Source of the DNA: Paracoccaceae bacterium
Lineage (GTDB): Bacteria > Pseudomonadota > Alphaproteobacteria > Rhodobacterales > Rhodobacteraceae
Direction: 5' to 3'
Assembly: GCA_002708925.1 (NCBI GenBank)
Contig: PAPN01000044.1
Location: forward strand, 1-56,616
Length of the DNA stretch: 56,616 nt
A model generated the notes under the pieces. The model was given only the letters and a program-made list of their open reading frames with translations, did not search any database and had not been told where the DNA came from. The position numbers and the translations under genes were made by a program. Position 1 is the stretch's first letter; each line of letters starts with the position of its first letter. Shown here piece after piece: positions 1-56,616 of the stretch.

Positions 1-747
1 CGCGCAGTCCTGCTCGGGTTTCACAATGCAGTTGTCCCAGTTATCCGAGCCCCCCCAAGGGGTTTCCCAGGGCAGTTTGATCATGCTGTATTTGCCGATC
101 ATCGAGGTGGGCGACCAGTAGTAGCCGAACCACGGCTCGCCGCGTTCCACGGCCTTGGCCATCGACCCGTCCAGACCCGCAGCCGAGCCCGGATCGACCA
201 GCACCCAGCCCTTGGCCTCCATATCGAAGGCGCGGAACAGGTTGGCGTTGGACAGCTGACAGCCCCAGCCTGCGGGGCAACCGACAAAGGCGCCCTTGCT
301 GGCGTCTTCGGGATGGGGGAACAGATCGGGGCGTTCCAGCACCTTTTCCACGGTGTTCAGCTCGGGGTGGGCTGCGGCAAAAGCGGGGGTGATCCACCAG
401 CCCTCGCCCAGATCGGTGATCGGGCCGCCGTTCAGCGACAGCATCGAGCCCTCCTCGATCGCGGCGGTCAGCGGCACGCGCACGGCGTTGATCCACAGTT
501 CGGGCGCGACATCGGGCTGGCCCTTTTCGGACATCGAGGCAAAGGTGGTCTGAGTTGCACCCGGCACCAGTTCCACATCGCAGCCATAGCCCTCTTCCAG
601 AATGATGGCGTCCACATTGGCCATCATCTCGGCCGAGGCCCAGTTCATTTCTGCGATCGAAACCGACCCGCAGTCCGCAGCCATGGCCTGGCCACCGGCC
701 AATGCAACAACGCTGGCGCCCAGGGCGCATTTCAGTTTGGTATTCAT
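1..747 (-). CDS. Glycine betaine/proline-type ABC transporter substrate-binding protein (3' end cut by window)
   Basis: Periplasmic binding protein that would deliver betaine, choline or a related quaternary amine to an ABC importer. The 249 visible residues start MNTKLKCALGASVVALAGG, a Sec signal peptide with a likely cleavage after AMA (about residue 23), followed by a ProX/OpuAC-type domain rich in Trp (NWASAEMM, GEGWWITPAF, GWGCQLSN, PWFGYYWSP). Aromatic residues normally form the cation-pi cage in this family. The frame stays open to base 1, so the C-terminus and any permease genes lie outside the window. The ligand cannot be decided from this fragment. Family call is firm; substrate is inferred. 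Confidence 0.85.
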   Translation of the reverse strand, partial: MNTKLKCALGASVVALAGGQAMAADCGSVSIAEMNWASAEMMANVDAIILEEGYGCDVELVPGATQTTFASMSEKGQPDVAPELWINAVRVPLTAAIEEGSMLSLNGGPITDLGEGWWITPAFAAAHPELNTVEKVLERPDLFPHPEDASKGAFVGCPAGWGCQLSNANLFRAFDMEAKGWVLVDPGSAAGLDGSMAKAVERGEPWFGYYWSPTSMIGKYSMIKLPWETPWGGSDNWDNCIVKPEQDCA

Positions 748-1021
748 CAGAGGATTTCCTCCCAGATCTTTTCGACTTTTCGGGCCGCGGATCTCCGGGT
801 TCACGGCCAGTCACCAACCCTCGCGGTTGATTTCCCAGATCTATTCACCCGAGTGGGGGCGTAAATGCTCCAGGCTGCGGGCTAAGCTCAACATGTGGGG
901 GAAGGTTTGTAAAGGGTCACAAAAGGTTAGGTTGGGGCGCTAGGGGCTATCGGCGGGGGTAACCTTACGGAAGGCACAAGCGGATCCGAACGGTGATTTG
1001 CACGCCATCGAGGATGGCCGA

Positions 1022-1831
1022 TCAGCCAAACGCCTGGGACACAAGCGCAAAAACCCTGCCCTTGGCCTGCGGACGCGGACGCGCCTGACGGACCATCGCG
1101 GTGCCGCCCCCGGCCAGGTCCATCCCCAGCAACAGAGCCAGATCGCCAAGCGCCGGGCACCCGGTATCCAGCCGCAAAAACCCGCCATCGGCCTGCTGTG
1201 CCGCGCCAGACAGCAGGGCGCGGGCCGTCGGCAGATCGGGCGCAACAATCGGCCCGACAACCTGCCCGCGCCCGAACCTGCGGATCATGGCAAAGCCCTC
1301 TTCGGTGCGCAGAACCGTCCCCTGCGAGGCAATCGCGCGCAGCAGATCGCCGCGCGCCATCCCCGATGCCGCAGCATCCATCCGCAGCAGATCCGCCAGA
1401 TCACCCGCCCCGGCAGACACCGGGATTTCTGGCTCTGCGCCTTTCACAATGCCTTGAAATTGTTGGATATGACCGGCCCGCTCGAACCCCATTTTCTGAT
1501 ACAGCGGCAGCCCCTGCGCGGTGGCGACAAGCCGCAGCTCGCGATCTGCGGCGCCAGGAATGACCGCGTTCATCAGCTGCCGTCCCAGCCCGCGCCCACG
1601 CATTGCGGCCTCGACCAGGATCATGTTCAGCGTCGCGACCGGCCCAAACAAAGAGACCAGCGCAGTGCCGACCACCCGGCCATTCTCAAGCGCGACAACC
1701 CCCTTGGAATGGGCCAGCGCCATCGCCCAGTCCTGGGGGCGGTGCGGCCAGGACACCTGCTGGCTCAGCCGAACCGCCTGAGGCAGATATTCGGGGGTAA
1801 AGGGCGCAAGTTGCCATAAGCAGGACGTCAT
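1022..1831 (-). CDS. GNAT family N-acetyltransferase with C-terminal extension
   Basis: A 269-residue protein. Residues 1 to about 140 carry a GNAT fold with the acetyl-CoA loop RGRGLGRQLM (motif A) and the later strand YQKMGFERAGH typical of motif B. The remaining ~130 residues form a second domain seen in two-domain GNAT proteins. The start ATG at 1831 (MTSCLWQLAP) was chosen because the open frame upstream runs into argE and lacks protein-like composition; a longer frame reaches 2173 but would overlap argE by about 300 bp. It lies 38 bp downstream of argE on the same strand, so it may be co-transcribed. The acceptor substrate is unknown. Confidence 0.8.
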   Translation of the reverse strand: MTSCLWQLAPFTPEYLPQAVRLSQQVSWPHRPQDWAMALAHSKGVVALENGRVVGTALVSLFGPVATLNMILVEAAMRGRGLGRQLMNAVIPGAADRELRLVATAQGLPLYQKMGFERAGHIQQFQGIVKGAEPEIPVSAGAGDLADLLRMDAAASGMARGDLLRAIASQGTVLRTEEGFAMIRRFGRGQVVGPIVAPDLPTARALLSGAAQQADGGFLRLDTGCPALGDLALLLGMDLAGGGTAMVRQARPRPQAKGRVFALVSQAFG

Positions 1832-1869
1832 CGGCGGGCCTCGTGGTGGTTTGCCTTCGTCGCGAAGGA

Positions 1870-3024
1870 TCAGACAGAACGCAGCGTCTCTTGTGGCACA
1901 GGCCCCGCCCCGGCAGACAGGCTGCGACCCAGGCGCAGCACCATCTGACGGGCGGCCTCCAGCTCGTCGCGCAGCAGGTATTCCTCGGGTTTGTGCGCGC
2001 GCGCCATATCGCCGGGGCCGCACAGAACCGAGGGGATGCCGGCCTGCTGAAACAGCCCCGCCTCGGTGCCGAAACTGACAGCCGGAGCGGCGGGATGGCC
2101 CGAAATCTGCTGTGCCAGCTGCGCTAGATCTGCGCCGGGTGCCAGCGCCAGAGGCGGATAGGTCGAGAGCCACTCAGCCTGCACATCCGGGCCCAGACTG
2201 TCCAGAACCGGCCGGAGCAACGCACGCGGATCCTGGCCCGCGATGGCGCGCGCCTCGATCCGGGCCTGGGCGTGTTCGGGAATGATATTGAGCGCCCGCC
2301 CCCCGTCAATCGTGCCGATCTGCACAGTCGAATAGGGCGGCTGGAAACGTGCGTCCTGCGGCCCCTTTTGCAGCGCTGCCGCCTGTTCGGCGGTCGCCGT
2401 CAGAACCGGCAGCAAAGCGTGAATCGCGTTCTGCCCCAGATCGGGGCGCGCGCTGTGGCCGGGGATGCCTTTGGCCGTCAGGTGCAGCGCGGCCTTTCCC
2501 TTATGCGCCAGCACCGGATGCAGGCCCGTCGGCTCTCCTACGATGCAGCCCAGTGGCGTGGCGCACAGTTCCGGCAGGGCTGCAATCAGATGGGGCACGC
2601 CCTTGCATCCGGCCTCTTCGTCATAGGACAGGGCAATATGAATCGGCGCGGCCAGATCCATGGCCAACAGGTCAGGAACCGCCGCCAGAACCGCCGCGTC
2701 AAAGCCCTTCATGTCACAGGCCCCGCGCCCGATCAGCCGCGCCCCCTCGCACCGCAGCACGAAAGGATCGCCCAGCCATTCGGGCTCGTCTGCGGGGACA
2801 ACATCCACATGGCCGGAAAGAATATAGCCCGGCACCGCCGGATCGCCGATCGTGGCAAACAGGTTTTGCCGATCGCCCTCGGGGCCCGTCAGCCGGTGGC
2901 ACGGAACGCCCAGATCCGCCAGATAAGAGGCGACGAAATCCATCAGATGCAGGTTCGAACGCCCCACAACCGAAGGAAAGCCCACCAGCTTTTCAAGCAA
3001 GGAAAATCCTGTCCAATCGGTCAT
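1870..3024 (-). CDS. argE: Acetylornithine deacetylase (M20 family)
   Basis: A 384-residue dinuclear zinc hydrolase that removes the acetyl group from N-acetylornithine in arginine synthesis. The M20A hallmarks are visible: SGHVDVVP (first metal His and the catalytic Asp), GRGACDMKGF (bridging Asp), SYDEEAGCKG (catalytic Glu plus metal Glu), and GHSARPDLGQNA in the dimerisation domain. Its length matches the ArgE group (about 380). It sits downstream of the gab operon but is separated from it by a strong hairpin (3131-3170), so it is probably transcribed separately. Neighbouring amine catabolism genes leave open a role on another N-acyl diamine or amino acid. Confidence 0.85.
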   Translation of the reverse strand: MTDWTGFSLLEKLVGFPSVVGRSNLHLMDFVASYLADLGVPCHRLTGPEGDRQNLFATIGDPAVPGYILSGHVDVVPADEPEWLGDPFVLRCEGARLIGRGACDMKGFDAAVLAAVPDLLAMDLAAPIHIALSYDEEAGCKGVPHLIAALPELCATPLGCIVGEPTGLHPVLAHKGKAALHLTAKGIPGHSARPDLGQNAIHALLPVLTATAEQAAALQKGPQDARFQPPYSTVQIGTIDGGRALNIIPEHAQARIEARAIAGQDPRALLRPVLDSLGPDVQAEWLSTYPPLALAPGADLAQLAQQISGHPAAPAVSFGTEAGLFQQAGIPSVLCGPGDMARAHKPEEYLLRDELEAARQMVLRLGRSLSAGAGPVPQETLRSV

Positions 3025-3130
3025 GTCCGCCCCCCGGTCATCTTGTCTGCCCCAGCTATGGCACAGTTTGCCCGCAAGGCAACACCTTGAGGCGCTCTGG
3101 GCTGGGCGTGGCCGCAGAGCTGCTGAAAAT

Positions 3131-3170
3131 ATGCCCGCGCCGCCAAGGGGTTAGAAAACGGCGCGGGCAT
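3131..3170 (-). terminator. Hairpin terminator of the gabT-gabD operon
   Basis: A perfect 12-bp inverted repeat (ATGCCCGCGCCG at 3131-3142 and its complement at 3159-3170) with a 16-nt loop lies 9 bp past the gabD stop. Read on the minus strand it is followed by ATTTTC. This separates gabD from argE. Confidence 0.75.
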
Positions 3171-3178
3171 GTGAGCGG

Positions 3179-4636
3179 TTATTGGATACCGCCCAAACAC
3201 AGGTATTTGATTTCCAGGAAATCCTCGGTCCCGTATTTCGAGCCTTCGCGTCCCAGACCCGATTGCTTGATCCCGCCAAAGGGCGCGACCTCGGTCGAGA
3301 TCAGGCCGGTGTTGATCCCCACCATGCCCGATTCCAGCGCCTCGGCCACGCGCCAGACGCGCGCCAGATCGTTGCTGTAGAAATACGAGGCCAGCCCGAA
3401 TTCACTGTCATTGGCCATGGCGATCACTTCGGATTCGTCGCTGAACTTGAACAGCGGCGCGACAGGGCCAAAGGTTTCCTCTTTCGCGACGGCCATCTGA
3501 GGGGTGACGCCGGTCAGCACGGTGGGCTGAAAGAACGTCCCGCCCAGTTCAGAAGGCGCGCCGCCCATGGCCAGCTTGGCGCCTTTGTCCAGCGCGTCGG
3601 CAATGTGGCTTTGAACCTTGTCCAGCGCGGCCGCATTGATCAAAGGCCCGGTGGTCACGCCCTCGGCAAAGCCATCGCCAATGGTCAGCGATTGGGTTGC
3701 CGCAGCCAGTTTTTCGGCAAAGGCGTCATAGACACCTTCCTGCACGTAAATCCGGTTCGCGCAGACACATGTCTGGCCGTTGTTGCGATATTTGGCGATC
3801 ATCGCGCCCTCGACGGCGGCATCCAGATCGGCGTCATCGAAAACGATGAAGGGGGCATTGCCGCCCAGCTCCAGCGACATTTTCTTGATGGTGTCAGAGC
3901 ACTGGCTCATCAAGATTTTGCCCACACGGGTCGAGCCGGTAAAGGTGATCTTGGCGACCTTATCGTTAGCGCACAGTTCCTGGCCCACGCCCGCGCTGTC
4001 CGAGGACGGGATCACGTTGAACACCCCTGCCGGAATGCCCGCCCGTTCGCCCAGAACCGCCATGGCCAGCGCGGATAGCGGCGTCAGTTCCGCCGGGCGC
4101 GCCACAAAGGTGCACCCCACGGCCAGCGCCGGAGCCACCTTGCGCGCGATCATCGCATTGGGGAAGTTCCACGGCGTGATCGAGCCGACAACCCCCACGG
4201 GCTGTTTCAGCACCACGATGCGTTTGTCGCGCTGATGGCCGGGGATCACGTCACCGTAGATGCGCTTGGCCTCTTCGGCGAACCATTCGATGAACGAGGC
4301 CCCATACAGAATCTCGCCCCGTGCCTCGGGCCAGGGTTTGCCCATTTCGGCGGTCAGGATGGTGGCCAGATCGTCGGCGTTTTCCACCATCAGATCATAC
4401 CATTTACGCAAGATCGTTCCGCGTTCTTTGCCGGTCAGCGCAGCCCACTCGGCCTTGGCGGCATAGGCGGCGTCAATCGCGTCAGAGGTGCCGGCAATGC
4501 TGATGTCGGACACGTTGGCGATCAGCGCGCCGGTCGAGGGATTGTGCACCGGAAACGTCTGTTCCGTCTCCAGCCACACACCATTCACATAGCCGCGGGT
4601 TTCCAGCAGCGACGGATCCTTGAGTTTCAGAGTCAT
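3179..4636 (-). CDS. gabD: Succinate-semialdehyde dehydrogenase
   Basis: A 485-residue cytosolic aldehyde dehydrogenase that oxidises succinate semialdehyde to succinate, the second step of the GABA shunt. Visible hallmarks are TPWNFPNAM (oxyanion Asn), ITFTGSTRVGK (cofactor loop), ELGGNAPFIVFDDADLD (general base Glu) and NNGQTCVCANRIYV (catalytic Cys and the second Cys of the GabD redox pair). The start follows gabT by 9 bp, so the two are co-transcribed. One unusual point: the segment usually reading KPA in this family reads ARPAELTP, so Arg replaces the conserved Lys that contacts the cofactor ribose. Cofactor preference may be affected. Confidence 0.93.
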   Translation of the reverse strand: MTLKLKDPSLLETRGYVNGVWLETEQTFPVHNPSTGALIANVSDISIAGTSDAIDAAYAAKAEWAALTGKERGTILRKWYDLMVENADDLATILTAEMGKPWPEARGEILYGASFIEWFAEEAKRIYGDVIPGHQRDKRIVVLKQPVGVVGSITPWNFPNAMIARKVAPALAVGCTFVARPAELTPLSALAMAVLGERAGIPAGVFNVIPSSDSAGVGQELCANDKVAKITFTGSTRVGKILMSQCSDTIKKMSLELGGNAPFIVFDDADLDAAVEGAMIAKYRNNGQTCVCANRIYVQEGVYDAFAEKLAAATQSLTIGDGFAEGVTTGPLINAAALDKVQSHIADALDKGAKLAMGGAPSELGGTFFQPTVLTGVTPQMAVAKEETFGPVAPLFKFSDESEVIAMANDSEFGLASYFYSNDLARVWRVAEALESGMVGINTGLISTEVAPFGGIKQSGLGREGSKYGTEDFLEIKYLCLGGIQ

Positions 4637-4645
4637 CGGCCCACC

Positions 4646-5923
4646 TTACGCGTTTTTCACGGCGTCGATCGACGCCTCAAGGATGTCCATTGCTTCGGCC
4701 ATGATCGCGTCTTCGATCGTCAGCGGCGCCAGGAAACGGATGACATTGCCATAGACACCGCAGGTCAGCAGGATCAGGCCACGGGTCAGGGCCTCGGCGC
4801 GGATGGCATTGGCCATGTCAGGGTTCGGGGCCGAACCGTCCGCAGTGTTGAACTCAGCCGCGATCATGAAACCGGGGCCACGGATATCGACGATCTCGGG
4901 GGTGCGTTCGCGGATCGATTCCAGGCGCTGTTTCAGACGCGAGCCCAGCTCGTTTGCGCGGGCGCACAGGTCTTCTTCTTCGATGACATCCAGCACCGCA
5001 TTCGAGGCCGCGATCCCCAGCGGGTTCCCCCCATAGGTGCCGCCCAGACCGCCCGGATGGGCTGCGTCCATCAGCTCGGCCCGGCCCGTGACCGCAGCCA
5101 GAGGCAGACCGCCCGCCAGACCCTTGGCCATGGTGGTGATGTCGGCGGCCACGTCATAGGCGTCCATCGCGAACAGGGTGCCGGTCCGGGCAAAGCCGGT
5201 CTGAACCTCATCGGCGATCATCAGGATGCCGTGCTCATCGCACAATGCGCGCAGCCCGCGCATCAGCTCGGCCGGAGCGGGATAGAAGCCGCCCTCGCCC
5301 TGCACGGGTTCGATGATGATGGCCGCCACGCGCTGCGGATCCAGATCGGCCTTGAACAGTTTCTGAATGGCGCCCAGAGCATCCTCGGTCGAGCTGCCAT
5401 GCAGATCAATCGGGAAGGGCACGTGATAGACATCGGGCATCATCGCACCGAAGCCTTTTTTATAGGGCGCGACCTTGCCGGTCAGCGACATGCCCATGAA
5501 AGTACGGCCATGAAACGCGCCGCCAAAGGCGATGATCGCCGGACGGTTCGTTGCGATCCGGGCGACCTTGATCGCATTTTCCACCGCCTCGGCGCCGGTG
5601 GTGACAAAGGCGGTTTTCTTGGCGAAATCACCGGGGACTTTTTCATTCAGACGCTCGGCCAGGCGCACATAGTTTTCATAGGGCAGAACCTGGTGGCACG
5701 TGTGGGTGAAATTGCCCAGCTGCTCTTGCACGGCGGCCATGACCTTGGGGTGGCAGTGCCCGGTGTTCACCACCGCAATCCCGGCGGCAAAATCAATATA
5801 CCGGGTGCCCTCGACGTCCCAGACTTCGGCGTTTTTGGCAGTCTTGGCGTAGATCTGGGTTTGCATCCCAACCCCACGCGAGATCGCATTGTCGCGACGA
5901 GCGGAAATTTCGGTATTCAGCAT
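4646..5923 (-). CDS. gabT: 4-aminobutyrate-2-oxoglutarate transaminase
   Basis: A 425-residue PLP-dependent class III aminotransferase. It converts GABA and 2-oxoglutarate into succinate semialdehyde and glutamate. Seen: TTGAEAVENAIKVAR (PLP phosphate-binding), AFHGRTFMGMSLTG, ADEVQTGFARTG (Asp contacting the PLP nitrogen), and MAKGLAGGLPLAAV (Schiff-base Lys). The start at 5923 (MLNTEISARR) has a GAAAGGAATCACAATG ribosome site; an in-frame ATG 18 codons upstream lacks one. First gene of the gabT-gabD operon, divergent from an XRE-cupin regulator. Some GabT-like enzymes use other omega-amines, but pairing with gabD supports GABA. Confidence 0.92.
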   Translation of the reverse strand: MLNTEISARRDNAISRGVGMQTQIYAKTAKNAEVWDVEGTRYIDFAAGIAVVNTGHCHPKVMAAVQEQLGNFTHTCHQVLPYENYVRLAERLNEKVPGDFAKKTAFVTTGAEAVENAIKVARIATNRPAIIAFGGAFHGRTFMGMSLTGKVAPYKKGFGAMMPDVYHVPFPIDLHGSSTEDALGAIQKLFKADLDPQRVAAIIIEPVQGEGGFYPAPAELMRGLRALCDEHGILMIADEVQTGFARTGTLFAMDAYDVAADITTMAKGLAGGLPLAAVTGRAELMDAAHPGGLGGTYGGNPLGIAASNAVLDVIEEEDLCARANELGSRLKQRLESIRERTPEIVDIRGPGFMIAAEFNTADGSAPNPDMANAIRAEALTRGLILLTCGVYGNVIRFLAPLTIEDAIMAEAMDILEASIDAVKNA

Positions 5924-6253
5924 TGTGATTCCTTTCTGGGGCCTGAGCCAGTGATTATTTTGACCGGAGGCTATCATGTGTTTAATTTACTGCAACTACA
6001 TCCTTGTCAAATCAGAAAATTCGCAAAACACCCTGTCATGCCATGATTTCCCCTGTATTTAAGGGAAACACCCCCGGATTATCCGTGAAAATACGGCATC
6101 CGAACGTCTAATAAATACGCAGAAACCCGCGCCACCCGTTAAGTATTTTGCCATTTTTCCACACGGTCGCAGTTCCACCCCCTTAGGGCCTGCGGTTGCG
6201 TTATTTTAAACACGCCGATAAAACAGGGCGTTGAAACAACACTGTGATGACAC
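5924..6253. promoter_or_regulatory. Divergent gabT / XRE-cupin regulator control region
   Basis: 330 bp with no gene. On the minus strand a perfect TTGACA (6010-6005) stands 17 bp from AATTAA (5987-5982), giving a plausible gabT promoter. Two inverted repeats lie behind it: TCATG-C-CATGA (6036-6046) and TTTCCC-N10-GGGAAA (6047-6052 with 6063-6068). Either could be the regulator's operator; XRE-cupin regulators usually bind palindromes in such shared regions. The hexamers and repeats are seen; their function is inferred. Confidence 0.55.
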
Positions 6254-6835
6254 ATGGATTTTGACGTAGGATCGCGACTGAAGGCCGTTCGCAAGGCAAA
6301 CAACCTGACCCAGCGCGAGGTTGCCGCGCGGGCCGGGGTGACGAACGGTATGATCTCGCTGATTGAGGCGAACAAGACCAGCCCCTCGGTGTCCTCGCTC
6401 AAGAAAATCCTGAACGTGCTGGATCTGACCTTGTCGGAGTTCTTCGAGGACAACCCCGACCGGACCGATAAATTCTGGTTCCGCAGCGATGAATTCACCG
6501 AAATCACCCCCGAGACCCTGTTCGACGGCACCACGGGCGAGGGCATGAAAGCGCTCTCGTTCAAACGGCTGGGCCCGGCCAAGGACACCAGCCTGATGAT
6601 GCTCTATGAGGTCTACGAGACCGGCGCGGACACCGGCCCCGAACCCTATGGCCACGAGGGCGAGGAAGGCGGCTATGTCATCGAAGGCGAACTGCTGCTG
6701 GAGGTCGATGGGCGCACGGAAATCCTGCGCGCGGGCGATGCCTATCAGTTCGACAGCACCAAGCCGCACCGTTTCCGCAACATCGGCCCCGAGCGCTGCA
6801 TCGTGGTCAGCGCCCTGACGCCGCCGACATTCTGA
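6254..6835 (+). CDS. XRE family transcriptional regulator with C-terminal cupin domain
   Basis: A 193-residue DNA-binding protein of the PuuR-like type. Residues about 8-62 form the Cro/CI helix-turn-helix (LKAVRKANNLTQREVAARAG, then MISLIEANKTSPSVSSLKKI). Residues about 110-190 form a cupin barrel with the sequence GPEPYGHEGEEGGYVIEGEL and the later strand KPHRFRNIGPE. The cupin usually binds a small ligand. It is divergent from gabT, so it is the probable local repressor or sensor of GABA or polyamine breakdown. Start ATG at 6254 matches the usual short N-terminus of the family. Effector unknown. Confidence 0.88.
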   Translation: MDFDVGSRLKAVRKANNLTQREVAARAGVTNGMISLIEANKTSPSVSSLKKILNVLDLTLSEFFEDNPDRTDKFWFRSDEFTEITPETLFDGTTGEGMKALSFKRLGPAKDTSLMMLYEVYETGADTGPEPYGHEGEEGGYVIEGELLLEVDGRTEILRAGDAYQFDSTKPHRFRNIGPERCIVVSALTPPTF

Positions 6836-6861
6836 CGGGCTCTGGCGCGGACCTGCGCCGC

Positions 6862-7134
6862 CTACCCGGTTTCCAGCGCCTCTTTGCCGACCCGCCGGTA
6901 ATTCACGAATGAGTTGGCGCTCATCACCACAAAAAAGCTGTCCATGTCGATCAGCACATAGCCGCGCTCGAACAGGGCGCGGGCAATCGCCGTGCGATCC
7001 TCCGAATAAAGCCGCCGGCGCCCCATCATCTCTTTCAACAGCTTTTCGGGAATCCTGAAACGCCCCGAGGCCTTTCCACCGAAAGCTTCGGCATAAAGCT
7101 GCTGGAGCCGCTGGGCTACGTCGTCATATTGCAT
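6862..7134 (-). CDS. Conserved small protein of unknown function
   Basis: A 90-residue protein with no motif I can name. It has no signal peptide or membrane segment. It is predicted helical, with a central basic stretch (LLKEMMGRRRLYSEDR) and a C-terminal hydrophobic strand region (GYVLIDMDSFFVVMSANSF). It is divergent from mgtE and its promoter overlaps the mgtE promoter region under a single palindrome (7160-7184). The minus-strand promoter is strong: TTGACG (7197-7192), 17 bp, TTATAT (7174-7169). The basic patch and the shared palindrome make a small DNA-binding regulator possible, but the sequence does not show a clear helix-turn-helix. Real gene likely; function unknown. Confidence 0.65.
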   Translation of the reverse strand: MQYDDVAQRLQQLYAEAFGGKASGRFRIPEKLLKEMMGRRRLYSEDRTAIARALFERGYVLIDMDSFFVVMSANSFVNYRRVGKEALETG

Positions 7135-7159
7135 TCTATATTCCAGATAATTTTTTACC

Positions 7160-7184
7160 TATAGACAAATATAATTTGTCCATA
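7160..7184. promoter_or_regulatory. Palindromic operator over back-to-back promoters of mgtE and the 90-residue gene
   Basis: GACAAAT (7164-7170), ATA, ATTTGTC (7174-7180) is a perfect 7-3-7 palindrome, extended by three more paired bases on each side after one mismatch. Its centre contains TATAAT on the plus strand (7170-7175) and TTATAT on the minus strand (7174-7169). A protein bound here would cover both -10 elements. No matching regulator is proven. Confidence 0.6.
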
Positions 7185-7213
7185 TAGAGAGCGTCAAGAA
7201 AAAAGGGTGACGC

Positions 7214-8584
7214 ATGTTAGACCTCGACAACAAAAATCAGACCCCCGAAATCGGGCTCGAGCTGCGCACGGCGATCGCCGCGGGTGATGCCGCGCGCATT
7301 TCCGCGCTGCTGGATCCCCTGCCCTACAGCGAAGCGCTGCGCGAGCTGCTGACGCTCTCGCCGGACGAGCGCGACAACGTGCTGGCGCTGGTTCCGGCCG
7401 AGCTGGCGGCCGAGCTGATCGAAGAAGCGCCGGGCGAGATGGCGGCCGAGCTGGTCGAACGGCTGGAGCCCGAACGCGCGGCGGAAATTCTGGAGGAACT
7501 GGATTCGGACGTGCAGGCGGACGTTATCGGCGAAATGGACGCCGAAGACGCCGAGGCCGTGCTGTCCGAAATGGACGCCGAAGAGGCCGCCGATGTCCGC
7601 CGTCTGGCGGCCTACGAGGATGACACCGCCGGCGGCCTGATGATGGCCGAGGTGTTTCAGTTCTCGGACAGGGATACCGTTGGTAAGGTGCTGCGCGCGC
7701 TGGCCTCGGAGGATGACGATTTCGAGCGCTATCGCGGCCAGCACCCCTATATCGTGAACGAAACCGGACAGCCGATTGGCGTGGTCTCGCTGCGTGGGCT
7801 GCTGACGGCCAAGCGCAGCGCCCATCTGACGGAGATCATGGTCGCGCCGATGACGGTGCCCGTGGACATGCCGCTGGCGCAGCTTGAGGACATTTTCGAC
7901 GAATACCCGTTTCTTGGCATTCCGGGGGTCGATGCCGATGGCCTGCTGGTGGGGGTGGTGTCACGCTCTGCCGTGGCCGAGGCCGTTCTGGAACGCAGCG
8001 AAAGCGAAAGCCTGAAACGTCAGGGTGTGGTGGGGGACGAGCTGCGCTCGATGCCGACCTGGCTGCGCTCGCGCCGTCGGCTGGCCTGGCTGTCCGCGAA
8101 TATCGTGCTGAATATCGTCGCGGCCAGCGTGATCTCCGCCTACGAGGACACCCTGGCCGCTGTCATCGCGCTGGCTGTTTTCCTGCCGATGGTGTCGGAT
8201 ATGTCAGGCTGTTCGGGCAATCAGGCGGTCGGCGTCACCATGCGCGAGCTTAGCCTGGGCCTTGTGCGTCCCATGGATGCCTTCCGCGTGTGGCTCAAGG
8301 AAATCTCGGTCGGCGTCATCAACGGCATCGCGCTGGGGGTGCTGATCGGCGTTGTCGCCTGGATCTGGAAGGGCAACCCCGCCCTGGGCCTTGTGATTGG
8401 CGCCGCGCTGGCGCTGAACACCATGCTGGCGGTGTCAATCGGCGGGGTTGTCCCGCTGTTGCTGAAACGGTTCGGCCAGGATCCGGCCGCCGCCAGCGGC
8501 CCGCTGCTGACGACGGTCACCGATATGGCCGGCTTCTTCTTCGTGCTGAGTTTTGCAACCCTGATGATGCCATGGCTGATCTGA
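7214..8584 (+). CDS. mgtE: Magnesium transporter MgtE
   Basis: A 456-residue inner-membrane Mg2+ channel/transporter. Residues about 15-135 are the acidic superhelical N domain. Two CBS domains follow (about 140-200 and 205-260). Five membrane helices occupy about 285-456, with the pore-region sequence SDMSGCSGNQAVGVTMREL. Family knowledge: the N and CBS domains sense cytosolic Mg2+ and close the pore. The start has AAAAAAGGGTGACGC as its ribosome site. The stop shares one base with the next start (TGATG), so the following genes are translationally coupled to it. Confidence 0.93.
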   Translation: MLDLDNKNQTPEIGLELRTAIAAGDAARISALLDPLPYSEALRELLTLSPDERDNVLALVPAELAAELIEEAPGEMAAELVERLEPERAAEILEELDSDVQADVIGEMDAEDAEAVLSEMDAEEAADVRRLAAYEDDTAGGLMMAEVFQFSDRDTVGKVLRALASEDDDFERYRGQHPYIVNETGQPIGVVSLRGLLTAKRSAHLTEIMVAPMTVPVDMPLAQLEDIFDEYPFLGIPGVDADGLLVGVVSRSAVAEAVLERSESESLKRQGVVGDELRSMPTWLRSRRRLAWLSANIVLNIVAASVISAYEDTLAAVIALAVFLPMVSDMSGCSGNQAVGVTMRELSLGLVRPMDAFRVWLKEISVGVINGIALGVLIGVVAWIWKGNPALGLVIGAALALNTMLAVSIGGVVPLLLKRFGQDPAAASGPLLTTVTDMAGFFFVLSFATLMMPWLI

Positions 8585-9084
8585 TGACGCCCCCCGCCCC
8601 CCCCAAACCCGCTCAGGAACACGCGGTGGCCCTGTTTGGCTGGATGGAATATATCGGTCTGCCTCAGCTGGGGCTGGATCAGGTCAAGGCCAAGCTGGAC
8701 ACCGGCGCGCGCACCTCGGCGATCCATGCCGAAAACATCGAACTGTTCGACAAGGATGGCGTGGAATGGGTGCGGTTTCAGACCCTGCCGGACTGGGACA
8801 ATCCTCATGTCGGCTTTCGCTCGGTCGAGGCCCCGGTGGTTCATGTCCGTGAAATCAAAAACACCAGCGGCATCCCCGAGGAACGGCTGGTGGTCAAAAC
8901 CAAGGCCCGGTTCGGCAAGCGCCTCTGGATGATCGACGTCTCGCTGGCGGACAGAACAAACATGAGCTTTCCGATGATCATCGGACGCGCGGCGCTGAAA
9001 AACCACGCCGTCGCCGTCCACACCCGAAAGACATTCCTGGTCTCAAAGAGGCCCCCCTATTCAAGAGAAGAGGAACCCACATGA
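8584..9084 (+). CDS. RimB-like retropepsin-type aspartic protease (formerly 'ATP-dependent zinc protease')
   Basis: A 166-residue protein of the family often misnamed ATP-dependent zinc protease. [13 protein letters not shown] carries the DTG active-site triad with Asp39, as in retropepsins; IGRAALKN near residue 138 is the conserved second element. The start at 8584 overlaps the mgtE stop as TGATG; an in-frame ATG at 8572 is possible. It overlaps rimK by 4 nt (ATGA). In Pseudomonas a protease of this family (RimB) acts with RimK on polyglutamate tails, so a role in trimming glutamylated proteins is likely. Assignment to RimB is inferred from context. Confidence 0.82.
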
Positions 9085-9986
9085 AAATCGCGATGCTGGC
9101 CCGGAACGCCAAACTCTACTCGCACCAGCGGCTGAAAGAAGCCGCCGAAGAACGCGGCCACGAGCTGCATATCATCGACACGCTGCGCTGCTATATGAAC
9201 ATCGCCTCGCGCCGCCCCGAAGTCTATTACAACGGCGAAAAGCTGAAGGGCTATGATGCGGTGATCCCGCGGATCGGGGCCTCGGTCACATTTTACGGCA
9301 CCGCCGTGCTGCGCCAGTTCGAAATGATGGGCGTCTACCCGCTGAACGAAAGCGTCGCCATCGGGCGCTCGCGCGATAAGCTGCGCTCGATGCAGCTGAT
9401 GGCGCGCGACGGGATCGGCCTGCCGGTCACCACCTTCGCCCATGATGCCAAACAGACCGAAGAGGTGCTGAAACTGGCCGGGGACGCGCCGCTGGTGATC
9501 AAACTGCTGGAGGGCACCCAGGGTCTGGGCGTCGTGCTGGCCGATACCAACCGTTCGGCCAAATCGGTATTCGAGGCCTTCCGCGCCACCAACACCAACA
9601 TCCTGATCCAGGAATTCATCAAAGAGGCCGGCGGCACCGACATCCGCGCCATCGTCGTGGGCGGTAAGGTGATCGCGGCGATGAAACGCACCGGCGCCGA
9701 GGGCGAATTCCGTTCGAACCTGCATCGTGGCGGCTCGGCCCAGGTGGTCAAGCTCAGCGCCGAAGAACGCGCCACCGCCGTGCGCGCGGCCAAGTCGATG
9801 GGTCTGAATGCCTGCGGCGTGGACATGCTGCGCGCCAACCACGGCCCCGTCATCATGGAGGTGAACTCTTCGCCCGGTCTGGAAGGCGTGGAAAAAGCCA
9901 CCGGGCTGGACATCGCGGGCAAGATGATCGAGTTCCTGGAAAAGAACTATGCAAAGGGCACAACCCGCACGAAAGGGCGCGGCTGA
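9081..9986 (+). CDS. rimK: RimK-type ATP-grasp L-glutamate ligase
   Basis: A 301-residue enzyme, the same length as E. coli RimK (300), which adds glutamates to the C-terminus of ribosomal protein S6. ATP-grasp signatures are visible: the N-terminal preATP-grasp region ([18 protein letters not shown]), [17 protein letters not shown] (ATP-binding loop), [19 protein letters not shown], and [15 protein letters not shown] (metal-binding Glu and Asn). The start overlaps the protease gene as ATGA and the stop overlaps the next gene as TGATG. The substrate here may be S6, another protein, or a small molecule; rpsF is not in the window. Confidence 0.9.
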
Positions 9987-11029
9987 TGGCAAAGGTCAGC
10001 CCCTTTCGGATCGCCGGCGCAGAGATTGCGCCGGGAAGCCGCCGGACTGTGGATATTCCCGTCAGCGTTTTGTCCGATCACACGCCGATTTCGATGTCGG
10101 TGCATGTGGTGCATGGCAAAACGCCGGGCCCGGTGATGTTTATCAGCGGCGGAATCCACGGAGACGAGGTGATCGGGGTTGAAATCATCCGTCGCGTGCT
10201 GGCCTCGAAGCCGCTGAAAGCCTTGAAAGGCACGTTGCTGGCGGTGCCGATTGTGAATGCCTACGGTCTGATCAATCACTCTCGCTATCTGCCCGACCGG
10301 CGCGACCTGAACCGCTGTTTTCCGGGCAGTGAGACGGGCTCATTGGCGGCGCGGCTGGCCAATCGGTTCCTGACCGAGGTGGTGGCGTGCGCCGATATCG
10401 GGATTGACCTGCACTCGGCCGCGATTCACCGGACGAATTATCCTCAGGTGCGCATTTCCCCCGATGATACGGCGATGCAGGAACTGGCCGAGGTCTTCGG
10501 CGCGCCTGTCGTGATGAAATCCCCGCTGCGCGATGGCTCGCTGCGACATGCGGCACAGGAAATCGGCAAACCCGTTCTGCTGTTCGAAGGCGGAGAGGGG
10601 CTGCGCTTTGACGAATTCACCATCCGGGCGGGCGTGGCCGGGGTGCTGCGTGTGATGAACCATCAGGGGATGATCGCGCGCCGCGGTGTCGCAAAGCCCA
10701 AGGGATCGCCGCAGTTCTGCCCGTCCAGCAAATGGGTCCGCGCGCCGATGGGCGGGCTGCTGCGTATCTTCAAAGCGGACGGCGCGCTGGTTCGCAAAGG
10801 CGATCTGCTGGCCGCCGTATCTGACCCGTTCGGCGAGAAGGAAACGGAAATTCTTGCGCCTTTCTCGGGGATTATCGTGGGGCGTGCCGTCATGCCCATC
10901 GTCAACGAAGGCGATGCGGTTTTCCACATCGGGCGGGTCAAATCTATGTCCGAGGCAGAGGGCGCCGTCGAAGATCTGGAAAGCCAGCTGGAGGACGATC
11001 CAATGTTCGATGAGGATGAGATCATCTGA
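9986..11029 (+). CDS. AstE/AspA-like zinc deacylase (M14-type, succinylglutamate desuccinylase/aspartoacylase family)
   Basis: A 347-residue zinc hydrolase. GGIHGDE (His58 and Glu61) and DLHSAAIHR (His near 143) are the metal ligands of the AstE/AspA branch of the M14 carboxypeptidase clan, which cleave N-acyl amino acids. The C-terminal third is a beta-barrel (KWVRAPMGGLLRIFKADGAL ... ILAPFSGIIVG) typical of bacterial members. The last 25 residues are strongly acidic (VEDLESQLEDDPMFDEDEII). Translationally coupled to rimK by TGATG. Together with the retropepsin it could remove glutamates or process the product of RimK; this is inference from linkage. It is not astE of arginine catabolism, since no ast genes are nearby. 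Confidence 0.82.
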   Translation: MAKVSPFRIAGAEIAPGSRRTVDIPVSVLSDHTPISMSVHVVHGKTPGPVMFISGGIHGDEVIGVEIIRRVLASKPLKALKGTLLAVPIVNAYGLINHSRYLPDRRDLNRCFPGSETGSLAARLANRFLTEVVACADIGIDLHSAAIHRTNYPQVRISPDDTAMQELAEVFGAPVVMKSPLRDGSLRHAAQEIGKPVLLFEGGEGLRFDEFTIRAGVAGVLRVMNHQGMIARRGVAKPKGSPQFCPSSKWVRAPMGGLLRIFKADGALVRKGDLLAAVSDPFGEKETEILAPFSGIIVGRAVMPIVNEGDAVFHIGRVKSMSEAEGAVEDLESQLEDDPMFDEDEII

Positions 11030-11041
11030 CGGCGCGCCCCG

Positions 11042-11371
11042 TCAATGCGAGATCATCCAGGGCCGTTTGCTGGGGAAGCTCTTGGATCCGTCCGGGCGGT
11101 ACAGCGTTTTGGAGTTCTTCTTTTCCCCGCCTCCGCAACAGCCGCAGCCCGGCCCGTGCGCGGATCTGCGCGGGCTGTCGGCGCTGCGTTCGTTGGTTTC
11201 ATGCGCGTGGCGGCGGCCTGAATCCATGACGGACAGTTTGGGCGCGGTCATCATCACGCGCGGCGCGGGCAGCGCGCAAACCGGACAGGCGCAGGGCTCG
11301 GCGAATTTCGACATGGGCACCAGGGATTCGAACGGGCCGCAATCGTCGCACCAATATTCGTAAACGGGCAT
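11042..11371 (-). CDS. FmdB-type zinc ribbon protein
   Basis: A 109-residue small protein that begins MPVYEYWCDDCGPFE, the hallmark of FmdB zinc ribbons, with a second Cys pair CACPVC near residue 28. A low-complexity Cys/Gly cluster (HGPGCGCCGGGEKK) follows near residue 75. In Methylophilus the family is encoded with formamidase and was proposed as a regulator. Here it lies downstream of fmdA, on the same strand, after a hairpin. It converges with the rimK operon, 12 bp apart. Zinc binding is well supported; a regulatory role is only by analogy. Confidence 0.85.
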   Translation of the reverse strand: MPVYEYWCDDCGPFESLVPMSKFAEPCACPVCALPAPRVMMTAPKLSVMDSGRRHAHETNERSADSPRRSAHGPGCGCCGGGEKKNSKTLYRPDGSKSFPSKRPWMISH

Positions 11372-11393
11372 CAGAGTGTCCTTTGTTCAAAAT

Positions 11394-11416
11394 GGGGCGG
11401 CGACAACCGCCGCCCC
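11394..11416 (-). terminator. Hairpin between formamidase and fmdB genes
   Basis: A perfect 9-bp stem (GGGGCGGCG at 11394-11402 with its complement at 11408-11416) and 5-nt loop lies 8 bp past the fmdA stop. On the minus strand it is followed by ATTTTG. It probably ends or attenuates the urt-fmdA transcript ahead of fmdB. Confidence 0.65.
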
Positions 11417-11423
11417 GGTTGCC

Positions 11424-12656
11424 TTACAGATCAGGGGCCAGCGGGATGTCGATCGAGCCATCCAGGAACTTGGTCGGACCATCCGGGTTGGGCATCATGC
11501 CGTCGAATTCAAAGATGTCCGTGGGCAGCCACAGCGTGGCACAGGCGTTCGGAATATCCACCACGCCCGAGATATGCCCCTGCACCGGAGCCGTGCCCAA
11601 AATCGCATAGGCCTGCGCGCCGGAATAGCCGAATTTCTTCAGATACTCGATCGCGTTCAGACAGGCCTGACGATAGGCAATGTGGACGTCCAGATAGTGC
11701 TGCTCGCCAGCCTCATCGACGCTGATGCCTTCGAAGATCAGATAGTCATCGTATTTCGGCGTGATCGGCGAGGGTTTGAAAATCGGGTTTTTCACACCGT
11801 ATTTGGACATGCCTTCCTTGATCAGGCTGACCTTCAGGTGCAGCCAGCCGGCCATTTCGATGGCCCCGCAGAAGGTGATCTCGCCATCGCCCTGGCTGAA
11901 GTGCAGATCCCCCATCGAAAGGCCCGCGCCATCCACGTAAACCGGGAAGTAAATCTTCGAGCCGCGGCTCAAGTCCTTGATGTCACAGTTGCCGCCATGT
12001 TCGCGCGGCGGCACGGTGCGCGCGCCCTCGGCGGCGGCGGCATCGCGTTCTTCGCCCTTCATCGCGCCCATATGCGCGCTTTGGGTGTTGGGCAGCGCTG
12101 CCAGAGGCGGCGTGCGGTCCGGGTTGGTGTTGAACAGCGCGGTTTCGCGTTCATTCCACATGTCCAGCATCTTGCGATCGGGCAAACAGCCGATCAGACC
12201 GGGGTGGATCAGGCCGGCATATTTCACGCCAGGCACGTGGCGCGATTTGGTGAACATGCCTTCGAAATCCCAGATGGATTTCTGCGCCTCGGGGAAATGC
12301 TCGGTCAGGAAACCGCCGCCGTTTTGCTTGGAAAAGAAGCCGTTAAAGCCCCACTGGCTTTCTTCCTTGGCGCCGATGTCCAGAATTTCCACCACCAGCA
12401 GGTCGCCCGGCTCGGCCCCTTTGACGCCGATGGGGCCGGACAGATAGTGCACCTGCTCCAGCTCTACATCGCGCACGTCGCTGGCGTCGTCGTCATTCTT
12501 GATCTGCCCGCCGGTCCAGTCATAGGTCTCGATCTTGAAGTCATCGCCAGGTTCGACCCAGACGTTGATCGGGATGTCGGGGTGCCACCTGTTGTGTACG
12601 TTTTCATTGGTGTGGGGGCTTTCGCTCAGGTCCACCGAAATCAGCGTATCTGCCAT
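11424..12656 (-). CDS. fmdA: Formamidase (acetamidase/formamidase family)
   Basis: A 410-residue cytosolic amidohydrolase that splits formamide to formate and ammonia. Length and sequence fit the FmdA family throughout, including VEPGDDFKIETYDWTGGQIK, YLSGPIGVKGAEPGDLLVV, REHGGNCDIKDLSRGSKIYF, MGDLHFSQGDGEITFCGA and QAYAILGTAPVQGHISGVVD near the C-terminus. It is last in the urtABCDE-fmdA series, 20 bp after urtE, so the transporter probably brings in short-chain amides as well as, or in place of, urea. No urease genes are in the window. Confidence 0.92.
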   Translation of the reverse strand: MADTLISVDLSESPHTNENVHNRWHPDIPINVWVEPGDDFKIETYDWTGGQIKNDDDASDVRDVELEQVHYLSGPIGVKGAEPGDLLVVEILDIGAKEESQWGFNGFFSKQNGGGFLTEHFPEAQKSIWDFEGMFTKSRHVPGVKYAGLIHPGLIGCLPDRKMLDMWNERETALFNTNPDRTPPLAALPNTQSAHMGAMKGEERDAAAAEGARTVPPREHGGNCDIKDLSRGSKIYFPVYVDGAGLSMGDLHFSQGDGEITFCGAIEMAGWLHLKVSLIKEGMSKYGVKNPIFKPSPITPKYDDYLIFEGISVDEAGEQHYLDVHIAYRQACLNAIEYLKKFGYSGAQAYAILGTAPVQGHISGVVDIPNACATLWLPTDIFEFDGMMPNPDGPTKFLDGSIDIPLAPDL

Positions 12657-12676
12657 GTTACTGTCCTTTCTTTGAT

Positions 12677-13366
12677 TTAAACGGAGAGGAATTTCGAGAC
12701 CTTGGCCTCGTCGATGCCGTCGCGCGGGCTGTCGTGCACAAATTCGCCATTCTCGATCACCATGACCCGGTCCGCGACGTCCAGAGCAAAGCTAAGCACC
12801 TGTTCTGAAACGATGATCGACAGGCCCTTCTGATCGCGGATCTTGCGCAGGGTGCGGGCCATTTCACGGATGATCGAGGGCTGGATGCCTTCTGTCGGCT
12901 CATCCAGCAGCAGCACCTTGGGGTTGCTGGCCAGCGCGCGGGCAATCGCCAGCTGCTGCTGCTGACCGCCCGACAGGTTCCCCCCGCGGCGCGATTTCAT
13001 TTCCAGCAGCACGGGGAACAGCTCGTAAATGTCATCAGGCACCTTTTTGCTGCCCGTCACCGTCAGCCCCGTTTCCACGTTCTCCTGCACCGTCATGGCC
13101 GAGAAAATCATCCGCCCCTGCGGCACATAGGCGATGCCCCTGGCGACGCGTTGGTGCGATTTCAGCCCCGTCACCGCGTCCGTCCCCACCGACACGGCCC
13201 CCGATTTTTCCGGCACGATGCCCATCAGGGTTTTCATCAGCGTGGTTTTGCCCATGCCGTTGCGCCCCATGATGGCGACGATTTCACCGGGCCTGACCTT
13301 CAGATCCAGCCCGTGCAGCACCTCGGATTCGCCATAGGCCGCGCGCAGATCGGTTACATCCAGCAT
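12677..13366 (-). CDS. urtE: Urea/amide ABC transporter ATP-binding protein UrtE
   Basis: A 229-residue ATPase of the LivF branch. Walker A is GRNGMGKTT, the signature is LSGGQQQQLAIARAL, and Walker B is VLLLDEPTEGIQPS. The start at 13366 (MLDVTDLRAAYGESEVLHG) follows an AAGGAG site; the open frame extends further upstream only as a shadow of urtD. It pairs with UrtD to drive uptake through UrtBC. GIQP after Walker B is a common feature of UrtE proteins. Confidence 0.92.
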   Translation of the reverse strand: MLDVTDLRAAYGESEVLHGLDLKVRPGEIVAIMGRNGMGKTTLMKTLMGIVPEKSGAVSVGTDAVTGLKSHQRVARGIAYVPQGRMIFSAMTVQENVETGLTVTGSKKVPDDIYELFPVLLEMKSRRGGNLSGGQQQQLAIARALASNPKVLLLDEPTEGIQPSIIREMARTLRKIRDQKGLSIIVSEQVLSFALDVADRVMVIENGEFVHDSPRDGIDEAKVSKFLSV

Positions 13367-13377
13367 GTGTTCTCTCC

Positions 13378-14127
13378 TTAGTGGCCCAGATAGACTTCGA
13401 TGACTTTGGGATCGTTCTGCACCCGCTCCATCGAGCCCTCGGACAGGGTTTTGCCCTGGTGCAGGACGGTGACGCGGGTGGCGATATCCTCGACAAAGCC
13501 CATGTCGTGTTCGATCACGATGACCGAGCGGTCCTTGATGATGCGGTTCAGCAGCTCGGCGGTTTTCTTGCGCTCGGCGACGGACATGCCGGCGACCGGC
13601 TCGTCCAGCATCAGCAGCTCGGGGTCCTGGATCAGCAGCATCCCGATTTCCAGCCACTGTTTCTGGCCGTGGCTCAGATAGGCGGCTTTTTCGTCCAACT
13701 GATCGTCCAGGAAAATCGTCTTTGCGATTTCTTTGATGCGGGTTTTCACCGGGTCATCGCGGCGAAACGTCAGCGCCCCGAACACACCGTGCCCCTTGGG
13801 ATAGCTGAGTTCCAGATTTTCAAACACGGTCAGGTCTTCGTAGACCGAGGGCGTCTGGAATTTGCGCCCCACCCCGGCGTGGACGATCTGATCTTCGCGC
13901 ATGTTCAGCAGCTCGTGCCCCTTGAAATTAACTGAGCCCGAGGTCGCCTTTGTCCGGCCGCAGATCAGATCCAGCACCGTGGTTTTGCCCGCCCCGTTGG
14001 GGCCGATGATCACCCGGCATTCATTGGGTTCGACGTAAAAGCTCAGGTCGTTGACCGCCTTGAACCCGTCGAAGGATACCGTCAGCCCTTCGACCGTCAG
14101 CACGAAATTTGGATTATTCACAGACAT
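13378..14127 (-). CDS. urtD: Urea/amide ABC transporter ATP-binding protein UrtD
   Basis: A 249-residue ATPase of the LivG branch. Walker A is GPNGAGKTTVLD, the signature region is LSHGQKQWLEIGMLL (the LSHGQKQ form is typical of UrtD), and Walker B is LLMLDEPVAGMSVAER. GVGRKFQTPSVYEDLTVFEN is the family's Q-loop region. It starts 11 bp after urtC with an AAGGAGGCCGTAA ribosome site. Works as a heterodimer with UrtE. Confidence 0.93.
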   Translation of the reverse strand: MSVNNPNFVLTVEGLTVSFDGFKAVNDLSFYVEPNECRVIIGPNGAGKTTVLDLICGRTKATSGSVNFKGHELLNMREDQIVHAGVGRKFQTPSVYEDLTVFENLELSYPKGHGVFGALTFRRDDPVKTRIKEIAKTIFLDDQLDEKAAYLSHGQKQWLEIGMLLIQDPELLMLDEPVAGMSVAERKKTAELLNRIIKDRSVIVIEHDMGFVEDIATRVTVLHQGKTLSEGSMERVQNDPKVIEVYLGH

Positions 14128-14138
14128 TTACGGCCTCC

Positions 14139-15269
14139 TTATTCGGCGGGAGTGTTGGCGCTGCCGGGCAGATCACCGCCCGAGGTTTTCTTGAACAGCT
14201 TGGAGATGCGCGGCGCGACGTAATCGGCGTAGATACCGGCCAGACCGTTGGGGAAAATCATCACAACCGCGATGAACAGCCCGCCCAGGCCCAGCAGCCA
14301 CAGCTCGGGGAAGCTTTCGGAAAAAGTGGTTTTCGCCCAGTTCACCAAAAGCGCACCATAGACCGCGCCCAGGATCGAAATCCGCCCGCCAACCGCGCAG
14401 AAAATCACCATCTCGATCGAGGGCACGATCCCCACCAGCGTGGGCGACATAAAGCCCACCTGAAGGGTGAACATCGCCCCGCCGATGCCAGCGAAGGCGG
14501 CCCCTAGACAGAAGACAAAGATCTTGAAATTCGCGACGTTGTAGCCGGAAAAGCGCACGCGGTCCTCTTGGTCGCGCATGGCAATCAGCAGCCGGCCCAG
14601 CTTGGATTTGCGCACAAATTGCGCGGCCAGCAGGACCACGAACAGCAGCGCTCCGTTGACGAAATACAGGATTTCCTTGGCCTCGTCCGTGCGGATGTCC
14701 CAGCCCAGCAGAGTGCGCAGGTCGGTGATGCCGTTGACGCCCCCGGTATAGCCCTGCTGACCGATGATCAGGATGGTCAGGATCGCGGCGAAGGCCTGGG
14801 TGATGATGGCGAAATACACGCCCCCCACACGCCGGGTGAACATGGCCACCCCGATGATGAAGGCAAAGATCACCGGCACCATGACCACGGCCAACAGGGC
14901 AAAGGCCAAGCTGTTGAACGGTTGCCACCAAGACGGCAGCGCGGTCAGCTGGTTCCAGTCCATGAAGTCGGGAATGCCGGGCGTGGATTGGATCGCAGTG
15001 TTTTCAGGCGTCGAGGCTTCGAGCTTGAGGAACATCGCCATGCAATAGCCCCCCAGCCCGAAAAACACGCCCTGCCCCAGGCTGAGGATCCCTCCAGCCC
15101 CCCAGCACAGCACCAGCCCGATGGCGACAAAGGCATAGGTCAGATACTTGCCAAACAGGTTCAGGCGAAAGGTATCCAGCGCGACGGGCAAGACAACAAA
15201 GATGACGACGGCGAGGACGGCAAAGCCAATCAGCTCGGAACGGGAAAGAAAGCGGTTGGACGTTTCCAT
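14139..15269 (-). CDS. urtC: Urea/amide ABC transporter permease UrtC
   Basis: A 376-residue inner-membrane permease of the LivM type with about ten hydrophobic segments. Family features are AFVAIGLVLCWGAGGILSLG near residue 45 and RDQEDRVRFSGYNVANFKIF, the coupling-helix region that contacts the ATPases. A short hydrophilic insert (about residues 85-110, STPENTAIQSTPGIPDFMDW) is usual in UrtC. The start follows GGAGGCCGCA. It lies 12 bp after urtB. Confidence 0.92.
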   Translation of the reverse strand: METSNRFLSRSELIGFAVLAVVIFVVLPVALDTFRLNLFGKYLTYAFVAIGLVLCWGAGGILSLGQGVFFGLGGYCMAMFLKLEASTPENTAIQSTPGIPDFMDWNQLTALPSWWQPFNSLAFALLAVVMVPVIFAFIIGVAMFTRRVGGVYFAIITQAFAAILTILIIGQQGYTGGVNGITDLRTLLGWDIRTDEAKEILYFVNGALLFVVLLAAQFVRKSKLGRLLIAMRDQEDRVRFSGYNVANFKIFVFCLGAAFAGIGGAMFTLQVGFMSPTLVGIVPSIEMVIFCAVGGRISILGAVYGALLVNWAKTTFSESFPELWLLGLGGLFIAVVMIFPNGLAGIYADYVAPRISKLFKKTSGGDLPGSANTPAE

Positions 15270-15281
15270 TGCGGCCTCCGG

Positions 15282-16208
15282 TTATTTGCGCAGTTTCATG
15301 GCGAACAGGCCTTGCGGGCGGATCATCAGGATGCCCACAACGGTCAGCAGCGTCAGAACCTTGGCCATCGAGCCGGACAGGAAGAACTCCATGATCGACT
15401 GGGCCTGGCTGATCGAAAACGCGCTGGCGATGGTGCCCAGCAGGCTGGCGGCGCCGCCGAAGACGACCACAAGGAACGTATCCACGATATAAAGCTGCCC
15501 CGCCGTCGGGCCGGTGGAGCCGATCATCGTAAAGGCCGAGCCAGCCACCCCCGCCACACCGCAGCCGATGCCAAAGGTCAGACGGTCCGTCCATTCGGTA
15601 TTGATGCCCACAGCGCCCGCCATCACGCGGTTCTGGTTGATCGCGCGCACCTGACGGCCCCAGGTGGATTTGAACATCAGGATATAGACCGCCGCCGAGA
15701 TGCTGACGGCCAGCACCATCACGAAAATCCCGTTGATCGGCACCTCGATCAGGTCGGTCAGCGGCAATGAGCCCATCATCCAGTCGGGAATGGTCACGCC
15801 GACCTCGCGCGCGCCAAAGACGCTGCGGTACACCTGTTGCAGGATAAGGCTCAGGCCCCAGGTGGCCAGCAACGTATCCAGCGGGCGTTTATACAGATGC
15901 CGGATCAGCGCCCATTCGACGAATAACCCCAAGGCCCCGGACGCAATGAACGCCAGGATCATCGCCACAAAGAAATAGGCGCTGAACAGCGCCGGCATGT
16001 AGGTCGAAAACAGGTTCGACATCAAATAGGTGACATAGGCGCCCAGGATCATGAACTCGCCATGGGCCATGTTGATCACGCCCATCTGGCCAAAAATGAT
16101 CGCCAGTCCCAGCGCCATAAGGACAAAGACGGAAAAGAGGATAAGCCCCGCGAAACCTTGCATGGCAAAGATCGCGCCCAGCTCGCTCATCGAGTAGTCG
16201 GAAAACAT
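15282..16208 (-). CDS. urtB: Urea/amide ABC transporter permease UrtB
   Basis: A 308-residue inner-membrane permease of the LivH type. The N-terminal region reads GLAIIFGQMGVINMAHGEFM, the conserved LivH/UrtB segment. A coupling loop with RAINQNRVMAGAVGINTEWT is present near residue 190. It lacks the long periplasmic N-terminal extension of some cyanobacterial UrtB proteins, as expected for the proteobacterial form. It follows urtA after 89 bp that include a stem-loop. Confidence 0.92.
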   Translation of the reverse strand: MFSDYSMSELGAIFAMQGFAGLILFSVFVLMALGLAIIFGQMGVINMAHGEFMILGAYVTYLMSNLFSTYMPALFSAYFFVAMILAFIASGALGLFVEWALIRHLYKRPLDTLLATWGLSLILQQVYRSVFGAREVGVTIPDWMMGSLPLTDLIEVPINGIFVMVLAVSISAAVYILMFKSTWGRQVRAINQNRVMAGAVGINTEWTDRLTFGIGCGVAGVAGSAFTMIGSTGPTAGQLYIVDTFLVVVFGGAASLLGTIASAFSISQAQSIMEFFLSGSMAKVLTLLTVVGILMIRPQGLFAMKLRK

Positions 16209-16250
16209 CTGTTTCGCTCCTGTGGCCAGTCAGTGGATGTCATGAAAAGA

Positions 16251-16280
16251 GGTGGCCCGCCTGTCGCGAGCCGGGCCACC
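16251..16280 (-). promoter_or_regulatory. Intercistronic stem-loop between urtA and urtB
   Basis: GGTGGCCCG (16251-16259) and CGGGCCACC (16272-16280) form a 9-bp perfect stem with a 12-nt loop just after the urtA stop. There is no T-run on the minus strand side, so it more likely attenuates or protects the urtA message, giving more binding protein than permease. Confidence 0.6.
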
Positions 16281-16297
16281 CAAGGGAGGATGACGAC

Positions 16298-17572
16298 TTA
16301 CTGGTAACCCTCGGGGAAGGGATCGGGCTCGACCAGATCGGCGGTTTCGAACACCACTTCGTACTGGCCGTCCGGCTTGGCCAGACCGACGCGGGTCTTG
16401 GACCACAGGGGATGGTTTTCATGCACTTTGACATAGCCTTCGGGGGCCGAGGTCAGCTCGATACCCGGGGTGGCGGCGCGCACCTTATCCACGTCGAAGC
16501 TGCCGGCCTTTTCAACAGCGGCTTTCCACAGCCACGGGCCCAGATAGGCGGCCTGGGTCACGTCGCCGATCACCATGTCCTCGCCCCACATCTCTTTGAA
16601 GGCTTTGACGAATTCCATGTTGTTGTCGTTGGTCAGCGACTGGAAATACTTCATGCAGGCATAGGCGCCATCGATGTTTTCGCCGCCAATGCCGCGGATC
16701 TCGTCCTCGGTCACGGAAATGGTCAGGACCAGCGGTTTTTCCTTGGTCATGTCGATGCCAGCGGCCTTCAGCTGCTTGTAGAACGCCACGTTCGAGCCCC
16801 CCACGACGATCGCATAGATCACGTCGGGTTTCTTCAGGCGGATCTTGTTGATGACCGAGTTGAACTGGGTGTGACCCAGCGGATAATATTCCTCGCCCAC
16901 GACCTTGGCGCCGTCTAGGAAGTTCTCGATATGCTTGCGCGCAATCTTGTTCGAGGTCCGCGGCCAGATGTAATCCGAGCCCAGCAGATAGAAGGTTTTC
17001 GCGCCTTTTTCCTTGGACACCCAATCCAGGCCAGCGATGATCTGCTGCGTGGCTTCTTGGCCGGTGTAGATCACGTTGGGCGACTGCTCCAGACCTTCAT
17101 AGAAGGTGGGATAGTAGAGGAAGCCGTTATACTGCTCGAACACCGGCAGAACCGCCTTGCGGCTGGCCGAGGTCCAGCAGCCCATGACCGAGGCGACCTT
17201 GTCATTCACCAGCAGCTTCTTGGCTTTTTCCGCGAAGGTCGGCCAATCGGATGCGCCGTCTTCCTGGATGTATTCGATCTTGCGGCCCAGAATACCGCCC
17301 TGGGCGTTGATCTGTTCAATTGCCAGTTTTTCCGCCTGAACGGACCCGGTTTCCGAAATCGCCATGGTGCCGGTGATCGAGTGCAGAATACCGATGGTCA
17401 CGGTGTCATCGGTGACAGCCAGACCGGTGGTGTTGACGGCGGACGTGGGATAGTCAGCAGCCATCAGATGCTTGGGTGCGAACAGGGATGCAGTCAGTGC
17501 TGCCGCCCCACCTGCAAGAACGCTGCGGCGGCTGACGCCGGACGAGAGTTCATTGAGTTTTTTCTTGGACAT
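16298..17572 (-). CDS. urtA: Urea/amide ABC transporter substrate-binding protein UrtA
   Basis: A 424-residue periplasmic binding protein of the Leu/Ile/Val-like (type I) fold. Its N-terminus MSKKKLNELSSGVSRRSVLA holds a twin-arginine motif (SRRSVLA), so Tat export is likely, with cleavage near MAA (about residue 38). The domain begins TVTIGILHSITGTMAISETG, close to UrtA/FmdD/AmiC proteins. The start at 17572 follows GGAGGCGAT; the open frame upstream adds 19 residues without a better site. First gene of the operon. Ligand may be urea or short amides, given the linked formamidase. Confidence 0.92.
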   Translation of the reverse strand: MSKKKLNELSSGVSRRSVLAGGAAALTASLFAPKHLMAADYPTSAVNTTGLAVTDDTVTIGILHSITGTMAISETGSVQAEKLAIEQINAQGGILGRKIEYIQEDGASDWPTFAEKAKKLLVNDKVASVMGCWTSASRKAVLPVFEQYNGFLYYPTFYEGLEQSPNVIYTGQEATQQIIAGLDWVSKEKGAKTFYLLGSDYIWPRTSNKIARKHIENFLDGAKVVGEEYYPLGHTQFNSVINKIRLKKPDVIYAIVVGGSNVAFYKQLKAAGIDMTKEKPLVLTISVTEDEIRGIGGENIDGAYACMKYFQSLTNDNNMEFVKAFKEMWGEDMVIGDVTQAAYLGPWLWKAAVEKAGSFDVDKVRAATPGIELTSAPEGYVKVHENHPLWSKTRVGLAKPDGQYEVVFETADLVEPDPFPEGYQ

Positions 17573-17663
17573 ATCGCCTCCTGAAACTTTGCGAGAAGTG
17601 ACCCTGGGCGATTTGCTTTCCGCCCTCACCTCGTCAGGTTTGCGGAAAATGCTGCGGTGCAGT

Positions 17664-17681
17664 ATACGTCAAATAACGTAT
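17664..17681. promoter_or_regulatory. Palindrome upstream of urtA
   Basis: ATACGT (17664-17669), CAAATA, ACGTAT (17676-17681) is a perfect 6-6-6 inverted repeat between urtA and the divergent sensor kinase. A TATACT hexamer on the minus strand (17666-17661) overlaps its edge. It is a good candidate site for the linked LuxR-type regulator; binding is inferred only. Confidence 0.5.
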
Positions 17682-17809
17682 GTGAGTGCGCGTTTTTCCA
17701 CCCCATAGTGATTTGCGGAACAGGGTGATGGACTCTTGAGGGAGGACGCGGGCGCAGACGCGCGTGCCCGCGCAAGAGGCTGTATCACACACACAAGCGG
17801 GGGCTCCCG

Positions 17810-20800
17810 ATGGTGACAGCCTTGAAGGCGACAACGGAACGGCGACGCTATAATCGCTGGGTCGCGAATGAAACGATGGAAGATTTCGCGCTGCGTTTCA
17901 CCGCTCGGCGGGCGCGCAGATGGAGCTATGGCCGCGTGGCGAACACCGCCATTGGCTCGATTTCTTTTCTCGCGCTCGAAGCGATTGGCGGCACCATCAC
18001 CCTGCTTTACGGATTCGACATCGCGGTGGCGGCGATCATGCTGGTGGGGCTGCTGCTGTTTCTGACCGGGCTGCCGATCAGCTACTATGCGGCCAAGCAC
18101 GGCGTGGATATTGATCTGCTGACGCGCGGCGCCGGGTTCGGTTATATCGGCTCGACTGTCACGTCGCTGATCTATGCCAGTTTTACCTTTATTTTCTTTG
18201 CGTTAGAGGCCGCAATTCTGGCCCTGGCCATGGAGTTCTGTTTCGGATTGCCGCTGATGCTGGGCTATCTGATTGCGGCGGTGGTGGTGATTCCGATGGT
18301 CGCCAAGGGGTTTACGAAAATCTCGGCTTTTCAGACCTGGACGCAGCCTCTGTGGGTGATTTTGCATATCCTGCCCTTCGTTCTGCTGGCTTTTGTCGGT
18401 TATGATTTCGACACCTGGACCAGCTTTCCGGGGCAGGAATCTGAGATCAAGGAACGCTCGACCATCCTGATGGTGGGGGCGGCGGCGGGGGTGGTGTTTT
18501 CACTGATCGCGCAGATCGGAGAACAGGTGGATTTCCTGCGTTTTCTGCCCGAGCCCAAGTCCCGCGCCGACCGTCGAAAATGGTGGGCCGCGCTGATCGC
18601 CGCCGGGCCGGGCTGGTCTGTTCTGGGGGTTCTGAAAATGCTGGCCGGATCCTATCTGGTGACGCTGGCGATCCGCGAATCTGTCCCCCTGGCCGAGGCC
18701 GCAGACCCGACTCGCATGTACTTTACCGCGTTTAATCAAGTAATTAACACGCCATGGTTGGTTTTGGGGTTGACCGGGATTTTCGTGATCCTGTCGCAGC
18801 TGAAGATTAACATCACCAATGCCTATGCCGGGTCGATCGCCTGGTCGAACTTCTTTTCGCGGCTGACACACAGCCATCCGGGCCGGGTTGTCTGGTTGGT
18901 GTTCAACGTGGCCATCGCGCTGATCCTGATGGAGCTGGGGGTCTTTGCCGCGCTGGAAAGTATCCTGGCGCTGTATTCGCATGTCGCTCTGTCGTGGATT
19001 GGGGCGCTGGTGGCCGATCTGGTGATCAACAAACCGCTGGGTCTCAGCCCTCGCGGGATCGAGTTCCGCCGCGCTCATCTGCATGATGTGAACCCGGTGG
19101 GGATTGGCGCCATGATCGCCGCCTGCGTGATCTCTTTGGTGGCGTATGCGGGTGCCTTGGGCGATCTGGCCGAGGCCCTGTCGACCGTGATCGCGCTGGG
19201 TACGGCCTTTGTGATGGCCCCGGTGATCGCCTATTGGACCAAGGGCAAATATTACATCGCGCGCCCCCCGGTGAATGCCGAACCGGGCCTGCATGAATGC
19301 TCGGTCTGTGAATACAAATTCGACGCCGAGGACATGACCCACTGCCCCTTCCATTCGGGGCCGATCTGTTCGCTATGCTGCACGTTGGACAGCGCTTGCC
19401 GCGACGCCTGCAAACCCGAGGCGCGCCTGGACAACACTCTTGCGGCCCTGACCCAGAGGATATTCCCCGCCCCGATCGCGCAAATGCTGATGTCGCGCCT
19501 GTCCATGTTCGCCATCGCCACGACCGGGCTGGCGCTGGGATTTGGCGGGCTGTTGCTGATGATCCGGGGCTTTCGTGACCAGACCAATTTCGACGCCGCA
19601 CTGACCATCATCTTCTGCGTGATGCTGATCGTTATCGGCATTTGCGTGTGGATGTTCATTCTGGCCCATGAAAGCCAGGCCAAAGCGCGCGAGGAAGCCT
19701 CGCGCCAGACAGAAAGCCTGCTACGCGAGATCCGCGCCCACGAACGCACCGACCGCGCCCTGCAAGAGGCCAAGGAAAAAGCCGAGGCCGCCAATCTGGC
19801 CAAGACCCGCTACATGAGCGGGCTCAGCCACGAGCTGCGCACGCCGTTGAACTCGATCTATGGCTTTGCTCAAATTTTAGAAAAAGACCCCCGCATCCCC
19901 GAGGAACGGCGCGGGGCGGTGACCACGATCCGCCGCTCTTCGGAGCATCTGGCAGGGCTGATCGAGGGACTGCTGGACATCAGCCGGATCGAGGCCGGCC
20001 GGCTGGAACTGACCCGCGACCGCATCAACCTGCGCACCTTCCTGCATCAGGTTGCCTCGATCTTCGAGGAAACCGCGCGCGAAAAGGGGCTGGAGTTCAG
20101 CATCAAAACCCGCGGCGTGCTGCCCGACTGGATCGCCTGCGATGAAAAACGCCTGCGCCAGATCATCATTAACCTGATGTCCAACGCGATCCGCTACACG
20201 CAACAGGGCGCGGTTCAGCTGACCCTGAATTACCGTAACGAGGTGGCCGTGATCGAGGTCTCGGACACCGGCACCGGCATCCCCGCACATGAGATTGATC
20301 GCATCTGGCGCCCGTTCGAACGCGGGCGGGGGGCGATTGCGGGGGGCTCGGGGCTGGGACTGACGATCACCAAGCTGCTGGTGGAAATCCTGGGCGGCGC
20401 GATCGAAGTCGAAAGCACACCGGGCAAGGGCAGCCTGTTCCGGGTGCGGATGATGCTGCCCTCGGTGGCCTATGACAAAGCCGCCCCGGCGGATGTGATC
20501 CGCACCTCGGCGGCGGGATATACCGGGCCACGCCGCACGCTGATGGTGGTGGATGACGACCTGAACCACCTGTCCCTGGTCGAGAATTATCTGACGCCCG
20601 TCGGGTTTTCGGTGCTGCAGGCGCCCAATGCGGAAATCGCACTGGAGATGCTGGGCGACATCCGGCCCGAACTGTTCATTCTGGACATCGACATGCCCGG
20701 CATGGACGGCTGGCAACTGGCGCACGAGCTGCGCGAGGGGATGCACGCGACCACGCCGATCATCATGATTTCGGGCCATGCCTCGGATGCGCAGAAACCT

Positions 20801-21148
20801 GTCGCGCGCTCGGCCTTGTGTGATGCGTTCATCGCCAAACCCTATAACCTGGACGATCTGCTGCTGCGCATCTGCGCGCTGCTCAAGGTCGAGCTGGTGC
20901 CCGAAGCCCTGCCCTCGGCCTCGGTTGCGGCCTCGGCGGTGCAGACGATCAAACGCTCCGACGCGCTGTTCATTCTGGAAATGGCCGAAATTGGCCATAC
21001 CAAGGCGATCCGCGACAAGATCACCGCCCTGGAACAGGCCGGGGCGATTCCGCTGGATCTGAGCCTCTCGTTGCGGCGCCGGATTGATCAGTTCGACATG
21101 ACCGGCGTCCGCAATCTTATCAGAAAGGCCGACCAACATGCTGCTTGA
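17810..21148 (+). CDS. NCS1-permease/hybrid histidine kinase/receiver fusion (transporter-like sensor)
   Basis: A 1112-residue inner-membrane sensor. Residues about 20-470 form a twelve-helix NCS1 (cytosine/purine/allantoin-type) permease fold, from SYGRVANTAIGSISFLALEA to ALGTAFVMAPVIAYWTKGKY. A Cys/His-rich segment beginning at Cys497 (CSVCEYKF, HCPFHSGPICSLCC, CRDACK) probably binds metal. Two more membrane helices (about 560-625) and a coiled coil lead to a kinase core: H-box FSHELRTPLNS-like with His674, N-box NLMSNAIRYT, G-boxes DTGTGIP and GSGLGLT. A receiver (about 910-1030) has acidic residues at 915-917 and phospho-acceptor Asp959. A helical tail follows. It is divergent from the urt-fmd operon and overlaps a LuxR regulator gene, so it probably senses urea or amides. 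Ligand is inferred. Confidence 0.88.
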   Translation: MVTALKATTERRRYNRWVANETMEDFALRFTARRARRWSYGRVANTAIGSISFLALEAIGGTITLLYGFDIAVAAIMLVGLLLFLTGLPISYYAAKHGVDIDLLTRGAGFGYIGSTVTSLIYASFTFIFFALEAAILALAMEFCFGLPLMLGYLIAAVVVIPMVAKGFTKISAFQTWTQPLWVILHILPFVLLAFVGYDFDTWTSFPGQESEIKERSTILMVGAAAGVVFSLIAQIGEQVDFLRFLPEPKSRADRRKWWAALIAAGPGWSVLGVLKMLAGSYLVTLAIRESVPLAEAADPTRMYFTAFNQVINTPWLVLGLTGIFVILSQLKINITNAYAGSIAWSNFFSRLTHSHPGRVVWLVFNVAIALILMELGVFAALESILALYSHVALSWIGALVADLVINKPLGLSPRGIEFRRAHLHDVNPVGIGAMIAACVISLVAYAGALGDLAEALSTVIALGTAFVMAPVIAYWTKGKYYIARPPVNAEPGLHECSVCEYKFDAEDMTHCPFHSGPICSLCCTLDSACRDACKPEARLDNTLAALTQRIFPAPIAQMLMSRLSMFAIATTGLALGFGGLLLMIRGFRDQTNFDAALTIIFCVMLIVIGICVWMFILAHESQAKAREEASRQTESLLREIRAHERTDRALQEAKEKAEAANLAKTRYMSGLSHELRTPLNSIYGFAQILEKDPRIPEERRGAVTTIRRSSEHLAGLIEGLLDISRIEAGRLELTRDRINLRTFLHQVASIFEETAREKGLEFSIKTRGVLPDWIACDEKRLRQIIINLMSNAIRYTQQGAVQLTLNYRNEVAVIEVSDTGTGIPAHEIDRIWRPFERGRGAIAGGSGLGLTITKLLVEILGGAIEVESTPGKGSLFRVRMMLPSVAYDKAAPADVIRTSAAGYTGPRRTLMVVDDDLNHLSLVENYLTPVGFSVLQAPNAEIALEMLGDIRPELFILDIDMPGMDGWQLAHELREGMHATTPIIMISGHASDAQKPVARSALCDAFIAKPYNLDDLLLRICALLKVELVPEALPSASVAASAVQTIKRSDALFILEMAEIGHTKAIRDKITALEQAGAIPLDLSLSLRRRIDQFDMTGVRNLIRKADQHAA

Positions 21149-22049
21149 TCCGAACACGCATAATATCGCCCTGGTGGTGGATGACAGCCCCGAAGCGCTG
21201 GAGTTCGTCACAGCCGCGCTGGAGGAAATCGGCATGACGGTACTGGCCGCCCGTGACGGGGCCGCCGCGATCGAGCTGGTCAAACGCGTGCAGCCCGATG
21301 TGATCATGATGGACGCGATGATGCCCGGCATGGACGGATTCGCGGCCTGCGCGACTCTGAAAACCGCCCCCCATGCCACGGATGCGCCGATCATCTTCAT
21401 GACCGGGCTGAATGACCGTGACAGCATCGTGCGCGGGCTGAAAAGCGGCGGCGTGGACTACATCACCAAACCGGTAGAGCTTGAAGAAATGATCGCGCGG
21501 GTCACCGTTCACGTGCTGAACTCGAAGATGATGCGCAGCGCACGCGAGGCGCTGGACAGTTTCGGGCGCGCTGTTCTGGCGATTGACCCGCAAGGCCGGG
21601 TCATCTGGGGATCGCCGCGGGCCTATGATCTGCTGGGCACTGCCGGCTTGGCCCAGACCAAGCAATTCTCCCCCCAGGCCCCGGTTATGGGCTGGCTGAC
21701 CCATTCCAGCGCGCAGCCCGTGTCGGGCACTCTGCCGCTGGAATGGAAGGGGCTGCGCCTGACCTATATCGGGCGCTCGTCGGTGGGGGAAATGCTGGTG
21801 CGCCTGTGCACGGCCTCGGATGAACGCCCCCACGACATCCTGACCAAAGAGCTGAACCTGACCGAACGCGAGGGCGAGGTTCTGTACTGGCTGTCACAGG
21901 GCAAATCCAACCGCGACATCGCCGAGATCCTGTCGCTGAGCGCCCGCACCGTGAACAAGCATCTGGAGACGATTTTTCAGAAACTGGGGGTCGAGAACCG
22001 CACCTCGGCGGCCATCATCGCGGATCGCAAACTAAGCGACAAGCTCTGA
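21138..22049 (+). CDS. LuxR-family response regulator
   Basis: A 303-residue regulator. Residues 8-125 are a receiver domain with acidic residues Asp15-Asp16, phospho-acceptor Asp59 (MMDAMMPGMDG) and Lys in YITKPVELEE. A middle segment (about 140-225) looks like a small PAS-type domain (GRAVLAIDPQGRVIWGSPRA). The C-terminus (about 235-295) is a LuxR helix-turn-helix (LTEREGEVLYWLSQGKSNRD, then ARTVNKHLETIFQKLGVENR). It overlaps the sensor gene by 11 bp, so the two form one two-component system. The nearest target is the urt-fmd promoter. Confidence 0.92.
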   Translation: MLLDPNTHNIALVVDDSPEALEFVTAALEEIGMTVLAARDGAAAIELVKRVQPDVIMMDAMMPGMDGFAACATLKTAPHATDAPIIFMTGLNDRDSIVRGLKSGGVDYITKPVELEEMIARVTVHVLNSKMMRSAREALDSFGRAVLAIDPQGRVIWGSPRAYDLLGTAGLAQTKQFSPQAPVMGWLTHSSAQPVSGTLPLEWKGLRLTYIGRSSVGEMLVRLCTASDERPHDILTKELNLTEREGEVLYWLSQGKSNRDIAEILSLSARTVNKHLETIFQKLGVENRTSAAIIADRKLSDKL

Positions 22050-22170
22050 CACCTCTCTGACCCGCATCTCCCGGCTCTGGGCCTGCGGGCGCTTTCCCAC
22101 AACATTAACGCTTTGCTTACGCCCTGTTCACGGGGCAATCACGCACGCCTGTTTGGCTAAGGACAGCGGC

Positions 22171-22212
22171 TGAAACCGCCATGTTCTTTGTGCGGATTCC
22201 GGGCGGTTTTCA
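22171..22212 (+). terminator. Possible terminator after the two-component system
   Basis: TGAAACCGCC (22171-22180) pairs with GGCGGTTTTCA (22202-22212, one extra T) across a 21-nt loop. The pairing is seen; termination is a guess since the loop is large and there is no long T-run. Confidence 0.35.
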
Positions 22213-22277
22213 ACCCGGCAGCCGTTTCCCGATGCCCCGCGTGCCGATCTGTACGCGCCCAAAAACAGGAGCCCAAA

Positions 22278-22508
22278 ATGCCCAAAATGCAGACCGCCCA
22301 ACCGGCCCGTAAGGTTTATGGCAGCACCGCCGCGGCGGCCTTTGCCTCGGTTCTGATCCTGCTGGTGGAAAGGATGTCCGCCGCGCCCCTGCCCGATGGC
22401 TTGGACACCGCGATCATGACCCTGGTGGTGTTCGCCGCCGGATATTTCATCCCGCCCGCCGCCATCGACCAGGTGATCGAAACCCCTCTGCGCACAGGAG
22501 ACACGTAA
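22278..22508 (+). CDS. Small two-helix membrane protein (holin-like)
   Basis: A 76-residue protein beginning MPKMQTAQPARKVYGSTAAA, with two hydrophobic helices (about 14-34 and 42-60) joined by a Pro-rich turn, ending in AAGYFIPPAAIDQVIETPLR. The pattern of a basic N-terminus, two helices and a YxxPP end resembles small holin-like membrane proteins of phages and bacterial chromosomes; that is a resemblance, not an assignment. The start was placed at 22278 after CAGGAGCCCAAA; the frame is open further upstream without protein-like composition. Its stop overlaps the next start (TAATG), so it is coupled to the lipoprotein gene. Confidence 0.7.
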   Translation: MPKMQTAQPARKVYGSTAAAAFASVLILLVERMSAAPLPDGLDTAIMTLVVFAAGYFIPPAAIDQVIETPLRTGDT

Positions 22509-23437
22509 TGAACATTCCCGCTTGCAAGCGTTCGCTGGCCATTGTGCTGCTGTGCGGCACCGCCGCTTGTACCACCCCGGACCTGTCCGGCCAGATCGTG
22601 CAGGTGTCCAAAATGCTGGACGACACGGTCAAGACCACCGGGCCCGCACTGCAAAAGGCCGCCGAGGCCGAACGCCAGGCCTTGTTGCGGCAGGCCGCGC
22701 GATCTCACAAGACGGCGGTCACCCTGCCCAAGGGGTGCCGCCAGATCATAGAGGGCGAGCTGGCAAAAAGCGTGGCCCATTGTCATATCCAATATCATAT
22801 CGCCCCCCAGGACAGAGCGGATTCGCCCATCCTGGTCAGCCGGGCCCTGGTCGCGATGCAGACCTATTTTGCGGTGCTCGGGCAGATTGCAACCACGGAT
22901 TCGCCCGATCAGATAAAGGCAAACAGCGCCTCGCTGCTGGGCGCGCTGGCCAGCGCCGCGAATGCCGGTGACTTTGCTCCGCTGACCGGCCTGCACGCTC
23001 TTGTAGAGGGGCGCGGCGGGGCGCTCTCGGCCACTGCGGGGTTCTTTGCGGATCAGGCCCGTATCCGCGCCCTGCGCCGCACCATCAAAGACGCCGATCC
23101 GCACCTGAGCAAACTGGTCACCAACAGTCACGAGCTGTTCACCCAATTGGGCGACACGGTCAAGATCCGGCGCGATGCTGTTTCGGATTCGATGGACGCC
23201 TACACGCTGGCCCTGTCTCAACAGGATACAGCCGCCCAGATCATGGCCGTCAACAAACTGCAAAAGGCCGTCCAGGCAATGCACACCCAAGAGAAGGTCT
23301 CGCCCATCCGGCGCCTGCACCTGGCCTATGACATGCACCGCGCCATGCTGACACGGCTGGAGGGCGGCCCCAGCCTGACCGAGCTAAACACCCTGACAAC
23401 GCAAGTTGCCGCAATCGTCACCCTGCTGGAGGAGTAA
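22508..23437 (+). CDS. Lipoprotein of unknown function
   Basis: A 309-residue exported protein. The N-terminus MNIPACKRSLAIVLLCGTAAC has a signal peptide and a lipobox ending in Cys21, so lipid anchoring is expected. Thr at +2 and Thr at +3 do not suggest inner-membrane retention, so the outer membrane is likely if E. coli-type sorting applies. The mature part is mainly helical, with charged helices around LSKLVTNSHELFTQLGDTVK and QDTAAQIMAVNKLQKAVQAM. I recognise no domain. Second gene of a four-gene run, 3 bp before the next gene. Confidence 0.75.
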   Translation: MNIPACKRSLAIVLLCGTAACTTPDLSGQIVQVSKMLDDTVKTTGPALQKAAEAERQALLRQAARSHKTAVTLPKGCRQIIEGELAKSVAHCHIQYHIAPQDRADSPILVSRALVAMQTYFAVLGQIATTDSPDQIKANSASLLGALASAANAGDFAPLTGLHALVEGRGGALSATAGFFADQARIRALRRTIKDADPHLSKLVTNSHELFTQLGDTVKIRRDAVSDSMDAYTLALSQQDTAAQIMAVNKLQKAVQAMHTQEKVSPIRRLHLAYDMHRAMLTRLEGGPSLTELNTLTTQVAAIVTLLEE

Positions 23438-23440
23438 CCC

Positions 23441-23797
23441 ATGCCCAATCCCAAACAAACCGCCCTGGCCAAGCTGAGCAGCCTGAAAATCTCGATCTTC
23501 AATGCGATGGCCGAATTGGAAATCCACGCCGAAACCGCCCTGGCCGCCGGACGTCAGGATGAACACACCGCGATGATGCTGAAACTGGGCGAGCTGGGCC
23601 GCAGCGCCCGCAAAATCCGTGATGCCGAGGACAAAATCCGCGCCTCAATGCCGATCGCGGACACGATCTCGGCCCTGGATGACGTGGCCGCTCAGGCGCG
23701 CACAACCCTCAAACGCCTGAAGAAAACAGCCGACGTACTGGAGGAAATCGCGACCCTGATCAAGATTGTCGGAAATCTGAGCACCATACTGACCTAG
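23441..23797 (+). CDS. Small helical protein of unknown function
   Basis: A 118-residue protein without signal peptide or membrane helix. Almost all of it is predicted amphipathic helix, with heptad-like spacing in LAKLSSLKISIFNAMAELEI and in TTLKRLKKTADVLEEIATLI. It is rich in Ala, Lys and Glu. It could be a cytosolic or exported partner of the neighbouring membrane proteins; a non-classical route would be needed for export. Spacing (3 bp after the lipoprotein gene) shows it is part of the same operon. Confidence 0.7.
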   Translation: MPNPKQTALAKLSSLKISIFNAMAELEIHAETALAAGRQDEHTAMMLKLGELGRSARKIRDAEDKIRASMPIADTISALDDVAAQARTTLKRLKKTADVLEEIATLIKIVGNLSTILT

Positions 23798-23837
23798 CCC
23801 TTCGCCTTCTTACCCATCGCAACGAAAGGACATTTTC

Positions 23838-25178
23838 ATGCCCCCGGCAGATCACACGCCCCCCGCCGAGCCCCACAAAAACATCCAACAGGTCAACGAG
23901 GACATCACCGAACAAAAGGCCAGCCTGCAAGCGGCGCTCTCGCAGGTGCAAGACACCCAGGATGACATCCGCCGGCAGGTGGATGCCTACGCGCTGGAAG
24001 TCGCCAGCCGGCGCGGATACGAACGCACGGTCGGGCTGGTCATGACAGCCGGGGCCGCGTTGTCCATTGGTGTCGGCGTCTTCTTCAGCTTTATGGGCAT
24101 GAGCAAGCTCAGCGATTTCGAAGATCGGGTTCAGGCCTTCGCAGACAAGGCCGACAAAACCGAAACGCAGATGGACGACGAAATCGAGAAATTCACAACG
24201 ACGATGGACACGACCATCGACAACAAGATCGCTTTGTTCCTGAATCGTAGCAAAAAACAATCCGACCGTTACCAGGAACAGTTCGCCAAAACAGACGCGT
24301 TAATCCGCAAACTGCAAGCTGCCGAAATCCGCTGGCAACAGATCAAACCCGCGCTGGACGGTCTGGACGGGTATGACCCCGACGAAGACCTGAAAGGCGA
24401 TTTCGAAAGGCTGACCGCAGATACAAAGACGTTCAGCCGCGCCGAAAAAGTCGGCATTGTGCGGCGGATCAGCGACCACCTGCGCGAGGTCGAGCGCAAC
24501 GGCGATGTGATATTGCAATTCACGCCAGACGACATTTTCAACGCCGCGCAAATGGCGCGGGGGCTGAAACGTGTGGATCTGGAAAAGGCGCTGGTACAGG
24601 CCGCCTATGAGCTGGACAGTTCCTCGCTGGCGACACAGGCGCAATATCTGCAATTGCAGACCCGGCTGGGGCCGCTGGATCAGCGCGAAGCGCGCTTTGG
24701 GCAATTGATGGGGCTTATTGCTCAGCCCAGCATGGACGCGCCGCATATCGTGCTGGCCGAGGCCTGGAACGCCGCCGAAGGGCAGCGCCGCTATACCGAT
24801 TTCCTGGCCGCCGTCGATGCGCGCATCCTGGCCGCTCAGGCCGATACGGATATGTTCTTGCCCTCGCATTTCCATGCCATCAAGGGAAACGCCCATCAGC
24901 GGCGCGGACTGCCGAACGAGCTGCCGATTGCCATGCGCAGCTATATCCACGCGATCGAACAACTGGCCAAAGAGGGCACCCACACCCAATGGGCCGTCGC
25001 GACGATACGCGACACGGTAGAGGGACTGGAGCAATTGCTGCTAAGCGGTGTGGACATCTCGCCCGCGCTGCGCGCAGCAGAGCGCAGCGGGATTCCGGAT
25101 CTGAACAACGCGCTGAAGAAAAAGCTTCAGTCTTTCCTCCAGACAGCCGCGCCAGTCGCGCTGACACAGGTCCAATAG
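23838..25178 (+). CDS. Membrane-anchored coiled-coil protein of unknown function
   Basis: A 446-residue protein. Residues about 15-60 form a coiled coil (EQKASLQAALSQVQDTQDDI). One membrane helix follows at about 64-86 (TVGLVMTAGAALSIGVGVFF). Residues about 92-160 form a second, charged coiled coil (FADKADKTETQMDDEIEKF). The remaining ~280 residues are helical and may form TPR-like repeats (LEKALVQAAYELDSSSLATQ, YTDFLAAVDARILAAQADTD). No catalytic motif is visible. It has GAAAGGACATTTTC before the start. Last gene of the four-gene cluster; architecture suggests a scaffold in the inner membrane. Confidence 0.75.
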   Translation: MPPADHTPPAEPHKNIQQVNEDITEQKASLQAALSQVQDTQDDIRRQVDAYALEVASRRGYERTVGLVMTAGAALSIGVGVFFSFMGMSKLSDFEDRVQAFADKADKTETQMDDEIEKFTTTMDTTIDNKIALFLNRSKKQSDRYQEQFAKTDALIRKLQAAEIRWQQIKPALDGLDGYDPDEDLKGDFERLTADTKTFSRAEKVGIVRRISDHLREVERNGDVILQFTPDDIFNAAQMARGLKRVDLEKALVQAAYELDSSSLATQAQYLQLQTRLGPLDQREARFGQLMGLIAQPSMDAPHIVLAEAWNAAEGQRRYTDFLAAVDARILAAQADTDMFLPSHFHAIKGNAHQRRGLPNELPIAMRSYIHAIEQLAKEGTHTQWAVATIRDTVEGLEQLLLSGVDISPALRAAERSGIPDLNNALKKKLQSFLQTAAPVALTQVQ

Positions 25179-25305
25179 CCCACCGGATGGGGACGCCGCC
25201 GGTTCCTCGCATAATCTGTCTGCCCGCGGATGCTGCGGCACTTTGGTCGCCTTTCGGTCTGCGGGATCAGCCCCTATGGTGGCCGCGTATCCAGAAGGAG
25301 AACCG

Positions 25306-25653
25306 ATGACAGAGCAAGCCGGAAAAGTGGTGGTAACAGAGGCCGCCCTGGAGCTTCTGGGCCAGATCCGCGCGGACTATGGTGCCGTCGTTTTCAAGAT
25401 TTCGGCCGGGTGCTGCGATGGCAGCGGCCCGATGGTTTACCGGGTCAGCGATGCGTTCATCGGCGTGAACGACATTTTGCTGGGCACCGCCGATGACGCG
25501 GAAATCTGGGCGGCCCCCACGATTGCCAAACTGTGGGAAAACTCGCAGATGATTCTGGACGCGGGCCCCGGCAGCGGTGCCGGTTTCAGCCTGGACGCCG
25601 GCCGTAAAACGCATTTTCTGACCAGGGCGCGCATCCTGTCTGACAGCCGCTGA
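25306..25653 (+). CDS. DUF779 family protein
   Basis: A 115-residue protein with the DUF779 signature FKISAGCCDGSGPMVYRVSD (residues about 25-45), including the conserved Cys-Cys pair, and a C-terminal strand FSLDAGRKTHFLTRARILSD. In other bacteria the family is encoded next to aldehyde dehydrogenases and may assist them; no such gene is adjacent here. The start at 25306 has a good AGAAGGAG ribosome site; the frame upstream is not protein-like. It converges on the phosphodiesterase gene. Confidence 0.85.
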   Translation: MTEQAGKVVVTEAALELLGQIRADYGAVVFKISAGCCDGSGPMVYRVSDAFIGVNDILLGTADDAEIWAAPTIAKLWENSQMILDAGPGSGAGFSLDAGRKTHFLTRARILSDSR

Positions 25654-25680
25654 CCCGCCGCGCCCTGCGGCAACCGTTCA

Positions 25681-25695
25681 GCCCCCTTTGGGGGC
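25681..25695. terminator. Small hairpin between convergent genes
   Basis: GCCCCC (25681-25686), TTT, GGGGGC (25690-25695) forms a tight 6-bp stem between the DUF779 and phosphodiesterase stops. There is no T-run, so termination is uncertain. Confidence 0.4.
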
Positions 25696-25703
25696 GCCGG
25701 GGC

Positions 25704-26534
25704 TTATTCAGCGGCCTGGCCGGGTTTGGACCAGTCCTCCCAGCTTGTGCCGGTCCTGATGACGGGGCCGTCCCAGGCAAAGGGGATCTGGTGAATAATC
25801 GTCTGCTCTGGACCGGCCAAGATCACGCAATAGGCCGGCGCCATCGGAGCGCCCTGCAACAGGTCGGGTTCATGCAGATCGGGGATGGATTGGTTCCCTG
25901 TCGAGGGAACAGAGGCGAAGCGCACCCCCGCCCAGCCCCCGTGAACCGGCGCATGGACATGGCCGAAATGCAGATAGTCGATCTTGGGCGCATATTCCCG
26001 GATCAGGGCCTCGAACGGGCCACGATCCGCCGCGTTCAGCGCAATCTTATCCTCGGCAGGCAGGCCCAGCGGCATCGGATTATGGTGCATGAACAAACGC
26101 GCACGCGTGCAGGCGGCCAGCTCGTCCCGCAGCCAGCCGCGCCGCGCCGCGCAAAAATGCCCCGCATGGGTGCGCGCCCCCACGCTATCCAGATAGATAA
26201 AGCGCGTGTCCCCAATCGTTTCGGCATGATTGACGAAACCGTTGGCATCAGTCGGCTGACCGTCAAAGACCTTTAGAAACGTGTCGCGATCATCGTGATT
26301 TCCGATCATCAGGCGCACCGGGACCGACATATCGGCCAGCGCGGCTTGCAACGCATCATAGGCCCCCCGTTCCCCCCAATGCGCCAGATCGCCGGTGATG
26401 ACGATCCGCGCCGCATCCGCATGATGCGCGGCCATATCCGCAAAAGCCAGCGCCAGCCGCTCATGAGGGTCCAGCCCGCCCATCGGCTCGCCGGGAAGGG
26501 TAAGGTGAATGTCGGAAATATGGATGATTTTCAT
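25704..26534 (-). CDS. Metallophosphoesterase, GpdQ/CpdA-like (class III phosphodiesterase)
   Basis: A 276-residue dinuclear metal phosphodiesterase. All family blocks are visible: DIHL (Asp and His), GDLAH (Asp), GNHDDRDTF (Asn and His), MHHNPMPLG (His), and GHVHAPVHGG (two His). This set fits the GpdQ/CpdA branch, whose members cleave glycerophosphodiesters or cyclic nucleotides. It is the last gene of the ugp-like operon, 61 bp after ugpB, so glycerophosphodiester cleavage after uptake is the best guess. No signal peptide, so cytosolic. Cyclic AMP remains possible as a substrate. Confidence 0.85.
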   Translation of the reverse strand: MKIIHISDIHLTLPGEPMGGLDPHERLALAFADMAAHHADAARIVITGDLAHWGERGAYDALQAALADMSVPVRLMIGNHDDRDTFLKVFDGQPTDANGFVNHAETIGDTRFIYLDSVGARTHAGHFCAARRGWLRDELAACTRARLFMHHNPMPLGLPAEDKIALNAADRGPFEALIREYAPKIDYLHFGHVHAPVHGGWAGVRFASVPSTGNQSIPDLHEPDLLQGAPMAPAYCVILAGPEQTIIHQIPFAWDGPVIRTGTSWEDWSKPGQAAE

Positions 26535-26595
26535 AACGCGTCCTGAGCGAAAAAAGCCCGGCCGCCCACATCATGCAGGCGACCGGAAAGGCAGG

Positions 26596-27843
26596 TTAGC
26601 CGTTGGGCAGCAGGTCGTTGACTTCTTCGACCAGCTCTTGTTGCAGCTCTTTCATGTCGGTGGCGTCGCCGGTGACGATGCGCTCGATGCTGTCATAGAT
26701 CACCTGAGTGATCGCCAGCCCGTTATCGCCCGGATAGGCCAGCCAGTCGCGCAGCAGCGGCAGCTGATCCACCGCGGTCTGCTTGTTGGGGTTCTGCTGA
26801 TAGAAATCGGCCAGGATCACCTCGTTCGCGGCCTTGTTCGGGGGCATGTAGCCGGTGGTTTTGGCCACTTCGGCCGCGCCTTCCCCGCTGGTGATGAATT
26901 TCAGCCAGGCCCAGGCAGCGTCCTGAACGCGCGGATCGTCCGAGGTCGAGGTCAGCAGCGCGGCGTTGCCACCAGCGGGCAGGCCCTTGGGCGCCTGCCC
27001 CATGCCGGGGAAGGGGCCGGTGATCAGGTCGAAATCGCCCTGGCTGCGTTCGACCGCCCCCAGCGCCGAGGTGGACCAGAACATCATGCCGATCTCACCC
27101 GCCGAGAAGGACGCCAGCGCCGCCTTCCATTCCAGGTTCTGCATGTCGCATTCGGTAAAGATGTCCTGCATCTGCTCCAGCGCGGCCAGGGCCTCGGGGC
27201 TGTCCAGGGTGACGCGGCCGTCTTCGACGATGGCTTTGTCCTGGCTCCACATCAGGGCCTGCACGAACCAGTTGCCGGTGATGTTCCAGCCCCAGAAAAT
27301 CGGGTTGTCGATGCCGTTGGCCTTCATCGCCTTGCACGCGCCGATCACCTCGTCCCAGGTGGTGGGCAGCTTTTCGACACCGGCCTGAGCCATCATGTCC
27401 ATGTTGTAATACCCAACCGGCAGCGACACCGAGAACGGCAGCCCGTGCACCGCGCCATCAAAGGTGGACAGCGACAGCATGGCGTCGTGATAGCCGTCTT
27501 TGGCGAAATCGGCCTCTTGCGCGATGAAGGGCTCCAGCGATTTGGCGATGCCTTTGTCCACCAGGATCTGCTGGCGGTTCAGGCCCTGCATGGTCACGTC
27601 GGGCAGGTTGCCAGACACGGATTCACGCAAAATGGTGTTGGTGCCGTCCTCATAGGATTCGTAAGTGGCGCGGAACTTCACCTCGATGTTCGGATGGGCC
27701 TTTTTGAAGGCCGGCATCATCGCCTCGTAGGTGACGTCGAACAGGTGGCTGTAGGGGTAGGCGAATTCGATGGTCACGGTGTCGTCGGCCAGCGCGGCGC
27801 CTGCGCCCAGCACCAGAGCCATTGCAGTCAGAGTGGTTTTCAT
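26596..27843 (-). CDS. ugpB: ABC transporter substrate-binding protein, UgpB-like
   Basis: A 415-residue periplasmic protein of the type II sugar-binding family. Signal peptide MKTTLTAMALVLGAGAALAD is followed by TVTIEFAYPYSHLFDVTYEA, and then ESYEDGTNTILRESVSGNLP and PFSVSLPVGYYNMDMM, as in glycerol-3-phosphate or glycerophosphodiester binding proteins. The start at 27843 has AGAGGACATATCC; an open frame upstream adds 38 residues and would hide the signal. It follows ugpE after two hairpins, so its level may be set separately. Ligand inferred from the linked phosphodiesterase. Confidence 0.85.
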   Translation of the reverse strand: MKTTLTAMALVLGAGAALADDTVTIEFAYPYSHLFDVTYEAMMPAFKKAHPNIEVKFRATYESYEDGTNTILRESVSGNLPDVTMQGLNRQQILVDKGIAKSLEPFIAQEADFAKDGYHDAMLSLSTFDGAVHGLPFSVSLPVGYYNMDMMAQAGVEKLPTTWDEVIGACKAMKANGIDNPIFWGWNITGNWFVQALMWSQDKAIVEDGRVTLDSPEALAALEQMQDIFTECDMQNLEWKAALASFSAGEIGMMFWSTSALGAVERSQGDFDLITGPFPGMGQAPKGLPAGGNAALLTSTSDDPRVQDAAWAWLKFITSGEGAAEVAKTTGYMPPNKAANEVILADFYQQNPNKQTAVDQLPLLRDWLAYPGDNGLAITQVIYDSIERIVTGDATDMKELQQELVEEVNDLLPNG

Positions 27844-27904
27844 GGATATGTCCTCTTGTCCTGACAAGGAGCGCTTGTGTTTGGCGATGCGCGCTCCGGG
27901 TTTG

Positions 27905-27918
27905 ATCCCATTTGGGAT
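27905..27918 (-). promoter_or_regulatory. Second intercistronic hairpin before ugpB
   Basis: ATCCCA (27905-27910), TT, TGGGAT (27913-27918) is a perfect 6-2-6 inverted repeat 61 bp upstream of the ugpB start. It may form a small hairpin or be a protein-binding site. Confidence 0.4.
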
Positions 27919-27924
27919 TTCGGG

Positions 27925-27948
27925 CGGGTGCGGGATGACCCGCACCCG
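27925..27948 (-). promoter_or_regulatory. Intercistronic stem-loop between ugpE and ugpB
   Basis: CGGGTGCGGG (27925-27934) and its complement (27939-27948) form a perfect 10-bp stem with an ATGA loop, 5 bp past the ugpE stop. No T-run follows on the minus strand. It may act as an mRNA stabiliser or partial terminator ahead of the binding protein gene. Confidence 0.6.
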
Positions 27949-27953
27949 GAAAT

Positions 27954-28916
27954 TCATTTCATACCGCTCAGCGTGATCCCCTCGATGAAGCGCCGCTGCG
28001 CCAGCAGGAAGGCCACGATCAAAGGCGTGACAATCACCGTGGCAGTGGCCATCATCGGGCCAAAGAAACTGCCATCGCCGTCGCCCTTGAATTCACGCAG
28101 GCCCAGCGGTGGAGTGAACAGATCCCGGTTGCCCGTCACCACGATGCGGGGCCAGAAATAATCGTTCCAATGGGCCACCACGCTGAAGATCGCAAAGGCC
28201 AGAAGGGCCGGAATGGCTGTGGGCAGCATGACGCGCCAGACGATGGCAAATTCGCCCATCCCGTCCATCCGCGCAGCGTCGATCAGATCATCGGGCACGG
28301 TCATAAAGAACTGGCGCATCAGGAAAATTCCAAACACGCTGATCGTCCAAGGCACCACCAACGCGGCATAGGTGTTGGTCAGCCCCAGCTTGGCCAGCAT
28401 GATATAGAGCGGCAGCGCGATGGCATGCACAGGGATCAGCAGGCAGAACAGCACCAGCCCAAAAACCGCATCCCGCCCCCAGAATTTCAGCTTGGCCAGC
28501 GCATAGGCCGCCGGCAGCGCCACCACCACCTGGATCAGGAAAATCGAGCCCGTCACGATAATCCCGTTCAGCAGATAGCGCAGCAAGGGCGCCTGGGTGA
28601 AAGCCTTGCTATAGTTGAAGATCACCGGGCGCATCGTGCAATCGGCCACGGCCTCGGCCACCAATGCGTCGCGGATGCTGGCGTCTGTCTGGCCGGGGAA
28701 CCTGTCGGCGGCGGCGGTGATGTCATCCCGGCTGGGATCGCGCAGCTTCACGCAGCGTTCGTCCACCATCCGTTCCTGCCGCCCGAAGAAGCCCCCCTCG
28801 CCGCGGTCGATCTCACCCGGAGATTTGAACGAATAGCTGACCATCATATAGAACGGAGCGATGACGATAATCGCGCCCAGGATCAGGATCAGATGTTTCC
28901 ACCAGTCACGTATCAT
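27954..28916 (-). CDS. ugpE: ABC transporter permease, UgpE-like
   Basis: A 320-residue inner-membrane permease of the MalG/UgpE type with six helices. The coupling motif region reads DAARMDGMGEFAIVWRVMLP (EAA loop). It is longer than the usual ~280 residues because of an insert in the first periplasmic loop (about residues 35-88) holding two Cys (ERCVKLRD and ADCTMRP) that could form a disulphide. Overlaps ugpA by ATGA, so translation is coupled. Substrate as for UgpB. Confidence 0.88.
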   Translation of the reverse strand: MIRDWWKHLILILGAIIVIAPFYMMVSYSFKSPGEIDRGEGGFFGRQERMVDERCVKLRDPSRDDITAAADRFPGQTDASIRDALVAEAVADCTMRPVIFNYSKAFTQAPLLRYLLNGIIVTGSIFLIQVVVALPAAYALAKLKFWGRDAVFGLVLFCLLIPVHAIALPLYIMLAKLGLTNTYAALVVPWTISVFGIFLMRQFFMTVPDDLIDAARMDGMGEFAIVWRVMLPTAIPALLAFAIFSVVAHWNDYFWPRIVVTGNRDLFTPPLGLREFKGDGDGSFFGPMMATATVIVTPLIVAFLLAQRRFIEGITLSGMK

Positions 28917-29893
28917 CCGTAATGCACCTTTCGTTCCACCAACCAGCGCTGGATCAGGGTCAGGAACATGACGAACACCAAAAACAGCATGGTGATCGCC
29001 GATCCGATCCCGATCAGATTTTGCTGCACGCCTTTTTCAAAGATGGCGAACATCATCACATAAGTGGATTTGTTGGGGCCGCCGCCCTGGGGCCAGAAGG
29101 CCTCGATCGTGTCGAAGACCTGAAAGGCGCGGATGCAGGTGATGGTGACCACAAACACCGTGGTCGGCCCCAGCGCGGGCCAGGTCACCAGGCGGAACCT
29201 GTCCCATGCCGAACGGGCCCCGTCCATTTCGGCGGCGTGGTATAGCTCGCGGTGGACGCCGGTCAGCCCGGCCAGATACAGCACCATGTTGAACCCGAAC
29301 CCCTGCCAGATCCCGATAAAGCAGATCACCCAGATCGCATAGCGTTTGTCCCCCAGCCACAGCGGGAAGCGCTCGGCGCAGCCATGGGCGATGAAGGGGA
29401 TGATCTCCAGCGGGGTGTCGCAGGCCATTTCCAGCGTGCGGTTCACCATCCCGATGGTCGGGTGGAGCATGAACTCCCATGCGATGGCCATGGCCAGCAG
29501 CGTGGCCATGACAGGCAGGAAATAGATCGTCTTATAGACCTCGCGGAAGCGGCCAAGCCCATTGATCAACAGCGCCGCCCCCAGTCCCAGCCCAACCGAG
29601 ATGGGCACCACCGTCACCACATAGGTCAGCGTGGCGACGAACATCTTTTCATAGGTCGAGCGGGTGAACAGCCTTTCATAATTGCGCGCGCCAACCCAAT
29701 CGAACCCGCTGTTGCCCAACGCATAATTGGTAAAGGACAGCCCCGCCGCGATCAGCACTGGCGCCAGCAGGATCAGCACCATCAGGATCAGCGCGGGGGC
29801 CGTCAGTATCCAGGCCGCCCGGCGCTCTTTGCTGGCGGGGTCGGTTACCGTTCGCGGGGCGCTGCCGGGCAGAGCGGGCTCTATCGCGGACAT
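28913..29893 (-). CDS. ugpA: ABC transporter permease, UgpA-like
   Basis: A 326-residue inner-membrane permease of the MalF/UgpA type with six helices. The EAA loop reads YHAAEMDGARSAWDRFRLVT. A periplasmic loop near residues 175-205 has two Cys (MACDTPLE and HGCAERF), matching the Cys pair seen in the partner permease. It starts 1 nt after the ugpC stop and overlaps ugpE. The N-terminal ~30 residues are a cytosolic extension. Confidence 0.88.
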   Translation of the reverse strand: MSAIEPALPGSAPRTVTDPASKERRAAWILTAPALILMVLILLAPVLIAAGLSFTNYALGNSGFDWVGARNYERLFTRSTYEKMFVATLTYVVTVVPISVGLGLGAALLINGLGRFREVYKTIYFLPVMATLLAMAIAWEFMLHPTIGMVNRTLEMACDTPLEIIPFIAHGCAERFPLWLGDKRYAIWVICFIGIWQGFGFNMVLYLAGLTGVHRELYHAAEMDGARSAWDRFRLVTWPALGPTTVFVVTITCIRAFQVFDTIEAFWPQGGGPNKSTYVMMFAIFEKGVQQNLIGIGSAITMLFLVFVMFLTLIQRWLVERKVHYG

Positions 29894-29894
29894 G

Positions 29895-31052
29895 TCAGGC
29901 CACCTCAGAGGTTGTGGCGGTCAGAAACCGCAGATGACGCAGCCGCGCGCCATCAGACCCAAAAACCAGCGCCCTGGCCAGATCGAACGTCAGCCCCACC
30001 GGCGTTCCCAGCGCCAACGCACCGCGCTGTTCGGGCAGGGCGCGCAGGGTCAGGGGCTCGGGCAGGCCGGGCACGTCGATCTGCACAAAGATTTCCGCGC
30101 CCAGATTTTCGCTATGCACCACATGGCCGCGCAAAGGCGCGTCCGGGCCGGCCAGCTGCAATGCCTCGGGGCGCAGCCCAAGCGCGCCAACGCCGCGCCC
30201 CTGGCCAACCGCAACGATGTCCAGCGCCCGGTCCAGCAGGCTGAGCCGCCCCTCCTCCGTCATTTCGACCGGCAGGATGTTGATCTTGGGCGCGCCGATA
30301 AACTCGGCCACTTCGATCCGGTCCGGGTCTTCGTAGACAACCGCAGGCGCGGCGCATTGCAGGATGCGCCCGCCCATCATCACCGCGATCCGGTCAGACA
30401 TTGTCATCGCCTCGACCTGATCATGCGTGACATAGACAAAGGTCGCCTGAAGCCGCCGGTGCAGTTGCGCGATCTCGGCACGGGTCTGCACCCGCAGCTT
30501 GGCATCCAGATTCGAGAGCGGCTCGTCCAGCAAAAACGCGGCCGGATCGCGCACCAGAGCCCGCCCCAGCGCCACCCGCTGCCGCTGCCCCCCCGACAGC
30601 TGCCCCGGTTTGCGGTCCAGCAGATGCCCGATTTCCAGCATCTGCGCCGCATCTCGGACCTGAGCGCCGATCCGGGCGTGCAGCCCGCGCGCGCCCGGCA
30701 TGAAACGCCCCACCAGCGGCAGGCGCTGCGCCCCGCTCATCCGGCGCATCCTCAGCGGGACGGCAATGTTTTCACCCACGCTCAGATGCGGATAGAGCGC
30801 ATAGGACTGGAACACCATCGACAGGTTGCGATCCGCCGCCCGGCGACCGGCCACAGACTGTCCGCCAATCCGGATATCGCCAGTCGTTTGCGTGTCCAGC
30901 CCGGCGATGATCCGCAGCAGCGTGGATTTCCCGCAGCCCGACGGGCCAACCAGCGAGACAAACTCGCCATCCCCGACATGCAGGGAAACGCCCTTCAGCA
31001 CATCGGTCTCGCCAAAGCGCTTGGTCACGTTTTCGATGCTCAGCTCGGCCAT
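29895..31052 (-). CDS. ugpC: ABC transporter ATP-binding protein, UgpC-like
   Basis: A 385-residue ATPase of the MalK/UgpC group. Walker A is GPSGCGKSTLLRI, the signature is LSGGQRQRVALGRAL, Walker B is AFLLDEPLSNLDAKLR, and the switch His is in YVTHDQVEAMTMSDR. Residues about 240-385 form the regulatory TOBE/OB domain. First gene of the operon C-A-E-B-phosphodiesterase. A short insert (about residues 100-130) between the Q-loop and signature is longer than in E. coli UgpC. Confidence 0.92.
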   Translation of the reverse strand: MAELSIENVTKRFGETDVLKGVSLHVGDGEFVSLVGPSGCGKSTLLRIIAGLDTQTTGDIRIGGQSVAGRRAADRNLSMVFQSYALYPHLSVGENIAVPLRMRRMSGAQRLPLVGRFMPGARGLHARIGAQVRDAAQMLEIGHLLDRKPGQLSGGQRQRVALGRALVRDPAAFLLDEPLSNLDAKLRVQTRAEIAQLHRRLQATFVYVTHDQVEAMTMSDRIAVMMGGRILQCAAPAVVYEDPDRIEVAEFIGAPKINILPVEMTEEGRLSLLDRALDIVAVGQGRGVGALGLRPEALQLAGPDAPLRGHVVHSENLGAEIFVQIDVPGLPEPLTLRALPEQRGALALGTPVGLTFDLARALVFGSDGARLRHLRFLTATTSEVA

Positions 31053-31113
31053 CTGATTCCTCCATCTGACAATGGCGGTCTAGGCAGAGGAGCCTTCATT
31101 TTTGTGACGTCAT

Positions 31114-31128
31114 ATTAGTGAAACTAAT
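31114..31128. promoter_or_regulatory. Palindrome between ugpC and the LysR gene
   Basis: ATTAGT (31114-31119), GAA, ACTAAT (31123-31128) is a perfect 6-3-6 inverted repeat that also fits the T-N11-A rule for LysR-type sites. A TAATAT hexamer on the minus strand (31117-31112) overlaps its edge and could be the -10 of the ugp operon. Likely operator of the adjacent LysR regulator. Confidence 0.6.
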
Positions 31129-31163
31129 GCCGTCTATGGCTGCGCTCAAACCCGGAGACCGCC

Positions 31164-32048
31164 ATGCACGCCAATCACCACCAGTTTGTGGCCTTCGCCT
31201 ATGTCGTGCGCGAGGGCAGTTTCTCGGCTGCGGCAACCCGGCTGGGGGTCACCCAATCGGCCATCACCCAGCATGTGGCCAAATTGGAAAAACAGGTGGG
31301 CTCGCAATTGCTGCTGCGCGGCCGCGACGGGATCGAGCTGACCCGCACGGGGCAGGAATTCTACGATCTGGCGGATCGGCTGGTCGCCCTGGACAGCGTC
31401 ATCCGCGAGCGGCTGGAAGGGTTCCAGGCCATGGCGCGCGGCCATATCAAGATTATCGCCAATGCGCCCCTGCCCGCGCTGAGGGCGATCAGCCTGTTCC
31501 GGCAGGCCCATCCCGATGTGCAGATCGATTTTGCCCTACATTCATGGACAACGGCCACCCGGCTGCTGCGCGAACGGCGCGCGGATGTGGGGCTGATCAC
31601 CGATCCGCCCCGCTTGGACGATTGGGAACATGTGGCGATTCAGCGGGCGCGCTATGTGGCCTATCTGTTGCCCGACGCTGCGCTGGCCAGGCGCAAGCTC
31701 CTGCATCTTAGCGATCTGGAGCACGAAACAGTGATCCTGCCGGAAACCGGATCGCTGACCGAACGGGTGGTCCGCGCCGCGCAGGAAAAACACGGGGTCT
31801 CGTTTCGGCGGATCATCAAAATGACCACCTTCCCCCTGATGTGCGAGGCCGTGCTGCAAGGCGCGGGCATTGCTGTTTTCCTCAGCAACAGCGGGCTGAT
31901 TTCGCGCGGTCTGGTGGAAATTCCGGTGGCGCAGCTGTCCGCAACCCACGAAACCGCCATCGTCGCCCCCAAAGACCGGGCGCGGTTGCGCCTGGTCAAA
32001 GCTTTCATCGAAAGAGCCGCCTCAACGGATTTCCGCCAGCCCCGCTAG
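31164..32048 (+). CDS. LysR-family transcriptional regulator
   Basis: A 294-residue regulator. Residues 1-65 carry the winged helix-turn-helix (HQFVAFAYVVREGSFSAAAT, VTQSAITQHVAKLEKQVGSQ). Residues about 90-290 form the effector-binding domain. Divergent from the ugp-like operon with a palindrome between, so it probably controls phosphodiester or phosphorus-compound uptake. Its stop and that of the convergent usp gene share bases in the sequence CTAG. The effector is not apparent from sequence. Confidence 0.88.
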   Translation: MHANHHQFVAFAYVVREGSFSAAATRLGVTQSAITQHVAKLEKQVGSQLLLRGRDGIELTRTGQEFYDLADRLVALDSVIRERLEGFQAMARGHIKIIANAPLPALRAISLFRQAHPDVQIDFALHSWTTATRLLRERRADVGLITDPPRLDDWEHVAIQRARYVAYLLPDAALARRKLLHLSDLEHETVILPETGSLTERVVRAAQEKHGVSFRRIIKMTTFPLMCEAVLQGAGIAVFLSNSGLISRGLVEIPVAQLSATHETAIVAPKDRARLRLVKAFIERAASTDFRQPR

Positions 32049-32470
32049 CGGATCACAAAGACCGATTGTTTCGCGTGCCGCGCCACCCGCGCCGCATTCG
32101 AGCCCAGCAGATAATCGCGCAAGGCCGGACTATGCGCCGCCACGACGATGACATCGACGCCCAGCTCGTCCGAGACCCTGAGGATCTGGTCATAAATCCG
32201 GCCCCGCGCAACATGCAGCCTGGGCGCCAGAGCATCAGGAATACTGCCCTCGGCCCAGGATTTCAGCGCGCTCTGCGCCGCGCCCAGGGCGGATTCATTG
32301 TGATCGGCGGTCAAAGAGGCACTGACAATCGGCATCCCGTCATCGGGCACCACGTTCAGAATGTGCAGTTCCGCCCCCTGATCCGTCGCCATCTGAACCG
32401 CCGCTTTGGTACTGCGCGCGGCGGCCTCGGGATCATTGATGTCTATCGCAAGCAAGAGTGATTTGAACAT
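32045..32470 (-). CDS. Universal stress protein (UspA family)
   Basis: A 141-residue nucleotide-binding protein. MFKSLLLAIDINDPEAAARS is the usual N-terminus and the ATP-type site G-x2-G-x9-G(S/T) appears in degenerate form near the C-terminus as LLGSNAARVARHAKQSVFVI. It is last in the TRAP operon, 10 bp after the permease gene. In Halomonas a UspA protein (TeaD) binds ATP and adjusts the ectoine TRAP transporter, so a similar role is likely. Start at 32470 follows GGAGCATCAC. Confidence 0.88.
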   Translation of the reverse strand: MFKSLLLAIDINDPEAAARSTKAAVQMATDQGAELHILNVVPDDGMPIVSASLTADHNESALGAAQSALKSWAEGSIPDALAPRLHVARGRIYDQILRVSDELGVDVIVVAAHSPALRDYLLGSNAARVARHAKQSVFVIR

Positions 32471-32480
32471 GTGATGCTCC

Positions 32481-35105
32481 TCAGAAGGCAGGTTGCGTGG
32501 CACGGCGACGTTGGATCATCACGACCCCCATCAGCAGGATCAGCGCCGGAATGAAGAACAGCTCTTTGGGCATGCGTTCATTCTCAACCTTAACCTGGAC
32601 GATCTGCACCGGGCTGTCGCCGTAGAAGTCATACTCGTTCCCCAGGCTTTCAAAGAAGGGCGTACCAGGGAAGGGCTCGTCCATGGCCAGCACATCGCCG
32701 TCGGGCAAGATCGTCAGCCCCTGCGCCGACAGGGCCGCCATCGCATCCCCGGCCACAGCAGGCAGAGTGATCGTGGTGGGCCGGATCGCGCCGGTATCGA
32801 AATCGGGCCCTTCGACAATCACCCGCAGCTCTTGGCCGGTTCCGGCGCTGGCCATCAGTTCCAGCGCGGCCTCGCCCCCGGCCGAGGTGTATTTGTCGCT
32901 GATCTGATCCAGAAAGAAATCGGGCCGGAACAGCATGAAGGCAATGAACAACAGCGCCACGGTTTCCCAAATCCGGCTTTTGGCGATGAAATAGCCCTGC
33001 GTCGCGGCCGCGAACAGCAGCATCGCAATCAGCGAGATAAAGAAGATCAGCACCGCCTTGGCCAGCCCCACGTCAATCAGCAGAAGATCGGTGTTGAAGA
33101 TGAACAGGAAGGGCAGCAACGCCGTGCGGATATCATAGGAAAACCCCTGCACGCCGGTCTTGATCGGATCGCCCCGGCTGATCGCCGCCGCCGCATAGGC
33201 CGCCAGCCCCACCGGCGGCGTGTCATCCGCCAGAATGCCGAAATAGAACACGAACAGATGCACCGCGATCAGCGGAAAGATATAGCCCGCCTGCGCGCCC
33301 ACCGACAGGATCACCGGCGCCATCAGCGACGAGACCACGATATAGTTCGCCGTCGTCGGCAGCCCCATCCCCAGGATCAGCGACATCACCGCCACCAGGA
33401 TCAGAAGCACCCAGATATTGCCGCCCGCGATCACCTCGACCACCTGGCCGATGACTTGGTGCGCGCCGGTCAGGCTGATTGTACCCACGATGATGCCCGC
33501 AGCCCCCGTGGCCACGCCGATGCCGATCATGTTCCGCGCGCCCAGGATCAGGCCCTCGATGAAGTCACGCCAGCCGGCAACAAAGGCCGCACCGCCGCCC
33601 TGCCCCCGGAAAAACGCCTTCAGCGGGCGGTGAGTCAGCGCCACGATGATCATGAAGAACGTCGCCCAGAAGGCCGACAGCGCGGGCGACAGGCGCTCCA
33701 GCCCTTCGGTGCGCACCATCAGGTTCCAGACCAGAATAAAGATCGGCAGCGAAAAATACGCCCCGCCCAGCAGGGTCGGCGTCAGACGCGGGGCCTCAAG
33801 CGGGCCATTGGGGTCGTCCATTTCCACATCCGGATAGCGCGCGGCATAATAGACCAGCACCAGATACAGGATCGCCACGATCACCAGACCGCCATAGACG
33901 CTTTCGGCCATGAACCCGTCCAGCACACTGCGGATCAAGATCATGCCATAGGTCAGCGCCCCCAAGAAGATAAAGCCCGACAGGAACAGGATCAGGATCA
34001 GCACCGGGCCGATGTGACGTCCGGCCTTTTTCAGGCCCTGCATCTGCATTTTCAGCGCTTCCAGATGCACGATATACAGCAGCGCGATATAGCTGATCAC
34101 CGCGGGCAGAAACGCGTGCTTCACCACGTCGATATAGGGAATATTCACGTATTCGACCATCAGGAAGGCCGCAGCGCCCATCACCGGCGGCGTCAACTGG
34201 CCATTGGTGGACGAGGCCACCTCGACCGCGCCGGCCTTTTCCGCCGGAAATCCGATCCGCTTCATCAGGGGAATGGTAAAGGTGCCGGTGGTCACGGTGT
34301 TGGAAATCGAACTGCCCGAGATCATCCCCGTCAGCATCGACGACAGAACCGAGGCCTTGGCCGGCCCGCCCCGCAGCGCGCCCAGAAGCGCGATGGCCAC
34401 CTTGATGAACCAGCTACCGCCCCCCGCGCGATCCAGCAGCGCGCCAAACAGCACAAACAGGAAAATCATCGTGGTGGACACGCCCAGGGCAACGCCGAAA
34501 ACACCCTCGGTCTGCATCCAGTAATGGCCCAGAGCCTTGGACAGGGACGCGCCGCCATAGTTGGTGATGTTGCGCGCCCATTCCGAATAGCCTCCGAAAA
34601 AGGCGAAGGCGACAAAGGCACCAGCGATGATCACCAGCGGCAGACCCAGCGAACGATAGACGGCGGTGAACAGCACGATCATGCCGATCGACGACATGAC
34701 GATGTCCGAGGTGCTCCACAGGCCGGGCCGGTCCGCGATCTCGAACCGGAAGACGATCAGATACAGACAGGCCGACACGCCCAGGATGATCAGCGCCCAG
34801 TCATACAGCGGAATGCGATCCTTGGGCGAGGATTTGAACAGGGGAAAGGCCAGCGTGGCCAGCATGATGGCGAAGGCCAGGTGCACGAAACGTGCCTGCG
34901 CGACGATATTGGCAAAGATGTTCGCCCCCGTCGCCTGAGCCACAAGCCCGGGCAGTTTCGACGCGATATAGAGCTGGAAAAGCGACCAGACGATGCAGGT
35001 CCCAATGATCAGCTTGGCCTGCCAGGCAGCGCTTGGGCTGCGCGCGCCGGTATCAGCCTCGGCGACCAGATCGTCGGCAGACGGAGTCTCGGTGTTGTTG
35101 GCCAT
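32481..35105 (-). CDS. TRAP transporter fused small-large permease (TAXI type) with DUF3394 tail
   Basis: An 874-residue inner-membrane protein that joins the small (DctQ) and large (DctM) subunits. The first ~165 residues hold the four-helix DctQ-like part. DctM motifs follow, including GMISGSSISNTVTTGTFTIP, SSTNGQLTPPVMGAAAFLMV and MGLPTTANYIVVSSLMAP. The final ~170 residues after the last core helix match the DUF3394 extension seen in TAXI permeases, ending in one more helix near LFFIPALILLMGVVMI. It follows the receptor gene after a stem-loop. Drives Na+ (or H+) coupled uptake of an organic acid or amino acid. Confidence 0.92.
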   Translation of the reverse strand: MANNTETPSADDLVAEADTGARSPSAAWQAKLIIGTCIVWSLFQLYIASKLPGLVAQATGANIFANIVAQARFVHLAFAIMLATLAFPLFKSSPKDRIPLYDWALIILGVSACLYLIVFRFEIADRPGLWSTSDIVMSSIGMIVLFTAVYRSLGLPLVIIAGAFVAFAFFGGYSEWARNITNYGGASLSKALGHYWMQTEGVFGVALGVSTTMIFLFVLFGALLDRAGGGSWFIKVAIALLGALRGGPAKASVLSSMLTGMISGSSISNTVTTGTFTIPLMKRIGFPAEKAGAVEVASSTNGQLTPPVMGAAAFLMVEYVNIPYIDVVKHAFLPAVISYIALLYIVHLEALKMQMQGLKKAGRHIGPVLILILFLSGFIFLGALTYGMILIRSVLDGFMAESVYGGLVIVAILYLVLVYYAARYPDVEMDDPNGPLEAPRLTPTLLGGAYFSLPIFILVWNLMVRTEGLERLSPALSAFWATFFMIIVALTHRPLKAFFRGQGGGAAFVAGWRDFIEGLILGARNMIGIGVATGAAGIIVGTISLTGAHQVIGQVVEVIAGGNIWVLLILVAVMSLILGMGLPTTANYIVVSSLMAPVILSVGAQAGYIFPLIAVHLFVFYFGILADDTPPVGLAAYAAAAISRGDPIKTGVQGFSYDIRTALLPFLFIFNTDLLLIDVGLAKAVLIFFISLIAMLLFAAATQGYFIAKSRIWETVALLFIAFMLFRPDFFLDQISDKYTSAGGEAALELMASAGTGQELRVIVEGPDFDTGAIRPTTITLPAVAGDAMAALSAQGLTILPDGDVLAMDEPFPGTPFFESLGNEYDFYGDSPVQIVQVKVENERMPKELFFIPALILLMGVVMIQRRRATQPAF

Positions 35106-35146
35106 AATGCCCCCCGGTTGAACTTATTATTCGTTATAAATAGGGC

Positions 35147-35173
35147 GATCACGCGACGCCGGGCCGCGTGATC
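35147..35173 (-). promoter_or_regulatory. Stem-loop between TAXI receptor and TRAP permease genes
   Basis: GATCACGCG (35147-35155) and CGCGTGATC (35165-35173) form a perfect 9-bp stem with a 9-nt loop, 20 bp past the receptor stop. It is followed on the minus strand by GCCCTATTTATAA. It probably limits read-through, leaving more receptor than permease. Confidence 0.6.
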
Positions 35174-35193
35174 GAAGTGCTTTCAGACTGGGA

Positions 35194-36165
35194 TCAGTCG
35201 ATCAGACCCAGCTCTTTATAGGCTTTGGCCGCGCCTTCGTGCAGCGGCGCGCTCAGGCCGTCCTTGACCATCTGAGCGGGGTCAAGATTGGCAAAGGCCG
35301 GGTGCAGACCGCGGAAATCGTCGATGTTCTCCATCACGGATTTCGCAACCACATAGACGACATCCGCCGACACATCTGCCGAGGTCACAAAGGTGGCGCC
35401 CACACCAAAGGTGGTGGTGTCGGTGTCGGTGCCTTTATACATCCCCCCCGGAATGGTGGCGACGCGGTAGAAGGGATTGTCGGCAACCAGCTTTTCAACC
35501 GGTGCACCGGTCACGCTGACCAGGGTCGCGTCGCAGGTGGTGGTGGCTTCCTTGATGGCGGCGGCCGGGTGACCGATGGTGTAGATCATCGCGTCGATAT
35601 TGCCGTCGCACAGCTGCTTGGCCATCTCCGAGCCCTTGTATTCGGTCGCCAGCGCCAGATCATCCATGCCGATGCCGAACGCGTCCATGACCACTTCCAT
35701 CGTGGCGCGCTGACCCGAGCCGGGATTGCCGACGTTCACGCGCTTGCCCTTAAGGTCCTCGAAACCGCTGATGCCGCTGTCTGCGCGTACGATCAGGGTA
35801 AAGGGCTCGGGGTGGACCGACATCACGGCGCGAATTTCAGGGAACGGGTTGTCCGCGAATTTCGAGGTGCCGTTATAGGCGTGGTACTGCCAGTCGGACT
35901 GCGCAACGCCGAATTCCAGCTCGCCGGCCTTGATGGTGTTGATGTTGTAGACCGAGCCGCCGGTCGATTCCACGGCGCAGCGGATGCCGTGCTCTTTGCG
36001 GGACTTGTTCACCAGACGGCAGATCGCGCCCCCGGTGGGATAGTAAACGCCGGTGACGCCGCCGGTGCCGATCGAAATGAACTCCTGCGCCGCCGTCATC
36101 GAGGCCGCAGCCATCGCGCCCAGCAGCACCGAGCCGCCAATTTTCAGGTGTTTCAACATGTTCAT
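35194..36165 (-). CDS. TAXI family TRAP transporter solute receptor
   Basis: A 323-residue periplasmic binding protein. The signal peptide MNMLKHLKIGGSVLLGAMAA ends near TAAQ (about residue 26), then FISIGTGGVTGVYYPTGGAI and VESTGGSVYNINTIKAGELE, the hallmarks of the TAXI branch. DLKGKRVNVGNPGSGQRATM is the central ligand-site region. The start at 36165 follows GGGAGACT. It lies 19 bp after the rpiR gene and so is in the same operon. Known TAXI ligands include glutamate, 2-oxoglutarate and related acids; here the ligand is open. Confidence 0.92.
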   Translation of the reverse strand: MNMLKHLKIGGSVLLGAMAAASMTAAQEFISIGTGGVTGVYYPTGGAICRLVNKSRKEHGIRCAVESTGGSVYNINTIKAGELEFGVAQSDWQYHAYNGTSKFADNPFPEIRAVMSVHPEPFTLIVRADSGISGFEDLKGKRVNVGNPGSGQRATMEVVMDAFGIGMDDLALATEYKGSEMAKQLCDGNIDAMIYTIGHPAAAIKEATTTCDATLVSVTGAPVEKLVADNPFYRVATIPGGMYKGTDTDTTTFGVGATFVTSADVSADVVYVVAKSVMENIDDFRGLHPAFANLDPAQMVKDGLSAPLHEGAAKAYKELGLID

Positions 36166-36184
36166 AGTCTCCCTTGATAAAAAC

Positions 36185-37051
36185 TCACTCGGACCAGTAT
36201 TCCCCGAGCTCCTGGTTCTTTGCTTCGACCCGTTGGATCGCAGCGGTTGCATCTGCCTCTGAGTCGGCGACAATCATAGCAATTAATGTTTCGATCAACA
36301 CAACTGTCACGACGTAAGACGAGAAGAATTGCGGGCTTTCCGAGGGCACCACGAACCCGTGGGTCGCATGGGCGAAAGCCGGGCATTTATACGTATCGGT
36401 CACCAAAATGACCTCGGCGCCGCCTTCGCGGGCCTGTTTGGCGGCCACCACGGCGCGCTGCGCGAAGGGGCTTTTGGTGACGATGAACACCACATCCCCC
36501 GGCCTGAGCGTCGCAATACGCGACCCCAACGAGGCCCCCATCCGCCCCGCCAACTGCCAGTTCGGTGCAAAGTAATGCGCCAGATAGGCCATGTATTCCG
36601 CAATCCCCGTCGAGGCCAGCGCCCCCAGCAGCAAAACCTGCGGCGCCTGGCGCATCAGCGTGGCCGCCTGAATCAGCCGTGTTTCGTCTGCCTGGGCGAC
36701 GAATTCCTCGATATTGGCGATGCAGGCCTGGCTTTGCAGATGCAGGATGGATTGTCCCGTGCCCTTGCCGCTGCGCAGCTGTTCGGCCTTTTCGGACAGG
36801 CTAAGCACCTGCGCCCCAACCGAGCGGCGCGAAAGATCCTTCATCTCTTCGAAGCTTTCGAATCCCAGCGCCCGCGCAAGCCGCGAGAAGGTCGCCGGTG
36901 AGACTTTGCTTTCCATCGAGATCGAGCGCAGGCTGCGGCTGACAATCTCCAGAGGGTTGGCCAGCACGTAATCGGCCGCCTTCTGCAACTGACCCGACAG
37001 GCCTGCATAGCGTTCGGCCACGCGGTCTTGGAGTGTTTGATCGTGATTCAT
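36185..37051 (-). CDS. RpiR-family transcriptional regulator
   Basis: A 288-residue regulator. Residues about 5-80 are the RpiR helix-turn-helix (LSGQLQKAADYVLANPLEIV, SKVSPATFSRLARALGFESF). Residues about 120-270 form a SIS domain (VLLLGALASTGIAEYMAYLA, LRPGDVVFIVTKSPFAQR) that normally binds a phosphosugar or other metabolite. The start at 37051 (MNHDQTLQDR) follows GGGGGCGAA. First gene of the TRAP operon, divergent from the BKACE gene. Repeated TGAAA motifs around its promoter suggest it controls both directions. Confidence 0.9.
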   Translation of the reverse strand: MNHDQTLQDRVAERYAGLSGQLQKAADYVLANPLEIVSRSLRSISMESKVSPATFSRLARALGFESFEEMKDLSRRSVGAQVLSLSEKAEQLRSGKGTGQSILHLQSQACIANIEEFVAQADETRLIQAATLMRQAPQVLLLGALASTGIAEYMAYLAHYFAPNWQLAGRMGASLGSRIATLRPGDVVFIVTKSPFAQRAVVAAKQAREGGAEVILVTDTYKCPAFAHATHGFVVPSESPQFFSSYVVTVVLIETLIAMIVADSEADATAAIQRVEAKNQELGEYWSE

Positions 37052-37062
37052 TTCGCCCCCGT

Positions 37063-37120
37063 TGAAACAGAGCGTGGCAAGTGTTTCACTTATTGTCAAC
37101 TGCTGAAATATGTGTTTCAG
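37063..37120. promoter_or_regulatory. TGAAA/TTTCA operator cluster in the rpiR-BKACE control region
   Basis: CTGAAA (37103-37108), TATGTG, TTTCAG (37115-37120) is a perfect 6-6-6 palindrome. A second pair, TGAAAC (37063-37068) and GTTTCA (37083-37088), is 14 bp apart. A further CTGAAA lies at 37160-37165, touching the BKACE start codon. A TTGACA hexamer for the minus strand (37099-37094) is between the two pairs. Probable binding sites of the RpiR regulator. Confidence 0.6.
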
Positions 37121-37164
37121 TCATTCTCTGACGACCCCCGAAACGCACATATCGGCACACTGAA

Positions 37165-37965
37165 ATGACGACCCCCACCCCCCGGATTCCCCGAATCCCA
37201 CGGATCATGGTTGCCCTGAACGGCGCGCGGCGCAGTCAGGACCAGCACCCGAACCTACCCATCACAACACAGGAAATCGTTTCAGAAACAGTTGCTTGTG
37301 CGCAGGCTGGCGCCGACGCACTGCACCTGCATGTGCGCGCCGCAGACGGCCGGCATTCGCTGGATGCGGGGCGGTATCGCGAAACTCTGTCCGCCCTTCA
37401 GCAGGCCCTGCCCGGCTTCCCCGTTCAGATCACAACCGAGGCCGCCGGGATTTTCAGCGTTGCCCAGCAAATAGACACCGTGGCCGGGGTCCGGCCCTCG
37501 GCGGTCAGTATTTCCATTCGCGAAATGGCCCGCGATCCGGCGCGCGCCGCGCATATGTATGCCCTGTGTCAGGACATCGGGGCCCAGGTTCAGCATATCC
37601 TCTACACGCCCGAGGACACGGCCCAGTTGCTGCGCTGGCGCGATGCGGGCGTGGTAAAGGCCGATCAGTCCAGCGTGCTGTTCGTGCTGGGCGCTTATCA
37701 GCCGCCGCGCACTGCGCTGCCCGCGGATGTTGCCCCACTGCTGCGCGCCGCCCCCCCTGCCCTGACGGAGCGCATGGTCTGCGCCTTTGGCCCTTCGGAA
37801 CACGCCGTCCTGATCCAGGCCGCGCAGCACGGGGCCGACCTGCGCGTTGGGTTCGAGAACAATCTGCACAGCCCTCTGGGGCCTCTGGCGCGGTCGAATG
37901 CGGAAAATGTCGCGGCCCTGCGGGCTGCCCTGCCCGCGGCCCTGGCGGAAAAGGAATCCCTCTGA
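37165..37965 (+). CDS. Beta-keto acid cleavage enzyme (BKACE, DUF849 / Kce family)
   Basis: A 266-residue zinc enzyme family that exchanges a beta-keto acid with acetyl-CoA, giving acetoacetate and an acyl-CoA, as in the lysine fermentation enzyme Kce. The zinc site HLHVRAADGRH (His54, His56), the substrate-side ITTEAAG, and RVGFENN with the third ligand Glu are present. It is at the short end for the family (about 270-310). The N-terminus has a Pro-Arg-Ile repeat (RIPRIPRI), and Met15 is an alternative start. Its stop overlaps the aminotransferase start (TGATG). The true keto acid is unknown. Confidence 0.85.
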   Translation: MTTPTPRIPRIPRIMVALNGARRSQDQHPNLPITTQEIVSETVACAQAGADALHLHVRAADGRHSLDAGRYRETLSALQQALPGFPVQITTEAAGIFSVAQQIDTVAGVRPSAVSISIREMARDPARAAHMYALCQDIGAQVQHILYTPEDTAQLLRWRDAGVVKADQSSVLFVLGAYQPPRTALPADVAPLLRAAPPALTERMVCAFGPSEHAVLIQAAQHGADLRVGFENNLHSPLGPLARSNAENVAALRAALPAALAEKESL

Positions 37966-39287
37966 TGAGCCACGTCTTTGCGCGCAACTCGAAATTCCCG
38001 CCTCCGATGGTTTCGCATGGGAAGGGCGCCTATCTGTACGATCAGGCTGGCAAAGCCTATCTGAATTGCGGGGATGCTGCGGTATCCTGTCTGGGGCATG
38101 GCGATCCGCACGTTCAATCCGCCATCGCAAAACAGATGGAGAAGATCGCCTTTGCGCATACCGGCTTTTTCACCTCTGACCCGGCCGAGCAACTGGCCAA
38201 GCGCCTGACGGATCTGGCTCCGGGTGATCTGGATCGGGTTTATTTTGTCTCGGGCGGGTCCGAGGCAATGGAATCCGCGTTGAAGCTGGCCCGTCAGTAT
38301 TACCTGGAAATCGGTCAGCCCGCCCGCCACAGGGTAATCGCCCGCCGCCAGAGCTATCACGGGAATACGCTGGGCGCGCTGGCCACGGGCGGGAATGCCT
38401 GGCGGCGCGCGCCCTTCGCTCCGATGCTGATCGAGGTCAGCCACGTCGCGCCCTGCTATGCCTATCGCGACAAACGCAGCGATGAAACCGTGGCCGCCTA
38501 TGTCGCGCGTCTGATCGCCGAGCTGGAACAAGAGATCCTTGCCGTGGGGCCCAAAACCGTCATGGCCTTTGTCGCCGAGCCCGTTACCGGGGCGACTCAG
38601 GGCGCGGTGCCGCCTGTCGGGGACTATTTCGAACGCGTCCGGGCGCTGTGCGACAAATACGGCATCCTGCTGATCCTGGACGAGGTCATGTGCGGAATGG
38701 GCCGGACCGGCACGCTGTTCGCCGCCCAGCAATACAACGTCGCGCCGGATATCTGCGCAATCGCCAAGGGGCTGGGTGGGGGGTATCAGCCAATCGGCGC
38801 GATGCTGTGCACCAGGGCCATTCACGATGCGATCGCGGGCGGCACGGGCTTTTTCCAACACGGGCATACCTATCTGGGGCACCCGCTGGCCTGCGCCGCC
38901 GGTCTGGCTGTGCTCGAACGGTTGGTGGACGATGCCGTTCTGTCGCGCGTCACCCCTGCGGGCCTGAAACTGCACGCCGCTCTGAATGCGCGCCTGGCGC
39001 AGCATCCCCATGTCGGTGACATTCGCGGCGTGGGGCTGTTTCAGGGGATCGAGCTGGTCGCGGATCGTGCCAGCAAAGCCCCCTTTGCCCCGGCGGACAA
39101 ACGTCACGCGCAACTGAAGGCCGCCGCATTCGACGAAGGGCTGATCTGCTATCCGATGGGGGGCACCCTGGATGGCAAGCGGGGCGATCACGTGCTGCTG
39201 GCGCCGCCGTTCATCATCTCGGACGCGCAGATCGAGGAACTGGTCGATAAGCTGGCAAAGGCACTGGATCGCGCCCTGCCCGCCTGA
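37965..39287 (+). CDS. Class III PLP-dependent aminotransferase
   Basis: A 440-residue fold-type I enzyme. Hallmarks are VYFVSGGSEAMESALKLARQ (PLP phosphate site), RRQSYHGNTLGALATGG, ILDEVMCGMGRTG (Asp to PLP nitrogen) and AIAKGLGGGYQPIGAMLCT (Schiff-base Lys). It resembles the omega-amino acid/pyruvate branch more than GabT. Co-translated with the BKACE gene, so a likely order is uptake by TRAP, transamination of a beta-amino acid to a beta-keto acid, then cleavage. The start at 37965 is set by TGATG coupling; the open frame upstream is a shadow of the BKACE gene. Confidence 0.88.
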   Translation: MSHVFARNSKFPPPMVSHGKGAYLYDQAGKAYLNCGDAAVSCLGHGDPHVQSAIAKQMEKIAFAHTGFFTSDPAEQLAKRLTDLAPGDLDRVYFVSGGSEAMESALKLARQYYLEIGQPARHRVIARRQSYHGNTLGALATGGNAWRRAPFAPMLIEVSHVAPCYAYRDKRSDETVAAYVARLIAELEQEILAVGPKTVMAFVAEPVTGATQGAVPPVGDYFERVRALCDKYGILLILDEVMCGMGRTGTLFAAQQYNVAPDICAIAKGLGGGYQPIGAMLCTRAIHDAIAGGTGFFQHGHTYLGHPLACAAGLAVLERLVDDAVLSRVTPAGLKLHAALNARLAQHPHVGDIRGVGLFQGIELVADRASKAPFAPADKRHAQLKAAAFDEGLICYPMGGTLDGKRGDHVLLAPPFIISDAQIEELVDKLAKALDRALPA

Positions 39288-39299
39288 TCCCGGCCCCGC

Positions 39300-41300
39300 T
39301 TAGCGTTTCTTGGGGCCGGCCTGTTTTCCCTTGGCCGCCTTGGCTGCGGCCGCGCGGGCGCGGTTTTTCTTGCTGTTCGGCTTACCTTTGGGCGGAGGCG
39401 GCCCCTTGCGCTTTTCCCCACGCAATGGGCGCGGATCGTCTTTGCCGCCTTTCGCGGCCCCATCCGGGCGCGGGCCCGCTGGCTTGCGCTTGCCCGGCGC
39501 AGCCTTCCACGGCGCATCCGGATCGCGCGTGTCGGGCTTGCCCGCCTTGGGACCGCGCGGTTTGCGATCTTCGGGTTTGGGTTTGCGGCGGCGCGGCTCG
39601 GGATCGTCGTTCCAGTCAATCGGCGGCGTGCCCGATTTGCGCGGGCCGGCGGTGCGTTCCGGTCGGCGTTCAGGCTGTCGTTCGGGCCGCCCCCGTCTGG
39701 TGTCGGGAAGATCCGGAGCCTGATCCAAACGCGTGATCTGCTTGGCCCCTTCGATCTTCATTTCCGGGCCGATTGCGGCCAGGAACCCGGCGACATCGGC
39801 CTCTCGGATTTCGACATAAGACAGGTCGTCGGCAATGCGGATCGCCCCGATCGAGCCCTTGGTAATATCGCCCGCCTTGCAGATCATCGGCAGCAGATGA
39901 CGCGGCGAGGCATTCTGATTGCGCCCCTCCGAGACAGAAAACCAGACGCTTGGGCCGAAGGGCTCACGCGGTTTGCGCGGCTCGGCCTGGACGGCGCCCA
40001 GCTCTTCGGGGGCGGAATGCTGCACCTTGTACTGGCGCAGATAGGCCGCGGCGATCTGTTCGGGCGTGAATTGCGCGATCAGCTTATCAACGGCGCCCCG
40101 CTCGCTTTCCGAGACCTCCTGATGCCAGTCATCCGCCGCCAACATGCGCTCTTCGTCGCGGGCAGAGACCTCGGCGGCCGAAGGGGCCGGGCCCCAATTC
40201 GCCGTCAGCTTGGCAAATCGCAGCAGGCGCTCGGTTTTCTTGCGCGCCGAAGGCACAACGACCAGCGCGCTGACGCCCTTGCGCCCTGCCCGGCCCGTGC
40301 GCCCCGAACGGTGCAGCAGCGTTTCGTGATTGTTGGGCAATTCGGCATGCACCACCAGATCCAGCTTGGGCAGGTCAATCCCCCGCGCAGCCACATCCGT
40401 GGCCACACAGACCCGCGCCCGCCCGTCCCGCATGGCCTGCAACGCGTTCGAGCGCTCGCTCTGGGTCAGCTCGCCTGACAGGGCCACAACGGAAAACCCC
40501 CGGTTCGACAGCCGCGTCGTCAATCGCGAAACCATCGCGCGGGTGTTGCAAAAAACAATCGCGTTCGGCGCCTCGTAATAGCGCAGCACATTGATCACGG
40601 CATTGTCGCCATCGCGTGGCGCCACCGTCATCGCGCGATATTCGATATCCGAGTGCTGAACCTGATCGCTGATCGTCGAAATCCGCTGGGCGTCGCGCTG
40701 ATACCGTTTGGCAAGCGCCCCGATCGACTTGGGCACCGTGGCCGAGAACAGCAGGGTCTGGCGCTCTTGCGGGGTTTGTTCAAGAATGAACTCCAGATCT
40801 TCGCGGAACCCCAGGTCCAGCATTTCATCCGCCTCGTCCAGCACAACCGAGCAGATATGCGTCAGATCAATAGAGCCGCGCATGATGTGATCGCGCAGCC
40901 GGCCGGGCGTGGCTACCACGATATGCGCCCCCCGCGCCAGCGCGCGGCGTTCGTCACGCATGTCCATGCCCCCCACACAAGAGGCCAACACCGCGCCCGC
41001 ATCCGCATAAAGCCAGCCCAGCTCGCGTTTGACCTGCAACGCCAGCTCGCGCGTTGGCGCGATGATCAGCCCCAGCGGCGCGGCGGCGGGGCCGAATGTG
41101 TCGTCTGCGCCCAGAACGCTGGGGGCAATCGCCAGGCCAAACCCGATGGTCTTGCCCGATCCGGTCTGAGCGGAAACCAACAGGTCCCGCCCTTGCAGAT
41201 CGGGGTCGGTGACAGCCTGCTGAACAGGTGTCAAACTATCATAGCCCTTACGGGCAAGCGCATCTGCGATCGTCTTTTTCAAAGCGGAGGGTCTTTGCAA
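39300..41300 (-). CDS. DEAD-box RNA helicase (DeaD/CsdA-like)
   Basis: A 666-residue ATP-dependent RNA helicase. Q motif near 21-28 (DSLTPVQQ), motif I AQTGSGKT (44-51), Ib region PTRELALQ, motif II VLDEADEMLDLGF, motif III SAT, and motif VI HRSGRTGRAGRKG are all visible. After the helicase core, residues about 455-530 look like a DbpA-type RNA-binding domain, and the last ~120 residues are a Lys/Arg/Pro-rich tail. No ATG fits the N-terminus; the start is TTG at 41300 or TTG at 41282, both without a clear ribosome site. Likely role in ribosome assembly or cold adaptation. Confidence 0.9.
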   Translation of the reverse strand: MQRPSALKKTIADALARKGYDSLTPVQQAVTDPDLQGRDLLVSAQTGSGKTIGFGLAIAPSVLGADDTFGPAAAPLGLIIAPTRELALQVKRELGWLYADAGAVLASCVGGMDMRDERRALARGAHIVVATPGRLRDHIMRGSIDLTHICSVVLDEADEMLDLGFREDLEFILEQTPQERQTLLFSATVPKSIGALAKRYQRDAQRISTISDQVQHSDIEYRAMTVAPRDGDNAVINVLRYYEAPNAIVFCNTRAMVSRLTTRLSNRGFSVVALSGELTQSERSNALQAMRDGRARVCVATDVAARGIDLPKLDLVVHAELPNNHETLLHRSGRTGRAGRKGVSALVVVPSARKKTERLLRFAKLTANWGPAPSAAEVSARDEERMLAADDWHQEVSESERGAVDKLIAQFTPEQIAAAYLRQYKVQHSAPEELGAVQAEPRKPREPFGPSVWFSVSEGRNQNASPRHLLPMICKAGDITKGSIGAIRIADDLSYVEIREADVAGFLAAIGPEMKIEGAKQITRLDQAPDLPDTRRGRPERQPERRPERTAGPRKSGTPPIDWNDDPEPRRRKPKPEDRKPRGPKAGKPDTRDPDAPWKAAPGKRKPAGPRPDGAAKGGKDDPRPLRGEKRKGPPPPKGKPNSKKNRARAAAAKAAKGKQAGPKKR

Positions 41301-41620
41301 TTAGGGGGTGACACGCGCTGCGCCGCATCACAATACAGCGTTACCGAAGGATAACCGCCGCCTCGTATAGGGTGAAACGCGCTTTGTATAGCGGTTTTTT
41401 CTGCTTTCGAAACGAACAATCGGCCCGGCGGCGCACAGCCCCCCCCGCAGCCCATAAGAAGCAGCCAGCTCAGATAAATGCCCCCCGATCTGCGCCCGCA
41501 CAAAGCACCGGACACTTCCGGTTTGCGCCGATTTGCGGCAGCATGGTTTTTGGTGAAAAATTCGCGCAGCCTTGAATTTCGACCTTGTTTCTCTGCGAGG
41601 CGGCACATATACCGGCCGAC
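41301..41620. other. Non-coding spacer between the helicase gene and tRNA-Ser
   Basis: 320 bp without a convincing gene. It should contain the helicase promoter (minus strand) and the tRNA promoter (plus strand). A weak TTGTTT (41585-41590) and CATATA (41606-41611) with 15-bp spacing precede the tRNA. Open frames here overlap the tRNA or lack coding character. No riboswitch or repeat recognised. Confidence 0.5.
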
Positions 41621-41710
41621 GGAGACGTGGCCGAGTGGTCGAAGGCGCTCCCCTGCTAAGGGAGTATACGGGAAACCGTATCGAGGGTTCGAATCCCTTC
41701 GTCTCCGCCA
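41621..41710 (+). tRNA. tRNA-Ser(GCT)
   Basis: A 90-nt class II tRNA. The acceptor stem GGAGACG (41621-41627) pairs with CGTCTCC (41700-41706), with discriminator G and an encoded CCA at 41708-41710. The anticodon arm CTCCCCTGCTAAGGGAG gives GCT, reading AGC/AGU. A long variable arm (TATACGGGAAACCGTAT) and TTCGAATCC in the T arm confirm serine. An integrase starts about 150 bp downstream, so the 3' end is the likely attachment site. Confidence 0.97.
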
Positions 41711-41746
41711 CCTACCATTTTTACTCAGTTGCGTTCGATGTTGTTT

Positions 41747-41768
41747 GGCCCCTTATGGGGCTGTTTTT
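41747..41768 (+). terminator. Terminator of tRNA-Ser
   Basis: GCCCC (41748-41752), TTAT, GGGGC (41757-41761) followed by TGTTTTTG is a compact Rho-independent terminator 38 bp past the tRNA. Confidence 0.75.
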
Positions 41769-41856
41769 GTTGATTTATCTGCATTCGTTGTTGCTATTGG
41801 TTTTTCTTCGACTAGACTCGTTTCTATTCATTGCGTGGTAGAAATTGTGGTATTTT

Positions 41857-43026
41857 ATGGCTGCTCTGAGCGGAAAGCTGACGAAGAATCTGGTGCGAAC
41901 ACTCGGCCCCGGTCGTCATGGCGACGGGAGCGGGTTGTACCTTGTAGTCGATCCATCGGGAGCGCGCAGGTGGATTGTGCGCGTCACCGTGAAAGGCCAG
42001 CGTAATCGCGAAGGTAAACCGTTGCGCACAGACTTCGGCTTGGGCGGAGCTGATGTAGTGACCCTGAACGAAGCGCGTGACCGAGCTCTAGAATATCGAC
42101 GGCTTGCAAAGCAGGGCATCAACCCGCGCTACAACGGGCGACAGGAGATACCTTGCTTCGAAGAGATTGCGCGGCAAGTTCACATTGAACGCTTGCCGAC
42201 GTGGAAGAATCCTAAACACGGCCAGCAGTGGATCAATACTCTAGCCGACTATGCATTCCCCAAAATAGGACGCCTGCCTGTTTCTGAGATCGGTCAACCC
42301 GAAGTCCTGCAAGTGCTATTGCCAGTCTGGACTGAGAAACATGAAACTGCAAAGCGGCTTGCGCAGCGGATAAAGGCCGTTCTAGACGTGGCGAAGTCAA
42401 AGGGCTTTCGTGACGGTGAAAATCCCGTGACTACGATCCGCGATGCTCGTGTTCTGCCGCAAGTTAAGCAGAAGGTGCAACACCACAAAGCCATGCACTG
42501 GAAAGATGTTCCCGCTTTCTATGCGGAACTGGCGACGAAAGACGCGATGGCCGCAAAGGCTCTCATGTTTACCTGCCTCACAGCCAGCCGAACAAGCGAA
42601 GTGCTTCATGCTCGCTGGGAAGAGTTTGATTTTGACCAACAGCTTTGGGTCGTTCCGGCTGTTCGGATGAAAGCGGATCAAGAACACCGCGTCCCCTTAA
42701 CGCCTGAGATGTTGGAAATCATTGAACCACTAAAAGCCCTTCGGTCTGACGTCGTTTTTGAAGGTCAAAAGCGCCACAAACCAATGAGCAACATGGCCAT
42801 GCTGATGCTGCTTCGCCGAATGAAGGTGGAGGGCATTACGGTTCATGGTTTTCGCTCGACGTTTCGGGACTGGGCTGCCGAGCAGCCGGATGTTCCCCGA
42901 GAGGTGGCTGAGCTGAGTTTAGCCCATAAGGTGGGGTCGGACGTCGAGCGCGCCTATGCGCGGTCAGACTTGTTGGAAAAGCGGCGACAGCTGATGGAAA
43001 GGTGGTGCGAGTATGTTGCCTCGTGA
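41857..43026 (+). CDS. Tyrosine recombinase/integrase (P4 type, DUF4102 N-terminus)
   Basis: A 389-residue site-specific recombinase. The N-terminal DUF4102 domain (KLTKNLVRTLGPGRHGDGSG, YLVVDPSGARRWIVRV) is typical of integrases that use tRNA genes. Catalytic residues are visible: Arg in LTASRTSEVLHARWE, HGFRSTFRDWA (His and Arg), and Tyr in ERAYARSDLLEKRR. The start at 41857 (MAALSGKL) is favoured over an upstream TTG. The full set of active-site residues suggests the enzyme is intact. It overlaps the next gene by 14 bp. Confidence 0.93.
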   Translation: MAALSGKLTKNLVRTLGPGRHGDGSGLYLVVDPSGARRWIVRVTVKGQRNREGKPLRTDFGLGGADVVTLNEARDRALEYRRLAKQGINPRYNGRQEIPCFEEIARQVHIERLPTWKNPKHGQQWINTLADYAFPKIGRLPVSEIGQPEVLQVLLPVWTEKHETAKRLAQRIKAVLDVAKSKGFRDGENPVTTIRDARVLPQVKQKVQHHKAMHWKDVPAFYAELATKDAMAAKALMFTCLTASRTSEVLHARWEEFDFDQQLWVVPAVRMKADQEHRVPLTPEMLEIIEPLKALRSDVVFEGQKRHKPMSNMAMLMLLRRMKVEGITVHGFRSTFRDWAAEQPDVPREVAELSLAHKVGSDVERAYARSDLLEKRRQLMERWCEYVAS

Positions 43027-43801
43027 GATCTGGGATGATGGACGCAAAACAAAACTCCCCGCCCTGCGACACGGTGCGTCCAACTACGACTACATCATGT
43101 ATCGTGCTGCCTGCGAGATAACGCATTGCCTGGAGAAATGGCTGAAGGCCCCGATGGACTACAATCAGACGTTTTTGCCAGCGGCTTTGATGCTGAACCA
43201 GTTTGAAGGCCCGGTTTGGATGCATCGCGATCAAGGTCAAGAAATCGGTGACATCCGCAAAGTAATCAAAGAGACGCGCAGAGCCAAACAATTGGTCAAA
43301 GCGGCCATTCATCTTGAAAAGACGGGGGAAGAAAATGCATCAAAAGTTGAACTGGATCGCGCGCTATGCCGGATGAAGGCACTCCCGCCACCCATCTCGC
43401 TTTGGATCGAAAACGCAGCCTGTGGAGCACCTTTGGAGTGGATGGGATTACTGGATAACATCCATAGTCTGTTCGCTGAATACGCCAAAGAACGCAGGGG
43501 CAATTCTGGGCATCAACGGGCGCGCACCGTGGCAATTATCGTGCGTGCGCTGTTTGAAATTTACTCTGACAAGCCTATTTCCCTGGGCGTAACTGAGCAG
43601 GTTCCCGAAGGTGATTTTGGTAAATGCCTTCAAGAGGTTTTTTCGCGAGCGGGCATTCCGGTCAACTTTTACCGCTACGCAAGAGAAGCCCGAGCGCTTG
43701 AACGGGATGACTACCAACTGAAAAAGTACTTAGATGTGCTCCAAACGCACCGTCCTGAGGAACCTCCAGCGCCTAAGGGACCCATAATCTACGAAGTTTG
43801 A
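43013..43801 (+). CDS. Hypothetical protein linked to the integrase
   Basis: A 262-residue soluble protein I do not recognise. It has no signal peptide or membrane helix and looks mostly helical, with several Trp and Cys (CEITHCLEKWLKAPMDY, SLWIENAACGAPLEWMG). Its start overlaps the end of the integrase gene by 14 bp, so the two are co-translated, which suggests an element-linked function. Base composition is like the integrase and unlike core genes. The N-terminus MLPREIWDDGRK is set by that overlap; a later start is possible. Confidence 0.65.
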   Translation: MLPREIWDDGRKTKLPALRHGASNYDYIMYRAACEITHCLEKWLKAPMDYNQTFLPAALMLNQFEGPVWMHRDQGQEIGDIRKVIKETRRAKQLVKAAIHLEKTGEENASKVELDRALCRMKALPPPISLWIENAACGAPLEWMGLLDNIHSLFAEYAKERRGNSGHQRARTVAIIVRALFEIYSDKPISLGVTEQVPEGDFGKCLQEVFSRAGIPVNFYRYAREARALERDDYQLKKYLDVLQTHRPEEPPAPKGPIIYEV

Positions 43802-43852
43802 CAGACCATTCGACAGCGGCGTTGTGGTCAATTTGAATACGGCTCGTCGTGG

Positions 43853-43867
43853 GTTCTTAATAAGAAC
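43853..43867. promoter_or_regulatory. Palindrome upstream of the excisionase-like gene
   Basis: GTTCTTA-A-TAAGAAC is a perfect 7-1-7 palindrome 103 bp before the excisionase-like start, in a 169-bp AT-rich gap. It looks like an operator or a recombinase/excisionase arm site. It does not match the GTTC-N7-GTTC LexA box of alphaproteobacteria. Confidence 0.45.
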
Positions 43868-43970
43868 GCGTGGCCGCGAAATTTGATAAAATTGTATTGT
43901 CGGTTTTGCGAGAGGATGCGTCCTCATTCGTTCATGTTCGATTTCACACCAACATATTGGGAGAAGTCGG

Positions 43971-44198
43971 ATGTCATCCACTGATGTCGAAGTATTCGAT
44001 CCAAAAAGAATCTATGATGATTCTGACCCGGAATTGAACATCATCGCAGGCAAGTCAAAACGCGCTCAATGGAGGCATCGACGCGTTGGCCCTGCATTCA
44101 TCAAATTCGGGAGGCGCGTAAAATATGCAGGCACGGACCTAAATGCCTGGATCGAACAAAATCGTGTTATACCAACGGGTTCTGGATCTCATGTTTGA
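43971..44198 (+). CDS. Excisionase-like HTH protein
   Basis: A 75-residue small DNA-binding protein. The part KRAQWRHRRVGPAFIKFGRR, followed by VKYAGTDLNAWIEQNRV, fits the HTH_17 excisionase/AlpA type in which a short winged helix ends in a DLxxW-type helix. The start has GGGAGAAGTCGG as ribosome site. With the P4-type integrase it likely serves as the recombination directionality factor or as a regulator of the element. Confidence 0.75.
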   Translation: MSSTDVEVFDPKRIYDDSDPELNIIAGKSKRAQWRHRRVGPAFIKFGRRVKYAGTDLNAWIEQNRVIPTGSGSHV

Positions 44199-44242
44199 GC
44201 CAGATTTCCAATGCGGTATGAACACGATCAGGGTTGAATGAA

Positions 44243-44419
44243 ATGAGTTGGGAAGTCGCCAAGCTCTGCTCCGAAAGAAAATTCGGCAGCCCCGTCCGAA
44301 AGCAGATCATAATGTTCTTAGCGGATAAGGCCAGCGACGATGGGTCTGGAATTTGGTGCTCTAAAGGCACAATTCACAGGCACACTGAGCTGGGTGAAAG
44401 CACGGTCAGCCCCGCCTGA
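44243..44419 (+). pseudogene. Truncated HTH protein (replication/regulator-like N-terminus)
   Basis: 58 residues from MSWEVAKLCSERKFGSPVRK followed by QIIMFLADKASDDGSGIWCS and a second helix ending ELGESTVSPA. This looks like the N-terminal winged helix of a longer replication-initiator or regulator family in which the helix-turn-helix is followed by 100-200 more residues. The frame stops at 44419 immediately after the second helix, and the sequence beyond changes character. I take it as a broken remnant at a junction between two insertions. Confidence 0.5.
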
Positions 44420-44493
44420 CATCGCCCCTCATAAGGCAGGGGAAGGCGGGGTGGCCATGAACCTTGAACAGACCGGAAGGCTGCCTCAATCCC

Positions 44494-45933
44494 TCAGGGC
44501 GCTCGCCCTTCGGCGACGTTCTTGCCAACCTGATAGCAATGCAGGGCGCAGGGAAAGTGCCGGATGAGGACCCCGTCGATTTCGCTCTCGGCGGTAATCG
44601 TCTTCGTTGTCGCCCCTGCGGGAACGCTGTTGGCAAAGTTGCGTTTGGCGAACTCGACAAGCCCGCGCAATTCACCTGGTTGATCACTGGCGTAGCGGTC
44701 GGACCATTTGATTTCGTATGCCCAGATCGGCTTGAGGCGCGCCGGATCGACACGAACCAGATCAACTTCCTGATCGGTCCTTCCCTGCTTCCACCGCGCG
44801 TAATGCAGGTTTTTCATCAGATCGGAGTGGAACCATTGCGAAAAAATCGCCGTCTCGGCCATCGCGCCCATCGCATCGTCACCATCGGCAATCGGAGCGA
44901 ATAGCGCGGCGCGCATGGATGGGTTGGTCAGGTAGACCTTGAAGTTTCGCATCCGCTGAAATGTCTTGCCAGTGTCGTCCACACGGCGGATTCGGACTAT
45001 CAGGAAAGCGGCTTCCAAGTATTCGAGATACTTCGTGATCGTGTTCTTGGCTACGCCCGAGCTTTGAGCCAGGCCGTCGAGGCTGATTTCTTGCCCCGTA
45101 TGATAGGCTATTGTCGTAAAAAGCCGATTGAGTTCCTGAATGTCCTGAATTCCGTAGAGGCTGGGGAGGTCACGCAGCAAAACCTTGTCGATGATATCAC
45201 GGCCAAGGAAACGCTGCACATCCGCTTGAATCGCCGGGTTGAGAACGGCCTCTGGATAGCCCCCGAAGTTCAGGTAATTGATGAACTCTTCGTTCAGCCG
45301 CTCGATATTCGGCGTGGAAAACCGTAGGGTCGCGCCAAGCGGAGCGGATTTGATCAGATCGGCTTCCATCTCCCTAAACGCGAGGAATTCGGCAAATGTG
45401 AGTGGCGGAAGGAAAAAGTCAGTGAAGCGACCTGCGCCCGATTCCTGACTTTTCAGGCGCAGCGCCGCCGCCGCCGAACCGGATGCGATGAACCTTGTAT
45501 TCGGGTGCTGGTCGGTCAGAACCTTGAGATGGACTTCCCAGTCTTTCAGATACTGGATCTCATCAAAGACGATGATCCGCCTTGCCTGCGCATCGTGCTC
45601 AGTCTCTTCCTCAAACAGGTCAATCAGGCGCGAGAGCGGCATTCCGCTATAGAGTGGCGTGTCGATGGAGACGAACAGGATGTTCTGGCCGCTGAACCCC
45701 TCGTTTATCGCCTTCTCGATCAACTGACGCAGCATGACGGTCTTGCCAACCCGTCGCGGCCCCATCAGGATGGTTGAGCGTCGCACAGACCAGTCCAAGG
45801 CAAGCGTCGAGAAAGGGCTAAAATAGGCGCGCGTCTTCTCGGCTGGACTTTGAGCCACCTTATACGAAGCGTCCCACCACGGGTTATCCCGGCGGAGACT
45901 TTTGAGGATGTCTGATTTCGCAATTTCGAGCAT
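44494..45933 (-). CDS. AAA ATPase with DUF4143 domain
   Basis: A 479-residue protein of the AAA_14/DUF4143 group. Walker A is MGPRRVGKTVMLRQ, Walker B is RIIVFDEIQYLKDWEVH, sensor 1 follows as TRFIASGSAAAAL. A winged helix region (about 285-330, DGLAQSSGVAKNTITKYLEY) precedes the DUF4143 nuclease-like domain, where EVDLVRVD and YEIKWSD resemble the D...ExK core of restriction-like nucleases. These genes are frequent in mobile regions, with no settled function. It has its own promoter with a palindrome in the spacer. Confidence 0.85.
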   Translation of the reverse strand: MLEIAKSDILKSLRRDNPWWDASYKVAQSPAEKTRAYFSPFSTLALDWSVRRSTILMGPRRVGKTVMLRQLIEKAINEGFSGQNILFVSIDTPLYSGMPLSRLIDLFEEETEHDAQARRIIVFDEIQYLKDWEVHLKVLTDQHPNTRFIASGSAAAALRLKSQESGAGRFTDFFLPPLTFAEFLAFREMEADLIKSAPLGATLRFSTPNIERLNEEFINYLNFGGYPEAVLNPAIQADVQRFLGRDIIDKVLLRDLPSLYGIQDIQELNRLFTTIAYHTGQEISLDGLAQSSGVAKNTITKYLEYLEAAFLIVRIRRVDDTGKTFQRMRNFKVYLTNPSMRAALFAPIADGDDAMGAMAETAIFSQWFHSDLMKNLHYARWKQGRTDQEVDLVRVDPARLKPIWAYEIKWSDRYASDQPGELRGLVEFAKRNFANSVPAGATTKTITAESEIDGVLIRHFPCALHCYQVGKNVAEGRAP

Positions 45934-45939
45934 GCCCCT

Positions 45940-45968
45940 CTAGTATCAAGGTATTGATCTTATGTCAA
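45940..45968 (-). promoter_or_regulatory. Promoter of the AAA ATPase gene with internal palindrome
   Basis: TTGACA (45968-45963), a 17-bp spacer and TACTAG (45945-45940) lie just before the start. The spacer contains ATCAA-GGTA-TTGAT (45945-45958), a perfect 5-4-5 palindrome, so a bound protein would block transcription. The -10 is weak. Confidence 0.5.
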
Positions 45969-46064
45969 CGAAACCGCTCATAGCACTGATAACATGAAAA
46001 AATCCATGTAGTATTAGTGAGCCATGCCCCCTGTCTGGACAGCCTCTTACGCTTAACTGCACGC

Positions 46065-46723
46065 TTAGTCTGCACGCACCACCCGAAACATTCGCCCGTT
46101 GTAGCGGGCGATATCCGACACAGACCAGGGGCGCTCCAGCGCGTGATGGTTTCACCTTCGGGGACCACGATCACCACGCGGTTGCGGTAGGGGATCAGAT
46201 CGAACCCGATTTTCTGCCGCAGCTCTGCAAAGTGTTCCAGATCGGCGCGGGCGGCATCACGGTCGGCACCGAGCTGCGCCAAATCGGCTCCCATCGCCTC
46301 GATCTCGGCGGTCAGCGCGGCTTCACGGCTTGCCAGCCGCTGCGACAAGGCTTGCAATGCGGCTTCGCCTTCGGCCCGTGCCTGGGCAATCTCTTGGGCG
46401 TTCTCGGTGCGGATACGGGCTGCCTCGGTTCGTGCTTCATCAACCATGCGGCTGGCAACTTCCTCGATCAGCGCCAGAGCCAAAGCCGCGACGAGGGCAA
46501 CCAGAACGACACCAACAGTCACCCGGCGCCGAAGGACCGCGATCCTTCGGCTATCGGCTGCGACGGCCTCAGACAGGGTTTGCCGGGCGGCGTCCAGTTC
46601 CGCGAGTTTGCTCTGGGCCTCGGCCAACCCCTCATTCAACTGCGCAAAATCACTCGCAGCCGTGGTGCGGGCTTCCGCTTTTTGTCGCCGTATTTTTGCA
46701 AGCCGTGCATCAAGTTCACTCAT
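46065..46723 (-). pseudogene. Membrane-anchored coiled-coil protein, C-terminus frameshifted
   Basis: MSELDARLAKIRRQKAEART begins a coiled coil (to about residue 60), one membrane helix follows (VTVGVVLVALVAALALALIE, about 70-90), then a long charged coiled coil (about 95-185). The frame then reads VPEGETITRWSAPGLC and continues as basic, Cys-rich sequence to 45965. In the shifted frame the DNA reads SDIARYNGRMFRVVRAD and stops at 46065, which looks far more like a real C-terminus. An extra TG in GGTCTGTGTCGG (near 46128-46136) would explain this. Overlaps the upstream 35-codon gene by ATGA. Similar proteins occur with plasmid mobilisation genes, but I cannot confirm that here. Confidence 0.55.
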
Positions 46724-46827
46724 GGCTGGTGGCCGGGTTGTAGGTCCAGCGCCGCCTTCACAGGCTCTGCAATCTGTTCGGAGACCTCCGCTTGTCCGGT
46801 GGGTGACAGCCGCTCGGAAAGCTCCAT
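46720..46827 (-). CDS. Small coupled reading frame (35 residues) upstream of the coiled-coil gene
   Basis: Reads MELSERLSPTGQAEVSEQIA and then EPVKAALDLQPGHQP. It has a near-perfect AAGGAGGAGGCG ribosome site before ATG and its stop overlaps the next start as ATGA. These signs of coupling make it more than a chance frame. It could be a leader or a fragment of a larger gene's end. No family recognised. Confidence 0.5.
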   Translation of the reverse strand: MELSERLSPTGQAEVSEQIAEPVKAALDLQPGHQP

Positions 46828-46898
46828 CGCCTCCTCCTTGGCCTGCCAAGGACGGCCTCATCGGCTGATGACAGCCGTGAATCGGACAGCTCTTTTGA

Positions 46899-47251
46899 CG
46901 TCCGAGTTCAACGCTGAACCAAAACGCTGCCAGCACTGCGCCAAACTGTTAGAAATAAGGCCTTTTCGTTTCGTGCTGACACCCTGACCCAAACTCGGAC
47001 GTCGCGTCCGAGTTTTTTGTGACAGCTTCTGGATATTAGTCCGAAACCTCCGGCAATGGCGGTTGATTTTTCTATTGTTATCAAACCGTTACCCTATGCG
47101 CGCTTTGTGTCCGAGTTTTGCAAGTGTTTGTTCGATGAATGTCAAAAAAGTTGCCCATTTCACCCCCCTACTTGCACGACGCCTTTTGGACGCTCAGGGG
47201 TATCACCCTCGTTTTCCCCCTTATTTTCAACGCCCTATTGAAACTCGGACG
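46899..47251. repeat. Five copies of CGTCCGAGTT in mixed orientation
   Basis: Plus-strand copies are at 46899-46908, 47005-47014 and 47108-47117 (the last with T in place of the first C). Inverted copies are at 46992-47001 and 47242-47251. The plus copies are spaced 106 and 103 bp apart. The central inverted pair forms the terminator stem. Could be iterons or recombination or protein-binding sites. Confidence 0.7.
46991..47018 (+). terminator. Rho-independent terminator with no upstream plus-strand gene
   Basis: An 11-bp perfect stem (46991-47001 with 47005-47015), TCG loop, ends in a run of six T. No plus-strand gene precedes it, so it may end an unannotated RNA transcribed across the leader of the minus-strand genes. 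Confidence 0.7.
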
Positions 47252-47380
47252 CTTTGGGGTGTTTGTCCAGATGTTAGTACCCCCCTACAATATGCCCCGC
47301 TAGCGCCCCTTCGCACCATCGCGGGCTTGTGGCCGTTGACGATGGCGGTCAGAATTCAGGCCCGGTCAGCCGCCTGAAAC

Positions 47381-48067
47381 CTAAGGGGCGGGGGAGGCTC
47401 CGATCACGATTTCATGGCTGTGATAAAGCGCGGCATAAGCGGCCAGAGCGACGGTGAAACGCACAATGCCCCCCTTTGCCAGGCCCGGACGCCAGCGGCC
47501 CGACAGCAGGGCCGCGCCGGGCAGCAGCCCGGTATGCGCACTCAGGCGTGCCCATTCAGCGGGGCCGGCCTGGCGGGCGCGGCGGCGCTCGACGATTTTC
47601 ATGCCAAGCAGGGAAAACACCGCGAAACTGCCAAACAGGAAAACATGGGCCAGGTCTCCGTTTACCCACAGATGCGCGGACGACCACAGCAAAAGCGCCC
47701 ACAGCAGCGGCTGACGGGTCAGGCCGGCAATGCCGGGCGCTTGCGGATCGAACCCATCGGGGCGGCCCTCGAATGCAAAGGGGTTGGGCGCGGCCACACC
47801 AAAGACCGTCAGCAGCACGACCACCGGCATCGCCAGATTGACAGCCAGCCGCGCGGCCGGGGTCTGATCCCACAGGGCAACCGAGGGCGCGCGCCCGGCC
47901 GCCACGATCACCCACCACAGCAACAGAACCGAGCCCAGGCTGAACAAAAACAGATACCCGCGCGCGCCCAGCCGGCGTATCAGGTGCTCTTTCAGCCCCA
48001 GCGCGGCGGGGATGCGATGCGACACCAGAAACAGCCCCATCGCCAGCGCAAATTCGATCCAGCCCAT
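47381..48067 (-). CDS. NnrU family membrane protein
   Basis: A 228-residue inner-membrane protein with six or so helices. MGWIEFALAMGLFLVSHRIP and LTRQPLLWALLLWSSAHLWV are typical of the NnrU/MAPEG-like family, named from nitrite/nitric oxide reductase clusters. No nitrogen oxide genes are in view, so its role here is unclear. The start at 48067 follows AGGAAAGGGATCGC; the upstream frame lacks a site. Confidence 0.88.
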   Translation of the reverse strand: MGWIEFALAMGLFLVSHRIPAALGLKEHLIRRLGARGYLFLFSLGSVLLLWWVIVAAGRAPSVALWDQTPAARLAVNLAMPVVVLLTVFGVAAPNPFAFEGRPDGFDPQAPGIAGLTRQPLLWALLLWSSAHLWVNGDLAHVFLFGSFAVFSLLGMKIVERRRARQAGPAEWARLSAHTGLLPGAALLSGRWRPGLAKGGIVRFTVALAAYAALYHSHEIVIGASPAP

Positions 48068-48260
48068 GCGATCCCTTTCCTCAGCCTTCTCTGGCCGTTC
48101 CAACACCAGATCACCCTATCGCAGGCGCTCTTTTCTGAAACTGTGGCAAATGTTCAGCGGCGGGCGTGTAAATACGGTTCCTTTGCGGAAATCTCTTGGA
48201 CAGAGCGGGCCTGATCGCGTACCCGTGAAGGGAAATTACGAACCATGGGCAGATTTGGAT

Positions 48261-50447
48261 ATGACGAAACAGAGCGGCAATTCACGCTCGGAACGGCCTG
48301 AACGGATCAGGCGGCGCGGCAGTCAGGCCTTGCTGGGCGCAAGCGCGATGGCTCTGATCCTGACCGCCGGCACTGCACAGGCAGAGGAAAACCCGTTTTT
48401 CGGACTGTACGGCACACCCGGCCTGATCGACATGCCGAATGCCGATATGGCCCCCGACGGGACGCTATCGACCACCTTTTCCTATTTCGCGGGCACCTCG
48501 CGCAATACGCTGACGTTTCAGGTGCTGCCGCGTCTGACCGCCAGTTTCCGATATACCGCCATTCAGGATTTGTACCTGCGCGGCTGGGATCGGGATACTT
48601 ATTACGACCGCAGCTTTGACATGCGTTATCAGCTGTTTTCGGAAACCGACTGGCGCCCTGCGGTTGCGGTGGGGCTTCAGGATTTCATCGGCACCGGGCT
48701 TTATGGCGGGGAATATATCGTCGCCAGCAAGCATATCGGCAAACGCCTGCAACTGACCGGCGGCGTCGGCTGGGGGCGTCTGGGCAGCCATGGCACGATC
48801 GGTTCCACCGGCACCCGCCCCAGCGAAGTCATCGGCGAGGGCGGCATTCCCACCTATGACCGCTGGTTCCGCGGGGATTTCGCGGCCTTTGGCGGCATCG
48901 CCTGGCACGCGACCGATCGGTTGACGCTGAAGGCCGAGTATTCCTCGGACGCCTATGACACCGAGCAGGAAACCGGCACCAACAGCGGTGTCAGCTACGG
49001 CCCCGTATTCGAGCGCAAATCCCCCTGGAACTTCGGCCTGGACTACCGCACCAGGAACGGCACGCAGCTGTCGCTCTATTCGCTGTACGGGTCGGAATTC
49101 GGGGCGTTGGTGACGTTCCATTCGAACCCGCGCACCGGCGGCTATCCCAGTGGCCGCGAGACCGCCCCCCTGCCCGTCCGGGTACGCTCGGCTGCGGAGC
49201 GCGGCGATCTGGGCTGGCATCAGGACGGCACGGTTGTGAACAGCGTGCAGGCGCGGCTGCGCAAATCCCTGGCCAGTCAGGGCCTGAAATACGAGGGTCT
49301 GAACCTGACCCCACGCCGCGCAACCCTGCGCCTGGTGAACACGCGCTATGGTGACGAGCCCGAGGCGATTGGCCGCGCGGCCCGTTCGATGTCGCGGATT
49401 CTGCCTGGCTCGGTCGAAACCTTCGTGATCGTTCCCGTGGTCGAGGGCATCCCGATGTCCGCCATCACCCTGAACCGCAGCGATCTGGAACGCTATGAAA
49501 ACGCCCCGGCGGAACAGATGCTGGGCCGGATCGGTGTCGAGGACGGGCTGGGCCGCGCCCCCGCATTGGAAGAGGGTGCCGGCACGCGTTTCAGCTGGTC
49601 GGTCAGCCCCTATATGCAACTAAGCGTTTTCGATCCGGACAACCCGGTGCGCTATGATCTGGGCATTCGCGCCAAGGCCGCCTACCGGATCACGCCGAAC
49701 ATGGTTCTGGCGGGCTCGCTGGCGAAGAAGCTGAACGGCAACCTGGACTCGGTCACGCGGGAAATTCCCTCGGGGCTGGCGCGTGTGCGCACGGATTATG
49801 CCGAATACAGCCGCCAGGGCGATCCGGCGCTGGAATATCTGACGCTGACCCACTTCGGCCGGCCGGGCAAGGATCTGTATAGCCGCGTTTCGATGGGCTA
49901 TCTGGAAACCATGTATGCCGGTGTCTCGGGCGAGCTGCTGTGGAAACCCGTTGGCAGCCGCCTGGCCCTGGGGGCCGAGCTGAACTATGTGCAGCCGCGC
50001 GACTTTGACCAGATGTTCGGCCTGCGCAGCCGGGTTACCTCGTCCGGAACGATCCCCGAATTCAACGGCCATCTGTCGGCCTATTACGATTTCGGCAACG
50101 GATTCCACGGGCAGCTGGATGTCGGCAGCTATCTGGCCGGCGATCTGGGCGCAACCGTGTCGCTGGACCGCGAATTCGCCAATGGCTGGACCGTGGGGGC
50201 CTATGCAACCTTCACCACCGCGGAAATCGACGATTTCGGCGAGGGCTCGTTCGACAAGGGCATTCGGATCACTATTCCGTTCGCCTGGGCCTTTGGCAAA
50301 CCGTCGCGTCAGGAAAACAACCTGAATATCCAGTCGCTGACACGTGACGGCGGGGCCCGCCTGAACCTGAACGACCGGCTGTACCCGCTGGTACGCGATT
50401 ATCACCAGCCCGAGCTGGCACGAGAATGGGGACGTTTCTGGCGATGA
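48261..50447 (+). CDS. yjbH: YjbH-family exopolysaccharide outer-membrane protein
   Basis: A 728-residue exported protein. A signal peptide (about residues 19-38, GSQALLGASAMALILTAGTA) ends at AQA, then ENPFFGLYGTPGLIDMPNAD, the start of the YjbH domain. Alternating beta-strand patterns continue to the C-terminus, ending in GRFWR, so a beta-barrel pair is expected. In E. coli YjbEFGH serves exopolysaccharide secretion. The start at 48261 is chosen from the signal peptide; a GTG at 48225 is also possible. It overlaps yjbF by ATGA. Confidence 0.88.
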   Translation: MTKQSGNSRSERPERIRRRGSQALLGASAMALILTAGTAQAEENPFFGLYGTPGLIDMPNADMAPDGTLSTTFSYFAGTSRNTLTFQVLPRLTASFRYTAIQDLYLRGWDRDTYYDRSFDMRYQLFSETDWRPAVAVGLQDFIGTGLYGGEYIVASKHIGKRLQLTGGVGWGRLGSHGTIGSTGTRPSEVIGEGGIPTYDRWFRGDFAAFGGIAWHATDRLTLKAEYSSDAYDTEQETGTNSGVSYGPVFERKSPWNFGLDYRTRNGTQLSLYSLYGSEFGALVTFHSNPRTGGYPSGRETAPLPVRVRSAAERGDLGWHQDGTVVNSVQARLRKSLASQGLKYEGLNLTPRRATLRLVNTRYGDEPEAIGRAARSMSRILPGSVETFVIVPVVEGIPMSAITLNRSDLERYENAPAEQMLGRIGVEDGLGRAPALEEGAGTRFSWSVSPYMQLSVFDPDNPVRYDLGIRAKAAYRITPNMVLAGSLAKKLNGNLDSVTREIPSGLARVRTDYAEYSRQGDPALEYLTLTHFGRPGKDLYSRVSMGYLETMYAGVSGELLWKPVGSRLALGAELNYVQPRDFDQMFGLRSRVTSSGTIPEFNGHLSAYYDFGNGFHGQLDVGSYLAGDLGATVSLDREFANGWTVGAYATFTTAEIDDFGEGSFDKGIRITIPFAWAFGKPSRQENNLNIQSLTRDGGARLNLNDRLYPLVRDYHQPELAREWGRFWR

Positions 50448-51115
50448 CACTGAAATCCGCTATCAAATTGCCGGTGCTGGCGTTGGCCTCGGCCCTGATG
50501 CTGATGGGCTGCAGCAGCGATCAGGATCAAAAAGAGCTGCTGAAATCGCTGCGCGGCTCTCTGCCCAGCTTCAAGAAGGCCGCTCCGCCCGCCAAGCCGG
50601 ACCCCGCGCGGGTTCTGGCCGCAACGACCGGGCCGGTGAACATGATCACGCAGAAAAGCCTGAACAACGCGATGGTCCTGACGATCGAGATTGCGCAGAA
50701 CGGCCCCTACCGGACCCACGCGACCTCGACCAAACAATCGCTGACTTTCCGTCAGGGGATGGCAACAGCCACGCGCGGGCTGGGGCACGATCTGATGTCC
50801 TCTAGCGTGAATGACAGCCTGCGGCTGATCTCAGCCCGGCGCGAGGGTAAGGCAAAGCGCGTGATGCGCTATCTGGATTCGGCCAACACCACGCTCAGCT
50901 ATACGTTCGAGTGCGATATGTACGTGACCGGCGCGACGACGATCCGGCAGGGCGTTGTCTCGGCCAGTGTCACCGAGATGACCGAAAACTGTGTGTCCGA
51001 CACCCAGAAATTCACCAATACCTATCTGGTGGATCGGGGCGGCATGATCCTGTCCTCAGAACAATGGCTGGGCCCCAATCAGGGGTATTTCGCCATACAG
51101 GTGCTGCGCCGCTAG
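50444..51115 (+). CDS. yjbF: YjbF/GfcB-like lipoprotein
   Basis: A 223-residue outer-membrane lipoprotein of the group 4 capsule/exopolysaccharide GfcB-YjbF family. MTLKSAIKLPVLALASALML leads to a lipobox LMGC (Cys at about 23). The rest is beta-rich (LTIEIAQNGPYRTHATSTKQ, LSYTFECDMYVTGATTIRQG) and ends SEQWLGPNQGYFAIQVLRR. Translationally coupled to yjbH by ATGA. A bidirectional terminator follows. Confidence 0.85.
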   Translation: MTLKSAIKLPVLALASALMLMGCSSDQDQKELLKSLRGSLPSFKKAAPPAKPDPARVLAATTGPVNMITQKSLNNAMVLTIEIAQNGPYRTHATSTKQSLTFRQGMATATRGLGHDLMSSSVNDSLRLISARREGKAKRVMRYLDSANTTLSYTFECDMYVTGATTIRQGVVSASVTEMTENCVSDTQKFTNTYLVDRGGMILSSEQWLGPNQGYFAIQVLRR

Positions 51116-51142
51116 GTCGCACAGCCACCGAAGACACATTGA

Positions 51143-51170
51143 AAAAGGCGCGGAATGTTCCGCGCCTTTT
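51143..51170. terminator. Bidirectional terminator between yjbF and the yjbE-like gene
   Basis: AAAAGGCGCGGAA (51143-51155), TG, TTCCGCGCCTTTT (51158-51170) is a perfect 13-bp inverted repeat with T-runs on both strands, serving the two convergent genes. Confidence 0.88.
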
Positions 51171-51196
51171 CCGATTGCTAAGAGAAACGGGCGAAC

Positions 51197-51385
51197 TTAG
51201 GAATCGCCCGAGGATGCGATGCCGATAACCAGGATGGTGCCCAGGATGCCAACGGCAGCGGCAGGGCCCATTTCCAGACCAGCGGTCGAGATGAACGGAT
51301 CGTCCGAAGTTTTGGTGTCAGCCATGGCCGGAGCGGCCGAAGCCAGAGCCAGAGCAGCGGCGGCAGCAATGGTAAATTTTTTCAT
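51197..51385 (-). CDS. Small exported YjbE-like protein
   Basis: A 62-residue protein. The signal peptide MKKFTIAAAAALALASAAPA ends at AMA (about residue 22). The mature part is about 40 residues with a hydrophobic Gly-rich stretch (PAAAVGILGTILVIGIASSG). It resembles YjbE/GfcA small secreted proteins in size and composition, and lies next to yjbH-yjbF but on the opposite strand. The start has GGAGAGACATT. Confidence 0.7.
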   Translation of the reverse strand: MKKFTIAAAAALALASAAPAMADTKTSDDPFISTAGLEMGPAAAVGILGTILVIGIASSGDS

Positions 51386-51663
51386 AATGTCTCTCCAACA
51401 TGCATATTGGCGACGCAGACACGCGCAGCCTGTATTTTTGATCTCACAGCATCGTAATAAAAAAAAGAAATTCGCCCGAGAATGCGGCTAGAAACGGCAG
51501 TTTTCCGCCTTGATGCGTAGCATATGTTCGAAAAATGCGCTGAAATGCCGGGTTCGGCGGCAAATGAAGACGGAGGGCCCGCTGCGACGCGGCATCGTCC
51601 GGATGCAGAATCACCGGGCGCAGGCAGCGGCGGCGCGGGGAAAGACGGCGCCGCCCATCGCTG

Positions 51664-52761
51664 TTATGTGTTGAACAGGAAGTGCATGACATCGCCGTCC
51701 TGCACCACATAGCCCTTGCCTTCGGCGCGCAGTTTGCCGGTTTCGCGGGCCTTTGCCTCGCCGCCGCAGGCGACATAATCGTCATAGGCGATGGTTTCGG
51801 CGCGGATAAAGCCCTTCTCGAAATCGCCATGGATCACACCGGCGGCCTGAGGGGCCTGCGTGCCCACCCGGATCGTCCAGGCGCGCGCCTCTTTGGGGCC
51901 GACGGTAAAGTAGGTTTCCAGGTGCAGCAGCTCATAGCCCGCGCGGATCAGGCGGTCCAGGCCGGCCTCTTCCAGGCCCATTTCGTCCAGGAACATGGCG
52001 GCTTCGTCATCGTCCAGCTGGCTGATCTCTTCCTCGATCTGCGCCGAGATGATGACGTGTGAATTGCCCTGCTCGGCCGCCATCGCGGCGACTTTGGCGG
52101 AATAGTCGTTGCCCTCGGCGGCCTCGGCCTCGCCGACGTTACAAACGTACAGAACCGGCTTTGTGGTCAGCAGTTGCAGCTGGTTCCACATCTTGCGGTC
52201 CTCGGCGTCCACCTCGACCAGACGGGCGGGTTTGCCGTTTTCCAGCATGTCCTGAGCGGCAGCCAGCAGGCGATCTTGTTCCTTGGCTTCCTTATCGTTG
52301 CCCTTCAGTTTGCGCACCAGATTGGCGCGGCGCTTTTCGATGGATTCCAGATCGGCCAGCATCAGTTCGGTTTCGATGGTTTCGGCGTCGGCCACCGGGT
52401 CCACGCGGCCATCGACATGGGTCACGTCGCCGTCCTCGAAACAGCGCAACACATGGGCGATGGCGTCGGTTTCACGGATGTTGGCCAGGAACTGGTTGCC
52501 CAGGCCTTCGCCCTTCGAGGCCCCTTTGACCAGGCCCGCAATATCCACGAATGTCATGCGCGTGGGGATGATCTGCTTGGATCCGGCGATCCCGGCCAGC
52601 GTGTCCAGACGCGCATCGGGCACGGCCACATCGCCCACGTTGGGCTCGATCGTGCAGAACGGAAAGTTCGCCGCCTGCGCCGCCGCTGTTTTCGTCAGCG
52701 CGTTGAACAAGGTCGATTTGCCCACGTTCGGCAGCCCGACAATCCCCATCTTGAAACCCAT
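51664..52761 (-). CDS. ychF: Redox-regulated ATPase/GTPase YchF
   Basis: A 365-residue P-loop ATPase of the Obg group, associated with ribosomes. G1 is [13 protein letters not shown]3 is [17 protein letters not shown], and the C-terminal TGS domain starts near [20 protein letters not shown] and ends in [15 protein letters not shown]. Length matches the family (363 in E. coli). The start at 52761 follows CGGAGGCCGCAG; the long open frame upstream is a shadow of trpA on the other strand. Confidence 0.96.
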
Positions 52762-52956
52762 CTGCGGCCTCCGTGTGATCGGATGTCCGATCCGATAAAA
52801 ACTCCAGTTGGCCGCTCTTAGAACGGGCGGGCCTGCATGGCAAGGCCGCTCAGGGCACCGGCCCCCGTGGAAATTGCGCATTTCGCGCCCTCCGGCCATT
52901 GAGTTCCCGCCCCTTTTGCGGCACATCGGAGCGCAGGACAGAATAGGGATCCGGGT

Positions 52957-53748
52957 ATGACACGTATCGACGCCAAGTTCGCCGAGCTGAACGCAGCAGG
53001 CAAGAAAGCCTTCGTCGCCTATATCATGGCGGGCGATCCCGATTACGATACGTCGCTGGAGGTGCTGAAAGGGCTGCCGGCTGCGGGTGTCGATGTGATC
53101 GAGCTGGGCCTGCCCTTTACCGATCCGATGGCGGATGGGCCGACCATCCAGCTGGCCGGTCAGCGCGCGCTGGACAGCGGCCAGACCTTGCAGAAAACGC
53201 TGGATATGGCGGCCGAGTTTCGCAAAAACGATGACAGCACGCCGATTGTAATGATGGGCTATTACAACCCGATCTTTAACCGCGGTGTCGATAAATTCCT
53301 GGTGGATGCGAAGGCTGCGGGCATCGACGGGCTGATCGTGGTGGACCTGCCCCCCGAGGAAGACGAAGAGCTGTGCATCCCGGCGCAAAAAGCGGGGTTG
53401 AACTTTATCCGTCTGGCGACTCCCACCACCGATGACGCGCGCCTGCCGACCGTGCTGCAAAACACCAGCGGCTTTGTTTATTATGTCTCGATCACCGGGA
53501 TCACCGGCGCGGCGGCCGCCCAGGCGGTGGATGTGGCCCCCGAAGTGGCGCGGATCAAGGCCAAGACAGACCTGCCGGTCATCGTGGGCTTTGGCATCCG
53601 TTCGCCCGAGACCTCGGAATCCATTGCCGGCGTGGCTGACGGCTGCGTTGTGGGCTCGGCCATTGTGGGCGAGCTGGCCTCGGGCAAGCCGGTGGGCGAG
53701 GTTCTGGAATTCGTCAAATCCCTGGCGGATGGCGCGCATCGGGCCTGA
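52957..53748 (+). CDS. trpA: Tryptophan synthase alpha subunit
   Basis: A 263-residue TIM-barrel enzyme that splits indole-glycerol phosphate. [17 protein letters not shown] contains the catalytic Glu and Asp, [15 protein letters not shown] and [12 protein letters not shown] are conserved, and the phosphate loop GFGIRSPE is present. trpB is not next to it, so the subunit genes are separated or trpB lies elsewhere. Convergent with the maoC-like gene. Confidence 0.96.
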
Positions 53749-53809
53749 GCGGCGCGTGATTTGCCCATTGGGCTGCACTGGGCTGACGGTCAGTGCGCAA
53801 GGAGAGGTC

Positions 53810-53826
53810 TTGGGGCGCTGCCCCAA
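53810..53826. repeat. REP-like hairpin between trpA and maoC-like gene
   Basis: TTGGGGC-GCT-GCCCCAA, followed by ACCCCGGAGTA, is a compact palindrome in a 114-bp gap between convergent genes. It resembles short intergenic palindromes I know from related alphaproteobacteria. Only one copy is in this window. Confidence 0.45.
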
Positions 53827-53862
53827 ACCCCGGAGTAGTTCGATCAGAAAGAAGCGGCAGGA

Positions 53863-54303
53863 TCATTCGGCCCGGCGGCGCAGGATATGGGTGGTGGTGT
53901 AGGTCATTACTTTTTCGCCATTCTGGTTATAGGTGTCATAGCGCATATGGGTGCGGCCGATGCCGGGGCGCGATTTTGAGGGCTCGGAGCCGGTGACTTC
54001 GGCTTTTACTTGTAGCGTGTCGCCGGGGCGGACGGGTTTGAGCCAGCGCAGGTTATCAATGCCGGGCGAGCCCAGGGAGGCTTCGTTCCAGATGTCGGCA
54101 TCCAGCGTCAGCAAAAAGCCAACGATCAGAGTCTGAAACCCGCTGGAGATAAGCCCGCCGTAGATCGTGTCCTTGGCGGCCTCTTCGCTGAGGTGAAAGG
54201 GCTGAGGGTCGTATTGCCGGGCGAAGGCGATCATATCCTGAAGAGGGATCTGGCGCGTGCCGGTTTCAAATGTGTAGCCCACTGGCAGGTCATCAAAATA
54301 CAT
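53863..54303 (-). CDS. MaoC-like hot-dog dehydratase
   Basis: A 146-residue protein of the R-specific enoyl-CoA hydratase type. The catalytic pair is in ARQYDPQPFH (Asp and His), followed by GGLISSGFQT and GIDNLRWLKPVRPGDTLQVK, typical of MaoC. Possible role in fatty acid or ethylmalonyl-type acyl-CoA metabolism. The start at 54303 (MYFDDLPVGYTFETG) is the family's usual N-terminus; the upstream frame is non-coding. Confidence 0.88.
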   Translation of the reverse strand: MYFDDLPVGYTFETGTRQIPLQDMIAFARQYDPQPFHLSEEAAKDTIYGGLISSGFQTLIVGFLLTLDADIWNEASLGSPGIDNLRWLKPVRPGDTLQVKAEVTGSEPSKSRPGIGRTHMRYDTYNQNGEKVMTYTTTHILRRRAE

Positions 54304-54409
54304 GCTGTTTTCCTTTGTGTTTGGGGCAGAGTGCCCGAGCCAGCCGGGGGGAGCAACGGCATTTGGGATTGCGCCGAAGGGAAGGTATTGGTAAGGAAAT
54401 CTCACCAAT

Positions 54410-55594
54410 ATGAGCAAAAAGGCCCCTGTCATGCCTGTGATCACCTGTATCGACGATCTGAAACGCCTGTATCAGCGCCGCGTGCCGCGGATGTTTTACG
54501 ATTATGCCGAAAGCGGCAGTTGGACCGAGCAGACCTTTCGTGAGAACACCAGCGATTTCGACCGGATTCGCCTGCGGCAGCGCGTGGCGGTGGATATGTC
54601 GGGGCGATCCACGGCGGGGCGGATGATCGGGCAGGATGTGGCCTTGCCCGTTGCGCTGGCGCCGGTGGGGCTGACGGGGATGCAATGCGCCGATGGCGAA
54701 ATCAAGGCCGCCCGCGCCGCCGAAGCCTTTGGTGTGCCTTTCACGCTGTCCACGATGTCGATCAACTCGATCGAGGATGTGGCCGAGGCGACGACGAAAC
54801 CTTTCTGGTTTCAGCTTTATACGATGAAGGATCAGGATTACCTGCGCCGGCTGATCGAGCGGGCGAAGGCGGCGCAATGCTCGGCTTTGGTGATCACGCT
54901 GGATCTGCAAATCCTGGGACAGCGCCATAAGGATCTGAAAAACGGGCTGTCTGCGCCGCCGAAACTGACGCCCGCGACCGTTGCCAATCTGATGACGAAA
55001 TGGCGCTGGGGGATTGAGATGCTGGGTGCCAAGCGGCGGAATTTCGGCAATATTGTCGGCCATGTCGAGGGGGTCTCGGATACGGCGAACCTGGGGGCCT
55101 GGACGGCGGAACAGTTCGATCCGACGCTGGATTGGGGCAAGATCGCCGCGATCAAGGACATGTGGGGCGGGCCGGTGATCCTGAAGGGGATTTTGGACGC
55201 CGAGGATGCGAAAATGGCGCTGCAAGTAGGCGCGGATGCCATCGTCGTGTCCAATCACGGTGGGCGGCAGCTGGATGGGGCGATCAGCTCGATCCGGGCG
55301 CTGCCGTCGATTCTGGACGCGGTGGGCGATCAGATCGAGGTGCATCTGGACAGCGGCATTCGCTCGGGTCAGGACATCCTGAAGGCCGTGGCGATGGGCG
55401 CCAAGGGCACCTATATCGGGCGCGCGTTCATCTATGGTCTGGGCGCGATGGGTCAGGCCGGCGTGACCCGTGCGCTGGAGGTGCTGCACAAGGAATTCGA
55501 CACCTCGATGGCGCTGTGCGGGCGGCGCAACCTGGGGGAACTGGACCGCTCGATCCTGATGATCCCGCAAGATTTCGAAGGGCGCTGGCAATAA
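54410..55594 (+). CDS. lldD: FMN-dependent alpha-hydroxy-acid oxidase/dehydrogenase (LldD-like)
   Basis: A 394-residue flavoprotein. The N-terminus PVITCIDDLKRLYQRRVPRM with FYDYAESGSWTEQTFRENTS, PVALAPVGLTGMQ, and SNHGGRQLDGA with the catalytic His fit L-lactate dehydrogenases of the LldD group. The FMN phosphate region is HLDSGIRSGQDILKAVAMGA. The start could also be ATG 54431 (MPVITCID), the usual family start, with a closer AAAAAGG site. Oxidises L-lactate or a related 2-hydroxy acid, passing electrons to quinone. Confidence 0.88.
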   Translation: MSKKAPVMPVITCIDDLKRLYQRRVPRMFYDYAESGSWTEQTFRENTSDFDRIRLRQRVAVDMSGRSTAGRMIGQDVALPVALAPVGLTGMQCADGEIKAARAAEAFGVPFTLSTMSINSIEDVAEATTKPFWFQLYTMKDQDYLRRLIERAKAAQCSALVITLDLQILGQRHKDLKNGLSAPPKLTPATVANLMTKWRWGIEMLGAKRRNFGNIVGHVEGVSDTANLGAWTAEQFDPTLDWGKIAAIKDMWGGPVILKGILDAEDAKMALQVGADAIVVSNHGGRQLDGAISSIRALPSILDAVGDQIEVHLDSGIRSGQDILKAVAMGAKGTYIGRAFIYGLGAMGQAGVTRALEVLHKEFDTSMALCGRRNLGELDRSILMIPQDFEGRWQ

Positions 55595-55713
55595 CCGGGA
55601 GGGCTTGAAAAATAGGGCCTTTCCAAATGCCGCAGACTGGTCTATACGCGCGGCTTCATGCGGGGATACAGCCTTGGAGGATCCCCGTCAGTCTAAACAT
55701 TTGGAGAATTATC

Positions 55714-56340
55714 ATGGCTGGAGCAATTCCTGATCTTCACGCCGAGGTCCGTACGGGGACAGGCAAGGGCGCCGCTCGTCAGGCACGTCGGGACGGCAAA
55801 GTACCGGGTATCGTATTTGGTGGCGACGCAGAGCCGCTGCCCATCAACATCCCGTTCAACGAACTGTTCAAGCGTCTGAAAGCCGGTCGTTTCAAATCGA
55901 CCCTGTTCAACATGAAAGTTGACGGCCAGGAAGACGTGCGCGTGATCTGCCGCGATGTGCAGCGCGACGTTGTCAAAGACCTGCCGACCCACGTGGATTT
56001 CATGCGCCTGCGTCGTACCTCGCGCATCAACCTGTTCATCCACGTTGAATTCGCAAACCAGGAAACCTGCCCCGGCATCAAAAAGGGCGGCGTGCTGACC
56101 ATCGTGCGCCCCGAGGTGGAGCTGGAAGTGCTGGCCGGCGAGATCCCCGATCACATCACCGTGGACCTGTCGAACGCCGAGGTTGGCGACGTGCTGCACA
56201 TCAGCGACGTGACCCTGCCCGAAGGCGCCAAGCCCACCATCGACCGTGACTTCGTGATCGCCAACATCTCGGCCCCGTCGAGCCTGGCATCGTCGGACAA
56301 CGAAGACGACGGTGAAGGCGAAGAAGCCGCCGAGGCGTGA
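55714..56340 (+). CDS. rplY: 50S ribosomal protein L25 (general stress protein Ctc)
   Basis: A 208-residue ribosomal protein that binds 5S rRNA. The L25 domain begins [20 protein letters not shown] and the C-terminal beta domain follows (about 100-190), as in the long Ctc form. The C-terminus is acidic ([14 protein letters not shown]). The start at 55714 has TTGGAGAATTATC. A strong terminator follows. Confidence 0.96.
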
Positions 56341-56386
56341 TCGCCGCCTGATCGCCGCCTGACCGGTGACCTTTGGCAAGACGATG

Positions 56387-56410
56387 CGGGGCCCCTTCGG
56401 GCCCCGTTTT
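56387..56410 (+). terminator. Terminator of rplY
   Basis: CGGGGCCC-CTTC-GGGCCCCG followed by TTTT is a clear Rho-independent terminator 46 bp past the stop. Before it, GATCGCCGCCT is repeated twice (56340-56360). Confidence 0.88.
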
Positions 56411-56450
56411 CATTTGTCCGATGTGATGTCGGCCGAAACCGGACCGGCGT

Positions 56451-56616
56451 TCAGGCCAGCTCCAGCACGCTTTCGAAGATTTCCAGGTTCGGCGGCCCCA
56501 GGTACAGATCCTTGGTGCCCCCGGCCCCCTTGTGCGCCTGGCGGAAGGCCTCGGACTTGGTCCAGTCCTCGAAATGCTGCTTGCTTTCCCAGGTCGTGTG
56601 CGACGCATACAGCACG
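56451..56616 (-). CDS. Antibiotic biosynthesis monooxygenase-fold protein (5' part outside window)
   Basis: The last 54 codons of a minus-strand gene: LYASHTTWESKQHFEDWTKS, EAFRQAHKGAG, then LYLGPPNLEIFESVLELA and stop. The pattern TWxSxxHFxxWxxSEAFRxAH is typical of the small ABM-fold dimeric barrel proteins, which include heme-degrading monooxygenases. Beginning of the gene is beyond 56616. Confidence 0.75.
   Translation of the reverse strand, partial: VLYASHTTWESKQHFEDWTKSEAFRQAHKGAGGTKDLYLGPPNLEIFESVLELA

Follow-up and report, generated by a model that had tools for sequence, protein, structure and literature searches.

The window analyzed here, a stretch of 56,616 nucleotides from a Paracoccaceae bacterium (contig PAPN01000044.1), encodes a histidine kinase and a response regulator that, in our preferred reading (probability of about 0.78), form a two-component system for urea and/or short amides, which would activate urtABCDE-fmdAB through a palindromic DNA site and use an NCS1-like permease domain as its receptor. 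Both the kinase gene and this conserved site adjoin genes for the uptake and breakdown of urea and amides, which makes it very probable that the NCS1-like kinase is a sensor dedicated to urea and amides. The computational evidence consists of the domain anatomy of the locus, the NCS1-like fold, the linkage to urea and amide genes and the conservation of the palindrome.

Organization of the locus

The kinase gene (positions 17810 to 21148, forward strand) encodes a hybrid histidine kinase of 1112 residues. The protein begins with an NCS1-like permease domain (residues 1-479; 17810 to 19246), delimited on the helices of an AlphaFold2 model and with CodB and Mhp1 as its top Foldseek matches, and continues with an eight-cysteine domain (residues 494-536; 19289 to 19417; C497, C500, C512, C520, C523, C524, C530 and C534) and with two extra membrane helices (19496 to 19672), which the secondary structure of the model assigns to residues 563-588 and 594 to approximately 621, and hydropathy to segments 564-590 and 590-627. 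In the model, the second helix of this hairpin runs unbroken to residue 664, into the DHp domain. Pfam identifies the remaining kinase domains as HisKA (DHp), with phospho-acceptor H674 (residues 665-730; 19802 to 19999), HATPase_c, with its N, G1 and G2 boxes (residues 778-882; 20141 to 20455), and a C-terminal receiver with D959 (residues 912-1021; 20543 to 20872). The next gene on the same strand (21138 to 22049), whose reading frame overlaps that of the kinase by 11 nt, encodes a response regulator of 303 residues in which Pfam recognizes a receiver (D59) and, beyond a middle segment, a LuxR-type HTH (GerE, 240-295), so that both proteins bear the hallmarks of a two-component pair. Reading frames and Pfam matches thus confirm what a sequence-only reading of this DNA had described, a single permease-kinase-receiver protein followed by a LuxR regulator in an overlapping frame, and His674, Asp959 and Cys497 fall exactly where that reading had placed them.

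The reverse strand carries, as also described earlier, a divergent urtABCDE-fmdA cluster, composed of urtA (16298 to 17629; TIGR03407, 544 bits against a cut-off of 492.75), urtB (15282 to 16208; TIGR03409), urtC (14139 to 15269; TIGR03408), urtD (13378 to 14127; TIGR03411) and urtE (12677 to 13387; TIGR03410), all with NCBIfam matches above cut-offs, and of fmdA (11424 to 12656), a member of the formamidase/acetamidase family with 91% identity to a gene of locus L006 annotated as acetamidase/formamidase. On the same strand, an fmdB-like gene (11042 to 11371) encodes a product with 65% identity to the zinc-ribbon protein found 3' of fmdA in L006. The true start of urtA is likelier to be the ATG at 17572, and the urtE reading frame reaches 13657, with homology beginning only at protein residue 99 (~13363).

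Linkage to urea and amide genes

Among 398 sampled genomes of the same phylum, 52 contain the fusion, in a total of 56 loci. All but two of these loci (54/56) have urt, fmdA or urease genes as neighbours, and the remaining two are cut by contig ends; fmdA is found at 37 of the 56 and urease genes at 13. FmdA (E<=1e-60) is encoded in 40 of the 398 genomes and co-occurs with the fusion in 39 of them, the exception being G173. The association between NCS1-kinase fusions and urea/amide genes, which had been conjectured from the window, therefore extends to other genomes. A first neighbour tally left eight loci without an assignment; a second query set resolved six of them (L181, L186 and L190-L193) as urea-type urt/ure loci, with family searches run also on the genes of L186, L190, L192 and L193. 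A domain with 52% identity is also listed for Sinorhizobium meliloti, whose region bore no annotation and did not enter the comparison. On a quick kinase tree, the amide-type neighbourhood label changes eight times by parsimony, with four of the changes forced by supported branches. The type of neighbourhood has thus switched several times, which leaves the class of substrate as the constant element.

Permease relatives that are not fused to a kinase show a comparable setting in four of the five cases inspected: they are found in the urease clusters of Acinetobacter and K. pneumoniae and, in Moraxella, next to fmdA-fmdB, while the relative from Streptomyces has no urea/amide neighbour.

The permease domain as a probable receptor

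According to the structural model, the first ~480 residues of the kinase fold like NCS1 transporters. The AlphaFold2 model covers residues 1-665 (pLDDT 86.5, pTM 0.86), and its top five PDB matches in Foldseek are all NCS1 structures, headed by CodB (7qoa; E 2.4e-8) and followed by Mhp1 (2jln, 4d1a and 2x79); the first SSS-type match, NIS (E 1.8e-5), ranks behind these five. A bridge to the family is provided by a free-standing relative, L125, which matches the permease domain of the kinase with an E of 5.9e-29 and also PF02133, with 36.4 bits against a cut-off of 23.5. The case rests on structure and on this bridge protein because direct sequence proof failed. Residues 1-560 match no Pfam family, PF02133 and SSS included, at E<=0.01; PF02133 is unmatched at E<=10 by L005, L010, L012, L013, L036 and L077, with L010, L036 and L077, three of four fused relatives (the fourth being L013), matching no Pfam family whatever at that threshold, and it has 0 matches in the window's own genome. 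Sequence searches of the PDB returned nothing significant, and an hhalign comparison with a close relative of Mhp1 gave a non-significant E of 0.18. Several other hits were discarded: those of L013 (DUF2794, E 0.073) and L012 (E 0.3) are to unrelated families, a PDB search with L125 returned no transporter and one spurious match (E 0.0099), matches to rubredoxin (E 2.7-4.5) and a zinc-finger protein (E 7.2) in the PDB are too weak to be evidence, and neither is the match of residues 597-661 to Pfam Vpu (E 0.0014; 18.8 bits, below the cut-off of 24). The proposal of an NCS1-type fold, rather than an SSS domain as in CbrA, is hence upheld by the structural matches and their ranking, in a domain that sequence alone does not reveal as NCS1.

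In the excerpts of PMC9379551 consulted, the aromatic sandwich of CodB (Trp108/Phe204) is said to be conserved across the NCS1 family. Judging from weak alignments (hhalign E 0.0012 and 0.0054), this canonical clamp is altered in the kinase domain: the TM3 position corresponds to F129 (Phe in 60/62 aligned fused proteins), which is aromatic but not Trp, and the TM6 position falls, with uncertain placement, on L232 (Leu in 60/62) or on residue 233 (Ile/Val in 55/62). In the same presumed pocket, E133 is invariant. The earlier question of whether substrate-site residues are kept as in NCS1 proteins is thus answered, for the clamp and on these weak alignments, in the negative.

It is conceivable, if tentatively so, that the permease domain imports its ligand as well, as a true transceptor that couples transport to signalling and in which the flux or occupancy of urea or amide sets the kinase. 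The unfused relatives encoded at urease and fmdA loci have the look of transporters, CbrA transports its own ligand (PMC7096432, in the portion available) and one Na2-type Thr is retained (T336, in 61/62 aligned fused proteins); at the adjacent Na2-site position, 335, however, Thr/Ser gives way to Val/Ile in 59/62 (from a manual alignment of TM8), the kinase gene adjoins the genes of a dedicated ABC importer, and Ks-Amt5, in the accessible part of PMC5764959, binds its ligand without moving it. It seems unlikely, on the other hand, that the permease is a vestigial membrane anchor in a protein that reads nitrogen status, ammonium or some other internal cue elsewhere along its length, since eight polar residues (E57, E133, Q235, E238, Q239, K332, N334 and N337) are invariant in 62/62 aligned fused proteins, unlike what a vestige would show, and since the linkage is specifically to urea/amide genes.

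The eight-cysteine domain

The eight-cysteine motif is present in 144/144 fused sequences longer than 800 aa. The idea that some kinases lack it, derived from alignments ending near residue 486, proved wrong, as an insert precedes the cluster in these proteins. Of the Cys/His cluster described from the window, the start at Cys497 and the eight cysteines stand as conserved, but the His residues are not conserved among fused sequences. A model of the domain weakly resembles two-zinc cross-brace fingers (Foldseek, E>=0.34, not significant), which at most hints at a RING/FYVE-like fold. Given this resemblance and the presence of the motif in all 144 sequences, the segment is no less likely to be a structural zinc domain with a coupling role than the redox or metal gate envisaged at first. 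That the permease is a mere carrier and the eight cysteines the true sensor, of redox or of a metal such as nickel or zinc, would agree with the ubiquity of the motif and with the nickel requirement of urease, but is improbable, because the free-standing Acinetobacter relative retains just four of the cysteines, in a CxxC...CxxC pattern at which the protein ends, because fmdA outnumbers urease genes at the sampled loci and because the structures resembled are structural zinc fingers.

A candidate operator

The gap between urtA and the kinase gene contains a palindrome, TACGTCAAATAACGTA (17665 to 17680; dyad ATACGT-N6-ACGTAT at 17664-17681), that is likely, from its sequence and conservation, to be an operator. 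The pattern TACGYN6RCGTA has a single site in the window's own genome (3.42 Mb, 83% complete), as compared with 14 for a reversed-pattern control. Across 105 loci it has 82 matches, 59 of them within the urtA-kinase gap, where its density is 2.71/kb versus 0.011/kb. In relatives it is also found upstream of fmdA (10), amiF, amiE and urtC, as well as, in Rhizobiaceae (L190, L192 and L193), close to the start of urea-type urtA, and it is present in L070, L084, L091, L186 and L190-L193. Of the urtA-kinase gaps, 24 lack an exact site; scored with a weight matrix, 14 of these exceeded all 100 shuffles and 10 did not. The palindrome is absent near the kinase in 15 urease or urea-type loci (L077, L086, L093, L126-L129, L134-L137, L178 and L181-L183) and wholly absent from three loci of the fmdA+AmiS/UreI type (L011, L131 and L132), and a search of twelve urease or urea-type loci found no alternative palindrome. 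It is therefore found in many, not all, relatives, and does not serve the whole kinase family. A search at the site revealed no promoter of the sigma-70 type. A regulator-helix residue was compared with the half-site (47/51 against 34/36, counts that cover only loci with an exact site within 700 bp and leave out L075 and L085, where the helix was unread), but this correlation is not used as proof because the tree provides too few independent changes (3-5 pairs).

Proposed mechanism

We propose that the NCS1-like permease domain would act as the receptor for urea and/or formamide and acetamide, and that ligand binding would change its conformation. This change would be relayed by the cytoplasmic, probably zinc-binding eight-cysteine domain to the two-helix membrane hairpin and, from there, to the coiled coil and DHp, altering autophosphorylation at H674. 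The phosphate would then reach D59 of the LuxR-type regulator, either directly or via D959, and the phosphorylated regulator would bind the palindrome at 17665-17680 and activate urtABCDE-fmdAB. In this scheme we infer the ligand, the coupling route, the phosphate path, the binding of the regulator to the palindrome and activation rather than repression. The excerpts consulted of PMC7096432 indicate that the transporter domain of CbrA, an SLC5 relative, is not essential for kinase activity, and the permease domain may thus only modulate the kinase here as well.

Relation to known systems and significance

By analogy, the best reading is that the system would work like CbrA or Ks-Amt5, built from a different transporter family. 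In CbrA/CrbS-type kinases, as portrayed in parts of PMC7918813, PMC13022988 and PMC7096432, an SLC5 domain of LeuT fold lies N-terminal to a histidine kinase controlling nutrient use. The kinase described here shares the N-terminal fusion of a LeuT-fold transporter domain, but this domain is NCS1-like instead of SLC5, the partner regulator is LuxR-type, and an eight-cysteine domain and membrane hairpin occupy the place of the STAC-PAS linker; at E<=0.01, Pfam detects no PAS domain in the window kinase and names no STAC family among its matches, although Pfam may hold no STAC model. With Ks-Amt5 (PMC5764959, in excerpt) it shares the recruitment of a nitrogen-compound transporter domain as the sensor of a fused kinase, but Ks-Amt5 has an Amt fold and senses ammonium. 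CodB and Mhp1 have the same fold, with the family link running through L125, yet here the Pfam NCS1 model misses the domain, the aromatic sandwich is altered and a kinase is fused. MetT, an NCS1 transporter of the linear biguanide metformin, shows in the excerpts of PMC13390362 that NCS1 proteins can accept linear nitrogen compounds, even if it is a transporter only.

Among the literature matches listed, none describes an NCS1-like kinase system or any kinase at the membrane that senses urea or short amides. UreR, a urea-responsive AraC-type activator, and the amide-responsive pair AmiC/AmiR are soluble proteins that induce urease or amidase genes upon urea or amides. The system presented here resembles them in its presumed response and differs from them in relying on a membrane-bound histidine kinase (amiC and amiR are both named in the portion consulted of PMC13209695). 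Given UreR and AmiC, the sensing of urea and amides is in itself a smaller gap in knowledge. What the kinase family offers is a defined receptor, a regulator and a candidate operator, and the sensing of urea and amides at the membrane thereby becomes directly testable.

More generally, we give even odds to a joint reading in which these proteins would constitute a further widespread class of transporter-fused kinases, with an NCS1-like urea/amide receptor coupled through a RING-like eight-cysteine zinc domain and a hairpin, that spread with amide and urease operons across the Pseudomonadota and whose free-standing sisters would be unrecognized urea/amide permeases, including the product of the last gene of the Klebsiella urease operon. 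With this family, one more transporter fold joins those that have become receptors of kinases, and likely substrates can be proposed for the possibly misnamed "cytosine/allantoin permeases" encoded beside urease genes or fmdA.

Architecture of the fused kinase and its divergent operon

The forward strand of the window encodes a hybrid histidine kinase of 1112 residues (17810-21148) and, in a frame overlapping it by 11 nt, a response regulator of 303 residues (21138-22049). These are the positions given by the sequence-only reading, which had also placed His674, Asp959 and Cys497 of the kinase exactly. Pfam recognizes HisKA (residues 665-730), HATPase_c (778-882) and Response_reg (912-1021) in the kinase, and Response_reg plus GerE in the regulator. 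The divergent operon comprises urtABCDE, all above NCBIfam cut-offs, followed by fmdA (11424-12656) and an fmdB-like gene (11042-11371). Downstream of the regulator, a 309-residue ORF (22508-23437) has no Pfam match at E<=0.01. The parent genome (3.42 Mb in 61 contigs, the window being contig C44) is 83% complete.

The NCS1 fold proposed for the first 470 or so residues is borne out by structure. Pfam has no match at E<=0.01 for kinase residues 1-560, four fused relatives searched at E<=10 yielded nothing for three and one unrelated match for the fourth, and searches of PDB sequences with the window protein or a 62-sequence profile found no transporter. An AlphaFold2 model of residues 1-665, built from 62 sequences (pLDDT 86.5, pTM 0.86), has as its top five Foldseek matches in the PDB two chains of the NCS1 transporter CodB (E 2.4e-8 and 2.8e-8; TM 0.75-0.76 by target length) and three entries of Mhp1 (2jln, 4d1a, 2x79); from E 1e-5 onward the list continues with further LeuT-fold proteins, including NIS and DUR3, a plant urea transporter. 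A free-standing, kinase-less relative from a sampled genome (L125) bridges the gap in sequence, matching the window domain at E 5.9e-29, an Acinetobacter free-standing form at E 2.5e-38 and PF02133 at 36.4 bits (cut-off 23.5), and its gene neighbors a carbon-nitrogen hydrolase and a UrtA-like binding protein. The domain is therefore related to NCS1 by fold and through an intermediate, but its sequence is not that of a canonical NCS1 protein.

The linker carries the motif CxxC-x11-C-x7-CSLCC-x5-C-x3-C in all 144 fused kinases longer than 800 residues, window included (142 distinct sequences; the shorter ORFs L059 and L066 excluded). The Acinetobacter free-standing form retains only CxxC...CSLC, where the protein stops. 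Modeled separately, residues 484-562 (pLDDT 84.5, pTM 0.61) resemble two-zinc fingers of the RING/FYVE type, without significance (E>=0.34). Since 12 membrane helices precede it in our reading of the model, the eight-Cys domain would be cytoplasmic. Beyond it, two helices are modeled, one at 563-588 and a single long one at 594-664 that runs into the DHp domain; hydropathy supports membrane segments at 564-590 and 590-627. In four urease-linked kinases (L126, L127, L128, L129) the permease and eight-Cys domains are separated by an insert that varies in length.

Genomic association with urea and amide genes

The proposed link to urea and amide genes holds well beyond the window. Among 398 genomes of the same phylum (Pseudomonadota), its own included, the permease domain is matched in 59 and the fused kinase (ORF >880 residues) in 52. 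The flanks of all 56 fused loci other than the window contain urea or amide genes in 54 cases: fmdA with a UrtA close to that of the window in 35 (here labeled amide-type), urease genes in seven, urease genes with a second UrtA/UrtB type (labeled urea-type) in six, urea-type urt in four, and fmdA with an AmiS/UreI gene in two. The two remaining loci, L138 (on a 4.8-kb contig) and L160, are truncated by contig ends. Likewise, 78 of the best 80 of at least 525 relatives in genome contigs have such neighbors; the other two, L066 and L072, end with the contig. At E<=1e-60, FmdA is encoded by 40 of the 398 genomes; all of these but G173, 39 in total, carry the fused kinase, against 5.2 co-occurrences expected (Fisher p 1.4e-41, uncorrected for relatedness). 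Parsimony on a quick tree built from 143 kinase domains gives eight changes of the amide-type label, four of them forced by supported branches. By tblastn the domain is also found on plasmids: Klebsiella accounts for 342 of the 532 records matched, and on one Enterobacter plasmid the urt layout recurs, together with a formamidase of the AmiF type.

Three kinases encoded beside fmdA and AmiS/UreI (L131, L132, L011) form a subclass of shorter proteins (877-885 residues), and their kinase part matches that of the window at just 27-30%. In three urea-type, Rhizobiaceae-type loci, the UrtB ORFs (L190:2897-4549, L193:5087-6706, L186:13721-15823) are extended, with starts unsure, by about 240 to 400 residues ahead of the region that the UrtB model covers. 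A locus in a genome of the same genus (L004 of G006, 1-3480) holds a decayed copy, in which the kinase linker, the receiver and the regulator survive as fragments and broken UrtA-, UrtB- and FmdA-like frames can be made out by eye; the system thus appears to have been lost in some close relatives.

UreR and AmiC/AmiR are soluble sensors of urea and amides. The ammonia-sensing kinase GrtK, reported in 2026, has a PilS-like domain and not a transporter domain, according to the available part of its description (PMC12918730). The accessible portion of a study on Ectopseudomonas lists a hybrid kinase and LuxR regulator with the urtABCDE operon, fmdA having a neighboring locus number, and makes no mention there of a permease domain (PMC13296017); elsewhere, in a source likewise available in part, urt beside fmdA is taken to suggest formamide uptake (PMC13209695). 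Among the matches listed from the open PMC literature, there is no account of an NCS1-fused kinase or of the palindrome described below.

Substrate site and free-standing relatives

In CodB, as the available part of its description has it, Trp108 and Phe204 sandwich the ligand, with Gln105 and a Na2 site including Thr278/Thr279, and Mhp1 uses Gln121 and Asn318 (PMC9379551). The corresponding positions were taken from weak profile alignments to two NCS1 proteins encoded in related genomes (L199, hhalign E 0.0012; L195, E 0.0054, linked to Mhp1 numbering), and TM8 was aligned by hand. In the hand alignment of TM8, the second Na2-site Thr/Ser is kept as T336 (61/62 fused proteins), whereas the first becomes Val/Ile 335 (59/62) and Asn318 becomes G341 (62/62). 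By the weak profile alignments, F129 (Phe in 60/62) occupies the Trp position and E133 (62/62) that of Gln121, and the TM6 aromatic becomes L232 (Leu in 60/62) or position 233 (Ile/Val in 55/62), depending on the alignment. An incomplete clamp and an invariant acid would suit a small non-aromatic ligand. E57 and K332 are charged residues inside membrane helices, invariant in the 62 aligned fused proteins. E57 is Glu in 62/62 fused proteins of one alignment (A2) and 17/17 fused rows of another (A3), and is missing from the four free-standing rows of the latter; it is possibly a mark of the receptor form.

With the relative L012 as query, 18 of 535 matching plasmid-collection records reach at least 60% identity, and the 14 among the matches listed come from Acinetobacter, Klebsiella, Moraxella, Streptomyces and Arthrobacter. 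Five free-standing loci were inspected. Two lie in Acinetobacter urease clusters; one follows ureG in a Klebsiella pneumoniae urease cluster (L204, 7956-9563), annotated as a cytosine permease; one, in Moraxella osloensis, is divergent from fmdA-fmdB; and the Streptomyces locus has no urea or amide gene neighbor. In four of the five, therefore, the neighborhood of the kinase-free form shares its substrate class with that of the fused form. The K. pneumoniae gene is a free-standing sister of the sensor domain, and its substrate may well be urea and not cytosine; its record has an IS element between ureB and ureE, and ureC is absent from the gene table.

A candidate operator and a proposed mechanism

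The pattern TACGYNNNNNNRCGTA has a single match in the parent genome, at 17665-17680 between urtA and the kinase gene, against 14 for the reversed pattern. It is present in 54 of 78 urtA-kinase gaps (divergent UrtA >60% identical, 30-1200 bp away); by weight matrix, 14 of the 24 gaps lacking an exact site score above 100 shuffles and 10 do not. The 105 loci analyzed (2.15 Mb, window included, many of them closely related, Bradyrhizobium in particular) contain 82 matches, against 11 for the reversed pattern; 59 of the 82 fall within urtA-kinase gaps, which total 21.7 kb. Sixty-two of the 82 lie upstream of both urtA and kinase, nine upstream of fmdA, one of fmdA and kinase, three of the kinase only, and one each of amiF, amiE, urtC and urtA; three have no gene assignment, although one of these immediately precedes a UrtA-like gene in L084. 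Of the Rhizobiaceae-type loci whose urt is urea-type, L192 and L193 have the site 88 and 94 bp, respectively, before the urtA ORF; in L190 it falls among the opening 30 bases of the longest ORF, whose start codon is uncertain. Recognition helices reading RTV-N-KHLE accompany T-type half-sites in 47 of 51 cases and those with D or T accompany C-type half-sites in 34 of 36, an apparent pairing that reflects few independent changes. The palindrome is absent near the kinase in 15 urease or urea-type loci, and altogether from three loci of the fmdA and AmiS/UreI type, and hence their regulators must use another site.

In the window, the center of the palindrome lies about 43 bp before the GTG of the urtA ORF, or 100 bp if counted from the ATG, the likelier start. 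Most likely, a ligand held in the permease pocket would alter kinase output, and the LuxR-type regulator, presumably receiving the phosphate and binding the palindrome, would activate urt-fmd through it.
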